Assembly: GCF_910592395.1 (NCBI RefSeq)
Contig: NC_088321.1
Location: 7,008,001-7,072,000 of the forward strand
Direction of reading: 5' to 3'
Source of the DNA: Lineus longissimus
Taxonomy: Eukaryota; Nemertea; Pilidiophora; Heteronemertea; Lineidae
Length of the DNA: 64,000 nt
Shown: piece after piece, positions 1 through 64,000 of the stretch
Layout of the letters: every line of letters begins with the position of its first letter
Position numbering within the stretch: position 1 is the stretch's first letter
Program-made: the position numbers and the translations under genes
The notes under the pieces: model-generated
Databases searched by the model: none
What the model was told of the DNA's origin: nothing
What the model saw: the letters and a program-made list of their open reading frames with translations, nothing else

Positions 1-195
1 AATGCAGGGCAGTCTTTGGTATGCTGCTTGGATTCATCCAGAGGACATGTCTAAGCCATCAAAGTCTGCAGCATCCGATTACGTCGGCAACGTTAGAACT
101 CTAGATCTGCGTCAGCTGACAGATCGGAGAGCTTCATTAGAGATTATCCTTGGCCAGAACACTTGGCAGATCCATCGCAGACACCTGTTTGAAAG

Positions 196-680
196 CCTCA
201 TAGCCTAGTGGTTGATAAAAGTACTGTGGGTTACCACGCAATTCGGTCCAGATTCAGAACCCAGGATTTGTGTTCTTGATGAACCGTTGTAGATTTAAGG
301 AACTAATATTCCTGACTCTTCACAGTCATTCGAATAAGACTTATATTCCAAAACACCTGAGTGAGAATATTTCGTCACATGATGGATAATGTAGCCTTTA
401 TTATTCAATATATTTCATTTGAGATGTTTTTGAATAGAAATTGATACCTCACTGTCGGTATTGATTGTCTCACAAAAACCACTCAGATGGAGCTAAGATA
501 TTGGCTATGGTTTTGGTGTACATTTTAGCGCCACCCTCGCGGTTTCGGTGAGACAACCAATACCTCCAGTTCGGTATCAATTCCTTGAAGCCAAAGCTCC
601 TAGTGTCTGGTGTTTATGCCAGGGCAAGTTAAAGTCCCCACCAAGTGAGAAACATGAGTAGCTGGCGTGGACTTCCCTCC
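196..680 (+). mobile_element. tRNA-derived SINE (copy 1), split by a MITE
   Basis: The head has an A-box-like TAGCCTAGTGG followed by a degraded B box. The body (AACCG.. TTCCTGACTCTTCACAGTC) and the tail (TATGCCAGGGCAAG, then CCACCAAGTGAGAAACATG at about 639-657) match the copy at 1188-1435. A separate MITE (439-582) sits inside it, so the SINE is the older insertion. The ends are approximate. It lies upstream of the first recognised GTF2E2 exon. Confidence 0.7.
439..582. mobile_element. MITE with ~36-bp terminal inverted repeats
   Basis: The left end AATTGATACCTCACTGTCGG is answered by the right end ..AGTTCGGTATCAATT, and both arms continue through GTATTGATTGTCTCAC / GTGAGACAACCAATAC. The interior is about 70 bp and non-coding. 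An inverted second copy lies at 36612-36748. It is inserted within a SINE. Confidence 0.7.
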
Positions 681-983
681 TTTGGCCAAAAGACCGGGGG
701 CATAATGGTCAGTATGATGGCCGCGTCCCAGTGTTAACCAGTTCAATCAGAACATCAAGATTCAAACAGACTCGACGGCTTCGGGAGTTAAAACTGGCTG
801 TGAAAGAATTTTGAAGGCCAAGTTTGCATGAAAGATTAAGCCTAATGATTTTCATAGCTTTGCTTGTTGGCCGAAAACAGAAAAGTTTTTGAGTGGCTGT
901 TTTAGTTTTGGTCTACTCTAATTGCAACTGAAAATGTTTATGAGTTGAGCCTTTCAGTGAGTTTACTGTTTTATTCATTTCAG

Positions 984-1063
984 CCGATTTTAACTACAAG
1001 GCAATGCAAGGAAGTTCACAGTTTAAGTTTGGAATATTGGCAAAAATAGTTAAATATATGAAG
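984..1063 (+). CDS. GTF2E2: GTF2E2 exon (first recognised)
   Basis: The acceptor is TTCATTTCAG and the donor is AAG|GTAAGA. The first two bases finish a codon begun in an upstream exon that I could not identify. The remaining 26 codons read [24 protein letters not shown], the segment just before the first winged-helix domain. Confidence 0.93.
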
Positions 1064-4000
1064 GTAAGATAAGAATACTAATCACTTGGTTTCGTTGACT
1101 GTTTTTTCCACCAGAACAAAAGTACCGAAAAGTGTTTTGCCGCTGAAGTAAAATGATCAAATGTATGTGCAAATTTGAATAAAGGAGCCTTATAGCTGAG
1201 TGGTGAACTCTGACTACCACTTAAAAGGCCCCGGTTCGATCCCGGGTAGAACCCAGTAGTGTATTTCTGGATGAACCGGCGTGGCTTTCAAGGAACGAAA
1301 ATTCCCGGCTCTCCACAGTCCTTTGAATGAGATGTAAAACCGAGGTTCCTTGAATCTGGTGTCTATGCCAGGGCAGGTTACAGACCCCACCAAGTGAGAA
1401 ACATGAGTAGCTTGCGTGGACTCTACAGGGCTGCCAAACCTTACACATTTGGGGGAAATCTCACACACAGGCCTGTTTACACTTAGTTAGGGCCATTTTA
1501 CACTTTGACTCCAGAAAATGTCTTTAAAATTGTGCCGAAATCATCAGAAGACCCAACAATGACATTTCCCTTGCTGTTTTACCCTTTTTACTGATGGTTT
1601 TAGTTTTACACATTGCTGGACGAAGGCAGTTGTGACACTCCATCCGGCCGAAGTCTGGAGTCACTAGGCCTTGCCGAAGGCGTAGTCGCTAGGCCAATAA
1701 ACCCAACTGGCATCTAACCATACTGGCACGCATGAACGCTCATCCCGCCTTGGAGGAGGAATACTCCGTGGAGAAAATCACCTCCAAGTGCAGAGCAAAC
1801 GCCCAGGAAGGGGAAGGATAGAAGAAGGGAAATTGGATTCCATCAAATTGGATATCGTGATGCGATTTTGGGCTGCACTCACCCTGTTTCTGCCCCTCTC
1901 ATGTTCGAAGTTCGTCACAATGAAAAACAAATCCCCAACTGATACTAGCTCATATAGGCCAATAGAACTTCAGGTGACTTCTTCAATCATAAAATTAACG
2001 CGGTTTTGGAAGAATATCTTATTTTCCTCTCCATCGGAAAAATAGAAGTTGTCCTTTAAAGAAATCAATCAGCAGCAGCTAGGTAGGTTAGAAAAAGCTA
2101 CACAAAGTCCTCAATAGGGGTCCCTCCAATCTCATCGTACATCAAAACTATTCACGCTTGTGCGGGGAATGTTGTAGTTTGCCCTGATGACGCCAGCGTC
2201 GACACTGATGAAACATGGGCCTACCCGATGTGAGTTGTTTTTCTCAGTGATTCATTCCTAACTTATTGAAACGTTCCTAGAGATTGCATTGTCAAACTCG
2301 TGTATCGTCCGCTTTTAATATTTCAGCAACGGCATCAACAGGGAGACACTTATCCATTATCAATTGATGACATTCTTGACGAAACAAATCAACTTGATGT
2401 CGGAGCACGGCATAAACAATGGCTATCGACCGAGGTAGGTTGTTTCCTCCCACTGTTCACCCTCCTCCAAACTCACTTTATCCCTGGTACCATCAGGACA
2501 AGACCAATATACTGATATTTGATGAAATATGGCTATTGACCGAGGTAGGTTGTTTCCTCTCACTGTTCACCCTCCTCCAAACTCATTTTATCCCTGGTAC
2601 CATCAGGGCAAGACCAATATACTGATATTTGATGAAATATGGCTATTGACCGAGGTAGGTTGTTTCCTCCCACTGTTCACCCTCCTCCAAACTCACTTTA
2701 TCCCTGGTACCATCAGGGCAAGACCAATATACTGATATTTGATGAAATATGGCTATTGACCGAGGTAGGTTGTTTCCTCCCACTGTTCACCCTCCTCCAA
2801 ACTCACTTTATCCCCGGTACCATCAGGGCAAGACCAATATACTGATATTTGATGAAATATGGCTATCAACCGAGGTAGGTTGTTTCCTCCCACTGTTCAC
2901 CCTCCTCCAAACTCACTTTATCCCTGGTACCATCAGGGTAAGACCAATATACTGATATTTGATGAAATATGGCTATTGACCGAGGTAGGTTGTTTCCTCC
3001 CACTGTTCACCCTCCTCCAAACTCACTTTATCCCTGGTACCATCAGGGTAAGACCAATATACTGATATTTGATGAAATATGGCTATTGACCGAGGTAGGT
3101 TGTTTCCTCCCACTGTTCACCCTCCTCCAAACTCACTTTATCCCTGGTACCATCAGGGCAAGACCAATATACTGATATTTGATGAAATATAGCTATCGAC
3201 CGAGGTAGGTTGTTTCCTCCCACTATTCACCCTCCTCCAAACTCACTTTATCCCTGGTACAATCAGGGTAAGACCAATATACTGATATTTGATGAAATAT
3301 GGCTATTGACCGAGGTAGGTTGTTTCCTCCCACTGTTCACCCTCCTCCAAACTCACTTTATCCCTGGTACCATCAGGACAAGACCAATATACTGATATTT
3401 GATGAAATATGGCTATTGACCGAGATAGGTTGTTTCCTCCCACTGTTCACCCTCCTCCAAACTCACTTTATCCCTGGTACCATCAGGGCAAGACCATGAT
3501 ACTGATATTTGATGAAATATGGCTATTGACTGAGGTAGGTTTCCTCCCACTGTTCACCCTCCTCCAAACTCACTTTATCCCTGGTACCATCAGGGCAAGA
3601 CCAATATATTGATATTTGATGAAATATGGCTATCGACCGAGGTAGGTTGTTTCCTCCCACTGTTCACCATCCTCCAAACGCACTTTATCCCTGGTACCAT
3701 CAGGGCAAGACCATTATACTGATATTTGATGAAATATTGCTATCGCCCGAGGTAGGTTGTTTCCTCCCACTGTTCACCCTCCTCCAAACTCACTTTATCC
3801 TTGGTACCATCAGGGCAAGACCAATATACTGATATTTGATGAAATATGGCTATCGACCGAGGTAGGTTGTTTCCTCCCAATGTTCACCCTCCTCCAAACT
3901 CACTTTATCCCTGGTACCATCAGGGCAAGACCAATATACTGATATTTGATGAAATATGGCTATTGACCGAGGTAGGTTGTTTCCTCCCACTGTTCACCCT

Positions 4001-7000
4001 CCTCCAAACTCACTTTATCCCTGGTACCATCCGGGCAAGACCAATATACTGATATTTGATGAAATATGGCTATTGACCGAGGTAGGTTTCCTCCCACTGT
4101 TCACCCTCCTCCAAACTCACTTTATCCCTGGTACCATCAGGGCAAGACCATTATACTGATATTTGATGAAATATGGCTATCGACTGAGGTAGGTTGTTTC
4201 CTCCCACTGTTCACCCTCCTCCAAACTCACTTTATCCCTGGTACCATCAGGGTAAGACCAATATACTGATATTTGATGAAATATGGCTATCGACCGAGGT
4301 AGGTTTCCTCCCACTGTTCACCCTCCTCCAAACTCACTTTATCCCTGGTGCCATCAGGGTAAGACCAATATACTGATATTTGATGAAATATGGCTATCAA
4401 CCGAGGTAGGTTTCCTCCCACTGTTCACCCTCCTCCAAACTCACTTTATCCCTGGTACCATCAGGGCAAGACCAATATACTGATATTTGATGAAATATGG
4501 CTATTGACCGAGGTAGGTTGTTTCCTCCCACTGTTCACCCTCCTCCAAACTCACTTTATCCCTGGTGCCATCAGGGTAAGACCATTATACTGATATTTGA
4601 TGAAATATGGCTATCGACCGAGGTAGGTTGTTTCCTCCCACTGTTCACCCTCCTCCAAACTCACTTTATCCCTGGTACCATCAGGGCAAGACCATTATAC
4701 TGATATTTGATGAAATATGGCTATCGACTGAGGTAGGTTGTTTCCTCCCACTGTTCACCCTCCTCCAAACTCACTTTATCCCTGGTACCATCAGGGTAAG
4801 ACCAATATACTGATACTAGCATTGTACCCGTGGCGCAGGCAGGTTCAAATGGGCTATACCTTGAATAGATTGAATTGCAATGAAAATATAATGCAATATC
4901 AAAGGAGCAATATCGAAGAGACAAATTAAACCAACCATTTGTCCACAGACTCGGACCCTGTGGCGTGCTGTATGCATGCATATAAAAGTAAATCAATTGG
5001 TCCGAATGAGATGATGAGGCAATGTGAATATACCTCGTTCCTTAGTCAGCAATATGCCCCTTTTTATACGGAGATGAAGGAGAACCCAGATAGGCCTTCA
5101 CATGTCGGCCTCCAAATGGCTCGGACCAATTGCACTATCACTACTAAAACTTTAAAATGCGTGCTCCTCCTACATGTAGCATGATCTCGGGCAAGGCACT
5201 TAGTCGACAGGCAAGCTAGAAGTTCAGCACCGTGAGCAGCTCCTTGATAAGGCCATGCCAAGTTCAGAGTGCCTCTTCAGATACATCAAGTTTTGAAAGC
5301 TGTGGTGAGCACATAAACATACCATTGTAACCTTAATTTGAAAATCCCTTCATAATCAAGGGCTAGCTCTGGCTAATACAGTACCAATATATGATAGACC
5401 ATCAATTTGACCCCAGCTCCTTACTGCGGGAAAACCCAAGTCCAGCAACCAAAAGTATCAAAATACATTTTTTTTCACATTTGAACTGCACACATGCGTT
5501 TGTTTACAATTTCTTTCCCGCGAAATCTCGAAGATCAGGTGACCTACAATCGTGGATTGAAAATAACATTAACCTTGGTTCAGCAGGTCAACACGTGTAC
5601 AGGCTGTTCCAATCATCCACCTACAGCCAGCCGTTCAACAGGTAGTGTTAGTCACCCCGCAGGGAGTGCAGGTGATTCATTAATCCCCTGCATAACTGAA
5701 CAGCAATGGCTTGGCTTCCGTGAGTGATAAGGAGAATTGACCGTGTCCGATTAAAAATCCCTCATTACTGCTCCGCTGAAGTAAATTTCCGAAAATAAAC
5801 ATGACGTTGCATCAGGATAACATATCACCTGCAAACGTGCAAAATTTCGAGACGAAACACGACCCCCAAATGGCACTTTAGCGAGCCGCCTTATAGTATT
5901 ATGATATAGATTTGATGAAATATGGCTATTGACCGAGGTAGGTTTCCTCCCACTGTTCACCCTCCTCCAAACTCACTTTATCCCTGGTACCATCAGGGCA
6001 AGACCATTATACTGATATTTGATGAAATATGGCTATCGACTGATGTAGGTTGTTTCCTCCCACTGTTCACCCTCCTCCAAACTCACTTTATCCCTGGTAC
6101 CATCAGGGCAAGACCATTATACTGATATTTGATGAAATATGGCTATCGACTGATGTAGGTTGTTTCCTCCCACTGTTCACCCTCCTCCAAACTCACTTTA
6201 TCCCTGGTACCATCAGGGCAAGACCAATATACTGATATTTGATGAAATATGGCTATCAACTGAGGTAGGTTGTTTCCTCCCATCGTTCACCCTCCTCCAA
6301 ACTCACTTTATCCCTGGTACCATCAGGGCAAGACCAATATACTGATATTTGATGAAATATGGCTATCAACCGAGGTAGGTTGTTTCCTCCCACTGTTCAC
6401 CCTCCTCCAAACTCACTTTATCTCCGGTACCATCAGGGCAAGACCAATATACTGATATTGGCTGAAATATGGCTATCGACCGAGGTAGGTTTCCTCCCAC
6501 TATTCACCCTCCTCCAAACTCACTTTATCCCCGGAACAAGGGGAGGGGTCTCAAAATCCCAAGTTTGATGCGTACATACAGTGGAACCTCCCTTAGCGGA
6601 CACCTCTCTATTAAGGACACTAGTTTTGGTCCCAATTTGGTAGTTTCTATTCAATTTGACCTCTCTAATCAGGACACCTCTCTATCAAGGACACTAGTTT
6701 TGGTCCCAATTTGGTAGTTTCTATTCAATTTGACCTCTCTGATCAGGACACCTCTCTATTAAGGACAGCACTTGCCAGTCCCGAAGGTGTCCTTAATAGA
6801 GAGGTTCTACTGTACTTTATGGATGGCCCCATACTGGAATCAAGAGCCTTTCGAATCCAGCACCCAAAATATGATTCTGGCCCAGATGACCATCCATGAG
6901 CATGAATGCAGTATAGGACTGAAAAGCCTGTAAGACCTGGGTACAAGGTATTTTTAAAGTGGTCTGCATCCGCAAATATCCGTGATATAACGCTGAAAAT

Positions 7001-10000
7001 GCGTGATATTGATGATAGATACATAATCTGATAGATGTTAAAGCGAAATGTTTATATCAATACTGGTTTGGCAGTAATTCTTCAAAACACCACGAAAACG
7101 ATATTTCCTCTCAATCAACTAGACTTTGATGTTTTCACCCCAAATCTTGGTTCAATACTCAGACTGAAATTGTCTTCCATGCCATCAAGAAAATTTTCAA
7201 AAAATGTTGATATTTTGAGAACATGTCCAAGTTGTCATATCATGATATTTGGAAGAATAAATGGTTAATTAGCGTTGATATCGATATTTCACTTAGCATC
7301 AATCAGATTATGTATCTATCATTACGTTCCAAAATTTTCAACAACATAGTGGAAGAGTTTTGGCTCGACTTGCCACTGTGCATGCGCATGGCGAATCTCT
7401 TTTCACCAGGAAAAAACTGAAGCTATTACAGTGGAACCTCCCTTAGCGGACACCTCTCTATTAAGGACAACCTCTCTATTAAGGATAACCTCTCTATTAA
7501 GGACAACCTCTCTATTAAGGATAACCTCTCTATTAAGGACAACCTCTCTATTAAGGACACTAGTTTTGGTCCCAAATTGGTACTCTCCATTCAATTTGAC
7601 CTCTCTAATCAGGACACCTCTCTATTAAGGACATCACTTGTCAGTCCCGATGGTGTCCTTAATAGAGAGGTTCTACTGTACTTCAGTGTCAGACAGGGAC
7701 CTGGAATATAAAGTGCCACCTTGTTTGCTGATCAAAATCTGAACCTCTCTAATGTCTCGTAACCCTTGTAGGCCCTTATCAACAATCCCAAAATCAACGT
7801 CGTCGATGACAATAAGTTTGTCTTCCGCCCGAAGTATAACATCCGAGACCGGAGGGGGTTAATGCGATTGCTGGAGCGGAACGACCTGAAAGGATTGGGC
7901 GGTGTTTTGATGGACGACGTCGAAGAGGCTGTGCCGAAATGTGGGCGAGTTATTCAGGTAGGCGCCGAGCCGACACGAGTGTCCTCTTTAATGCTATAAC
8001 ACCTAGAGCCAGCGCAAGGGCTTATTCCCCTAGGCCCCGACGTTATTTTACCTGGAAATCACATTTTTTTCTCCAGTGAGATCGACGACGGTTGTCAACG
8101 GGCGCCTCCAGGTGTTATAGGTTTAAGAAACTCTCTAACAAGTTTATGCCGCAATAGACACCAACTTAGCATCTTCCATTGATGTCCATTGCAATATTAC
8201 CAATTCAGGTTTTTTTTGCAAACTTCTCTACAGGCTTATGCTGCACCCGAGTGCCACCAACCTAAATTCGAATGCTCTATGAAATCACTGAGTTCAAGCA
8301 TACCGTGCTATAAACCCAAGCGAAGAGTCCATTGATCATGTTCTCTGTTATGCAGAGTACTTCATAACACTCAGGTATGTTTTTGTATCGGCTATACACC
8401 AACATGTTAAAATGTACGTTTGTTCATCCTTGAATATGAAGGAGGCAATAATTGGTGGAGCCCCATAGCCTAGTGGTCAACACTGCTTCCTACCCTGCAA
8501 TAAGGCCCGGGTTTGACCCCCTTCTCAAGAAACTGTGTGGTCAACACTGCTTCCTACCCTGCAATAAAGCCCCGGTTTGAGCCCCTTTTCAAGGAACTGT
8601 GTGGTAAACACTGCTTCCTACCCTGCAATAAGGCCCGGGTTTGATCCCCTTCTCAAGGAACTGTGTGGTCAACGCTGCTTCCTACCCTGCAATAAGGCCC
8701 GGGTTTGATCCCCTTCTCAAGGAACTGTGTGGTCAACACTGCTTCCTACCCTGCAATAAGGCCCGGGTTTGATCCCCTTCTCAAGGAACTGTGTGGTCAA
8801 CACTGCTTCCTACCCTGCAATAAGGCCCGGGTTTGATCCCCTTCTCAAGGAACTGTGTGGTCAACACTGCTTCCTACCCTGCAATAAGGCCTGGGTTTGA
8901 TCCCCTTCTCAAGGAACTGTGTGGTCAACGCTGCTTCCTACCCTGCAATAAGGCCCGGGTTTGATCCCCTTCTCAAGGAACTGTGTGGTCAACACTGCTT
9001 CCTACCCTGCAATAAGGCTCGGGTTTGATCCCCTTCTCAAGGAACTGTGTGGTCAACACTGCTTCCTACCCTGCAATAAGGCCTGGGTTTGATCCCCTTC
9101 TCAAGGAACTGTGTGGTCAACACTGCTTCCTACCCTGCAATCAGGCCCGGGTTTGATCCCCTTCTCAAGGAACTGTGTGGTCAACACTGCTTCCTACCCT
9201 GCAATAAGGCTCGGGTTTGATCCCCTTCTCAAGGAACTGTGTTGTCAACACTGCTTCCTACCCTGCAATAAGGCCTGGGTTTGATCCCCTTCTCAAGGAA
9301 CTGTGTGGTCAACACTGCTTCCTACCCTGCAATAAGGCCCGGGTTTGATCCCCTTCTCAAGGAACTGTGTGGTCAACACTGCTTCCTACCCTGCAATAAG
9401 GCCCGGGTTTGATCCCCTTCTCAAGGAACTGTGTGGTCAACACTGCTTCCTACCCCGCAATAAGGCCCGGGTTTGATCCCCTTCTCAAGGAACTGTGTGG
9501 TCAACACTGCTTCCTACCCTGCAATAAGGCCCGGGTTTGATCCCCTTCTCAAGGAACTGTGTGGTCAACACTGCTTCCTACCCTGCAATAAGGCTCGGGT
9601 TTGATCCCCTTCTCAAGGAACTGTGTGGTCAACACTGTTTCCTACCCTGCAATAAGGCTCGGGTTTGATCCCCTTCTCAAGGAACTGTGTGGTCAACACT
9701 GCTTCCTACCCTGCAATAAGGCCCGGGTTTGATCCCCTTCTCAAGGAACTGTGTGGTCAACACTGCTTCCTACCCTGCAATAAGGCTCGGGTTTGATCCC
9801 CTTCTCAAGGAACTGTGTGGTCAACACTGCTTCCTACCCTGCAATAAGGCCCGGGTTTGATCCCCTTCTCAAGGAACTGTGACCGATGGGACTGGTCATC
9901 TGTGGCCGTGGTGGGTTAAAGGAAGGAAGAACTGCAAATATAGTGGTTTGAAATGTATGATAACTGCTCTTGGCATAAGGTATAAATGGAATGGCATTGA

Positions 10001-13000
10001 GCGATAGGGGTCAAGCCCTGAGTAGGCCTTGAATTACATAAGTTGGAATAAAGGAGAGAATGAGAAGAACTAGATTGTGCTGCCATCTAACTTTATGCAG
10101 CACAACTACAATGCAAATAATTTAAAGGGATACTATAACTTATAGTATCCCTTTAAATTATCTTATAGTATAAGATTCTCCAACAGAACATTCCTGGCTC
10201 AGCACAAAACCTACAATGTATGAAATACGTGAGGGTCTGTCGGATGAGACTGATAGCCGTGGTCCCTTGTACCTGAGTGCCTATGCCAGGACAAGTAAAA
10301 GATACCACATAGGTTGACAGTAGCCTTCAGTGGACTCCAACTCTCCTGCAGAGATCAAATGGGGTAATGACGCTGGTATTGTTATGATATTGGACTGTGG
10401 CTTCATAGGGTATTGGTACGATGTTCTTGTCATCAGTGACAAGGCTTGCTCAAAATACAATAGGTTTTTGATCTCTTTTAACCAAATTATGATGTTTTTC
10501 CAGGAAGAGTTAACAGGAGGTAAAGACAGTCAATGAGTTTCACACTGCAATCTCTTAGACCGTTGTCTAAGCTTCTTTGAAGGTGCTGGTTGGCTGGTTG
10601 GAAGAATGCGTTTTAAAACTTATATACAGTGGTACCTCCCTTAGCGGACACCTTTCTATAAGGGACAACCTCTCTATTAAGGACACTATCTTTGGTCCCA
10701 AATTGGTTGTTTCCATTCAATTTGACCTCTCTAATCAGGACACCTCTCTATTAAGGACACTAGCTTCGGTCCCAAATTGGGAGTTTCCATTCAATTTGAC
10801 CTCTCTAATCTTACTTTCTACCACAATTGCTCATGAATTGAAAGCCTGTTCAATCTTACTTTCTTCCACAATTACTCATAGTCATGAATTGAAAGCCTGT
10901 TCAATCTTACTTTCTACCACAATTTGTCGTGAATTGAAAGCCTGTTCAGTCTTACTTTCTACCACAATTACGGTACTCATGAATTGAAAGCCTGTTCAAT
11001 CTTACTTTCTACCACAATTTGTCATGAATTGAAAGCCTGTTCAATCTTACTTTCTATCACAATTTCTCATGAATTGAAAGCCTGTTCAGTCTTACTTCCT
11101 ACCACAATTACTCATGAATTGAAAGCCTGTTCAGCCTTACTTTCTACCACAATTTGTCATGAATTGAAAGCCTGTTCAGTCTTACTTTCTATCACAATTT
11201 CTTATGAATTGAAAGCTTGTTCAATCTTACTTTCTACAGCAATTGGGCAGCCAAATCACTAAAATCACGCGACCCGCCGATAAAAAAGTCCTCTTCTACA
11301 ACGATAAGAGCTTCGACTTCACAGTTGACGAGGGTAAGGACACTCTAATCACTCAGTGGTTCTCATTTGCATAGGAAAGCTTTGGGTTTTCAAAGTACTA
11401 TGAGTCTGATATCAAGTACAGTTTGTTTGCTTGTTTTTTCCAACTACAGTAGAGGTTGTCATCTAGTTTCGAACGTTTTATCCCCGCACTGTCCTGAAAC
11501 CTTTCAGGACTTTAATGAGCTTCCATTTTTTGAGAAGTTTTATTTGTGACACTATAAAATACAATGAAGACAACAGTGTAGGCCTTTCACTACAAGACTA
11601 CAATGCCCTTTCAAAATGTTCTGCTTTTTATTCAGAATTTATAAAATTATGGCGAGGCGTGTCCGTAGATGGGGTAGATGAAAATAAGATAGATGAGTAC
11701 CTGGACCAGCGGGGAATCACTACCATGCAGGACGTCGGAGCAAAAACAGCAGTAAGTTCCAATGGGTGGTGCATAACTGATGGAACAGCCCTGATGTATT
11801 GTTTTGTAATCGTACGTGTATGCCGCAAGGCCGTTCCAAGGTATGAACTGCATCCGGTGGCAAAGGTTGCAGTAGCTTCAATGAGTGGTGTATAATTGAT
11901 GGAACAGCCCTGATGTATTGTTATGTAATGGTACGTGTATGCCGCAACGCTGTTCCAAGGTATGAACTGCAGCCTGTGGCAAAGGTTGCGGTAGCTTCAA
12001 TGGGTGGTGTATAACAAATGGAACAGCCCTGATGTATTGTTATGTAATGCTGTGTATGCCGCAAGGCTGTTCCGAGAAATTTGTGTCCCCCACAGTCATT
12101 GATAAAAATGTACACTCACACTTACTGCTCACTCTCGCAACTTGACAGTTCTATTTTGTAGTTGACGTCACTGATTTCTATGCGCTGTGCGAGGTAGTAA
12201 GCCTTTCCACAGCCGGCCAGTAGGAGGGGCTGCCTCCTATAGACCAACCGCCAAAGCTGGTGTTATGATCAGAGTGTCCGTCACTGCTCACTGTTCTATT
12301 TTGTAGTTGATGTCACTAGTTTCTATGCGCTGTGAGAGGTAGTTAGCCTTTCCACAGCCGGCCAGTAGGAGGGGCTGCCTCCTATAGATCCACCGCCAAA
12401 GCTAGTGTTATGGTCAAAGTGTCCGTCACTGCTCACTGTTCTATTTTGTAGTTGATGTCACTGGTTTCTATGCGCTGTGGGAGGTAGTAAGCCTTTCCAC
12501 AGCCGGCCAGTGGGAGGGGCTATAGATCCACCGCCAAAGCTGGTGTTATGATCAGAGTGTCCGTCACTGCTCACTGTTCTATTTTGTAGTTGATGTCACT
12601 AGTTTCTATGCGCTGTGGGAGGTAGTTAACCTTTCCAGAGCCAGCCAGTGGGAGGGGCTTTCTCCTATAGATACACCGGCAAAGCTGGTGTTATGGTCAG
12701 AGTGTCCTTCTCTCGTGCTCGCTACCATCACCTGGTTGGAGTGCACAGTCTAACCAGGTGGTGTCCGTCCGCAAAAATCATTATAAGAGATCAGCTTCAG
12801 TACGATACTACCAGTGGTGGCACATGGTGGCAGACAGAGGTATTATCCTCCTGGCCAGGTGATTACCAGGTCCAAGTCGTCTCTTTAACCCACCCCTTCC
12901 ATTACTGATAATGTCTTCCTCTGTTTCAGGCTCCAGTACAGAAACGAAAACGAAAAGGTGGCAATCGAAAAAAGACATTCAAATCACATAACGACCATTT

Positions 13001-13040
13001 AGGAAACTTGTTAGAAGACTATTCAAACGTGGACAAGTGA
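984..13040 (+). CDS. GTF2E2: General transcription factor IIE subunit 2 (TFIIE-beta), 5'-incomplete, six exons
   Basis: TFIIE-beta pairs with TFIIE-alpha at RNA polymerase II promoters; it recruits and stimulates TFIIH and helps open the promoter. The exons are 984-1063, 2327-2434, 7772-7957, 11240-11333, 11636-11751 and 12930-13040. All have GT..AG borders and phases that join cleanly, giving about 230 residues. Landmarks that match metazoan TFIIE-beta in order are [14 protein letters not shown] and [15 protein letters not shown], then the winged-helix segments [36 protein letters not shown] and [16 protein letters not shown], then [16 protein letters not shown] basic C-terminus ([15 protein letters not shown]) leads to [14 protein letters not shown] and TGA. 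The vertebrate protein is about 290 residues, so roughly 60 N-terminal residues are missing. They lie upstream of 984 or outside the window. The introns are crowded with tandem repeats. Confidence 0.96.
1188..1435 (+). mobile_element. tRNA-derived SINE (copy 2)
   Basis: It has a clear RNA polymerase III promoter: A-box-like TAGCTGAGTGG (about 1194) and an intact B box GGTTCGATCCC (about 1233). The shared body ends with TATGCCAGGGCAGG and CCACCAAGTGAGAAACATG. It lies in a GTF2E2 intron. Confidence 0.8.
2327..2434 (+). CDS. GTF2E2: GTF2E2 exon; parent of the 110-bp array
   Basis: The acceptor is AATATTTCAG and the donor is GAG|GTAGGT. It has 36 codons in phase 0 at both ends and includes [15 protein letters not shown] and HKQWLSTE, matching the family. 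The last 16 bases and the donor are the start of the 110-bp tandem array that fills the following intron. Confidence 0.95.
2419..6536 (+). repeat. 110-bp minisatellite copying the exon end and 5' splice site (two blocks)
   Basis: Blocks 2419-4815 and 5909-6536 contain about 27 copies after the genuine exon end. The period is 110 bp, with some 107-bp units lacking TGT. Each unit holds 48 nt of exon-like sequence ending GACCGAG, then GTAGGT (a copy of the real donor), and 62 nt later CCATCAG|GG, an AG acceptor. The 48 nt are 16 open codons in phase 0 ([15 protein letters not shown]). Aligned without gaps, they resemble the parental exon [11 protein letters not shown] plus its last residues WLSTE, so a shortened exon appears to have been duplicated with the start of its intron. 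One unit has lost the GT (near 3423) and one the AG (near 4031). Confidence 0.95.
4816..5908. other. Sequence interrupting the 110-bp array
   Basis: About 1.09 kb of unrelated, AT-rich non-coding sequence splits a repeat unit between ACTGATA and TTTGATGAAATA. The left edge (CTAGCATTGTACCCGTGGC) and right edge (CCTTATAGTATTATGATA) resemble transposon ends, but I see no clear inverted repeats or target duplication. No convincing coding frame is present. Confidence 0.5.
6579..6812. mobile_element. pogo/Tigger-like MITE with TA duplication
   Basis: The left end is TA|CAGTGGAACCTCCC and the right end is GAGAGGTTCTACTG|TA, with imperfect ~28-bp inverted ends. The interior is built of CTCTCTATTAAGGACAC-type motifs. 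CAGT..ACTG ends with TA are typical of the pogo/Tigger branch of Tc1/mariner. It is non-autonomous. Confidence 0.75.
6813..7426. other. Intron sequence without recognised feature
   Basis: AT-rich GTF2E2 intron sequence between two MITEs. I see no exon, RNA gene or repeat here beyond short AT-rich motifs. Confidence 0.5.
7429..7678. mobile_element. pogo/Tigger-like MITE, internally amplified
   Basis: This is the same family as 6579-6812, with TA on both sides and CAGTGGAACC..GGTTCTACTG ends. The 18-bp motif CTCTCTATTAAGGAYAAC is repeated about six times in tandem near the left end. It lies 93 bp before GTF2E2 exon 7772-7957. Confidence 0.75.
7772..7957 (+). CDS. GTF2E2: GTF2E2 exon (winged-helix core)
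   Basis: The acceptor is CCCTTGTAG and the donor is CAG|GTAGGC. It has 62 codons in phase 0 with [41 protein letters not shown] and GRVIQ, the best-conserved part of TFIIE-beta. Confidence 0.97.
7958..8455. other. Intron sequence without recognised feature
   Basis: Start of the intron between GTF2E2 exons 7772-7957 and 11240-11333. A loosely symmetric pair (ACACCTAGAGCCAGCG near 8000, CAGGTGTTATAGG near 8110) suggests a degraded inverted repeat. Nothing else is recognisable. Confidence 0.4.
8461..9882 (+). repeat. 64-bp tandem array of a SINE head with ~22 B boxes
   Basis: The first unit starts as a SINE head (ATAGCCTAGTGGTCAA) and is followed by about 22 near-identical 64-bp units. Each contains GTGGTCAACACTGC and CCGGGTTTGATCCCC, an RNA polymerase III B-box-like element one base off GGTTCGANNCC. 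SINE-like body sequence follows the array (GACCGATGGGACTGGTC..). The array lies in a GTF2E2 intron. Confidence 0.93.
10118..10160. repeat. Perfect 21-bp palindrome with 1-nt loop
   Basis: The arms 10118-10138 and 10140-10160 are exact reverse complements (AAAGGGATACTATAA / TTATAGTATCCCTTT) around a single C. It could form a hairpin or cruciform. The AAAGGGATACTATA motif may also be the end of a small MITE. Confidence 0.85.
10225..10345 (+). mobile_element. SINE body/tail fragment
   Basis: GCCTATGCCAGGACAAGTAAAAGATACCAC matches the tail of the SINEs at 196-680 and 1188-1435. It is probably the far end of the SINE whose head was amplified at 8461-9882. Confidence 0.55.
10627..10809 (+). mobile_element. 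Truncated pogo-like MITE
   Basis: TA|CAGTGGTACCTCCCTTAGCG starts a copy of the MITE family at 6579 and 7429. Its right end is missing because the 45-bp array takes over inside the motif CTCTCTAATC. Confidence 0.65.
10806..11239 (+). repeat. 45-bp minisatellite merging into a GTF2E2 3' splice site
   Basis: About nine units have a 45-bp period (two are 50-51 bp), based on CTTACTTTCTACCACAATT and GAATTGAAAGCCTGTTC. The last partial unit is the real intron end: CTTACTTTCTACAG|CAATTGGG. The array therefore shares the polypyrimidine tract and the first exon bases with the acceptor. The copies read ACCACAA where the acceptor reads ACAGCAA, so they lack the AG. Units of 15 codons keep long frames open, but nothing suggests they are coding. 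Confidence 0.9.
11240..11333 (+). CDS. GTF2E2: GTF2E2 exon
   Basis: The acceptor TTTCTACAG lies at the end of the 45-bp array; the donor is GAGG|GTAAGG. It has 31 codons plus one base, with [16 protein letters not shown] and [14 protein letters not shown] matching the second winged-helix region. Confidence 0.95.
11636..11751 (+). CDS. GTF2E2: GTF2E2 exon
   Basis: The acceptor is TTTTTATTCAG and the donor is GCA|GTAAGT. Two bases complete the split Glu codon, then 38 codons read [34 protein letters not shown] and AKTA. A 119-bp repeat starts at its donor. Confidence 0.95.
11743..12078 (+). repeat. 119-bp repeat (~3 units) starting at a GTF2E2 5' splice site
   Basis: TGGAACAGCCCTGATGTATTG recurs at 119-bp spacing (near 11781, 11900 and 12019). 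The first unit contains the genuine donor GCA|GTAAGTTCCAATGGG. The next two carry GCAGTAGCTTCAATG and GCGGTAGCTTCAATG at the same place, which look like decayed copies of the donor. Confidence 0.88.
12120..12720 (+). repeat. ~145-bp tandem repeat (about four units)
   Basis: GTTCTATTTTGTAGTTGA recurs at 12148, 12293, 12438 and 12576 (spacing 145, 145, 138). Units carry GCCTTTCCACAGCCGGCCAG and GGTGTTATGATCAGAGTGTC. It is intronic and non-coding. Confidence 0.88.
12780..12896 (+). mobile_element. Fragment of the TTAA-type MITE family
   Basis: ATACTACCAGTGGTGGCACA and TATTATCCTCCTGGCCAGGT match the right half of the complete element at 13292-13581. The left end is not recognisable. Confidence 0.55.
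12930..13040 (+). CDS. GTF2E2: GTF2E2 terminal coding exon
   Basis: The acceptor is CCTCTGTTTCAG. It has 36 codons and TGA at 13038-13040. The basic stretch [17 protein letters not shown] followed by [18 protein letters not shown] matches the C-terminus of metazoan TFIIE-beta. Confidence 0.97.
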   Translation, partial: APVQKRKRKGGNRKKTFKSHNDHLGNLLEDYSNVDK

Positions 13041-13291
13041 GACAGTTATCAATTTTGTGAGGACTTGTGTGATTGGCTGAAGTAATTCAGAAATGAGTTA
13101 GGTCGGGTCTGATTGGTTGGAATTCTGCTGAAGAGTTTTATGGAGAAAAGTGTCTGCCGTGACTATATGCGTTGCCAAAAAGGTGGAAATCGTTATGACT
13201 GTCCGGTTGCATGCATCACTTGATTGACATCGATGTTCAAAGTTAAATGGAGAACACGGGCGCTGACAAACTATGTCCTTAAACATGTTAA

Positions 13292-13581
13292 AGGGACAAC
13301 TTGGGTATGAGATATGTTGGTTTTTTCATTACAAAAATGGCTTCCAGCAGGAGCGTGATTTCTCCAAACAGGATAATTAAAAAGTCATAAAACTCCAATA
13401 ACAAATGCACAAGAACGGGGTGTAAATTTAGGCCTGTTTGAAATTCGCAAGCCATGCCCAGAACTGCCTTCCAACACTGGTGAAAATCAGAGAACGGCAT
13501 CAGTGTAATACTACCAGTGGTGACGCATGGTGTCAAGCTGGCACATTATCCTCCTGGCCAGGTAATTCCCAGGTTGTCCCT
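13292..13581. mobile_element. MITE flanked by TTAA
   Basis: TTAA|AGGGACAACTTGGG at the left mirrors CCCAGGTTGTCCCT|TTAA at the right. The size is about 290 bp, with no coding capacity. TTAA target duplication suggests piggyBac or Kolobok mobilisation. It probably lies in or just past the GTF2E2 3' UTR. Confidence 0.7.
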
Positions 13582-14078
13582 TTAATAAGATTGAGCTCGG
13601 GGCACGGCCGCTCTTGATTGGTTCCTAATTTTCATTTGCTCTGAAACGGTATTTGGCACTAAATTTCTAGGAAGCCACGCCCCCCACAAACCTCAACCAA
13701 TGAAATCGCATATAAACAACAACAAACCTGAACACGTTGGGGTATCGCGGCTGACTTTTGTTAAGACGTAGCGTAAACTACATTCTCTGTTCGCAATAGT
13801 ATTTAACCTGGTTGACCAAATTTGTAAAGTCATTCATTGAAAAAGTACCAATTGTACGAAATGTCTGAATAGACTGGAATCGTTGCATTTGTTTATTTAA
13901 ACCCACACTGAAACGGTATTTGGGCAATTTGTTTTGTAGGAGGAAACCAGTGCACCCGGAGGGAACGAAAACAAAACGTGTTGAATTAGACTGAGTGTTG
14001 CGCAAACCTGCCTCAGTAAAAGTTTGAAAGATACTTAGTTAAAAAGATGTGGATGGGGATGTTTTTAGAAATGAATCA

Positions 14079-14084
14079 AATAAA
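14079..14084 (+). terminator. Candidate polyadenylation signal
   Basis: AATAAA followed by the GT-rich sequence TTTTGTTGTTCG about 7 bp on. It lies 1.04 kb after the GTF2E2 stop and could end that transcript. The long gap and the MITE in between make this tentative. Confidence 0.3.
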
Positions 14085-14436
14085 ACGTTTTGTTGTTCGA
14101 AGTCTGTTTTCTGTTGGTTGGTTTTCTGTCTGGTTTCTATTTTGTTGAAAGTGTTGTTGGCGTTCATCACTGCTTTATTGGTAACCCTTTCACTGCCGGC
14201 TGCCTAGTATTCTCCTCCAGGGAGTATTTTCCTCAAAGGCAGGGTGAGCATCTTTCTTCGAGAAAATTCTACTTTGTCAGGTGTTTGCATTTGGAGGTGT
14301 GGTCCTCCAGGGACAGCTCGGAATACAACTCTCCTTTAGCAGGGGACTTTAAGGCCTTCTTCTCCAGGGAGTATTCTCCTCCAACCCAGGATAAGTATTT
14401 TTACATGCCACTACGGTTTGGTTTATTGAAATGAAT

Positions 14437-14610
14437 GTTTCTCACTTGGTGGAGTCTTATGCTTGCTCTGGCAAAGGTAAAAGGTAGACTGAGCCTTGGT
14501 TCCATTTGAAACGACGAGGGTTGAGTGTCTCGCTCAAGGACACAAAGACATAACTGCGGTGATCCGTTTGAGAGTCAAACCCATGGTAGTCCTTATATCA
14601 ATGTGTTTGG
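14437..14610 (-). mobile_element. SINE, minus orientation
   Basis: Read on the minus strand it has a B-box-like GGGTTTGACTC, the central motif TGTCCTTGAGCGAGACACTC, and the family tail TGCCAGAGCAAG..CTCCACCAAGTGAGAA. It is the same family as 196-680 and 1188-1435. Confidence 0.65.
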
Positions 14611-15559
14611 TCGCCTGACGCTTGTAACGAGAAGAGTTTTTGGGTGCATTTCTATAGTAACTCACACAACGTAGTGAGTGTAATGGTTACGTGTGTATAA
14701 AGTGTAAACAAAATTCATATATCCATCATGTCCATCGAATCTGAAAAAATTTGTGCAGACCCATGACAATTCTGGTTCCGGTACAGTTTGTCGCATTCCA
14801 TACGGGCCGCGCTTGCCGATCCTGCTTTCACGACGCACCGCAACCACAGTTACCATGATTCCCATTGTTTCCTTCCTCGTGACGCAATTATTTCATGACG
14901 TCATGAGCCATTGACCATTCACGCAAGTAGATTTATTCACACCGGCGCCACTGAAGTGCGGGTTTGGGACATCATGTATTTCAAAATCGTCTGCTAGGAC
15001 ATACAGGACAACGTCGGCAGAGACAGTTGTGACATTTCATTGCAGACAAAGAAAACGTCATCTTCTTCTCGATTTACGTAACTTCAAAAAAGTCAGTTTT
15101 ATCACTACTAAATCCAGATCCAGTCACGTGATTTCTAGTAACTGCCAAACTCGACCCAGTGCCAGAACTGTGAAGTAATGATGTAGGTCACGTGGTCAGA
15201 GTGCAGGAGTTCCCTTACCGCCTGGCTATCCGATTTAGCATCTACCGTTCCGGAACGACATCAGCGCCTCCAGTGTCAAGATAATAAATTTGCCATTCTT
15301 GATTTTGGCGCCAAACGAATAAAAAAAACGCGTTAAAACAATTAAGAATATATCAGCTACAAAAATTCGTTATTAACTAACTGCTGAAGAAACATACACA
15401 AATATCTAGGCTAGCAGGTGGAAAATTCAATTATTATTTCACCACAAAGAGCTGCTTCTGTCCGCAGATATGAGACAGCTACCGGGGCGGGGACTATTTC
15501 TTATGGGGCCTTATTGTTCAGCGTCTCCAAGGAATTTCCCCCCAATGTACTGACTAAAA
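14611..15559. other. Intergenic sequence without recognised gene
   Basis: I see no exon with family resemblance, no RNA gene and no clear repeat. Open frames here are short and lack splice context. Confidence 0.4.
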
Positions 15560-15665
15560 CCTGTCACTTTCAGAGAACGGGGTTGGGGCTTTGGGGGTCT
15601 CATCCCCAAATGTACTGGCTAAATATGTCAGAAGGACGGGGTTTGGGGGGCTCCCCCATGTCAAA
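15560..15665. repeat. G/C-run repeat
   Basis: GGGGTTTGGGGGGCTCCCCC and related runs resemble the larger block at 16575-16800 (GGGGGAGCTCCCCCGAACCC). Such units read open in several frames, which explains the spurious ORFs. Confidence 0.6.
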
Positions 15666-16574
15666 CAGTTGTGGGAGTTGACTAGAGCTTGCTCTTTACA
15701 TATTATAGGCCTAGTACATGCCCACCAATGCAGATTGAAGTCGGACCTCTCGGCTCTGGCTGTTGGGGCGCAGGACCCCGCCGCGAAGACCGATCAGCCG
15801 GTTGCGGCTGACGGGGAAAAGGTCACATAATTTAGGAGGAGAGACGATAACGACGAGGATGGATTTCTCTAATTTCTACTTTTTTTCGGACTTTTAAATA
15901 TGGCATTTTGGCAGATCGTTGTGGATAGGGAGGAGGCTAGTATTGGATGAGCGGAAAGAGTGGATATCGTATTCTGGAGATATTGACGTCGTGTAGAGAC
16001 ATCGTTTTGGAGGGAGCATAAACGGACGTTTTTGTGCAGTGTTTGCCGTCACTATTTTCTCCCGCCGTGGCTCATGAAGGGAGGCCTCCCACCCGCGATT
16101 GTTTAGATCGTTCTATTCCACGGCCGTTAGACAACAATGTGCCTTAACAATTTATTTGATCACATGACTCCTGTGGAATCTCCGATCTGATTGGTTGATC
16201 TGCAAACATGACGCCTTCGTGGTAATTTGCATGATTTATGAAGTAATTTCCCTTGACCAACTTTGAACGCGTCGATTATGATAATAAAAGGGAGGGACCC
16301 AAATCGGAAGTGAATAATAATTAGGTCATGTGCCAGGAATGGTTACTGCGTAATCAATTTTTTGGGTACTTCGTCAACTGGCGGAGAAATTTGCTGATGC
16401 GCCAAATCCCGTGCGAGTTTCTTCGATATTTCGCCGGAAAATCAGTTTAAAACAGGTAAGATCGGTTCATATGCCAAGAATTCGTACATGGTAACGAAGA
16501 ACCCATATCGAGGGACTCTTATGAACCAAGAATAGAAACTAGCAAGTCTTTAATATGTAAAGTCAAGAACTTAG
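15666..16574. other. Intergenic; possible untranslated first exon
   Basis: The only gene-like signal is AAAACAG|GTAAGA at about 16451-16461, a strong donor after a CG-containing stretch. It could end a non-coding first exon on the + strand. There is no other support. Confidence 0.25.
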
Positions 16575-16800
16575 TGAGCCCCCCTTTAGGTCGGGGGAGC
16601 TCCCCCGAACCCCCCTACGAGCATATGTTAAGTGCAAGCTCTAACAACTACAGCTGTTACAATGGGGGGACACCCCCCAAACCCCCCTCCGTCGACATAG
16701 GTTTTTACCAGTGCGTTGGGGGGAAGCTCCCCCCAAACCCCCCCGGTGAACAGTCAACTAGCCCTTCTGTGTCATCTCATACTGCTGGAGGGGGGGGGGT
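16575..16800. repeat. G/C-run inverted-motif repeat
   Basis: Three loosely spaced units combine GGGGGGA(A)GCTCCCCCC-type palindromes with AAACCCCCC tails, ending in a run of about 10 G. They could form hairpins, G-quadruplexes or i-motifs. No protein is supported. Confidence 0.7.
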
Positions 16801-16976
16801 GCGATGGGACCATCCATATAGTTCCTTCCGACACATTTTTGTTTTGGTAATGTAATACATTGTGATTGACCTTATTCACGGGAATCGGGCGTTTCCAGTG
16901 ATATACGACACAAATGGGTTGTCCTCATGCATTCACTTTCGAAACGCATTTTAAAATAGATGTTACGTCCTGTTAA

Positions 16977-17585
16977 CCCTTAAACCGCCAGAGGCGACGA
17001 TCGTCGACATAAGGGGGAAAGCGCCAGAGGCGACGATCGTCGACAGCAGACATTTAGTTCCACCTGTCTGCTAAGAGATGGCAGTGAGTGTGCATGTACG
17101 CTCTTTGGTACTTCGACAGTGATGCTTAGCACAAAATGGCATCGAACAAATTTCAAGTTTCTATACAAGCTTTTGAGTATTTTATCAAAAACTTGAAGCC
17201 CCATTTTCGCGGGAATGACGTCATCAGGAGTAATTAGCGCTGCTACGACTAATTAGACGGATGCTTCGACCAGGAATCGGATGGAAACGATGTATTTAGA
17301 CCCAGACTTCATATTAAAATACCAAGGGAGGTATAAAAAGCTGATGGAGGTATGTTCTGGCCATATTTTTGTTGATTATGGGTATTTGCACTAATTAACC
17401 CCTAATTAGTAAATTTTGGCGGGAAATGTCACAAAAATCGACGGGAATTACCATTTGTATAAAATCATCAGTACATTCCATGGTGTTTGTAACAAAAATA
17501 ACGTTGTTATTAATCATTTTCAAAAATGCTCGGTTAATTCGGCGCTCAGGGGTAATATGATTTTGTTAATTCGGCGCTTTAAGGG
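16977..17585. mobile_element. piggyBac-like MITE with TTAA duplication
   Basis: TTAA (16973-16976) then CCCTTAAACCGCC at the left, and GGCGCTTTAAGGG then TTAA (17586-17589) at the right. CCC..GGG ends with TTAA are the piggyBac hallmark. It is 609 bp and non-coding. The left end holds two copies of GCCAGAGGCGACGATCGTCG, each containing the palindrome CGACGATCGTCG. Confidence 0.75.
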
Positions 17586-17589
17586 TTAA

Positions 17590-19443
17590 TGGGGCACGTC
17601 ATCATCGCGTACATTTTGGAAAAACTCCCTAACGAGACCGGAGCAGACGGCTGAAAGTAGTTTACTTATTGGCCGCTAGGGTACAGAATGTACGTCGCTC
17701 ACCCGAATTTTTCACGCAACTATAGCTAAATAGAGCTAGTTCTAGTTTGTGATTCAATTTGATACTTCAGATTTGGGCAGTAGACCAATATAACTTAGTC
17801 GTCAGTGTGGTTTTAAGCTGGAAAAACGTATTTGTTTTTCTTAAAGTGCCTTTTTTGGACGGGTGTGTGCGATTGTTTTGTTTTTATGTCACGTGACCTC
17901 GATCATGTCGACACAAAATTGAAATAAACCACCCTTTTCTGTCATTATTTAGGACGGATATTTCTCTGATAAAAATATTAATATAATTGGCCAATTTCTT
18001 AGGCATATGATGTAGCGAATTCCCATGAAGATTTAAATTAATTTCAACCAATGGGATAGCAACCACCACCGGAAGATCGCGGAGAAATCGGTAAACTCAA
18101 CGGAGTTAATTCAGAAAAATACCAAAAAAAATTGTTTGTAGGATATACAATCTCTCTTTATTTCTCATCATTCATTTACATTATCTACTCCCGCACACAC
18201 GTGTATCTTAAGAGCCCCTCCTAAAGGGGGGCTTATAAACGTAAACAGAATGATGAAAAGGGAAAATTATATGGTAATTTCTCATCTTGGTGGTGTATGC
18301 TACAATGTGGAACCAACTACACGGCTCGTCGATGGTGTAGCAGGAGATTTGCTTGACCAACTTTGAAAATCGCGAGCCCGGGTCTCCTGGTCGTATTCCT
18401 TATTATATACCAAGCCACTTTGGTTACTCAACCCGCCGTTGGCGCGGTGGTCGGCAGGCTATTCATAGTAACAAGACCGAGGGATTTCTCCACGTAAAAA
18501 TTACCTAGCTAACGGCCGTGATTCCAATACGGAGAACGTGAGTAACATTTTATTCATTGATTTATTTGGAGGCCGATGAGATCTTTGTGAACTTTGTTCG
18601 TGTACATATGTTGTCGTATTCGGAATCGTGTATATTCGTATTATTCTAAACCACGTGAATGGATTCTGGAAGGATCTATTCAATCATATCGTAAATGTGG
18701 AGCTCGCCAAGCCAGGATCGACAGCAAGTGGACTCATAGAGAATTGAAGAAACCAGGCTGTGGTAAGTTTGTGACATTTTAGTACTTTATAGATACAGTC
18801 CTCACATCGCCTTATTGTATGGGAGTAGGTATAGGCAGCTGCCAAGACAAAGCTGAGGAAAGTGTGAATCTGCACTAATTAGTAGAAACAATGGTCATCT
18901 TTCCATGATCGTCACTGAATAAATATTTTCTCAATTGTGAAATAAATCATACCTGTGCAATCGTCTTTTCTTTCTCTTGTTCATTGATACCCCATTTATA
19001 TATTTATTCCATGTGAAACAGCAAAAAAAGCCATTTGAAAATGACCCGTTTCAGCCGGATAGGCCTTGTGCAGGCCTAAATCCGCATCAGATTTCACGCC
19101 GGTTTGGCACTGATTCTAAAATTTCGTAAAGCGCTGGCTTGGAATATCTCTATATAAAATGTATTGGCTACCATATTCTAGCATGTCCGACGAGCTTTCA
19201 CCACATACCACATTGTCCGGGGGTTGGATATGAAGAAAGTTGAAAAATTAAATATTTTATAAAACCTCGAAATTCAACAGCAAAATAAGCATAGACCCCA
19301 TTAAAATAATAAAGGAGAACTAGGTATCAAAATGTTCATTATGATCCCTAGATTTGGTATTTATTCAGTTATTCCCGGCGCCTTTGATTCCAAGGTAGCG
19401 CCAGACCATTGAAACTGGGGTACACTGCGAGACTGTGGTCAAA
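17590..19443. other. Intergenic sequence with one weak exon-like patch
   Basis: Near 18713-18764 an open stretch (ARIDSKWTHRELKKPGC) ends at a good donor, TGTG|GTAAGT, and might be an exon. No family resemblance or acceptor decides it. The rest is AT-rich and featureless to me. Confidence 0.25.
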
Positions 19444-19513
19444 ATGGCGTCGAGTGAACCGGGAGATCGCGGCTCGCTTTCCGACATTCCGGCCTCTCTA
19501 ATTACAGAACTAC
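19444..19513 (+). CDS. Candidate first coding exon, product unknown
   Basis: ATGG in a purine context (CAAAATGGC) opens 23 codons (MASSEPGDRGSLSDIPASL..) that end at a donor, CTAC|GTTAGT. The acidic, Ser-rich N-terminus and the locally higher CG content fit a real gene start. I do not recognise the protein and found no downstream exon. If real, its intron could host the 12.9-kb element. Confidence 0.4.
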
Positions 19514-22416
19514 GTTAGTACTATCTTTGTTAAAGCCATGATTTGATAGAGAAATGTATAAAGAACAAGACTATCTAACGCCTTTTTGAAAACTATTCCC
19601 CATATTTTCATATTTGGTGTGTTTTGACGAGATGTATTTTGAAAAATTCAAAGCACTCGCTAATCGCTGGTTTCAATTTTTTCACGGCCAAATTCAAGCA
19701 TTCTGGAAACATAGTCTGCTAGATATATGAATAAGTATTCAACACAGCAAGGATTCTGAGTTATATATCGCTAGGATGACTTTAGACAACCTCTTTAAAC
19801 AGCAGTGTTCGTTTGCGACCGGTGACATACTTCTCTGGTTACGTTTTGTATACGTTTTGAGTTTGGTCACGTGACGAAATAAACTTGCCTGATAGGTGGA
19901 AAGGCTCACAGACATGTAAACATTAGCACGTGGCTTTGTTGATGGATTTCTTTTCATGCTTTGAAGTGATTTTAGTAGTGTTTTTGAGATGGATTTCTTA
20001 ATTGATACAATAAAGACAGCATGGATTTTGAAATAATTTATTTCAGTTCTCATATACACAAAGTGATGGCCTATTATTACCAGTATTTTGGCCATTACAT
20101 TACAACGCACTTGTCCAGACCCCTAGTACTAGTAGACTTCTGGAGCCGTATTTTTTCTCCTTAATTACCTGGGTGCCGCCAAAGATTTCTTCTACTGTAT
20201 TTGGTTTAGCAATACCTCTGCTGAATTTGATGTCTGTGGTCATGGGCTAAAGTGTTATTTTGGGGGGGGGGGCGTGCACCCCAAAAGTGATATTTTGAAG
20301 ATGAAATTGTTAATAACTCCTTTCCTAGTCTAGATAGGGCAAAATGGACTACTCCAGTGGATTCAGCAGCCCATTTTACCTTAAGATAGAAATTTTCAGC
20401 CTATTTGAATGAAAATTAAAAATTTTCATTTTTTGTCATTTTTCGGCGTTTTGCTCCCGCGGTGCAAAATAGTGGCTGGGGACCATTTTTGGGTCCAATA
20501 TCTTTCTTTAGGGCCTTTTCTAGGCTGTCAAAAAAAATGGGGCTACTGTGGGGGCCAATGTCAGTTGATATATGGAAGGAAAAGCCTGTAACACACCTAG
20601 AAGTTATTCTATGGGGGGTTCTAAATGGCTCCAGAGCAAAGTTGGTCTTCGGCAGCAATGGCCGAGGCTAAGTAAATTGCGTTCTAAAAAGGTCAATAAT
20701 TTCAAAATTAGTGAAGTCACAGGCGTTTCCTTGCATTTATCCATACTAGGCAGTAGGTACGCCATGTTAAAGAAGATTCAGTGGTGTAGAAAGCTTAGTT
20801 TTTGATATATGGGGGGTCAAAAACCACTTTTTTGCTGTTTCCGAGGAGGGGGGGTACCCAAAATCCTGTAACCGGCCATATTTCAGAAACTACTTGAGAT
20901 AATCAGTTGAAATTTTCAGGGTGTTTTTATCTTGGCAAAAGAAAATATTTGATACCAAAATCATGTGTTTTTATTCAATTTGAAAATTTGCTTGCCTATA
21001 CCTAATGGGAGGTCAATTATAGCTGCGCCCAAAAAACTTGCCGCTGGCTGCATTGGGTACGGGGTGAGTTTTGATCAATCAATCATGCTTTCTGCCAGCT
21101 GTAGGCTAATACCGGAAGATGTTGGCTAGAGTAGAACACCGACCATCCGGCGAAGTAATTATAAAAACAAAAAAAGTGAAGGAACCTTTTCTGCCTGGGT
21201 GAGAAAACTTTGTAAAAATTATATACTTTCGATTGTCGGATGATCTATTTCCGGACATTGTCATTTCTCCGCTCTCGTCATAACCCCCTCCTCCTGCACG
21301 CGAGTCCAGCCCTTCTGATGACCAGACAAAAAATGCCATGAACTTCAGTGACCTGGGTGACCTTTTTTTAGCTGGTCGCAAATTGCGTTGTGTACTGGGG
21401 CACGTCATCGTGGGGGGGGGGGGTTCGGGAAGAAGTTTTGATGCAGTTCAGCCGACAAGAACTATCAGGGAAATAGAAACATACAAGTACCAGTCGTAGC
21501 GATCACATCAGATCACCATTATACTCATGTGATCCATCCGTACTGTAAACCCCTTAATTTACACAGGGTTTTTTTTTGCAGAATTTGCAAACAGCCTATA
21601 TTCGCGAAAATAAAAATCGCGAAAAAAGTTTTAGATTCGAAAAACTGATCGAAATTTCAAAATCAACAAAAAAATAAAAGTCGTGGATATTTTTTTCAGA
21701 AATGTTGGCTGATTGGAAAAATAAAAAAGCACGAACATTTGTCTGTTGACAGTGTGCTGGTTGCTGCAACTCTCTCACGCAAATGACTCACTACAACACT
21801 GAAATGCGAATAATATACTTTATTCTTTTTTTCTATTTGTGATTTACCACCACCTTCGTATTCTACTTTTTGTTATAGATATGCACCACCAACATTGTAG
21901 CATTCATTCAATATAATACCATGTTCTAAATATAATAATATGCAGCAAACGACCTATTTCGTCCAATCAAAAGCGTGTACAGAGAATCACCGTATGTGTC
22001 ATTTTGCTTCTTTGTGATATTTTCAACTGCTACTTTTTTACAATTGATTGCCGCGGCCAATATGGCATGTTTCACTTTATTTTACACCACCAGCATACAA
22101 CAATCGTTGAGGTGATATAAAGATAACTTCCTTCATTATTACTTGCGAGCAAAAATCACAAGTAGGCCTACTGATGTTCTTACATTGTTTAAGGGCTTCA
22201 TAATATACAATGTAGCTCTTTTCTGGAAGCACGGGAGGAACAGTGGATGAAGCTGCAGCCAGCTGACAGCGTCATTGCTCTGTTGCGCTCAGCAGAGTGA
22301 AAAATACATTGTCCATGTTGGCCACGGCATTCTACACTAAAGGGAGTAGACAGTATTGGGATGACAGTCTGAATAATCTCACCATTTGGGCAACCAAGAA
22401 CAGAAATTCAGGAATC
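19514..22416. other. Intergenic or intronic sequence, repeats only
   Basis: AT-rich sequence with poly-G runs near 20263 and 21411. No recognisable exon or RNA gene. Open frames at 20409-20805 and 21106-21408 have no splice context or family resemblance. Confidence 0.4.
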
Positions 22417-22418
22417 TA

Positions 22419-22789
22419 CCTTGCCTACTATAAGGGGATGTTCGGCTAAGGGACCTGATTACCAAAATTTTTTTAGGGTATTTATAGTAGGAATTAAAAG
22501 ATGAAATTTGCATGGATGGTACAAAAGACCGAACTCTAGATGATGAAAAAAGAAAATCTCGGCATATCTGTAATTAAGGATGGAAAACAATGAGGTTTCT
22601 AAAAAGTGGCAAAAAAGGTAGAAAACAGTAAGAAATTAAAAATATTAATATGAATATCTTTAGAATTCATTATAATCTGTACCCTGACAAAAAATTATTT
22701 TGATCCGAGATTGCCTTCATGCAGAAAATCGAGAAAAATCAAGAAAAAACGTCATATTGCTGGGTGTGTGTATTGCATGGAATAGCCAT
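22419..22789 (+). repeat. Left terminal inverted repeat (371 bp)
   Basis: Reverse complement of 34941-35311. It begins CCTTGCCTACTATAAGGGGA and ends at GCATGGAATAGCCAT. Differences from the partner are confined to the first ~17 bases. Confidence 0.95.
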
Positions 22790-23589
22790 TTAAAATGACC
22801 AGCACAAAAGAATAAATGAACCAGTAATAACTTTGATAACACAGTCCTGTGGCCCTGTGTCTGTTTCATTAATTGACTAGTTTGGTTGAAGATTGATTTG
22901 GCTCTGTATGCATGCATTCCATAACCTCTTGATGACCAGGCGGTTAACCCTTTTTGCTCATGTGTGTCTCCAGCGCTGGTCAGAATTTATTCACCCCAAT
23001 TTGAGTATATACTGTATGTTCAGCGAAGAAAAACTACATGCATATAGCGTTTGTGCAAGAATTGGATTGGCAAGGGTGTTTCCCATTCATATCGACTTTA
23101 TGTGCAGGCAATTGGTACTTATATTATTAACTTGTGTTTTTTTTAAACATGTCAAAATGTACATCAGTTATCAGTACTCAATATTTGGTTCTTTTTTATG
23201 TTGGTGTTCTTGCTTTTTTAGTGGTATTGTCTTATTATTGAGTATAGAATAGGCCATCTACAATGTGATTTTTATGTGTGTGACAAGATCAAAGTAATTA
23301 CATCATCAAGCCATACTCTGAACATGATGCCCAGTGGCAAAACCAAATTATATAAATCCCTCAACTTGATCATGATGTCATCACAATACCTCCCCCCACC
23401 CACCCCTTTTGTGTTGGTCATGGTTCATAAGCAATTTCTATAGTTGTTTTCCACTCTAATGACATTGGCTGTCCATGACTAAATGCCGTTTTTAGGCAGT
23501 GGGTTCATTTCTTGTTATGTAATAGTCCTTGTAATAGTGTTGGGGAATTTTACCTGTGTATTTCAGTAGTGCACAGTTGTTCTTCAAAG

Positions 23590-24072
23590 ATGCCTGAAAA
23601 CCAATGTGAACACTGTACCCATGTATTCACCCGATGGAGTCATTTGTTGACACATTCGTGTCCATTTAGAGTGAGTGCAGTGGATGCAGCTACCTTTCAA
23701 ACTCTTGAAAGACCAAGCAACGTAAATAGTGTTAAGGATGCTTTGGGAGCCAATTCAATTTGTGAGCGACTTATTATTTGTCAGGCCGGCAAACTTGCCG
23801 TACCAGGAGTGTGGCCATTTGTGTTTATACCCGGCAGAATAAATGCAACAGCTTATCTGAAGCTAAAGGAGCTAGCAGCTATCAATCCCCATCAGGAGTT
23901 GCACACAATTCTCAAAAACAATGGCACCATAACTTATAATGCATACCTGAAAATTCATGACATTTCCTCTAATACTGATTATACTATATGTCCGCCATGG
24001 ACTCTACCACCAGGAGGATGTCAATATTCGTCTAGTATTAGTGGAAATATGGTAACAATTGTGCAAAGCTCG
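23590..24072 (+). CDS. C2H2-like ORF of the 12.9-kb element, function unknown
   Basis: ATG at 23590 follows a possible acceptor (TGTATTTCAG, about 23566). 161 codons in one frame reach a strong donor TCG|GTGAGT. The N-terminus has a zinc-finger-like CEHCTHVF..LLTHSC pattern (CxxC then H, with a second His close by). The remainder, including CERLIICQAGKLAVPGVWPF and ELHTILKNNGTITYNAYLKI, is not recognised. Being on the same strand and inside the TIRs, it may be a DNA-binding or accessory protein of the element. A candidate next exon in phase 0 is 26495-26575. The frame could also continue some 120 bases past the donor to a stop at 24198. Confidence 0.6.
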
Positions 24073-26494
24073 GTGAGTATGCAGGTTTTGCGAAAACTAG
24101 GTTACTTTGCCACAGCAGTTTTACTGCATGATCTATTACAAATACTCATCCTAGTCTTCACTCCGACATTGTGTGATGTTTACTGGGTAGATACTTAAAC
24201 CCATAGCCTATAGGACCAGGTTCGCGTCATCATGGTTCTCACCACCTGGGATGATGTTGCATTGTGCCTTTTGGCGGTTTCAGTCATTTTTGACATGCTC
24301 AGCCGGATAGGTGGCGCTTTGTGAAAAATGTACTTTTGGCTTTTGGATATAGACGAAGTGATTTGCAATTTGAATGAGAAATACCATTTCTATTTCATTT
24401 GACCTACTTTACAAGGTCACAGAGGTCAAATAGCGTTAATTGGCCATTTTTAGCTCAGCTGACAAAGTCAGCGGAGCTAGTAGAATAGCTGTTCAAATGG
24501 TGTCCGTCCTGCAATCCATCCATCTAGGGACCCATCTGTGGACAAAATTGGACATTTCTGATTGGGAAGGCCTAGCCACTTCGTTGACGGTGCTAAATTA
24601 GGAGTTGCCCAAGGTGAACTCAAAAAACGAAAAATCAGCGCGATCCGACCTGTATTAAGAGAATGAGGTCATTTCGCGTGTAGATTTCTTTCCCTTTTTA
24701 CCTCGGTCCACAGAGCAAATATTGTTTTCAAATGTGGCTGAATATTTTTTAATATTTTTTCATTTTTTACTTTTAATGGAATTAATATGGTTTTCACCGC
24801 CAGTTGGCGCTGCAGGCACATTGACTGAATTTTGGCGATTTCAAATTTGGCGGTGGCTCAACTTTTTGCAAGCAGTGCCGCTGATTGGCCGATCGAAAGA
24901 AGAGATGCCACCATTTAAAAATGGCGGTAGTCGCTGCTTCAATGAAGATGAGTGAACTTTCTCATGTTCAATCGGTTGATACTCTTTTAATCAACATGAC
25001 CATGTACCTGAAATTTGTTTAGGTACTGAAAAGAGTCTATATAATTCAGATTTATCGATAGTTTTTTATAATATTGCGGAAATTTTGTGCACAAATTAGC
25101 GAAAGTTGGTGCTCGTCTCATGTCATTTTAGAGCGAGAAATTTGTTTCCGTCGATCTCTACCACTGAAAAATCGCTTGCATAGCTTCGAATTTTTGTGAA
25201 AATAAGTATCTAAACTTGGTTTCAAATAGTCTAGAGAGTTACCTTTGTGGTGATACATATGGTATGTGATAAATATTTGTGGAATTTGTGAAATTCGGTT
25301 TTCAAACGTGCCGATGATGCAAGCGATTTCGCGTGAATTTTGCAAGTCCTGATATGTCGACCGGGTGTCAAAAATCACTCGCCTAAATTCAATTCAAAGA
25401 TCAAAAATAATATCTGAACTTAGTTTCAAATAGCCTACGCAATTATCATTTCGGTGATATATAATGCATGCATGTAATAATTGATTAATCTGCCTAAAAC
25501 GCGCTATTAAAACGGCGAAAGATCGTGATAAACACTCTGGTGGCGGTCGCACTAAATAACGACCGGTAGGGCCCGGCGTCTGGCGGAGAAAAAAAGGTAG
25601 CGGCCGGAGGTTGAAACGGGATTTTTATGCACTTTTAACTGTATATATATGTTGTTTGGATGTATTTCTAACAGTTCTGTAACTTTGATGACCAAGCTTG
25701 CGCCCAAAGTTGGTGAAATTGATGCTTGTTTATTGACTGCGCTAGGGACCGGAGAATCCGCCGTCGGCCATTTTGGCTACGGTCCCTGAGTTGTTGTGGT
25801 TGGCAATTTTGCAACAAATTTCGCCATTTAGGCTACGTTTGTTTACAATTATTTTGAAAGTCACATTATGACATCGTAGTATGAATTCCACTGCAGTTTC
25901 ATTACGCAGCAATGCTCATGTTTTTGGTTTGCAATCCTGTACTGTCTGTACACTGCGCTGTGCATGGCTGTACTGTAGCTGTAAAAAAGACAAAAAACAT
26001 AGCCTAGCCCTATAGGACAGGCTTAGAGTATAACTCAACAAACAGGCCCTCATGATTCATTTGATGGACACCTTATTTGATAGTACCTCATCATTAAGTC
26101 CACTAGATCCTGTTCTGTCACATGTCGTAGACGATAGACAATTTTCAAAATGTAGTACACCACTCGCTCATCTTTAAGCCCAGCTCTCGGCTCACATCAT
26201 GTGGGCACGGTTGGCTGTTGAGTGTTATGGTTCAGTCTGTGAGACTAATTTAAAGAGGTTACACTTTTATTTTGAATTGGAAAACAGCCCACAGGACTGA
26301 CTTTTCACTGAGTAATAAGTGTGCCCTTCGAAGGTAAAGTCTCTTTCTGGATTTGCTTCCATAGATGCCTTGTTCAGGATATCATCTGACCGATGCCTGA
26401 TCAAGCACAGACTGTATCCGGTGGTGTACATTTCCCCGTCTATGTCACCCTTTTTTATTCAGTCAGTGTTAATTTCTCTTCTCTTTTTTTACAG

Positions 26495-26575
26495 ATTAAC
26501 TGTTGTTGGTTATTGCAAGAGGAGTCGTTGGCACATTTCAAGTCCAGGAAAGCACTTGCTGTTCCCACATTCAGA
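26495..26575 (+). CDS. Candidate small exon in the 12.9-kb element
   Basis: The acceptor is CTTTTTTTACAG and the donor is AGA|GTGAGG. It has exactly 27 codons in phase 0 (INCCWLLQEESLAHFKSRKA..), compatible with the donor at 24072. Nothing else supports it. Alternative reading: intergenic sequence with chance signals. Confidence 0.3.
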
Positions 26576-27207
26576 GTGAGGTGTGCTTACTCGTTTTACT
26601 GCTTTCCATTCCCGGAGAGCGTTATCAAATATCTGCTGCAAGGCAACAAATATGCCGCAAGGCGCTTCAAATATCTGCCGAAAGGCATCAAATATCTGCC
26701 GCACCAATAAAGTTCATTTTGTTAACCAACTCTTTATCTTCTTTTCTTCACATACAAAAAAGACCGTCCCAAACATTTGGCTGCATCCACTTCATCAATG
26801 TCCAGACAACAGTCGGTTCATTTGACCATTGTAAAGCACCAGGCCCCACCTCACAAAATACACTGTAATAATTATGTACCTTGTGTCCATGTGCATGTTA
26901 TTAGTTCCACCTACGCTGCATGAAGACAAGGACTCCACTCTTTGACGTCACCACACAACTCCTTGACGTCATCACACACCCCACTACTGCAACGGCAATA
27001 GAAATGACTTTACGTCATAATACCAGGGTGACGTCAACTCAGTACTTCAGCATGCACTGATATAGCAAGAAGGTCTTTCGCATCAGCACTTCTGCGTGCT
27101 AGACGTTATAGCTTCACGTTGCCTCATAATAACGTTACCGACACACACTTGGCCCTTGCCGTCACCTATCCATTTCAGCTGAGCGCCAGGCCCTTGGGCC
27201 TCTTGTT

Positions 27208-27360
27208 ACTAAAAATCTGCCCTGTGACATTTGAACCTTTCACTGCGTTTGGAAATAAGGTCGATTTCTTGGCCAATTTCTTGTATTGAAGGAGGGTAAA
27301 CATCTGATTTTGGCGGGAATGCAAGGGAAAGAGCAAATGTCCCAGGGCAGATTTTTAGTA
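27208..27360. mobile_element. Small MITE nested in the 12.9-kb element
   Basis: The left end TACTAAAAATCTGCCCTGTG is mirrored at the right by CCCAGGGCAGATTTTTAGTA (about 27-bp arms, one mismatch), spanning roughly 153 bp. The ends lie in a T-TA / TA-A context. No coding capacity. Confidence 0.7.
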
Positions 27361-27642
27361 AATTCAGCACTGTCTACCATGAACAGAAAGAGAAATCACT
27401 AATCCTTCACACGTCCCCCCAATAATGATTGGAAATATTTACCCCTAGAGTTGTTGAATATGACAACCCTGTCTATAGCATTTCCATTACTATGAGACCA
27501 AGGGTTGTCATATTTGACAGCACTGTTGAATATTCACTTTTGCCGAACTGATATTGTTTGAAGACAATAACTCATTATACAATTATTTAGCCAAAAATAA
27601 TTATCCTGGATGTATTAACCTTTTATTTACCCACCCTGTAGT

Positions 27643-28026
27643 ATGCTTCTTTCTATTTTAAACAAGATACAGCCACACTCACAACCCGGACATCTTGGAG
27701 CATCACAGCATAGCCAGGATATTTCAGCTGAGGATAGTACAAGTTCACATGGAGACTCAAGCGATGAGGAATACGGTTATCTGGATTTTTCAGATGAAGA
27801 AGATGATATTCAGGGGTGTTCTGAATCGAATGTTCAGAGCAGTGCAGGACAAAATGGACAGAGTGGATATACATATAAACAAACTGATAGTCATTATGAT
27901 GAAGTGTATGAGAGGCATCAGTGGCCAAAAGAAAGACGGGAAAGTAAAAACTGTTTCCGTCATCCATGGATGTTGCAGGAAGGCCAACTTCAGAACTGTT
28001 CAGGACTAAGGGTCAGAGATTTCTAG
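27643..28026 (+). pseudogene. N-terminal part of the transposase-USP gene, closed by an in-frame TAG
   Basis: The acceptor-like CACCCTGTAG ends at 27641 and an ATG follows at 27643. The 127 codons are Ser- and acid-rich (HGDSSDEEYGYLDFSDEEDD), then pass into CSGLRVRDF before TAG at 28024-28026. The frame is the same as that of the long ORF that follows (447 bases between the two starts). The residues on both sides of the TAG look like one HTH-preceding region of a DDE_Tnp_4-type transposase. The simplest reading is a single nonsense change; readthrough, polymorphism or a sequencing error are alternatives. A tiny intron is unlikely because no donor of sensible length fits. Confidence 0.6.
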
Positions 28027-30927
28027 AATCTTGTATGGCTACAGAGAGATACCGTTCACAGAGACTCGGGATTAGATATTTCTGCACGTGTGTTGCTGTA
28101 TAGGTATAGAATGAGGTCAAACGTTGACTTCATTGACATTTCGGCCACCTTCCAAGTCGCTGCATCAACTGCGCACGACATCTTCTGGTCACAATTGACC
28201 TATCATCTTTTCCAAAATAGTCATATACCAAATCTCTTCTGGTCTCCATCAACCACAACAACCGAAAAAGATAAGTTTTTTCAAAGTGTTCAACAAGCAG
28301 AGTCGCCATACCACAGGGAGTTGCTATCGTATATGGATGACCCAACAGGACGACACCGTAGCCCAGTAGGAATTTCCCTTGATTCCAAGAAGGTGCGGGT
28401 GCCAAATTCCATGGATTACGATAATCAGAAAGCTTCTTATTACCCAAAGAAGGGTGGTCATTGTGTCACATTTACCTCATTAGTCAGCACAACAGGGCAT
28501 GTTTTGTTGACAACGCCAATAGCTGCAGCAGCAACTCCAAGATGTGGTGACAGCCAATTGGCAGGCCTCGAAATTGCCCGTGAGTCACACCAGAATACAG
28601 GGGATCATGGGATGACGTCCCTCTTGAAAGGCACAGATCGTTACTTTGTTGTCCTTGCTGTAGATAAAGGGTACATCTTCGTTCCTCATAATGTCAACCT
28701 GAACAACATTCAGAACTTCCAAGAGTGGTGTAAGACAAATGGATGCTTTGTAATATGGCCCAGTGATGGAGATGAACAAATCCTGCAAGTACGAAATAAT
28801 AACATTCAATTCGTGGACTGTCCTGGGGATCCCATTCTGACAAAGAATAGTCGAGCCATTGTTGGAAAGCTGCGTGCAGGTGTTGAGCAATTTCATGGGG
28901 CCATGAGGCAGGAGAAGATCTTTACCACAGTGCCATATCAGTTTCTGCTACCCCTTGGAGAATCATTTTGCCAGAAGTATCACATTCCCTTGGTTTATGC
29001 GAACAGCCCTCGCTTGTCTTTAATATGGCTAGCCAGTGTGAACGTGTACAACCAATTCCATAGGAAATTCAGCTTGAAATTCGTCAGCAACCAGGAACAG
29101 ATACGACTAGCGCAATTGGTGAAACTTCGGCTGAATCAAACAAGTTTCTTGCACGATCTTGACATTCAGTGGCCAGTAAATATCACTGACATTCCGAGGT
29201 CAAATGCTGCTTCCAGCGGCTGGAGTACGATAACAATGAGTGGAACTGGGACTCTCAGAAATCAGCTGAATCTCCCCACAGTCGATGCGCAGGAACGGGA
29301 TAGCTTTTATGAATTGCCATTGGGTCCATTCCTGTTCAAAAGAGCTCTGTCCTATATCACACACCTGCGGCAGCTGGAGCTAGACATCCCTCCGATTCTT
29401 GACAGTTTTGAAGACATCAGTGACCTCTGGGATGCAATGCGCGAGCCTCCTTCTACAACTGTTGTTTACTACAGAACACTGGCAAATGAACCCCAGGGAT
29501 GGGATGAACAGCGCTATTTCCAATGGCCAGTCTCTGGTGGAATTAAAATCATTACAGCAAAGATGCCATCAGCAAATCGATCAAACCGTAACACTACAAA
29601 TCTCAAACGCCCACTGTTGGTCTTCGCTGATGTTCCAAACAATTACCTGGGTTTCACAGGACCTCTAATGAAACTTGTGGGCTGGAATTGCAGCTCGGCA
29701 GCTGGAAGCGATCTAGGATCACGCATCCTTGTATCTGACGCCCATGTACTAGCCTTACTGATCATAATATGTGGAAATCTACCACACAGGCCAGTGATCA
29801 GACTATGTCACATGAGTGATCCGAAGTTGCCTCTCTCACTACAGCCAAGTTATGCTGGGCCACAGATTTGTAGACAAGTGAGCGTAAATTCTGCAAATAG
29901 TCAACATCAGTCCACAGTGCAACTTGGGGCGAGCACTTCAGTAGCAGACAGTCGATCTTGCAGTGCACAGACCCAATCACCACCAATCACAACCAGGATA
30001 CCAACAGTGTCACCTGGTACTTCCTCAGCCAGTCGATCTTGCAGTGCACAGACCCAATCACCACCAATCACAACCAGGATACCAACAGTGTCACCTGGTA
30101 CTTCCTCAGCTGCATCTACTTCTGGATTTCTTGGCCTAACAAATGACGGTAACATATGCTACAGCATTGCTGTTAGTCAATGTTTAAAGCATGTGGGCTT
30201 ACATGACAACATTCGAGGAACAAGTGCACTTGATAATATTTTTATGAACACCTGCCAGAGAATTGGGGGTGAGGAGTTCTCGCTCATTCCTCTAATCCGT
30301 GCAGTCAATGCAACAATGCAAGGAGCAGGATTCAGAATCCCACTGTATAATGACGCCGGAGAATTTCTAATGGAACTTCTGCAGAAACTGCACATAAACG
30401 AGGGTTTCCTCACCTCTTGGCCTGCAGAACTGGTGTGTCCTTCCGGGCATGTGTCACAGAAAATGGTCGGTGCCGATAATTTCAGCATCCGACTTAATGT
30501 TCCACAAGGAAATCGTGCTTCGCTGCAACATATGTATGAACATTATTTTGAAGAGGCAGCACCAGTTCCACTGATATGTGAGACACCAGTTAGAAATAGA
30601 TTATGCGCTCAAAGTGGCATCGGATTACAAGTATGCAGGCAAGGACAGGTGTCAATTATAGAACTAAACAGACGCCTCGATCTGTTATCCAACACAAAGT
30701 GTACTACTAGTATCTCTGCTCCAACTTCAGAAGTTTTCACTAACCAAACAGCAATGGCAGTGCTATGCCATTCAGGAAAGTCCTGTGACATCGGTCACTG
30801 GTTATGTTTCCTAAAAGACACGAGACAGGATTGGTGGAAGCTAGATGATAGCCAGCGGCCAGTTAAAGTTTCACCCTGGGAGACCCAGGGCAATCTACTT
30901 ACAATAAATGCGATATTCTTTCGCTAG
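28027..30927 (+). CDS. DDE transposase-like protein fused to a ubiquitin-specific protease domain
   Basis: The frame is open from 28027 to TAG at 30925. No ATG is required at 28090, where the first start is GTG. Numbering from 28090: residues ~1-45 are a helix-turn-helix (LLYRYRMRSN..FQVAASTAHDIFW). A DDE_Tnp_4-like core has D98 (ISLDSKK), D192 (AVDKGY) and E266 (RAGVEQFHG). A middle part (~400-580; GPFLFKRALSYI, GWNCSSAAGS, DAHVLALLI) resembles the SWIM-like tail of some invertebrate transposases, with its cysteines mostly lost (inference). A Ser/Thr/Pro linker carries a 27-residue direct duplication. The C-terminal USP domain has its Cys box (GLTNDGNICYS, C690) and His box (GHWLCFLKD, H903; then WWKLDDSQ, D919/D920), so the catalytic residues look intact. 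The domain order was read by eye. Confidence 0.82.
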   Translation, partial: NLVWLQRDTVHRDSGLDISARVLLYRYRMRSNVDFIDISATFQVAASTAHDIFWSQLTYHLFQNSHIPNLFWSPSTTTTEKDKFFQSVQQAESPYHRELLSYMDDPTGRHRSPVGISLDSKKVRVPNSMDYDNQKASYYPKKGGHCVTFTSLVSTTGHVLLTTPIAAAATPRCGDSQLAGLEIARESHQNTGDHGMTSLLKGTDRYFVVLAVDKGYIFVPHNVNLNNIQNFQEWCKTNGCFVIWPSDGDEQILQVRNNNIQFVDCPGDPILTKNSRAIVGKLRAGVEQFHGAMRQEKIFTTVPYQFLLPLGESFCQKYHIPLVYANSPRLSLIWLASVNVYNQFHRKFSLKFVSNQEQIRLAQLVKLRLNQTSFLHDLDIQWPVNITDIPRSNAASSGWSTITMSGTGTLRNQLNLPTVDAQERDSFYELPLGPFLFKRALSYITHLRQLELDIPPILDSFEDISDLWDAMREPPSTTVVYYRTLANEPQGWDEQRYFQWPVSGGIKIITAKMPSANRSNRNTTNLKRPLLVFADVPNNYLGFTGPLMKLVGWNCSSAAGSDLGSRILVSDAHVLALLIIICGNLPHRPVIRLCHMSDPKLPLSLQPSYAGPQICRQVSVNSANSQHQSTVQLGASTSVADSRSCSAQTQSPPITTRIPTVSPGTSSASRSCSAQTQSPPITTRIPTVSPGTSSAASTSGFLGLTNDGNICYSIAVSQCLKHVGLHDNIRGTSALDNIFMNTCQRIGGEEFSLIPLIRAVNATMQGAGFRIPLYNDAGEFLMELLQKLHINEGFLTSWPAELVCPSGHVSQKMVGADNFSIRLNVPQGNRASLQHMYEHYFEEAAPVPLICETPVRNRLCAQSGIGLQVCRQGQVSIIELNRRLDLLSNTKCTTSISAPTSEVFTNQTAMAVLCHSGKSCDIGHWLCFLKDTRQDWWKLDDSQRPVKVSPWETQGNLLTINAIFFR

Positions 30928-31544
30928 AATAGGCAGCATTAGAACCAAGCTTAAATTTGTACATACTTTGAAATGTTTCAAACAATTTAGCCTAGAACAA
31001 CTCTGGTCTCAGGACAATAGGCTAACATTTTGTAAATACGTAAATGCTCAGAGATGAAGTGACTTCCCCGTGAAGAGAAACAGTTAAAGCATGGATGTCA
31101 TGAAATGGCAAACGCCGGTATCAACCAGTTGACGAGATTACCCGAGAAGGGAAAGAGTTGAAGGACAATCGTAATATGTATTGTTCACCTGTGTCATGAA
31201 CGAGTTAGTCGTGAAATGGCGATTGCTGGTATCAACAAGTTGACGAGATTACCGGAGAAGAAAAAGAGTTGAAGGACAATCGTAATATGTATTGTTCACT
31301 TGAGTCATCGAGCGGCCAGCGGGAAAGAGTTTGTCGTGAAATGGCAATTGCTGGTATCATCCAGTTGACGAGATTACCCGAGAAGAGAAAGAGTTGAAGA
31401 GAGACATTTGAAGGACAGTACTAATATTGTTCACTTGGTCATTGAGCTTATCAAATGGGGGAGCAGATGACGAGGTGAAGTGACTTGGCTAAGGATAGAA
31501 ACAGCTGTGTTGTGTTGCCAACACAGTTAGAACATGCTACTAGA

Positions 31545-32120
31545 TAATATGTGTTACCCTCCCAACAACTAGTTGGAATATCAAATGGATAATGCTCTGT
31601 TACCTTTACAACGACTAGTTGGAATATTGAATGGATAATCCTCTGTTACCTTGACAACAGCTAGTTGGAATATAGAATGGATAATCCTCTGTTACCTTGA
31701 CAACAACCAGTTGGAATATTGAATGGATAATCCTCTTTTAGCTTGACAACAACTAGTTGAAATATCAAATGGATAATGCTCTGTTGCCTGGACAACAACT
31801 AGTTTGAATATGGAATGGATAATGCACTGTTACCTTGACAATGACTAGTTGGAATATCAAATGGATAATGCTCTGTTGCCTTGAAAACAACTAGTTGGAA
31901 TATCGAATGGATAATCCTCTGTTACCTTCCCAACAAATAGTTAGAATACGGAATGTATAATGCTCTGTTACCTTGACAACGCACCTAGTTGGGATATATC
32001 AAATGGATAATACTCTGTTACCTTGACAACAACCTTTGGGAATATCAAATAGATAATGTTCTGTGTTAGCTTTAGAACAAACCTGAGGAATATTTAAATG
32101 GATAATACTCTGTGTTAGTG
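31545..32120. repeat. 46-bp minisatellite (about 12 units)
   Basis: ACTAGTTGGAATATCRAATG and GATAATGCTCTGTTACCTTG recur with a 46-bp period (31571, 31617, 31663, 31709, 31755, 31801...). Units drift toward the 3' end. Confidence 0.9.
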
Positions 32121-33499
32121 GGTAGTTCAACGATTTCGTTCCCCAGGATAGGAGCTACACTCATGAAAACTGAGGTAAGGTGTATTTAAGTAATTCTATA
32201 GCACTGTGTTTTAGATTGTATGGAAATGATGCACAAACTGTATTCAATCCACCACCAAATTAACTATCAGAAATGAATCTGAGTGCGTGGTAAGAAGTTG
32301 AGCTTACGGACCATCTCAAAAGTATTTTGAAGCCAAAATGACTATTAAGTTACTTAGTGTTTGGTCTGACCCCCTCCCTCCCTCAAACACTATTTAAAAA
32401 ACATAATATCAACCATGTCAACCAACTATCCATGGGTCATACAAGGTGAATCGCTATTAAAAAACTTACTTTTTCTTTCGTGAATAAAGACTACGGTATG
32501 TATCTGTGAAACTAATGTCTTCCCTTGGGGTCCAAGCCTGATTTTTCCCAACATCGTTTGGATGAAGCCAAAGATAAATGCCCATGTAGTCTACTCTTAT
32601 ACAGCCATTGCTCAGATTCAATACCACTACCTGTTGCACACAGTTTATGAATTCGTCGCCAGTGTTTGGAAGATTTGGGTTGTGTTTCTTTTATGATTTT
32701 CAAGTTCAAAACAAGTGAAGCCAAAAGTAATAAAAAATACTAAGTGGCGATGTCAAACATTAAAAACACCATCCCCTGACTAACTGACTTAAGTCTTTTT
32801 AGTTTCAAAATACTTTTCAAATGGTCCCTGATGGGGGGGGGGGGGGGATAAGCACTGGTATTGGCTGCAATCTTTACAACAGCAAATGTTCCCACTGTGA
32901 CTTTATCAATGAACATGAATGCTTCTGTAGATTTCAAGAAAATATTGCATATTAAAAGGCAAGTAATAATTCCGAAATGATTGTTAGGTTTACATATTGT
33001 ATCCGCAGACTTTAATAATTTATTTTGAATTCTGGCATTTTTTTACAATCTCATGACAGATGAGTTCATGGGTACATAGTACATGAACTAGCTATGTACT
33101 ATTTACATGCATCTGCATGTATGGCTTTCTGTATTGAAATACTGTAATTATGACACAATGTAAATCCCGGTAGTAAATCTTTACAATTGTATATCTAGAT
33201 CCAATACAAAATGCACTTCAAATTAATGTCCCTCTAAATATGAGGCCCCACACGGGCAACCAGGAAATTATGAATGCGAAAATTTATGAATGCGAAACTG
33301 GCCTTTGAAGTCTGCGGATAGAGTATTTCCTGATTTTATTGTGATCGCAGTCTGCATGGTTCTGAAGACCCAACTGGCCGGGTTTACATAGAGCTACACG
33401 GTTTACGGACAAGCCACTGAACAATGACTTCACATGACCATCACCATGAATCCACTGTTCACCAGCATGTCTGTAATACTGTGTTGCTGTATGTACGTA

Positions 33500-33650
33500 C
33501 ACCCGGCCCCGTATACCGTGTCCCCGAATGTAAACCAAGCCCTGTATACCATGTCGCTGAATGTAAACCCGGCCCTGTATACTGTGTTGCATGTAAGCCC
33601 CATGTTGATGTATGTAAATCCGGCCCTGTATACCATGTCGCTGTATGTAT
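33500..33650. repeat. 33-bp repeat (four to five units)
   Basis: CCGGCCCTGTATACCATGTC recurs at 33-bp spacing (33511, 33544, 33577), with a longer 51-bp last step. Being a multiple of three, it keeps frames open on both strands. Confidence 0.8.
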
Positions 33651-34940
33651 GCGGGATGAAAACCCAGCCTTAAGAACACATTTAATTGAAGTGTTCAACT
33701 GTTGCATTGGATATTATTCATCAGGCCTAACAGAATAAGATATGATCCACCATGTGCATGTCGCACAGAAGATGAGCGTCAAGGACACTTGGAGATGGAA
33801 GAAATTGATGTATGGTAGGCCTACTCAGATTTCACAGAAGTCTGCCTCAACCTGGGTCGTTTACTTCTTTTTGGAGGGGGGGTCGGGTAACCGGAAACAG
33901 CATTTATTCTGTTAGGTCTTAGAACAGTTGAGGACAGACCTCATCCTTAAACACAGTCTTCTACCTAAAAAATCATGCCTAATGCCTGCCACACACGGTA
34001 CATTTTCATCGTATAGGAATTGGATAGGAAAAACTGGCAACGTGTCTGTCAGGAAACATTGTTCAATTTTTATCGTAAAGGAAAAAAAACTCCACAAATA
34101 GGTTCTGTCCTATTCATTTCGTTCAAAAAATGCTATGCGAAATAATTAATTTGACCGTTTAAGCTGGGGCTACATTTTTATGTCAAATTGACCTTTCGGG
34201 CCGGCGATCATCGACTACAATGCTTTATAGGTACCCGGTATCTGGTTTGTAAAGGGTTAACAATACTAAAAAAAATTATGACCCCACCATACACGATACA
34301 TTACTTGATTGTTCAAAATATTTCCTAAAAAAATATTGATATATATTTTACATCCAACCGATTCTCATGGAAAATCATAGGAAATATTTTAAAGGAAAAT
34401 AGTATATCGTGTATGGCGGTCACAGGGTTAAATACGATTTCAACTTCTTTATAAGCTTTAAGAAATATTTCCACAGCGGCCAAGGCCATCATATTTATGA
34501 CCCCTTGTATATGGGACAAAAAAAGGCATTCTTTTAACACAAAAACATACTCATGGTTAGAATGGGTTTAAAATGCCCAATTATTCATTGTTGGGGCAAA
34601 GAAAGGTGAGATTAACATGTTATATTATAGTATGTTATTTCATTACAAAGAAGATAAAGATTGGGAGCAGGATCAAAATATCACCATTTATTAAGGAATT
34701 TCTCTGTACTTCAATTACAAATTACATGTAGATCGTAAAAATCAAATGATTTTAACAAATGTCTAATATTATTATCTTGCTGGGACAGAATGGGTTAACT
34801 TCTTCCAGTTGGTAAAGTTGACAGTCACTTAACAATTGAACTACTCAATTACAGCATTTATAAAGCTTATTGAAATAGATTCATGTCTGGCAAATAATGC
34901 CTCACGGTGTTGTGGTTTTCTATTGTTAGTTAAGTTCAAT

Positions 34941-35311
34941 ATGGCTATTCCATGCAATACACACACCCAGCAATATGACGTTTTTTCTTGATTTTTCTCG
35001 ATTTTCTGCATGAAGGCAATCTCGGATCAAAATAATTTTTTGTCAGGGTACAGATTATAATGAATTCTAAAGATATTCATATTAATATTTTTAATTTCTT
35101 ACTGTTTTCTACCTTTTTTGCCACTTTTTAGAAACCTCATTGTTTTCCATCCTTAATTACAGATATGCCGAGATTTTCTTTTTTCATCATCTAGAGTTCG
35201 GTCTTTTGTACCATCCATGCAAATTTCATCTTTTAATTCCTACTATAAATACCCTAAAAAAATTTTGGTAATCAGGTCCCTTAGCCGAACATCCCCTTTA
35301 AGTGGGCAAGG
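34941..35311 (-). repeat. Right terminal inverted repeat (371 bp)
   Basis: It pairs with 22419-22789 and ends TTTAAGTGGGCAAGG before TA. Immediately inside and outside these limits the two sides stop matching. Confidence 0.95.
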
Positions 35312-35313
35312 TA

Positions 35314-36611
35314 GCCGACTGGTTATATAACATTGATATACCACAGGGGCACGCTTTATATGTGGGAAATCAGTAAAGCTAGCAGGAATAAGCATGAAAG
35401 CAAAGATATAACATTTAACTCGCGTGTCCCGAAGGCATTAGAAAAATATTTCTATATTCTTGTTTGAATTCAGGGGCCGATTTTAGATCACTGTTGACTT
35501 ATGATGTGTACCCCTGTGTGATAAATGTTAGCCTTTTTGTTCGAGGTGACATACAAGCAAAACAGAAAGGGTCAGAAATGTCGTTTTCCGGATTTTATCC
35601 TGTAAATCGGCGACAAATTTATCATATACCCCATGTGCACTGATCCGGCAGACAAAACATAGAAACAAATGATGTTCTACGGCCTGCGGTCTGGAGCTTT
35701 CATGCTGATCCGGCGACTCGGACCGGTCTCTCTGTGGGTTTTCTTATTTTACCAACCTGAGGATGAATACATTCTTTGTTTAAGCCAGTACGGCTGTGTT
35801 GTACAGCTATAACATGCTAGAATTGATTAATCATGAGTCATTTTGTTTTGGATCAAGATGTTTCGTTATGCACCATGTATTTTGTTTTGTTTTCACAAAT
35901 TTTCAGGAAAATGGCTGATATTGTAACCGAAAAGTCGTTTTACTTGTTTGTCTCCTCCAATCAACTTTATCACTTATGAAATAATATATGAGCTGATTCG
36001 GACTGCATTTGCGGTTCTTTATACGTCTTTTCTATTAATTTTGTCTTTGAGTTTGAACATGGACAAATGTGCCAATTGACCAAACAATTGGCTTTGACTC
36101 TCGCGTGATCGGGTGTGGACTGAAATAATCAGCTAATTATGATCAATTTAGCTTGTTTCGGCGCTTTTCAAACTACATGATTGTATATGATTGACAACCG
36201 AGCTAATCAACAATTGACACTGAATATACCTTCGAGCAGGACTTATGTCACCTAAAATCTAGGTTATCTGTTTATTTAGCAACTCTCAGTTCATGCAAGA
36301 AAACAGATTACAAATACGCATGCACCAAATATTGTTGTTACCCTCTAACACGTCGTTCTACGTTTGGTTTGCCTCCTCCCCCCCCAAAAAAATAGCTGGA
36401 AGCCAAGTGGCGAATCCAGTGCTCTAGATCCAGGTCTTCCCCAACCCCAACCGTTGGGTGCCGTGCTAAAATGGATTCATCATCCATGAATGCTCAAAAT
36501 AAAGGTTTAATTGAACATGCATAATGTGGTCAAATGATTTTTTTTTTTCATTTTCCATTTTGAAAAACCACGACGAGATTGATGCAATAGGAGACAAGGG
36601 AGACAAGTTAT
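35314..36611. other. Intergenic sequence without recognised feature
   Basis: AT-rich DNA to the right of the 12.9-kb element. No exon, RNA gene or clear repeat. Confidence 0.4.
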
Positions 36612-36748
36612 GGAACTGACACCAAACTGGAGGTATTGCATTGGTTGTCTCACCGAACCCGAGGCGTAGTCGAGGTGTTGGCCAACAATTTAGCGCCACC
36701 TAGGCGGTTTATGTGAGACGATCAATACCGACAGTGAGGTATCAATTT
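36612..36748. mobile_element. MITE, inverted copy of the 439-582 family
   Basis: GGAACTGACACCAAACTGGA..GTATTGCATTGGTTGTCTCAC opposes GTGAGACGATCAATACCGAC and AGTGAGGTATCAATTT. The interior shares TTTAGCGCCACC and GGCGGTTT with the copy at 439-582, in reverse order of ends. Confidence 0.7.
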
Positions 36749-38299
36749 CTATTCTAAAACATCTCAAATTAAAGACCAAAAAGTGGTTGTAAGTGTTTCT
36801 TGACTGCTGCCATATTTTGCACCTTATACCCAAGCGGTCGTGGTTGCCGAACCATAACTGCTGAATTCAAAACGAGGCTTCATTGGCACATGGTGCGTTT
36901 ACACTGTAAACGGTGGTTCATTATAAAGTTAATTATTGGCCCTGTCAGCTGGTATTGACGCCAGTAGACCAGGGCCAGGTTGTTCAAAAGCACATAAGTC
37001 ATGCACACAAACACTTGATTTTCGAGGTATTTCTCACCGACTCGTTATTTGGTCAAGAGTCATGAAGTTTTTTACAAGGTTCTCGAGTAGCTAATCAGGT
37101 ACGGTCCGCACAATCTGGGTAAATTGCAGGTTTCGATAGTCGAAAAAGATATGATTTAGGCATTTGGTTCATACAAGTATGCACATACATAATATAACAA
37201 GTTTCTGGAGTATAACATGAAATAGACACTCTAGTTTAACTGAACTAACTGCTCCATGTAAACTCTAGTTTGACTGATCTAACAGCTCCATAAGTTATAA
37301 GGTAGGTTTCGATATTATTCTTTATGAAAGTTTTCCCCCATTCCTCGTAAGACTAATTGTACTCACGACGATTTACGAGTGTCGTGTGAATGAATTGGCG
37401 CTGTATTTGATGACACGACCAACCTTCGTAGTTCGTAGTTCGTATTGCTTGTGAAACCTGCCTCTAAGGAGCTCGACACATACGCCAATAACATGTCTCA
37501 ATGACCACCTTCGTGACTTGTCCACCCAATTTGAATCTCAATACATATATCGACATTGTGAAAGTGATCGAGTGTATCTACTAAGTGAGACCGGACCGGA
37601 CATGATGACGCTGCCTGCAACAGCGCATCTGGAGCTACCGCCATTTCGGCTACACCTCCTAATGCTAAAGCAATTAACTCTTTCTAAAAGAATTGAATGC
37701 TCATTTAAAACATGGGAGGCCGTTCTCTGGAAAAAAAAGTACAGACTCCCGCCTTTGAAATTAGTATTCACTACGTTTTGAAAGAGTTCTATCGTTGAAG
37801 GATTTCAAGTTCTAGCCAAAATGGCGGTGCCTACGGCCAACCCTTAATAAATTTCTTCAATGAAACAAAACCCCTGTACAAATTGTGTGAAGTAAAATTT
37901 CTCATACGCTGTAACATCGGGCCTTTTTCTGGAGCGGTTGTGGTGAATAGACTAAAACGCTGGGGCATGATGTAACAGCCATATGCAATATTTCTGACCA
38001 TCTTGCATCGAACTATAGAGTAATTCATGCATTCGCCCCATGACTGTGCATCAAGATATTACGACTTCTAGAAAAGCAAACCACGTTGCACGCACTGGCC
38101 CACAGCATCAACAGATAATAAATCACATCATTTTCTAGAGTACAAAAAGAAATACAATACCAGAATACAATACCAGCATGAGTATTTGCAAGTTATATAG
38201 TACAGACAGGCTACATTTCACGCACTGGACCTTTAAGGAGTACGAAAGGAAATTTCTATTACAAGTTTCTAGAGAAACTAAACAATTATCTACGCACTT
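36749..38299. other. Intergenic sequence without recognised feature
   Basis: No gene-like signal apart from short isolated open frames (for example 37518-37781, both strands). No clear repeat. Confidence 0.4.
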
Positions 38300-39235
38300 T
38301 GTCCATTATAAGGCCAAGCATACCCAGGCAAAATTATCTGTGAAAAATCTATATAGAATCTATGAAAAATCTATAGTGGATATGGCAAACAAGCATACCC
38401 AGGCAAAATTATCTGAAACATCTATATAGAATCCATTAGAAATCTATATAGAATCTATAAAAAATCCATAGTGGATATGGCAAACAAGCATACCCAGGCC
38501 AAATTAACTGTGAAAAATCTATATAGAATCTATGAAAAATCTATAGTGGATATGGCAAACAAGCATACCCAGGCCAAATTAACTATGAAAAATCTATATA
38601 GAATCTATGAAAAAGCTATAGTGGATATGGCAAACAAGCATACCCAGGCAAAATTATCTGTGAAAAATCTATATAGAATCTATGAAAAAGCTATAGTGGA
38701 TATGGCAAACAAGCATATCCAGGCAAAATTATCTGTGAAAAATCTATATAGAATCTATGAAAAAGCTATAGTGGATATGGCAAACAAGCATACCCAGGCA
38801 AAATTATCTGAAACATCTATATAGAATCCATTAGAAATCTATATAGAATCTATAAAAAATCCATAGTGGATATGGCAAACAAGCATACCCAGGCCAAATT
38901 ATCTGTGAAAAATCTATATAGAATCTATGAAAAAGCTATAGTGGATATGGCAAACAAGCATATCCAGGAAAAATTATCTGTGAAAAATCTATATAGAATC
39001 TATGAAAAAGCTATAGTGGATATGGCAAACAAGCATATCCAGGCAAAATTATCTGTGAAAAATCTATATAGAATCTATGAAAAAGCTATAGTGGATATGG
39101 TAAACAAGCATATCCAGGCAAAATTATCTGTGAAAAATCTATATAGAATCTATGAAAAAGCTATAATGGATATGGCAAACAAGCATACCCAGGCAAAATT
39201 TTCGGTGAAATCTATATAGAATCTATGAAAAATCT
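38300..39235 (+). repeat. 75-bp minisatellite (about 12 units)
   Basis: The unit is GTGGATATGGCAAACAAGCA, CCAGGCAAAATTATCTGTG and AATCTATATAGAATCTATG. The period is 75 bp (25 codons), so it translates as repeats of MANKHTQAKLSVKNLYRIYE. A deleted variant (ATCTGAAACATCTATATAG) at 38413 and 38808 introduces stops, so translation is probably incidental. AGAATCTATATAG-type sequence makes it rich in short palindromes. Confidence 0.9.
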
Positions 39236-39829
39236 ATATAGGACATTTTTGCTATATAGATTCGCATGTTGGCCAGTATGCATCGACATGATTTTGTTAC
39301 CCAATACAGAGCTTATAAATGAGTCTTATACAATGCAATAACAAGAATACATTAATTAGCACAAATAAGCTTCCATCAAATTTGCAAACTTCTGCGAATA
39401 TCTTCGCGTTACTAAAAATATAGCTCGATCATGAACAGGGCCAGTTTATAGGGCCAGCAGAAGCACATAAAGCCGTGTAGTATTTCGGCTTCCAACAGAG
39501 CCGCATCCGCACTGATTTCCCCCCAGTAAATACAATGTACTATCAAAAATGGCCTTGAAAATATACCAACAAGATGCGAACCTTGTATGCTATACTCCTT
39601 TTGTGACTATAGTATCCAGTCCGTGAATTGTAATGCATACAATCATCAAACACTTTTAATCATGTGCGAACATTTGAGTATCATCTCGCATTTTCAAAGG
39701 CTAACTTAATAATTTGCCGAGCTGCATGGTTTGTCAATGCTTATGCTTTACCTTAGAGAAAAATAAACACTTTAAAAATAAGATTTTTTCTGGCCACAAT
39801 GGGTCATCTGCCCTCTATGATCATGTCCT

Positions 39830-40190
39830 ATCTTTTTTGTACAAAATACAATTCAAACATTAGCTCACGTGTATCAAACTACTAAAATAGTCTAGAGTAC
39901 AAAAGGCAATAAAATGCACTGGTTCACGTGTTTCAAACTAAAACAAATTTCTAGATTACAATCGACAATACAGTATATACTGATTCACGTGTATCAAACT
40001 ACTACTACATGTTTCTCGAGTACAAAGGACAAATTCGATTCAATATAATTAATGCACTGGTTTATGTGATGTGCATTGAAATATTACACGTGTCTAGTGT
40101 TCAGAAAGCGTTTACCATACGAGGCACTGGTTCATGTGTATCAATATACTTAGTACTACAGTTTTGTAGAATGCAACAGGCAACACAAGT
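39830..40190. repeat. Diverged minisatellite, ~66-70 bp
   Basis: TTCACGTGTATCAAACTACT followed by TTCTAGA(G/T)TACAA recurs four to five times with irregular spacing. Related fragments lie at 38080-38290, suggesting one older array broken by the 75-bp repeat. Confidence 0.5.
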
Positions 40191-40666
40191 CACGCATTGA
40201 CAAGCATCAATATCCTGGAAAGTCGCCGTTGCGGGAGATCAGAAAAAGCCTTGATTTTTATTTACACACTGGTGGGCAGTGTCACAATTCAATGGCTCCT
40301 CTCAGCCATTAGGGTCTCGCTACCTTCGCATATTCTGATTTCCCTCTTCGGCCAATGTCGACCTATTCCAATGTCTTCGCGCCGCATATAATACCAGTAG
40401 AACAAAATTAGTCGCATGTTTCCAATTTTATATCAGGTTATCTAAAAAAAAACCACTACGTCTCGCTTTTTAAAGTACAATACATCAAATGCTATCTAAC
40501 GGAAATCACTGAAAAGTTGCCCTCTTGTGGCCATTGATATTATCTAGAAGAACAAAAAGTTGCAAATCAATAGACTTCATATTATTCATGTAGAGCTTAA
40601 TTGAAAAGTGTGTGTAAAAAATGCAGTATCATTTCAGAATCGGCGCCATTGTGTTTGCGAGGACCA

Positions 40667-41036
40667 GGTACTAGCTTTTAGCACGTACTGTGACTTTATC
40701 AAGTATGAGCAAAAAAGTGAAAGGTCCAAGTTGATACATGCAATGCGACGCATTAAATAAAACAAACAACAAGCATGAGATTGGTGAACTAAAAACAAAA
40801 TAACATATCATAATAGTGCGTCATTTCCTCTGTGCAGCCTACTGGTGTTTACTCTGTAGTTACATCATGTCACACCTTGATATTGTCTACGTTTAAACCT
40901 TATTAACTCTGATCGCTGTGTTTTTCTGTGATTTTCAATCGAGGGCATACAATTTTCATTGCATGTATCAAACTTGGATTTTTCACTTTTTTGCTCATAC
41001 TTGATAAAGACACAGTACATACCAAAAGCTAGTACC
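40667..41036. repeat. Foldback with ~79-bp arms
   Basis: The left arm 40667-40745 (GGTACTAGCTTTTAGCACGT..ATACATGCAATG) is the reverse complement of 40958-41036 with few mismatches, around a ~210-bp spacer. It looks like a MITE or foldback element. No coding frame. Confidence 0.75.
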
Positions 41037-41640
41037 GGTGTAACATCTGTGGTTGTTTCCCATGTGTCAGTGTTTCCAAACAATAGGCAGCTAGAGAGAC
41101 CATGACTTTTCAATAGGGGGGATACACAGAAAAACTCGTCAATCTATTTTTGAGCGTTCCCAAACAATGAGGGGAAACACTCAAAAACAGAAACACTCAA
41201 AAACATTACACCGGGTCCTCGGACCAAATTATACAGTCTATCATGAAAACGGTGTGACTTTCAATCTTTACGTACATATTAATGGGCCACTTCATAGGAA
41301 CCGTTTTTTCATTGACTATTAATGTATCTATTGATGATTATGATAAGTGATCAGTTCTATCAAATGCCTCATTATTTTTCAAAGCAGATTCTACAATGAT
41401 TGTTGACAAACAGATACCTGGCTCACCTACCCATTGTATATGTAGGTTATGATCGTTTTCAGAATTGCCTTCGGCGGGGCTGGTGAGGCTTGTAGTGCCA
41501 TAAATCTACATCATCCAGATGTGGTCTACCTAATTTCACTCTCACCCCATGGATCAACATTCCTCAACAAAACTAAATCCTAATTAATACAGCCCTGATG
41601 GGTCCATCACAACAATTAGCAAATTAATAAGCGATCAATG
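41037..41640. other. Intergenic sequence, low complexity in part
   Basis: A short AAACACTCAAAAACA repeat lies near 41170-41205; otherwise featureless. Confidence 0.4.
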
Positions 41641-41914
41641 TGCATATTTTAGAATTTAACAAACTCCGTAAAATAAAAATTACAGATTATCTCGCATATA
41701 TTTTTTGATATAGATTTGATAATCGACATTTTCGCCTGTGTAAAATGTCATTGAACGGGCATATACGTCCTCTGCATGTGTCTATTTTGTCTACTTTCTC
41801 ACAATAGACAGTCCTATGGTGACTTGGGGACTTTCCTCTTCTTGGAGTCAACATCAGAAGAATCACTACTTGACCTACGACGTTTTGGGCGTTGCATGTA
41901 GTCTGAAGATGTAC

Positions 41915-41977
41915 CTGCAGTTTCCAAGTCAGCTGAAGAAGAATAATAATTTGAATAATTACTTCCATGGTTAAGAG
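41915..41977 (-). CDS. Tandem cassette exon 1 (possible terminal exon)
   Basis: 63 nt with split phases (two bases first, one last), encoding LNHGSNYSNYYSSSADLETA. If the donor is ignored, the frame runs on through GTSSDYMQRPKRRRSSSDSS and a nuclear-localisation-like KKRKVPKSP to TAG near 41819. This copy may therefore be the original last exon of a minus-strand gene. Product not recognised. Confidence 0.55.
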
Positions 41978-42522
41978 CTGAAATGAAAATGATATCGTTT
42001 TAAGTTGAACACCTTTTTAATGTATATTTGCCGTGGCCAAAATGGCGTGTATATCACTTTATTTCAAACAAAACATCATTAAGCAAGTGTTGATGATAGC
42101 TGGCTTTCTTAATTATCATTTGCAAGGAAAGAATGCATGAACCTTCGTTCACCTGGTTGCAAATCTCTGCATAATTTCGTCCGCACATGCAACAAAAGCA
42201 AATGAATAAGCGATCAATGTGCATATTTTAGTATAGTCTTATAGTATAGCAGTCTTTAAAACTCAGTAAAATAAAAAAAATACAGATTATCTCGCATGTA
42301 ATTGTTTCATAAATATTTGATAATCGACACTTTCGCCTGTGTATAATGTCGTTGAACGGGCATATAATTATGTCATCTAGTGTCCATTTCGTCTACTTTC
42401 TCACAAAAGACAGTCCTGTGGTGACTCAGAGACTTTTTCCTCATTTTGGCAACAACATCAGAAGTATCACTTCTTGACCTACGCCGTTTTAGGAGTTGCA
42501 TATACATTGTAGTAAGATATAC

Positions 42523-42585
42523 CTGCAGTTTCCAAGTCATCCGATGAAGAAGAATCATCTGAATTATAACTTCCATGGTAAAGAT
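42523..42585 (-). CDS. Tandem cassette exon 2
   Basis: 63 nt, acceptor TATTTCAG, donor GTATAT, encoding LYHGSYNSDDSSSSDDLETA. Read-through past the donor soon hits a stop because of a small indel relative to copy 1. Confidence 0.5.
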
Positions 42586-43139
42586 CTGAAATAAAAAATA
42601 CTACCGATTTAAGTTGAATAACTTTTTTAATGAAGATTTGCCGTGATTGCCGTGGCCCAAATGGCGTGTATCACTTTATTTCAAACAAAACATCATAAAG
42701 CAAGTGTTGATGATAGCTGGCTTTCTAAATTATCATTTGCAAGGAATGATTGCATGTACCTTCGTTCACCTGGTTGCAAATCTCTGCATAATTTCGTCCG
42801 CCCATGCAACAATATCAAATGAATAAGCGATCAATGTGCTTATTTTAGTAGAGCCTTGTAGTATAGCAGTCTTCAAAACTCAGTAAAAAAAAGAAAAAAA
42901 AGAAGATTGTCTCGTACATGTATATAATTGTTTCATAAAGATTTGATAATCGAAAATTTCGCCTGTGTATAATGTCGTTGAACGGGCATATAATTATGTC
43001 ATCTAGTGTCCATTTCGTCTAGTTTTTCACAATAGACAGACCTATGGAGACTCGGAGAATTTCCTCATTTTGGTAACAACATCAGAAGTATCACTTCTTG
43101 ACCTACGCCGTTTTAGGTGTTGCATTGAGTAAGATGTAC

Positions 43140-43202
43140 CTGCAGTTTCCAAGTCACCCAAAGAAGAAAAAGGATCTAGATAACGACTTCCATCACCAAG
43201 AA
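43140..43202 (-). CDS. Tandem cassette exon 3
   Basis: 63 nt, acceptor ACTTCAG, donor GTACAT, encoding LGDGSRYLDPFSSLGDLETA. Read-through continues MQHLKRRRSRSDTSDVVTK and ends at a TAG in the same relative place as copy 1. Confidence 0.5.
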
Positions 43203-43738
43203 CTGAAGTGAAAATGCTATCGTTTTAAGTTGAACAACTTTTTTAATGAATATTTGCCGTAATCAAAATGGCGTGTATTACTTTATTTCCAACAAAACAT
43301 CATAAAGCAACTATTGATGACAGCTGGCTTTCTTAATTATCATTTGCAAGGAATGATTGCATGTACCTTCGTTCACCTGGTTGCAAATCTCTACATAATT
43401 TCATCCGCACATGCAACAATATCAAATGAATAAGCGATCAATGTGCATATTTTAGTAGAGCCTTATAGTATAGCAGTCTTCAAAACTCAGTAAAATAAAA
43501 TAAAAAAGATTATCTCGCATATAATTGTTTCATATAGATTTGATAATCGACAATTTCGCCTGTGTATAATGTCGTTGAACGGGCATATAATTATGTCATC
43601 TAGTGTCCATTTCGTCTACTTTCTCACAATAGACAGTCCTGTGGTGACTCAGAGACTTTTTCCTCATTTTGGTAACAACATCAGAAGTATCACTTCTTGA
43701 CCTACGCCGTTTTAGGTGTTGCATTGAGTAAGATGTAC

Positions 43739-43801
43739 CTGCAGTTTCGAAGTCACCCAAAGAAGAAAAAGGATCTAGATAACGACTTGCATCACCAAGA
43801 A
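43739..43801 (-). CDS. Tandem cassette exon 4
   Basis: 63 nt, acceptor ATTTCAG, donor GTACAT, encoding LGDASRYLDPFSSLGDFETA. It differs from copy 3 by two bases, both changing an amino acid. Confidence 0.5.
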
Positions 43802-44337
43802 CTGAAATGAAAATGCTATCGTTTTAAGTTAAACAACTTTTTTAATGTATATTTGCCGTGATCAAAATGGCGTGTATCACTTTATTTCAAACAAAACATC
43901 ATAAAGCAAGTGTTGATGATAGCTGGCTTTCTTAATTATCATTTGCAAGGAATGATTGCATGTACCTTCGTTTAACTGGTTGCAAATCTCTGCATGATTT
44001 TGTCCGCACATGCAAAAATAGCAAATGAACAAGCGATCAATGTGCATATTTTAGTATAGTCTGATAGTGTAGCAGTCTTCAAAACTCAGTAAAATAAAAA
44101 CATACAGATTATCTCGCATGTAATTGTTTTATATAGATTTGATAATCGACAATTTCGCCTGTGTATAATGTCGATGAACGGGCATATAATTATGTCCTCT
44201 AGTGTCCATTTCGTCTACTTTCTCACAAAAGACAGTCCTATGGAAAATCAGAGACTTTTTCCTCATTTTGGTAACAACATCAGAAGTATCACTTTTTGAC
44301 CTACACCGTTTTAGGTGTTGCATTGAGTAAGATGTAC

Positions 44338-44400
44338 CTGCAGTTTCCAAGCCATCGAAAGAAGAAACAGGATGTAAATAACGACTTCCACCGCCAACAA
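44338..44400 (-). CDS. Tandem cassette exon 5
   Basis: 63 nt, acceptor ATTTCAG, donor GTACAT, encoding LGGGSRYLHPVSSFDGLETA. It is the most upstream copy on the minus strand. Flanking exons of the gene were not recognised at higher coordinates. Confidence 0.5.
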
Positions 44401-44595
44401 CTGAAATGAAAATGCTATCGTTTTAAGTTGAACAACTTTTTTAATGTAGATTTGCCGTGATCAAAATGGCGTGTATCACTTAATTTCAAACAAAACATCA
44501 TAAAGCAAGTGTTGATAATAGCTGGCTTTCTTAATTATCATTTACAAGGAACGATTGCATTTACCTACGTTCACCTGGTTGCAAATCTCAAATAG

Positions 44596-47194
44596 AGTCT
44601 TACAGAATTCTTTATTGATACGTTATTCATTTTTACACATGTACAAGTCATGTACATTCTTCAAGAATCTTGAAAAAATCTGAACTAAATAATCTTACAA
44701 GAATCTTGTAACCCATGTACATGTTCATGTACACAGAAACGAATACGATCTTCATTAAGAATCTTTTAAAAAGAATCGTATCTGGATTTTTGACATGGAC
44801 ACTTACACTGTTGAAATATTTCAAAATCGTTCTTTTCTGAAAGCATGTACTCAGACAAAAGTGTCTAGTGTTGGCATTACAAAAATCTAAACGGACCATT
44901 ATAGGTTACAGAACCCCAATATCCCCAATCCTCGAAAATCCAGAGTCAGTTGTATCCTCCTCCCCTCAGGCACAAGTTACTGACACTGGAATAAATCGAT
45001 TGTATTCGCGGGAAGAGGCGGACAAATCTGCTCCGCGCAAGGAAAATGGCTCCTACATCATTCCTAGAAACTCAGTTACTATTGAAAACAATCGCCGTCT
45101 CTAAAACGCGCTCTTAATCATTGGCTGAAATTTCAAAAGCATGGGACGCACGTGCGGAATTTCTTGATCTTACATGATCTAATAGACAATTGCAACCTCT
45201 CTCGCCTTCGATAAAAGAACTACATGTATATGACTTCTTGAGTAACTAAACAGCAGTTGGTATTCACTGTGTTCATTTGAAATGTGGTTTTGAGACACGG
45301 ATGGTACACATTTATCATCGAACGGCGGGTGTGTTGTGATATCAGTAAACAGCCGGCAATTCCGCTGGAAGCTTTTTTTCAGGGCATAAGCTCGGTCGAT
45401 AGGGCCGAGTGTTGGCCTGAGTTTCAGGATGTTGAACCCCGGGCTCCTGGACCAAAATTCACTAAATTTGTAATTAAAATGTGTGTAAAAGGATTGTTTT
45501 ACAATTTTCACATAAATGCATGATTCTTGAATGACATAAAAGGTAATGATAATCTATTCTCTCTTATTGCTGTCTAGCTTGGATGACGTTGCTGCCCTTT
45601 GGCCCTGCTTTGGTCTAAAGTTGATAGAACCACCCCTCCCATTTTCTTGTAATGTTGCCCTATTCATTCTGGGTCACCCTGTAACGACCTCTACCATCAG
45701 TCAAACAGAGTGCGCGCATCGTCAGCTATCATCACCGCTATCAGATTCACTTTCCAAGTCATTATGACACACAAGGCCTTAGTCAGTAATTTTTTCCGAC
45801 CTGAGTTGAAACGTCAAGGTTTTCTTGGTCATTTGACCGAAAATTGTAGTCAAATCGGTTCAGAATTGACTGGACTACGTGGGAATGATTCCGCGCAGGA
45901 TACACCACAAACAATAAATAAGTGAATATCCACAAACAATATATGATAATTATCGTGATTATCGTGGGCAGCTAAAAAAATATGTTTTGTACAAGTCCCA
46001 AAAAATCAGTGCGATATACTTTTCTTGAAACCCATTATATCCTATTGAAGTGAATTCTGCTGTAATTGATGCAGCTACACGTCGCACATGTTGGTAATAA
46101 TTTTTGATTTTGAAGATTTTTGTCATTCAATACATGTTATCAACTAATTAGCCTATACTTTTACTGTCCATCTTCTTCTGAATTGGGTCATCTAGTTGAA
46201 AATAAAAAAATCTGCGTTCATACGAACAAGCGCGAGGATGTAAAGAACATAGTATTATTGAGTACATGTATATCGCTTTTCAAAAATCCATAAAAGTTTA
46301 TAAAAGAAAGAAAAAAATGCCTCGCGTTTTAAAAAACTATTTCTCCGCGGCGGTTGGTTGATCATTGGCAACACGTGACCCCTCGACTCTATTTGGACTT
46401 AAAGTGATACTATGATGTGATTTACAACTTTGCGGAAATACGTCCGTTTTTAATTGTTGATCGCAAATGTAAAGCTCAAATTTTCCATTTTTGATTAGAT
46501 TTATTATAAAATAGCTGTTTTAATCGCGTCAGACTGGCCAACTGCCGAAGACGTTTTGAAAAACCCGCACTAAGTCACGTGACCTCATGACGTCACAACA
46601 TGAACAAGTCAGACGTCATTATTTTCCTATTCACTCTAGGAAGAAGCTATATCCGCAGTAGTTCGCGTACGCTCAGGAAAATCTAATGAATATTAAATGA
46701 GGTCTAAAAATTGTTTTTGGAATACCATTTTTATGACGTCAGTGATGGAATTTCCTGGTTGGACTTAGGAAATTTGTGATGAAATGACTAGGACTGTGGA
46801 CTTGGGGGTATTCTGTGGCCGTGTTAGCCCCTGGTTTAATTTACTAGGAACAGAACCTGAAGCGGTCGAATATAATGGTCGCTCCCCCATTGCGCTTGTT
46901 GCGTTGCGTTGCTTACTTTGCGCAAAGTCCAGTAAGCCTTTCATCAAATGCAAAATGGCCAAGCGTGAGATGTTATGTCTGGTACTCTCATCAGTGAGTG
47001 AAAGTTGATTACTTAGCGACAGTGAACATGGCCAAGCTTGGAGATTTGGGAATTCAAGACAACAGTGCAGTGCAGACCATTTATTTACACAAGAAAAATA
47101 TAATTTAGAAAATTTCAAAAATAGCACATAACAGCTTATCTGCGGCATTGTAATACATATTATATTCAACATTTACGATATTACCATGCACTAG
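44596..47194. other. Intergenic sequence without recognised gene
   Basis: No exon with family resemblance on either strand. Upstream exons of the minus-strand cassette gene could lie here, but none stands out. ORFs at 44868-45104, 45179-45511, 45546-45925 and 46765-47172 lack support. Confidence 0.4.
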
Positions 47195-47327
47195 GGAGGA
47201 AAGAAAGGAAAGAATTTGAATTATGTCAAGAAGTTTTATTTAGCGTATTTTATTAAAATAGGTATTAGGGTATTTTATCAAAATACGCAAAATAGAACTT
47301 CTTGACATGATTCTAGTTCTTTCCTCC
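47195..47327. repeat. Long hairpin (~58-bp arms, ~8-nt loop)
   Basis: GGAGGAAAGAA..ATGTCAAGAAGTT and GCGTATTTTATTAAAATA pair with TATTTTATCAAAATACGC.. AACTTCTTGACAT..TTCTTTCCTCC. A few mismatches and short indels. It could be a MITE or the source of a hairpin RNA. Confidence 0.75.
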
Positions 47328-48622
47328 TTTTCGACTGTTTCGATCGGCGTGGCATAGCGGTCGCGGGTATCGAAAACAACTCATTTTAAGCTATGGAATG
47401 GAGAACTTTTGTTTTTGTAAAATTGGATGAAATTCGAAGCAACCTAATGTGTATGCTATGTTGTATGTGTAAAGTGTGTAGTAAATATCTAACTGTCACT
47501 GGCTCATCCATTGTGAATCTCAATTCAATGAGTTACTATAGAGTACAAAATGAATTATAATGATTCATTAGCCCAGCGCCTGATCCATACAAAACCTCCA
47601 GAAAGCTCACCACTTGTCGCAGTAGTTGATAGGGTGAGGGACGAGGCCGGTCCACTGCGTCCGGACTGTAAGTATATTATGCTCGGGTTGCTCAGGAAGG
47701 GCTCACTGGGGCAGATCTCTTTGCTTTTGCTTTCGGCATGGTCCAGCTGTGTTTCCAACAGTTGAAATGGCTGAAACCTCGTGTATAGATGAATATAACG
47801 GTAAATGACTGCACCCTCTCTTCCACCAGGTCTGCTGACTGAGCATGCACAGAGGGTAAAACCGTCGTGGCGCACTGAATAACCACAGGTAGCCCATAAG
47901 TTTTATTTTTGATTAATTCCTTTCCGTAACAAAAACAAGAAGAATTCACACCAAGGAGTCCAAAATATACCACGGGATAGAATAATTCCGAACACTTACA
48001 ACTCATTGACCGATTTAAAGGGAAAAGGTACGAGCCAATATGCATCGTAGTCAGGCGGGGGGGGGGGGGGGGGGGGGCAAGATGCATGTATAGGCCAAAG
48101 GAGACAAGGGGGTAATAGATAGTGTCCAAGCGTAGGTGTAAAAAGTAGTATGATGATTATGACCTATAGTGCGACATGAAACCAAGGTAACGGTTCAGTT
48201 AAATTGTTGCATCAACTTTTGTTCAGTAATTCTCTTTTGTGTAGTGTCAGTATTATAAAGTGATCCTTTGAGAACAGAGACTTTCATGTCATCAAGAGAA
48301 GGCCCAGGTTTATTTAAATGTCCACCGATAGGAAGAAGTGTTTTGCGCCTGATGGATTGTGCATGAGCACAATGGCCAAATGAGGGTTTAGGCCAAATGG
48401 AGTGGGACTGAGCCCTGTTTGTTGGGTCTGAGCCCTATATGCAATATGTCCGAGCACAAAATGTGGGGGGAACTGGAATGCACAGATGGCTATTGTACAA
48501 AAAATTTTTTTTGAATGTATCCACCATCAAGAGAAAAGGTAAAAAAATCTGAAAATATCGCATGCCGACCACCAGTTATTGCTTTGTTATTGTAATTCAC
48601 GTCATTCCCGCCAGTGCCCATA
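47328..48622. other. Intergenic sequence with a ~20-bp poly-G run
   Basis: The poly-G tract is at about 48057-48077. No gene-like signal otherwise. The Pro-rich minus frame at 47692-48129 is a by-product of the poly-G. Confidence 0.45.
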
Positions 48623-49285
48623 TATGGGCGGTTATTACCGCAAATAAAGACAAACCAAAGCAAAGACACTTGTGTAGCATATCAAGGACACGTAGATTGA
48701 TACTCCTATGTGTGCCACATCAAAGACATCTAACGATGCGAAGTCAACAGACGGCACCACCGTCTTGGGAAAAGTAAAAACGACATCGACAACTTCAGGT
48801 TTTTGTTGATATAAGCGACTAGCGGGAAAATGCACATGTGTTGTTATGTCACTATTGCATCTATTCGTAGAAGACTGTCGTATTTTGAGATCCCCTTTCT
48901 TTTCAACATCATCGATCATACTAGTATATCATAACCATGGATAGAGATAAGTTAGAAAACTGTGTCAACCTCCTTCAACTTTTTACTTTTCCCAAGACGG
49001 TGGCGCCGTCTGTTGACTTCGCATCGTTATCTTTGACGTGGTGTATGGTCCAGAGAGGTATTGCCTTCATGTCTTATCTGTGCTGTGTATGGCTCATGAA
49101 AACAACTGTCCATCCCAGAGAGGTTGCGGTCTAGTTTTATCTATGCTGTATCAAACAAAAACAAAACATGCATTCCAGATGTCTTTGATGTGGCACACAT
49201 AGGAGTATCAATCTACGTGTCCTTGATATGCTACACAAGTGTCTTTGCTTTGGTTTGTCTTTATTTGCGGTAATAACCGCCCATA
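48623..49285. mobile_element. Foldback element with >100-bp arms
   Basis: The left arm 48623-48780 (TATGGGCGGTTATTACCGCA.. to GTCTTGGGAAAAGTAAAA) is matched in inverse orientation by two blocks, 48976-49032 and 49177-49285. A 144-bp insertion or duplication separates them in the right arm. Non-coding; ORFs here are arm-derived. Confidence 0.75.
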
Positions 49286-49475
49286 CCCATAGCTGTTCGG
49301 ATATTATTTTGTGGTCACTTGCGGCACTTGTGGTCAATTGCAACCAGGGCAATGGGCCTATCTATGATTGACCGACCATGAAAGCCGAAAACGGCATTGA
49401 AATAAATTTTTGAAAAGAGCACACCTGCGCGACAAAATGAATTAAATCTGCATGTAAATCAGTGGTTGAGAGCAT

Positions 49476-51307
49476 GGGACCGAACAAACGAGTGGCATTT
49501 TCATTCCAAGTGAGGCATTTTCTGTCGTCCTCTAACAGAAACAAAAGAAATTTGAAGTTTATCCCCTTCGACCAGAAAAGAGCTCCAGGAATGATGGGAC
49601 CGCACATCCCGGAAAGGACCAAACATCCAAGCAATGGCGGACGAACATCATTTTGATAATTTTTTTTGTATTTGTCCATCACACAAGGTCAAAGTCGTCT
49701 TAGAGAACGTTATTCACAAAACTGGCTCCATCAAGCAAAGCACTACTCATTGAGCAATATGATAATGCCAATTATGTTACGTATATACATCCCAGAAATC
49801 GGGAATTTCAACAGTTTTCTCGGCCTCAAAATCTTTTATCGAGGGTATATATTCAAGTGTGATGAACAGCGATCCTAATTTATTTGACGTAGTCAAAACG
49901 ATTACTTAGACGCTATCTTTCCGAATTGTCCAGTGTATCACACTCAGTAGCCCTGCTGGCACGGCATGATATTTTGCCAAAATACATCATAGGTTCGACA
50001 TCATTTGGAATCCTTTTTTTAATTCATTTTTTCACATAGGTCTAAATTATTATTTTACCCATTTTTATTTTGAATTGTTCAATTTGGCTATGATCTTTTT
50101 TATACAAGTGCACTGGATTATTTTGAAATCGAAAAAATAATTACCATCTTAATCGAAAATACTGTCAACTGGATTCGTTAAGCAGCTAGGTAGGCAAGAT
50201 AAAGTTATCCAAAGATAAAGTCATCAAAACTAATCACGCTTCTCTTGTACGGGGGATGTATTAAGTGATGAATCAAAATGACCTTGTGGCGCCCTTATAC
50301 TATAAGTCACCAAAAAGATGGCTAATTTAACCTCCCTCTCCTGCCTATTGTCCCCTTAAACCCAGGGGGAGTCCAGTCCAGCGATATAGATGATAAGAAA
50401 TCCATTGGCAACACAGGCGCAGAGAGCAGATGGTTTTACCAATGAATTTGTTGATTCATCTATTCATGAAATTAAAGAGATCTTTTCGGACAGTTTCTAA
50501 AGTTATGATGACCAAACTGTTCTAAAAAGTGCCTAAAATGCGTTTTAGTATAATTCTGCTAATAGCCCCCGAAAATGGTAAGAATAGACATGGATGAAGT
50601 TTGAAACAAGAGCATTAAGGAGCCTATTAACTAAAAGGCTAGGGGTTTTTTTTGGGGGGGGGGGACGTCACATTACATTCGATTTATCTAAAAATGAAAA
50701 TAGATTGGTCAGGATAGACTTGAACCCATGACTTTGGAACCTTTCGACATCGGGTGAAAGAATCACTGTTGGCAGTGTGACCGCCTAGGCAAACGAGTAA
50801 CTTCGTCAGAAGGTCATCACAAGTCGTCATTAAACAGCATTAGTTGACATAATTTCGCTGTTCGTCACACTTGAATACCCTCGATATTTTGAGGCCGACC
50901 ATCGGGAATGGGCACATCAGATTACATCATATAACCCATTCCCAAAAGCAATTTCGGGCGGATCTTATCCACATAAATGGGTAATCCCACAACCCACCAT
51001 AGGCTAGCCTGCCCATCGGGAATGGGCACATAAGATTACCCACGATGGGTACATCATATAACCCATTCTCATAAGCATTTTCGGGCGGATATTACCCATC
51101 GGTTTTTACAGTGAATGCTTGGATGTTAAATCCGCGGATTCCGGGATATTTTGTCCCATTCCAGGATGTGCGGTCTCATCATTCCTGGAGCTCTTTGCTG
51201 TTCGAAGGGGATAAAACTTCAAATTTATTTTCTTTCCGTTAGCAGACGACAGAAAAATGCCTCTCTTCGACTGAAAAAGCCTCGTTTTTTGTGGAATGTT
51301 CGGTCCC
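49476..51307. mobile_element. ~1.8-kb foldback/TIR element
   Basis: The outer arms 49476-~49640 (GGGACCGAACA.. CTGTCGTC.. ATCCCCTTCGA.. AGGAATGATG..) and ~51113-51307 are inverted copies. Inner arms also match: about 49823-49875 (CTCGGCCTCAAAAT.. TCAAGTGTGATGAACAGCGA) against about 50850-50903. The right arm carries a duplicated ~100-bp block (GGGAATGGGCACAT..TTTCGGGCGGAT). No transposase; non-autonomous. Confidence 0.65.
50700..50808 (-). mobile_element. tRNA-derived SINE head, minus strand
   Basis: On the minus strand GCCTAGGCGGTCACACTGCC (A-box region) is followed about 45 bases on by the B-box-like GGGTTCAAGTCTATCC. The wide spacing suggests a tRNA with a long variable arm. It lies inside the foldback element 49476-51307. 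Confidence 0.55.
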
Positions 51308-51359
51308 AACCCCCAACCCCTGTAAATGGCGTTAATTAAGCATTATTTCAGAGGACTGC

Positions 51360-51539
51360 TGTATTGTATTTAGCATCTACCGCAACTGTATGGGTTTTAG
51401 TGCCTAGTTTCATGAGAAGTAATAAGAGAGAAGTACCACGAGTTTCGTCTTCGGTTTTATTCTGTGGAATCCGTCCTAAAAACCACCCCGCATATCAGGG
51501 ATACGAGGCCCGGGGTATAATCCCCGCTCTGATAATGCA
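51360..51539 (+). repeat. 5' LTR (180 bp)
   Basis: Starts TGTATTGTATTTAGC and ends CTCTGATAATGCA. Preceded by the target duplication ACTGC. Matches 59426-59605 throughout by eye. Confidence 0.95.
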
Positions 51540-51541
51540 TC

Positions 51542-51560
51542 TGGCGACCCCGGCAGGACC
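51542..51560 (+). promoter_or_regulatory. tRNA primer-binding site
   Basis: TGGCGACCCCGGCAGGACC starts two bases after the 5' LTR; the leading TGG pairs with a tRNA 3' CCA. The tRNA species was not resolved. Confidence 0.8.
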
Positions 51561-51767
51561 GAGCTTGTTGTACATAACGAAAATGACGTTTAATCGATAG
51601 AAAATCCGTTTGAAATAATGGGATTACGCGGCTGCCGCGCTCTGTACAGTGTACATGCATGCATGTTCCATGCATGTTCTAACCATAACGTCACGTATGT
51701 GTAGCATGCAAAGAAAAGACCAAGCAGAACTGAATTTGATTGTGGTGTTTATTTTTCTCGCTACTAA

Positions 51768-52373
51768 ATGAAGATTCTCATAACGGGGCACTCATTTATT
51801 AGGAGGTTCAAGGACTTCTTGATCCTTCGTGCTGGTAGTGGCCCCCACGAATGTAACTTTGCATCAGAAATAGGACTCCCGAGGGAGGAAGTATTCATTG
51901 AGGGACAAGGTGGTCTAAAGTTGGTAGAACCCTCTATCATAACTTCTGCTGTGGCTCGGAGGAGACCGGATCTAGTTATTCTTGAACTAGGAACAAACGA
52001 TTTATGTGAGGCCAGATCAGTTTCTGATGTTAATGTCCTGACCAGTAGACTGGTGAATTTGGCAAATTCGCTCCAAGTAAAGGCAGTGGTCATCTGCCTG
52101 GTTGTGAAGCGCCGTCGCCGCAGCAGGCACAAAGAAGTCTGCAGCAACTTTGAGCAGTTTAGGCAGATTTTCAATGAGAGGATAAGGAATCTAGTTGTGG
52201 ATAATCCTAGGATCAAGGCGTATAAGCATGATCGGTGTGTTTTAGTGAACCTAAATAACAATCTTACCCGCGATGATATCCACATTACTTCCCCAAGAGG
52301 ACTTGAATTTTACAACTTCAGTATACGGAAAGCTGTGAGAATTGGACTTGGGATCATTCATGCCTTGCAGTGA
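51768..52373 (+). CDS. SGNH/GDSL-like hydrolase ORF in the LTR element
   Basis: 201 codons from ATG to TGA. SGNH-family landmarks are present in order: LITGHSFIRRF near residues 4-14 (block I, Ser), LVILELGTNDL (block III, Asn), and DDIHITSPRGLEFYN near the C-terminus (block V, Asp-x-His). Such enzymes are esterases or lipases, but this one has a weak block II, so activity is uncertain. It lies between the primer-binding site and gag, about 230 bases after the LTR. This is an accessory position that standard gypsy elements lack. There is no signal peptide. It could act as an RNA-binding or membrane-related accessory factor (inference). Confidence 0.75.
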   Translation: MKILITGHSFIRRFKDFLILRAGSGPHECNFASEIGLPREEVFIEGQGGLKLVEPSIITSAVARRRPDLVILELGTNDLCEARSVSDVNVLTSRLVNLANSLQVKAVVICLVVKRRRRSRHKEVCSNFEQFRQIFNERIRNLVVDNPRIKAYKHDRCVLVNLNNNLTRDDIHITSPRGLEFYNFSIRKAVRIGLGIIHALQ

Positions 52374-53045
52374 GCTGCCCAACTGAGTGACAATAGACTA
52401 TTTTTGCTACTTGTTCGAAAATTTTGAGATATTCTGAACTTAATTTTAATTTAGTTGTTGCATGTACTTGGGTACACATTAAGGCTAGGCCTTTGAATAT
52501 ATTTCATGTCATTTTGTGCTCTTTTTTCAGGGAACTGTGAAATATTTTATTGTGAATATGTGCCCTGCATAGAAATAGGCCCAAGGCAAATGTCTATAAT
52601 TGGGTAAGAGAGTACACTAAGTTGAGTAGAAAAGTGTTGGGTTGTAATATTAACCCCTTCTAGTCCAAACTGCTGACTGTATATAAATGTTGGGTTCTTT
52701 ACAGTGCATGATTTAGGCCAACATTTACTGTTGTTTGATTCATTGGATGTCATTGTCATAATATCACACATTGTATGTAGTTGTCACCTGTACATTTTGA
52801 ATGTCATTGGTACATTACATTTTGTGCATGTTTAGTTTCAGGTTGGTGTGTATACATACAGTATGCATTTATAGTATGCACATGTTGTATGTTTGATGCA
52901 TGTTAGGTACATGATTGTGTGGTGAAAAGTCAGTGAGTGCACGATCGTCTCCACATTTTGCCTTGCTTTGTGGCATATGTGACTGAAACGTCTTGGTGTT
53001 TTTGTGCATTTTATGATTTAAATTGGTGCTGCTAACTCGGTAAAC
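52374..53045 (+). other. Untranslated spacer between the SGNH ORF and gag
   Basis: GT- and AT-rich leader with GTATGCA/TACATACAGTATG-type motifs around 52850-52890. It may hold a subgenomic promoter, splice signals or packaging sequence. No ORF of note on the + strand. Confidence 0.5.
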
Positions 53046-54377
53046 ATGAGTGATGATGAAGTCCCAGTAGAGGTCCAGGAGGGAATGCGACTCCGTAATA
53101 GAGGGCTTCCGGGGGTTGTACCTGTGGTGCCACCTAGACGACAAGCTCCCACTCCTCAACCGCGATCACGAGTAGTACAGCCAAGGCAACCTGAAACACT
53201 GTTTGGATCCATAAAAAAGAAGCTTTTCAGTGTCTTTTCTATGCTCACTCTGGGAGATGCAACATCATATGACCCAGTTGATATGGAGGAGACATTCATT
53301 CCAACTGAAAGTACAGCAGCACCGGTTACATCGACCCCGATGTCTCGGGTCCCGACTAGGGCTACATCTTACCCAGAAACACCAATGGCTGCCATCCCCT
53401 GGTCACCAGTGATTTCCAGTTACCCTAATGATGACCCTGTGACCCCAGATCCGGAAAGCTGGACAACTCCGAGAAGGAAAAGGGCAGATCTTGAAAGGCC
53501 TGTACCAGCACCGCGAACATCACCACCAGTTGTCAATCACTATAATAACTGCTCTTTTGGGTCAGGAATGACGGAGAACACCACCCGCAGAGCAAAGATA
53601 CCTGTTTTTGATGACTCCAAGATAGACGTGGAAGCCTATCTGGCAAATTTTGCAGCAATTACCAGAGGTTGGGACGAAGAGGACAAGTTGAAGGCCCTGC
53701 GAGAGAAGCTGGAGGGCAGAGCAGCAAAGGTACTATCCAACTTAGACCTTCAGGGTAAAGATGTAACCTATTCCACCCTGGTGGAAGAGCTTGAAAACCA
53801 CTATGTGGGAGAAAGATCACTATGGATGACTACATTACGTGATGCCAGGAGAGAGGAAGGCGAGTCTCTCGATGACCTTGCCTTTCGCTTGAGCCTATAC
53901 TCTAAGAGGGCACATGGGGCAATGAGGAAGGATCTTGGTCTGGAATTTTATCTTGCCCTACGAGATACGCCCCTAGGTGATAAATTGTATGCCTACAAAG
54001 ACAGGCCTCTGGATCAAATCCTTCAGCAAGCAAAATCATACGAGAACCATCTCCTGGCAACCAATCAGGCAGTCAGAAACAAGTCAACCACCTCAGTGCC
54101 AGTTGCATCTTTGGTAAGGGACCCACCTCAGGAACCTCGCGACAATAGTCAAGCTCCTGGAAGAGGTAGAGGCCGCGGACGTGGAAGAGGCCGAGGCCGG
54201 TACAACCATCAAGACCGCCGCTTTGATAGAAATGACCGACGCTGTAATATATGTAATTCTCCTGACCACTTTTGGAGAGAGTGTCCTTATGCACAGCGCC
54301 ATTTTGAGGGTCAAATGCAAGTACCAGTAGAGGGTGGTACACCAGCAGCAGCAAATCATGATCCTTTAAACCAGTAA
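53046..54377 (+). CDS. gag: Gag polyprotein with zinc knuckle
   Basis: 443 codons, ATG to TAA. A Pro-rich, basic N-terminal third is followed by a capsid-like helical region around residues 190-345 (IDVEAYLANF, WDEEDKLKALREKLEGRAAK, SLDDLAFRLSLYS) typical of gypsy Gag. An RG-rich stretch (GRGRGRGRGRGR) and a CCHC knuckle CNICNSPDHFWREC near residue 401 bind RNA. It forms the retrotransposon particle. The stop lies just after the TTTAAAC frameshift signal that gives access to pol. Confidence 0.92.
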   Translation: MSDDEVPVEVQEGMRLRNRGLPGVVPVVPPRRQAPTPQPRSRVVQPRQPETLFGSIKKKLFSVFSMLTLGDATSYDPVDMEETFIPTESTAAPVTSTPMSRVPTRATSYPETPMAAIPWSPVISSYPNDDPVTPDPESWTTPRRKRADLERPVPAPRTSPPVVNHYNNCSFGSGMTENTTRRAKIPVFDDSKIDVEAYLANFAAITRGWDEEDKLKALREKLEGRAAKVLSNLDLQGKDVTYSTLVEELENHYVGERSLWMTTLRDARREEGESLDDLAFRLSLYSKRAHGAMRKDLGLEFYLALRDTPLGDKLYAYKDRPLDQILQQAKSYENHLLATNQAVRNKSTTSVPVASLVRDPPQEPRDNSQAPGRGRGRGRGRGRGRYNHQDRRFDRNDRRCNICNSPDHFWRECPYAQRHFEGQMQVPVEGGTPAAANHDPLNQ

Positions 54378-56662
54378 GCCATGCCCCTGTCACAGGAGCC
54401 CAAGGTCATGGCAACAAAAAGGAAAAAGGAAACGTAGCTGCATCTTGCTCCTGTATTTCAAGGACCTACATAACCACCTATTTGAATGGACTTCCTAGCT
54501 GTTTTTTATTGGACACGGGTTCTGTTTTCACTTTTCTCTCTTCAAGAGCTTATTTTAGGATTCCAAAACTATATCGTCCTCCTTTACAACGCTCTAGGGA
54601 ATGTATCACCATGGCGGATGGCCAGTCATCGTTGAAGATCTTGGGCAAAGTAACCATGCCGATACGCGTACATGGTGCAAATTTTACATTCCAGATGACT
54701 GTGGCCGAGCTTGATGGCATGGACGGGATTTGGGGTACTGAATTCATGGAAAAGTTTAACATTGATATCAAGTACAGTTTAGGTACCTATACTTTCAATG
54801 GAAAGGACTACCCCATGGATGGTGTAAAGCATAGCCTTCTGCCACATTCAGTCTGTCTGTCTGAAGCGGTTACACTCCCACCTGGAGATGAAGTTGCCCT
54901 ATCTGCTAAATTGAAAAGTCCTTTTAGGACTAGACAGGAGGTCATTTTCGAACCCAGTATCTTCTTCATTCAGAGGCATAGTGTCCTACCAGCAAAGTCA
55001 GTGACAGTTCAATCCAAGAAACAACGGAGGACTCCAGTACAGCTATATAATCCAAATGAGGAATCCATCACTCTTCCGAAAGGTGCTGTTGTTGGATATG
55101 TTTTCCCAACGGGGGACTTTCATGCTGAGGAGCCTGATGAGACTTACGAACATACTGCCGACCCAACTCCTCTGGGTTCCATGGATTGTTTTGCTGTGCG
55201 ATCCTTGGAGGAGTTGGAAGAGGACATACCATCTCATCTAACTGACTTATACAATAGATCCAGTAAGGAACTAGATGCCAAGCAGAAACAGCAGCTTGCC
55301 TCACTTTTGATCAAGTATAGTTCAACTTTCTCTACTTCACCAACAGACATCGGATGTACAGATATGATCAGCCATGAGATTGACACAGGAACTAATAGAC
55401 CTTTTCGCTTGCCCTTGTGGAGACAAGGCTACAAGAAGGAACAGGAAATCAAGGCCGCCGTTCGAGACGGATTAGAGCGAGGAATCATGGAGCCTTCTAA
55501 AAGTCCTTGGGCTAGCGCACCAGTGATAGTATCTAAAAAGGATGGAACTAATCGTTTCTGTATCGATTTTAGAAAGTTGAACTCTGTCACCAAGGCTGAT
55601 AGCCACCCGATACCAAGATTTGACGACTGCATAGACTCCCTCCATGGTAGTCGCTTCTTCTGCTCTCTAGACCTCCAGAGTGGCTACTGGCAGGTACCCT
55701 TAAAATCAAACGAAGATCGCGAAAAAAGCGCATTTTTGACAAAAGAAGGTTTGTTCCAATTTAAAGTTTTAGCTTTCGGTCTGTCAAATGCTCCCGCTAC
55801 ATTTCAACGGCTGATGGAAAATGTTCTCCGAGGACTCCAGTGGGAGAAGTGCCTCCTGTACCTTGATGATATTCTTGTTTTTGGAAAGACCTTTGAGGAA
55901 ACTCTCCATAACTTTGAACGGGTTCTCCAGCGTCTACAGAAGGCCCGGTTGAAGATGAAGCCTAGCAAGTGTTTTCTTTTCCAATCCAGCTTGGAATACT
56001 TAGGTCACAGGTTTTCAGAGAAAGGCATAGAACCATTAGTGAACAAAGTATCATCTGTCGAACTTTGGCCATCACCAGGGAATGTTCCAAGGTCGAAGTT
56101 AAGGACTGAAGTCAAACGATTTCTTGGCCTTGTCAGTTACTATCGACGATTTATCAGAAACATGTCTGACCTAGCTTCTCCACTCTATCAACTCCTCAAG
56201 AAGAATAGCACCCTTATTTGGACTGAAAAGCATGAGATATCATTTAGACGACTGAAGGCAGCTCTCATTGCAGCTCCACTACTGTCTTATCCAGATATTA
56301 CCAAAGGAGATTTTATCTTGGACACAGATGCCTCCAATACAGGGGTTGGATCAGTCTTGAGTCAAATTCAGGATAAGAAGGAAGTTGTCATTGGATATTA
56401 TTCCCATTTGCTGGCGGATGCTGAGAGAAACTATTGCATCACAAAGCGCGAATTCTTGGCTGTAATCAAGTCGATCCAGCATTTTCGACCATACCTTTAT
56501 GGCAGAAAGTTCCTCATCAGAACGGACAATGCTGCAGTTAGCCATATGCTCACGTTGACTGACGCACAAGAGCAAATACAGCGATGGCAACTTTTTATGT
56601 CCCAGTTCACCTTTGATGTAGTGCACAGGCCCGGCAGACACCATGAAATGCTGATGCAATGA
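54362..56662 (+). CDS. pol: Pol part 1: aspartic protease, reverse transcriptase, RNase H
   Basis: The frame opens at 54362 in -1 relative to gag, without an ATG. Counting from 54482, the protease active site is LLDTGS (about residues 8-13). RT follows with SPWASAPVIVSKKDG, RFCIDFRKLN, FQFKVLAFGLSNAPATFQRLM and the catalytic YLDD at 460-463. RNase H begins at LDTDAS (D614) with TKREFLAVI and IRTDNAAV. The ORF stops at 56660-56662 within the linker to integrase. There the conserved linker motif is split between two frames, so this end is probably a one-base deletion rather than a natural C-terminus. Confidence 0.93.
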   Translation, partial: SFKPVSHAPVTGAQGHGNKKEKGNVAASCSCISRTYITTYLNGLPSCFLLDTGSVFTFLSSRAYFRIPKLYRPPLQRSRECITMADGQSSLKILGKVTMPIRVHGANFTFQMTVAELDGMDGIWGTEFMEKFNIDIKYSLGTYTFNGKDYPMDGVKHSLLPHSVCLSEAVTLPPGDEVALSAKLKSPFRTRQEVIFEPSIFFIQRHSVLPAKSVTVQSKKQRRTPVQLYNPNEESITLPKGAVVGYVFPTGDFHAEEPDETYEHTADPTPLGSMDCFAVRSLEELEEDIPSHLTDLYNRSSKELDAKQKQQLASLLIKYSSTFSTSPTDIGCTDMISHEIDTGTNRPFRLPLWRQGYKKEQEIKAAVRDGLERGIMEPSKSPWASAPVIVSKKDGTNRFCIDFRKLNSVTKADSHPIPRFDDCIDSLHGSRFFCSLDLQSGYWQVPLKSNEDREKSAFLTKEGLFQFKVLAFGLSNAPATFQRLMENVLRGLQWEKCLLYLDDILVFGKTFEETLHNFERVLQRLQKARLKMKPSKCFLFQSSLEYLGHRFSEKGIEPLVNKVSSVELWPSPGNVPRSKLRTEVKRFLGLVSYYRRFIRNMSDLASPLYQLLKKNSTLIWTEKHEISFRRLKAALIAAPLLSYPDITKGDFILDTDASNTGVGSVLSQIQDKKEVVIGYYSHLLADAERNYCITKREFLAVIKSIQHFRPYLYGRKFLIRTDNAAVSHMLTLTDAQEQIQRWQLFMSQFTFDVVHRPGRHHEMLMQ
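54365..54412 (+). promoter_or_regulatory. -1 ribosomal frameshift signal (gag/pol)
   Basis: TTTAAAC (54365-54371) is in the gag frame as T TTA AAC, the canonical X XXY YYZ pattern. A spacer of six bases (including the gag stop) leads to a stem GCCATG (54378-54383) pairing with CATGGC (54407-54412), with a smaller CCTG/CAGG pairing inside. The pol frame is -1 relative to gag and opens at 54362, so a shift here would give Gag-Pol. Confidence 0.8.
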
Positions 56663-58260
56663 GTCGGATGCAGTGCCTTCAGTGTCGCCGAGAGGATGAA
56701 GTGGTCGAGACTGATCGACAACTCAGCAAAGGAAAGCCAAGATGGTATAAACCAAAGCAACCACCAGACATTCCCCCTTGCCATCACACAGTGAATGTTG
56801 ATAAAAACATAGAAGAAGCTGTAGATAAACTTATGCTAAACCGTGCAGTAACAACTAGATCACAATCACGGAAGGCCATTCAAGATCAGAAACAGGCAGA
56901 TGTCGTTCAAGGTCAACAACCAGTAACAGACTTAGTTCCCTTGTCTGAGATTTCCAATTTGCAGCTCTCTGACCCGGATATATCACCCATAGTCCAGCTG
57001 AAGTTAAGTGGGGCTGACTACCCGAATTACCGAACCATATCCAAGGAAAGCCTCGGTGTTAAAGTCCTGAGACAACATTGGAGATCTTTGTTTTTGGAAA
57101 ACGGTATATTGTATCGGAAGTTGATTGTACCAGACAAACCCACCAGGAATCAGCTAGTTGTTCCACGAACATTACGACACATTCTTATCGAAAAGTTGCA
57201 TTCTGATCCATGTTCAGGTCATCTTGGGATCCAAAAGACAGCACAGCGTCTGAAAGCAGACTTCTATTGGGTAAACTGGAGGACTGATGTAACAAGATTT
57301 GTCTCTCACTGTGAAACTTGCAACACCATTAAGCATCCCCATAAAAAGAAAAGAGTACCTCTCACTCAACAACTATTTGGTGAAGCCTTCGAGCGTGTCT
57401 CAATTGACATAATCGGACCATTACGTCAAACCCCCCGTGGTTCCAGATATGTATTAACGATGGAGGACAACTTCACTAAATGGGTTGAAGCTGCACCGCT
57501 GAAGACAGTTGAAACAGAAGAGGTCTGCAATGCTATCATTAGAGAACTTATTTCACGGTTTGGCTGTATGTATATTCTTCATTCTGACAGAGGACCCCAG
57601 TTTATTTCCAACTTGTACGCCTCATTGCTTCAAAAACTTGGAATCGACAAGTCATTAACAACACCATACAACCCTAAATCCAATGGATTGGTTGAAAACT
57701 TTAACAAGATCTTGAAGTCTATGATCAAAACCTACACCTATGATCACAAGGAATCAGTTGGCGATTGGGATGTCATGCTTCCCATCTTCTTGATGGCTTA
57801 TCGATCTTCAGTGCATAACAGCACAGGCGAGACCCCACATTATATGTTGACATCAAGGGAAATGAAGCTACCCATGAATCTCTTATACACCAAGCCTGCT
57901 GAGACACAGACTTCAGTACCATCTTATATCAGGCAACTTGAGGATAGATTCCAGAAAGCCTACAGTATAGCGCGTAACAACTTGCAGTTATCACAAAGAA
58001 TCCAGAAGAAGCAGTATGAGACTTCAATTCCCAAATATCAGTCCCTCAAAGCTGGTGATTATGTTTGGTATTATAATCCAAGGAAATCTTTTAAAGGCGA
58101 CAAACATGTGCCATGGCGAGGACCATACCTAGTAAAGCATGTAGGTGAAGATTTCACTGTTACTCTGCAACTTGATTTGGCTGGAACAACCTACCGAACT
58201 CATTGTGACAAGCTGAGGATTGCTCGTGGGGTAAACAGGGACAATTGGTCACTCAAGTAG
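56659..58260 (+). CDS. int: Pol part 2: integrase
   Basis: 533 codons in -1 relative to part 1, overlapping it by ATGA. There is an HHCC zinc-binding N-domain (LHSDPCSGHLG.. CETCNTIK) and a DDE catalytic core D250 (SIDIIG), D310 (HSDRGP), E346 (GLVENF) with the family's D-35-E spacing. A GPY/F-like C-domain follows (WRGPYLVKHVG). It would insert the cDNA. The first ATG is probably an accident of the frame break, since typical linker residues precede it in this frame. No chromodomain is evident. Confidence 0.9.
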   Translation: MSRMQCLQCRREDEVVETDRQLSKGKPRWYKPKQPPDIPPCHHTVNVDKNIEEAVDKLMLNRAVTTRSQSRKAIQDQKQADVVQGQQPVTDLVPLSEISNLQLSDPDISPIVQLKLSGADYPNYRTISKESLGVKVLRQHWRSLFLENGILYRKLIVPDKPTRNQLVVPRTLRHILIEKLHSDPCSGHLGIQKTAQRLKADFYWVNWRTDVTRFVSHCETCNTIKHPHKKKRVPLTQQLFGEAFERVSIDIIGPLRQTPRGSRYVLTMEDNFTKWVEAAPLKTVETEEVCNAIIRELISRFGCMYILHSDRGPQFISNLYASLLQKLGIDKSLTTPYNPKSNGLVENFNKILKSMIKTYTYDHKESVGDWDVMLPIFLMAYRSSVHNSTGETPHYMLTSREMKLPMNLLYTKPAETQTSVPSYIRQLEDRFQKAYSIARNNLQLSQRIQKKQYETSIPKYQSLKAGDYVWYYNPRKSFKGDKHVPWRGPYLVKHVGEDFTVTLQLDLAGTTYRTHCDKLRIARGVNRDNWSLK

Positions 58261-59425
58261 TTGAGTTGCGCTCCATATTATGCTATGTCCAGCTGCCTGG
58301 ATGTTTAGTTGCATATGCCTAATGGTTGGACAAGGAGGGTAAATGTTGACTGTCATGCATTTCACTGACGTGCGACTGTCTGATTGTGTGCTTGTGTGAA
58401 TCTGATACTTCTGAGTCAGGGAGGGCTAACATTGCCATTTGGGGTCAAGCCAGGCTTCTGATAATGCACAACTAGCCATATTCTCCAATTTTGTGTGTGT
58501 GAGTGTTTGGTTGTGAGTTTCTTTTTTCTGTATATTATGACCAGTCAGTTGCCACGTAGTGACATTTGTTTGGCAGATTATATGGTATCACTACAGACAC
58601 TAAAAATTTAGGTCTGGTTTTAAGGTGTATTTGTACATGTTATGAGTCGAGTGCTTGGCTTATTTTAAAACCTGCAGGTTCATTTAGATTTGGTGTAAAC
58701 ATGTACTTGTATCTTGCGACTTAACCTTGATACCACAACTTAACCACCTGAATATATCCACCTATTAAAGGTTACATTGAAATTTTGAGTGTATTTTCCC
58801 TCTTCTACTAGGCCTATTGCTCTGTGTTAAATGGTTTCCACCCCAGCTTGTGTGCTGCAAACTGTTTTAGTCATGCTGCTATTCGTGAATGTGTTGGTTC
58901 TGTGAATTTTCGATGTGTGCTACGGACTATCGAGTATTAAGTGATAATGCTTTCAAGGACTTCTCTGTACCTGGTTGTGACTGGATTGTTTTGCTGGCCA
59001 CTTCCAACGTGCATTGATAAGCATTTGCGGACTCTACTCATATATAGACAATATATATGATGACATTATATTTATTCATTTCGTGAGGATTCGGAGTGAT
59101 TCTTTCATAGCCAGAGGACAACCTCATTTTGATAACCATTTTATTCATGTACTAGGCATCTATTACATGCAGCATTTATTTTTGGATGTTCTTTATCATA
59201 TTAAGATTACTGGAGGAAACCAAAGTAATTTTTATAATTTTGTCATACCTTCGAGTATGTGTCTTTTATACAAAATCCAGTGTTTAATCCACAGAAGTGT
59301 TTGTGAGTAATCAGTGTTTTGTTTCCATGACGTGTTCATATCATAATCTGATAATGCTGAACTTGTTTGTTTTTTAATTTTAGCGTATGGCAGGAGCTAG
59401 TCATACGCTCATCCGAGGGGGATGA
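58261..59425 (+). other. 3' non-coding region of the LTR element with polypurine tract
   Basis: About 1.1 kb without envelope-like coding sequence; a 98-codon frame at 59014 is Ile/Tyr-rich and unsupported. The purine tract GAGGGGGATGA just before the 3' LTR (about 59415-59425) would prime plus-strand synthesis. Confidence 0.7.
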
Positions 59426-59605
59426 TGTATTGTATTTAGCATCTACCGCAACTGTATGGGTTTTAGTGCCTAGTTTCATGAGAAGTAATAAGAGAGAAGT
59501 ACCACGAGTTTCGTCTTCGGTTTTATTCTGTGGAATCCGTCCTAAAAACCACCCCGCATATCAGGGATACGAGGCCCGGGGTATAATCCCCGCTCTGATA
59601 ATGCA
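59426..59605 (+). repeat. 3' LTR (180 bp)
   Basis: Same sequence as the 5' LTR, TGTATTG..ATAATGCA, followed by ACTGC. Confidence 0.95.
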
Positions 59606-59610
59606 ACTGC

Positions 59611-60626
59611 CACTTATCAGAAGAGCTTGCAGTATGTGAACCCCAAACTTAAAGTTGTACCCCAGATCATAGGCATTGCAAAGTTCGTTCCAGGCGCAGG
59701 TTTGACGTCCGCTTCACACGTGTATTTTTGGGTGTGTACACTCAAGGGACAAAAGGGACAAATCGACTGCTTTGCGCCGTTATGACCCTGTTTTTTTCCA
59801 AAATTGAAAATTACATTAAATCTCATGGCAGTAAGCTTATGTGCCAGAAAAAAATGCCCTCCGAGTATAAGGGGCGCGAACTTGGCGAAGTACAAGTACA
59901 ACCACTGCAGGAAGAGATAATCAGCTGGATTCCACTTCTTTTTTGTTAAACTAAGCTCTCACTTAATCCATCAGATGCCAGTGCCAGGTGTGACACACAA
60001 GGCATCAGCCCCAGATGCATGCTGAGACCAAACTACTGCAACCAGATACACAAACCTTCCAATTTGTATCGAGGCAGAGTCCTAAGAGAGCTTTCTTATT
60101 AGTTTCGATACCAGTAGGCTGCTTCACATTTGATACCACCTAGATTCAGCAAACGGTCAAAAATCAGGCAAAAATATTCAAGTGTTTTGCAAAGTTTGCG
60201 CCCAATATACTCCGAGGGAAAGATTCCCAGGCACATAGCTATTATAGACAATTAATGTACTTTTAAATTTTAGAAAAAAAATCCAGGGTCAAAACGGCGC
60301 AAAGCGGTCTATTCGTCCGCTGAATGGATAACACCCAAAAATGTATGTGTAAAGTGGGACGTCAAACCAGGACCTGGTGTGATCAACAGGGAATCTGAGA
60401 CGAAATCAGGGAAACTGAGACGATTTAGAACTCAGTGAATGAACTCGCGCCGTTTTTTTTCGCCGGCGCGGTTTTGGTGTGAACGACCTGCCCTGAGAAA
60501 GAGGTTGCTTGTTCGAGGATTTCACATAATATTTATTTATGATGATGTCATAGAAATAGGCTGCAGACTGAGCCCCAGTCCTCTTTTTTCTATCCATCCT
60601 CTCATTCCTCTTCCGATTATTTCAAC
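59611..60626. other. Intergenic sequence without recognised feature
   Basis: AT-rich, with no gene or clear repeat. It begins the sequence the retrotransposon inserted into; the left side of that target is the edge of the foldback ending at 51307. Confidence 0.4.
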
Positions 60627-60700
60627 ATGGCCGCGATGTCAGTGGATGTACCAATATTTCGCTATCTGGAGAATTGCCGGCAACCAAAAGATTATCACTT
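60627..60700 (+). CDS. Candidate first coding exon, product unknown
   Basis: TTCAACATGGCC gives a good start context. 24 codons plus two bases (MAAMSVDVPIFRYLENCRQP..) reach a donor CACTT|GTAAAT. CG-containing sequence around it fits a promoter-proximal exon. I do not recognise the protein and found no downstream exon. It would run opposite to the kinase exon 430 bp away. Confidence 0.35.
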
Positions 60701-60837
60701 GTAAATATCATAAACAACATCACTCGAATGGAAAGTTGGGCTAGTGTCTTATAAGAATGTAATCGGCAAGGTTTGTGCATCATCGAAAGTCTTCTGACCT
60801 AATTTTACACCATGGGCCGATAGCGACTGCGACTGAT

Positions 60838-60862
60838 TTTTCAAGCGGGGGGGGGGGGGGGG
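60838..60862. repeat. Poly-G run (~15 bp)
   Basis: Homopolymer after AAGC. Such runs recur in this window near 16790, 20263, 21411, 32834, 48057 and 50656. Confidence 0.8.
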
Positions 60863-61126
60863 ATAACATTATTCAATTGTTACAAAATATTGCACGCATA
60901 CTGGTTCAGGAAAAATCAATCTCTGCCTCTCTACAGAACATACATCATCCTTCCTCCACTCAAAATACTTCAGCACACCATGATAGAACCGCAGTAGTGA
61001 TCCCTGCTTATACCCGTTTTAGAGTTTTCCTGACTTCAGTCGCTTTGTCTATGTCATTAGGATTGTACTTGTAATTCTTACCGTGTGAGACGACCAAATA
61101 AGTTTCAACATGATAGTGTAACTTAC

Positions 61127-61341
61127 GCAACTTATCTTCGAGAAGGTCATCGGCAGATGGTCGATCTTTAGGGACCAAAATGAAGGTCTTCTTGAGGAAA
61201 TCTTTCACATCACCAGGAACATTTTCAGCAACGGGAGGAGCCTCACCATTTCCAATCCTAAACGTCAGATTTCCTGCATTTCTAGACTCACTCCATGGAC
61301 GAGTTCCCTTGGCCATTTCCAACACAACACAGCCAACGCTC
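61127..61341 (-). CDS. Internal exon of a MAP3K-like (STE11) protein kinase
   Basis: Minus strand: acceptor CCTATCCACAG, then 215 nt, and donor TTGC|GTAAGT. The translation SVGCVVLEMAKGTRPWSE, FRIGNGEAPPVAENVPGDV and DFLKKTFILVPKDRPSADDL is the C-lobe of a STE-group kinase: subdomain IX with the Asp-Trp preceding in the upstream exon, through subdomain XI with its invariant Arg (KDRPSA). MEKK-type kinases are the closest match from memory. Other exons are not visible: upstream ones would lie beyond 61341 toward or past the window end. It could be a genuine exon of a long gene or a fragment of a duplicated kinase. Splice sites and frame are intact. Confidence 0.75.
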
Positions 61342-61467
61342 CTGTGGATAGGATACACACTTGATTTAGCATCGGGTGAATTATAACACCATACATAAAA
61401 TTTAAAAGGCGATCATGTTGCTGCCGTGTGGCTATGGCAGAGTTGTTACATTGACACTTGTCTATGA

Positions 61468-61690
61468 GGAAGATCAGTGGCGTAGTGGTTAGAGCACCGG
61501 GCTCATAATCAGGATATCGTGGGTCAACCTCGTTTACCCGAGGTCATTTCGTGCTCCTATACATGCTTCCCAAAATTGGTGGCTTGCATTGGAACTAACT
61601 TTTTCCCCCTTGTCCGTCATTAAAGGCATTCAAGTGTGTTGGTCAACCATGACTATCTCCTTTGTCGCTCCACCATAAGGCCTAGTTTCC
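61468..61690 (+). mobile_element. SINE derived from tRNA-Met
   Basis: AGTGGCGTAGTGGTTAGAGC (A box) is followed by CCGGGCTCATAATCAGGATA with a CAT anticodon in an intact-looking anticodon arm, then a B-box-like GTGGGTCAACCTC. SINE body sequence follows to about 61690. The missing acceptor stem argues against a functional tRNA. Confidence 0.65.
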
Positions 61691-62384
61691 CCTTATGACA
61701 TCACTATTTCGGACACTCAGCGCCCCATTTCTGGAAAGGTGTATAGTCACTTGCACTGCACCTGGTATCATGTTGAGTTAAAACATATTTGATTGGTCAA
61801 AGAATAACGTTTGACATGCAAATAAGATGTAAATAATGATTTGACACTTGGCATATTCATGGCATATTGAATCGTTGAAAAGGGCGACTTATCAGTCTAC
61901 ATAACCATTTACCCTAATGCGATCACAAATCATATGACGGCATAATAGAACTTCATGGGCACGGATAATATGAGCTAATGCTGATATAAAAAATCAATTT
62001 CATCTACAAGAAAATTGCGTCATTTAGTCGGGCCATGCGGGAACTCCAAGCAAAAAGAACCGAAGAAGGTGCACGTGTCACAAATGCCAAATCGGGCGAG
62101 CGCTGTGAAAACATTATTTCGAAATCCCTTTTGATAATTTATTTTCATATCTAAGTATAAGGCTTCTTTATCTGTATTCACCTTGAGATAATTGCTCAAT
62201 TTTACAATTATTTGGCCGGCTGCAAACAGTTTTAGTCATGATGAAACAATGCTGACAGGTAGGGCCCGAATAGATCAGATCAGAGGTTAGACATGCTACG
62301 TCACCCACAGATTCTGGCGATGACGCGGCATGTGTCGTATAGGTGTTTCCAGGGAATACGGTGAAGCCCTTTTGAATGCTAATC
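61691..62384. other. Intergenic or kinase-intron sequence
   Basis: No exon or repeat recognised. If the minus-strand kinase gene extends past the window, this is its intron. Confidence 0.4.
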
Positions 62385-62570
62385 AATTAGACCCCAGATG
62401 TAGAGGTTGGTCGTGGGGTCGATTCTCGGAAGGGTAACCGCTGTTTCATCTTTGTGTCCATGAGCAAGGCATTTTAACCTACTTGCTTTTCTCCACCCTG
62501 GAGTAAATGGGTACCTAGCTTGCAGAGATGGCAAACTATGAATGTTAGTCCTGAGCGCTGTAAAGCTGCA
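62385..62570 (+). mobile_element. SINE with conserved central domain
   Basis: A B-box-like GGGGTCGATTCTC is followed by GAGCAAGGCATTTTAACC, TACTTGCTTTTCTCCACCC and AAATGGGTACC, a central domain seen in SINEs of many invertebrates (from memory). The head is truncated. Confidence 0.6.
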
Positions 62571-62678
62571 GCTCGGACCTGTGATACTCCAACAGAGTAG
62601 AGCTTGGATCATGAATGTGAACCAGCGGACAGTCATGACAGTGCCCACATGTATAACCATAGCAGGGGCTTGTGGTAT

Positions 62679-62701
62679 TAGCTCACCTCTGAGAGGTGAG
62701 C
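62679..62701. repeat. 23-bp perfect palindrome
   Basis: AGCTCACCTC-TGA-GAGGTGAGCT. A related pair occurs at 63043-63070 (AGCTCACCTCTTAGCAGAGGTGAGCT), so this is the tip of a dispersed repeat family. Confidence 0.75.
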
Positions 62702-62819
62702 TAAGAATAGCAAAATTTCGTTTGAACAAGGGGTGGGTGAGCTTTTGCTATGGCGAAGTGTCTGTTGTCGGGGCACATTTCGTAAACACTGGGACTCTAT
62801 TAACTTGAACATTGGTAAA

Positions 62820-63039
62820 TTTATCAATTAACCCTTTTGCAGAGGGAATTGTCCTATAATCTTTACATTCATCATGATCTTGACAGCCGTGTTTTGTCTG
62901 TTGAAAACCATAACTGTATACTGGAAATTTGATATACCTATTTCTAAGGCCTATGCAATGCCTACACAACAAATAAAGTTAAAGTTATGAATAGAAAAAG
63001 AGAGAATGTAAATAATATTAAAAAAAAACATTGTGTACC
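62820..63039. other. AT-rich intergenic sequence
   Basis: No recognised feature; contains AATAAAGTTAAAGTTATG near 62970, which may be the tail of a retroposon. Confidence 0.3.
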
Positions 63040-63088
63040 TTTTTAGCTCACCTCTTAGCAGAGGTGAGCTTATCCCATACCGTGGCGT

Positions 63089-63129
<41 letters not shown>

Positions 63130-64000
63130 CGTCGTCGTCCGTCGTCCGTTAGCAGGGCACGTTTCGTAACTGTTAGAGCTATTGAGTTGAAACTTGGTAC
63201 ACATGTACCCTTATGTAATGACACCTTGGAGACCAAGTTTCGGTCCGATTCGTTTCATGGTTTGGCCACCAGGGGGCCAAACGTTAAAAGTGAAAATATG
63301 AAATATCTCCCTTAATAGTAGTCGGGAAATTTAAAAAAAAAAAATTTGGTAGGTACTTCTAGCAAAGGTGCATCATATATCCTCCGGATTTTTGATTTGA
63401 CCTCCTTTTCAAGGTCACAGAGGTCAAATGGTGTAAATTGGCCGTTAGGATGTAACGATGGCACGTTTCTAAACTGCAATGACTATTGATACCAAATTTG
63501 GTACACATTTACCCCTTAGTCAGGTGATCTCAGGGACCGAAGTTTGGTCCAATATGATTCACCACTTGACCACCAGGGGGCAAAATCCAAAAACCTTAAA
63601 AATGTGATTATTCCTTAACTTCTTGCCCGATTGCCACCAATTTTATATCATGGGTACATCTAACTACCATACAGTATATGTCACCCAGGTTTTTAATTTG
63701 ACCTTCTTGTCAAGGTCACAGAGGTCAAATGGCGTAAATTCGCCGTCAGGCCGTAACTATGGCACGTTTCTTAACTGCAATGACTATTGATCACAAATTA
63801 AGTACACATGTACCCCTTGGTCAGATGATCTCAGGTACCGAAGTTTGGTGCGATCTGATTTGCCGTTTGGCCTCCAGGGAGGGGGCCAAATCCTAAATTC
63901 TTCAAAATGCCATTATTCCTAGTAATGACTTGCCCGATTGGCACCAATTTTATATCATAGGTACATCTAATTCTAACAACCATTCAATGTTTCACCCGGG
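63040..64000 (+). repeat. Dispersed repeat: palindromic tip, (GTC)n and 301-bp tandem units
   Basis: It begins with TTTTTAGCTCACCTC and an inverted AGAGGTGAGCTT, then a (GTC)n microsatellite (63087-63148). About three ~301-bp units follow, marked by AAGGTCACAGAGGTCAAATG at 63411 and 63712, and by CCACCAGGGGGC. The last unit runs off the window. A fragment of the same family lies in the 12.9-kb element near 24410-24480. (GTC)n explains the poly-Val and poly-Thr frames here. Confidence 0.8.

Follow-up and report, generated by a model that had tools for sequence, protein, structure and literature searches.

Several unrelated mobile elements bear enzymes that remove ubiquitin or SUMO (PMC2836005, PMC9741609). 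Ginger1 elements, as portrayed in part of the first of these sources, encode a DDE transposase with a C-terminal cysteine protease of the ubiquitin/SUMO type (OTU or Ulp1), and Bao and colleagues suggested there that repair factors are what these enzymes act on while the element transposes (PMC2836005). Helitrons and Helentrons likewise carry deubiquitinase domains (VTD or OTU) on their main protein; activity has been reported for the VTD domain, and a section of the same paper proposes that it shields transposition proteins from the proteasome (PMC9741609). The nearest precedent for a fusion with a protease of the kind discussed here, by description only, is the Trichomonas vaginalis protein XP_001314237.1, given in an excerpt as transposase_11 plus Peptidase C19 (PMC2836005). 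Transposons of the PHIS type, for their part, are described in the relevant passage as having terminal inverted repeats (TIRs) and as duplicating 0-4 bp of target (PMC10045372).

Here, we describe an element from the nemertean Lineus longissimus in which a transposase-like core and a ubiquitin-specific protease (USP) domain are joined in one gene. The element occupies positions 22419-35311 (12,893 bp) of a 64,000-nt stretch of assembly GCF_910592395.1 (NC_088321.1, positions 7,008,001 to 7,072,000, forward strand), hereafter the window, in whose coordinates all positions are given. It has precise long TIRs, a TA on both sides within a CTAG context, and a gene that joins the transposase-like core to the USP domain, and on this basis we regard it as probably a cut-and-paste transposon of the IS5-like/PHIS (DDE_Tnp_4) type with a transposase-USP gene, the mechanism proposed below included. 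An IS5-related DDE element has reportedly been found in an animal before, as the IS5-like transposon of a bdelloid rotifer of Gladyshev and Arkhipova in 2009. With transposase and protease in one chain and near-identical ends, the present element offers a compact test object for why mobile elements bear deubiquitinases, and so rare a fusion may shed light on the ways in which mobile DNA takes advantage of the host cell.

An earlier note on this DNA had proposed a transposon with nearly identical 371-bp inverted ends in a TA-CCTTGCC .. GGCAAGG-TA context (hyphens mark borders), with the few differences clustered at the very tips, and our reading of arms and flanks bore out all of these points. 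The left TIR (22419..22789, +) begins with the tip CCTTGCC and the right TIR lies at 34941..35311 on the - strand, each 371 bp when counted from that tip. With the shared CTA/TAG counted in, each arm spans 374 nt (22416-22789 and 34941-35314); the two are 99% complementary and stand 12,151 nt apart. They differ at three positions (11, 15 and 16 of the 374, numbered from the outer C of CTACC), all within the outermost 13 bp of the TIR, and the inner 358 bases are identical between left and right (358/358). Over 100 bp on the inner side of the arms identity falls to chance level (31/100), and it does so too over 100 bp on the outer side (30/100), so both borders of the element are sharp. The flanks read GGAATC-TA at the left and TA-GCCGAC at the right of the element, with the presumed target duplications at 22417..22418 (context C-TA) and 35312..35313 (context TA-G); the unoccupied site would therefore likely have read CTAG, with TA duplicated on insertion, as judged from this one locus. 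The CTAG context is mildly informative, because 163 of the 4283 TA dinucleotides in the window sit in it.

The repeat itself is distinctive within the window, where a 22-bp arm piece has two exact matches, one per arm, against none expected (100 shuffles, up to 3 mismatches), while the 10-bp tip alone is uninformative (3 matches against 2.61 expected, with 1 mismatch allowed). That the window holds a single arm pair whose 358 inner bases are identical would also suit arms that are no transposon ends at all and arose by inverted duplication or as an artefact of assembly. We find that explanation scarcely credible, given the three differences at the tips, the same CCTTGCC within TA at both ends, the sharp borders on both sides and the transposase-like gene between the arms. 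In PIF/Harbinger elements, published TIRs range from 5 to 1042 bp with about 93% under 60 bp, making 371 bp rare and yet within range (PMC4482050).

Among about 5.8 billion predicted proteins, a search with 6396 candidates gave two relatives of the transposase encoded between the arms, P0001 and P0002, and an alignment-based protein search, in which the 7989 best-sharing candidates were scored, returned the same two. The collection combines genomes and metagenomes, and the scarcity of relatives in it, which depends on how well animals are covered, says little. No relative of the transposase was detected in viral contigs, prokaryote genomes, phages or plasmids at the sensitivity of those searches (peptide patterns for viral contigs and genomes), PADLOC returned no match, and NCBIfam gave one chance match, to P0002 (E 0.11). 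Both relatives are 54-55% identical to the window protein over residues 1-560. P0001 has the same transposase-USP fusion at about 50% identity (116/187 in the DDE part, 19/48 in the linker and 124/261 in the USP part), and since one of the two relatives found has the fusion too, it is not an assembly join in the window. P0002 stops near the start of the linker and has no UCH match in Pfam, whether by contig end, gene model or true absence of the USP domain.

The element contains one clear gene, on the + strand at about 27643-30924. Most of it is a 966-codon open reading frame (ORF) (28027..30924, +; stop 30925-30927) that encodes a putative helix-turn-helix, a DDE-like region, a linker and the USP domain. 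Upstream of this lies the 5' part of the gene (27643..28023, +), an acidic stretch followed by a conserved block, in frame with tblastn matches to P0001 and P0002; a spliced start farther upstream is possible. The two parts are separated by an in-frame TAG (28024..28026, +) at a place where neither relative has a stop. In the gene frame tblastn aligns P0001 from 27895 to 30924 and P0002 from 27700 to 29715, in both cases through the TAG, and the gene of this copy therefore has one interruption in a frame that is open everywhere else: the 1102 codons that begin at 27619 and run to the terminating codon at 30925 contain this single internal stop. The linker contains an 81-bp in-frame tandem duplication (29945..30106, +) whose two copies differ at 1 position.

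Ahead of its linker the product has the marks of a transposase. A match to HTH_Tnp_4 covers residues 16-53 (28072..28185, +; Pfam E 0.0011, below cutoff), and the same family is found below cutoff in P0002 (E 0.0024) and is not listed for P0001 in the Pfam scan. The DDE-like catalytic region (28381..28887, +) contains the candidate residues D119, D213 (in DKGY) and E287, which are invariant in all three proteins, as is D175. DDE_Tnp_4 is matched in P0001 at E 0.015 (15.4 bits, below the cutoff of 24.8) and, again sub-threshold, at residues 118-161 in a window piece spanning 28294-28956 (E 0.29); both matches are partial, spanning profile positions 1-44 of 158. Pfam did not list DDE_Tnp_4 for P0002, for the full window ORF or for a longer piece of it (28294-29286). 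Along the window protein HTH_Tnp_4 (16-53) is matched ahead of DDE_Tnp_4 (118-161, from the separate piece), and a helix-turn-helix ahead of the DDE core is the order in Harbinger-type transposases. Sequence searches against solved structures matched the USP part alone and no transposase structure. Two AlphaFold2 models were poor (mean pLDDT 30.2 and 41.4). When the second was submitted to Foldseek, 226 matches came back at E<=10 and none at E<=0.001, and we do not count this result as evidence. With its sub-threshold HTH_Tnp_4 and DDE_Tnp_4 matches and its invariant D/D/E residues, the gene product is a transposase-like protein.

A TA at both ends is also what a member of another TA-target superfamily would leave, for example Tc1/mariner, whose target is TA. 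Neither the transposase ORF nor its relatives have a family of that type in their Pfam listings, where the sub-threshold matches are to HTH_Tnp_4 and DDE_Tnp_4, and this makes a Tc1/mariner-like origin very improbable indeed. The nearest family is instead PHIS/IS5-like, in which membership is probable and, because the DDE_Tnp_4 match is sub-threshold and partial, not shown. The DDE_Tnp_4-type assignment with long TIRs that had been suggested earlier thus stands as far as domain order, D/D/E residues, TIRs and target context go, and is held back by that same match. As judged from this one locus, the 371-bp TIRs with TA on each side agree with the TIRs and 0-4 bp target duplication of PHIS-type elements.

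The C terminus is a USP (peptidase C19, Pfam UCH) domain on sequence grounds. It spans residues 703-943 (30133..30855, +) and scores 31.8 bits against a Pfam UCH cutoff of 23.9, and P0001 also scores above the cutoff, at 46.9 bits. N706, C711, H924 and D940, which we take to be the active-site residues from the USP pattern, are present in the window ORF with the same residues in P0001, and C711, H924 and D940 follow the expected USP order of Cys, His and Asp. The closest solved relatives of the USP part are USP36 and USP14 (sequence matches in the PDB), mainly through the His box. Conserved active-site residues in both window and P0001, and a single copy so far at one locus, are what one would also see if the gene were a domesticated host gene, a transposase-derived deubiquitinase that chanced to sit between later inverted repeats. 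TIRs with only 3 differences in 374 flank the gene in a TA/CTAG context, however, and the in-frame stop argues against a host function; we hold domestication to be highly improbable.

The remaining roughly 9 kb of the element are repeat-rich and mostly without recognised genes, apart from one likely coding ORF (23479..24195, +). This ORF is stop-free for 239 codons with its first ATG at 23590, and Pfam matches it weakly to a C2H2 finger (zf-C2H2; E 0.042, short of the cutoff). None of 300 simulated sequences of the non-gene part contained an ORF as long (largest 199). Under a model trained on the transposase, its codon usage exceeds the 99th percentile of the non-coding controls; under one trained on the neighbouring Gypsy element, it stays below the 95th. 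The piece 23596-24195, which begins two codons past the first ATG, yielded no homologue, and PHROGs gave weak matches only (E 0.039 and 0.47). The ORF may encode an accessory DNA-binding protein or be an upstream exon. Of 88 stop-free frames of at least 50 aa overlapping 22400-35320, a scale at which shorter exons could be missed, 8 were scanned with Pfam; 6 of these 8 had no match, the other two being the transposase ORF and 23479-24195 with its weak C2H2 finger. Rfam gave no match in the window. The earlier note had the element enclosing genes on one strand and carrying extra genes. One convincing + strand gene and one weaker + strand ORF bear out the strand, and they do not make up a set of genes; the idea of extra genes was mostly mistaken, since the extra function lies in the USP domain fused to the transposase, with the one likely coding ORF besides. 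Neither this USP domain nor the in-frame stop figured in that note.

Tandem repeats within the element include units of 46, 111 and 33 bp, with the 111-bp units at 31097-31308 and 46-bp units at 31552-32064 (together 31097..32064). Two short inverted-repeat elements lie inside the transposon, at 32308-32827 and 27206-27361, with ends of 36 and 44 nt; these are possibly nested MITEs. Elsewhere in the window we observed a 110-bp unit in two arrays (2419-4815 and 5910-6531, about 95% alike and ~1.1 kb apart), a 64-bp unit repeated 22 times at 8473-9881 (97% match), a 75-bp array at 38315-39241 whose long stop-free frames encode a repeated peptide, and a long tandem repeat at 41661-44589 with a unit of ~600 bp (87-89% alike). 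A Gypsy-type LTR retrotransposon lies at 51350-59609; its 194-bp repeats, at 51350 and 59416, are 97% alike, and it has gag/pol-like ORFs at 53022-58257; between its left repeat and gag is a GDSL-hydrolase-like ORF (51768-52370; PF00657, 25.9 bits, cutoff 23.6).

The in-frame TAG, together with some 9 kb in which repeats abound and no genes are recognised for the most part, raises the question of a non-autonomous or dead relic, a real TIR element that carries the fused gene as a decaying passenger while the true transposase is encoded elsewhere. A decaying passenger is hard to square with a frame that has one stop in 1102 codons from 27619 to its final stop, with the transposase signatures, and with two relatives that are 54-55% identical over residues 1-560 and keep D/D/E, and we consider the relic unlikely.

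The arms bear on the age of the insertion. With 0 differences in 358 bases, the upper 95% limit on inner-arm divergence is about 0.8% (rule of three), which would put the insertion below about 1.5 million years at an assumed 3e-9 per site per year, unless gene conversion homogenised the arms. Arm identity thus suggests that this copy moved recently. The earlier description of the family as recently active fits the 358 identical inner TIR bases and sits less easily with the in-frame stop in the copy's transposase gene; both the stop and the nested repeats may predate the insertion, in an ancestor copy, or postdate it.

All three TIR differences fall within the left-tip 10-mer CCTACTATAA (22424..22433, +), whose exact reverse complement, TTATAGTAGG, lies in the same arm at 22482..22491 (+). 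The right tip pairs with this inner motif at 7/10 bases (hand count). A single short template switch within the arm (quasi-palindrome correction) would account for all three differences and would answer why they cluster at the tips. An exact match of at least 10 across all three differences arose in 0.2% of 5000 simulated arm bodies with first-order base make-up kept; the simulation was designed after the match between CCTACTATAA and TTATAGTAGG had been noticed, and the template switch is for that reason a lead, not proof.

In the mechanism that we propose, the helix-turn-helix would bind the TIRs, the D/D/E site would excise the element and insert it at C-TA-G, and the C-terminal USP would strip ubiquitin either from its own transposase chain or from proteins of repair and silencing at the break. 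The outcome would be a longer-lived transposase, or repair steered in the element's favour. Because of the in-frame stop, this copy would depend for its movement on protein made by another one, barring readthrough. Since protease and transposase share a chain, we favour the transposase complex itself as the site of the effect. More tentatively, and as a proposal that we would rate a little short of probable, the element may represent a distinct eukaryotic IS5/PHIS-like lineage with a built-in, catalytically active USP, selected since deubiquitination is part of transposition. A transposase-USP element would also mark a source of new deubiquitinases for host genomes.

Helitrons and Helentrons differ from this design and are not known to have TIRs. 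As outlined in part of the VTD paper, they are rolling-circle Rep/helicase elements with an unrelated class of deubiquitinase (PMC9741609). PIF/Harbinger, ISL2EU, Spy, Pangu and Nuwa (PHIS) have a helix-turn-helix and a DDE core, for which the window protein gives sub-threshold matches (HTH_Tnp_4 and DDE_Tnp_4), and share with the element a short A/T-centred target, but in the cited sections they average about 3.5-4.8 kb with mostly short TIRs, compared with 12.9 kb and 371-bp TIRs here (PMC4482050). Their second ORF is described there as Myb/SANT in Harbinger and YqaJ in ISL2EU, whereas here a USP is fused to the transposase, and the word 'ubiquitin' occurs 0 times in the main text of that paper (PMC4482050). 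NuwaII, in the same excerpts, prefers C-TNA-G, close to the C-TA-G seen here (PMC4482050); at this one locus the shared duplication is TA and not TNA. For ISL2EU, the flanks at this locus, C-TA and TA-G around the element, differ from AT in A-AT-T, and Pfam gave no YqaJ match for the 8 frames, out of 88, that it was run on. KolobokP, as partly described, has long terminal direct repeats and a small His-Me finger nuclease; the long end repeats here are inverted, with no direct repeat family at the ends, and the same 8 of 88 frames gave no nuclease match.

Ginger1 is a parallel in protein architecture, and its TIRs span 44-270 bp in the published table (PMC2836005). It differs in its Gypsy-integrase core, its CCGG/CCGT-type target duplications and its protease family, according to the passages cited (PMC2836005). 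Pfam found neither rve nor H2C2 in the window transposase ORF, in a scan that detects both in the neighbouring Gypsy, and the C-terminal domain here is UCH/USP, not OTU or Ulp1. Judged on target, core and protease, then, the element belongs to none of ISL2EU, NuwaII and Ginger1. The Trichomonas protein XP_001314237.1 belongs to another transposase Pfam family (PF01609), and the part of the source that mentions it describes no element (PMC2836005). Among the matches listed in openly licensed PubMed Central text, none describes a PHIS-type transposase that carries a fused USP. Fusions of a transposase with an enzyme of the deubiquitinase type are already in print (Ginger1, Trichomonas), and a USP with a PHIS-like transposase is a variant of these. 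If the lineage proposed above is real, a DDE transposase would have the ubiquitin system as its direct partner, in convergence with the OTU/Ulp1 proteases of Ginger1 and the VTD domain of Helitrons.
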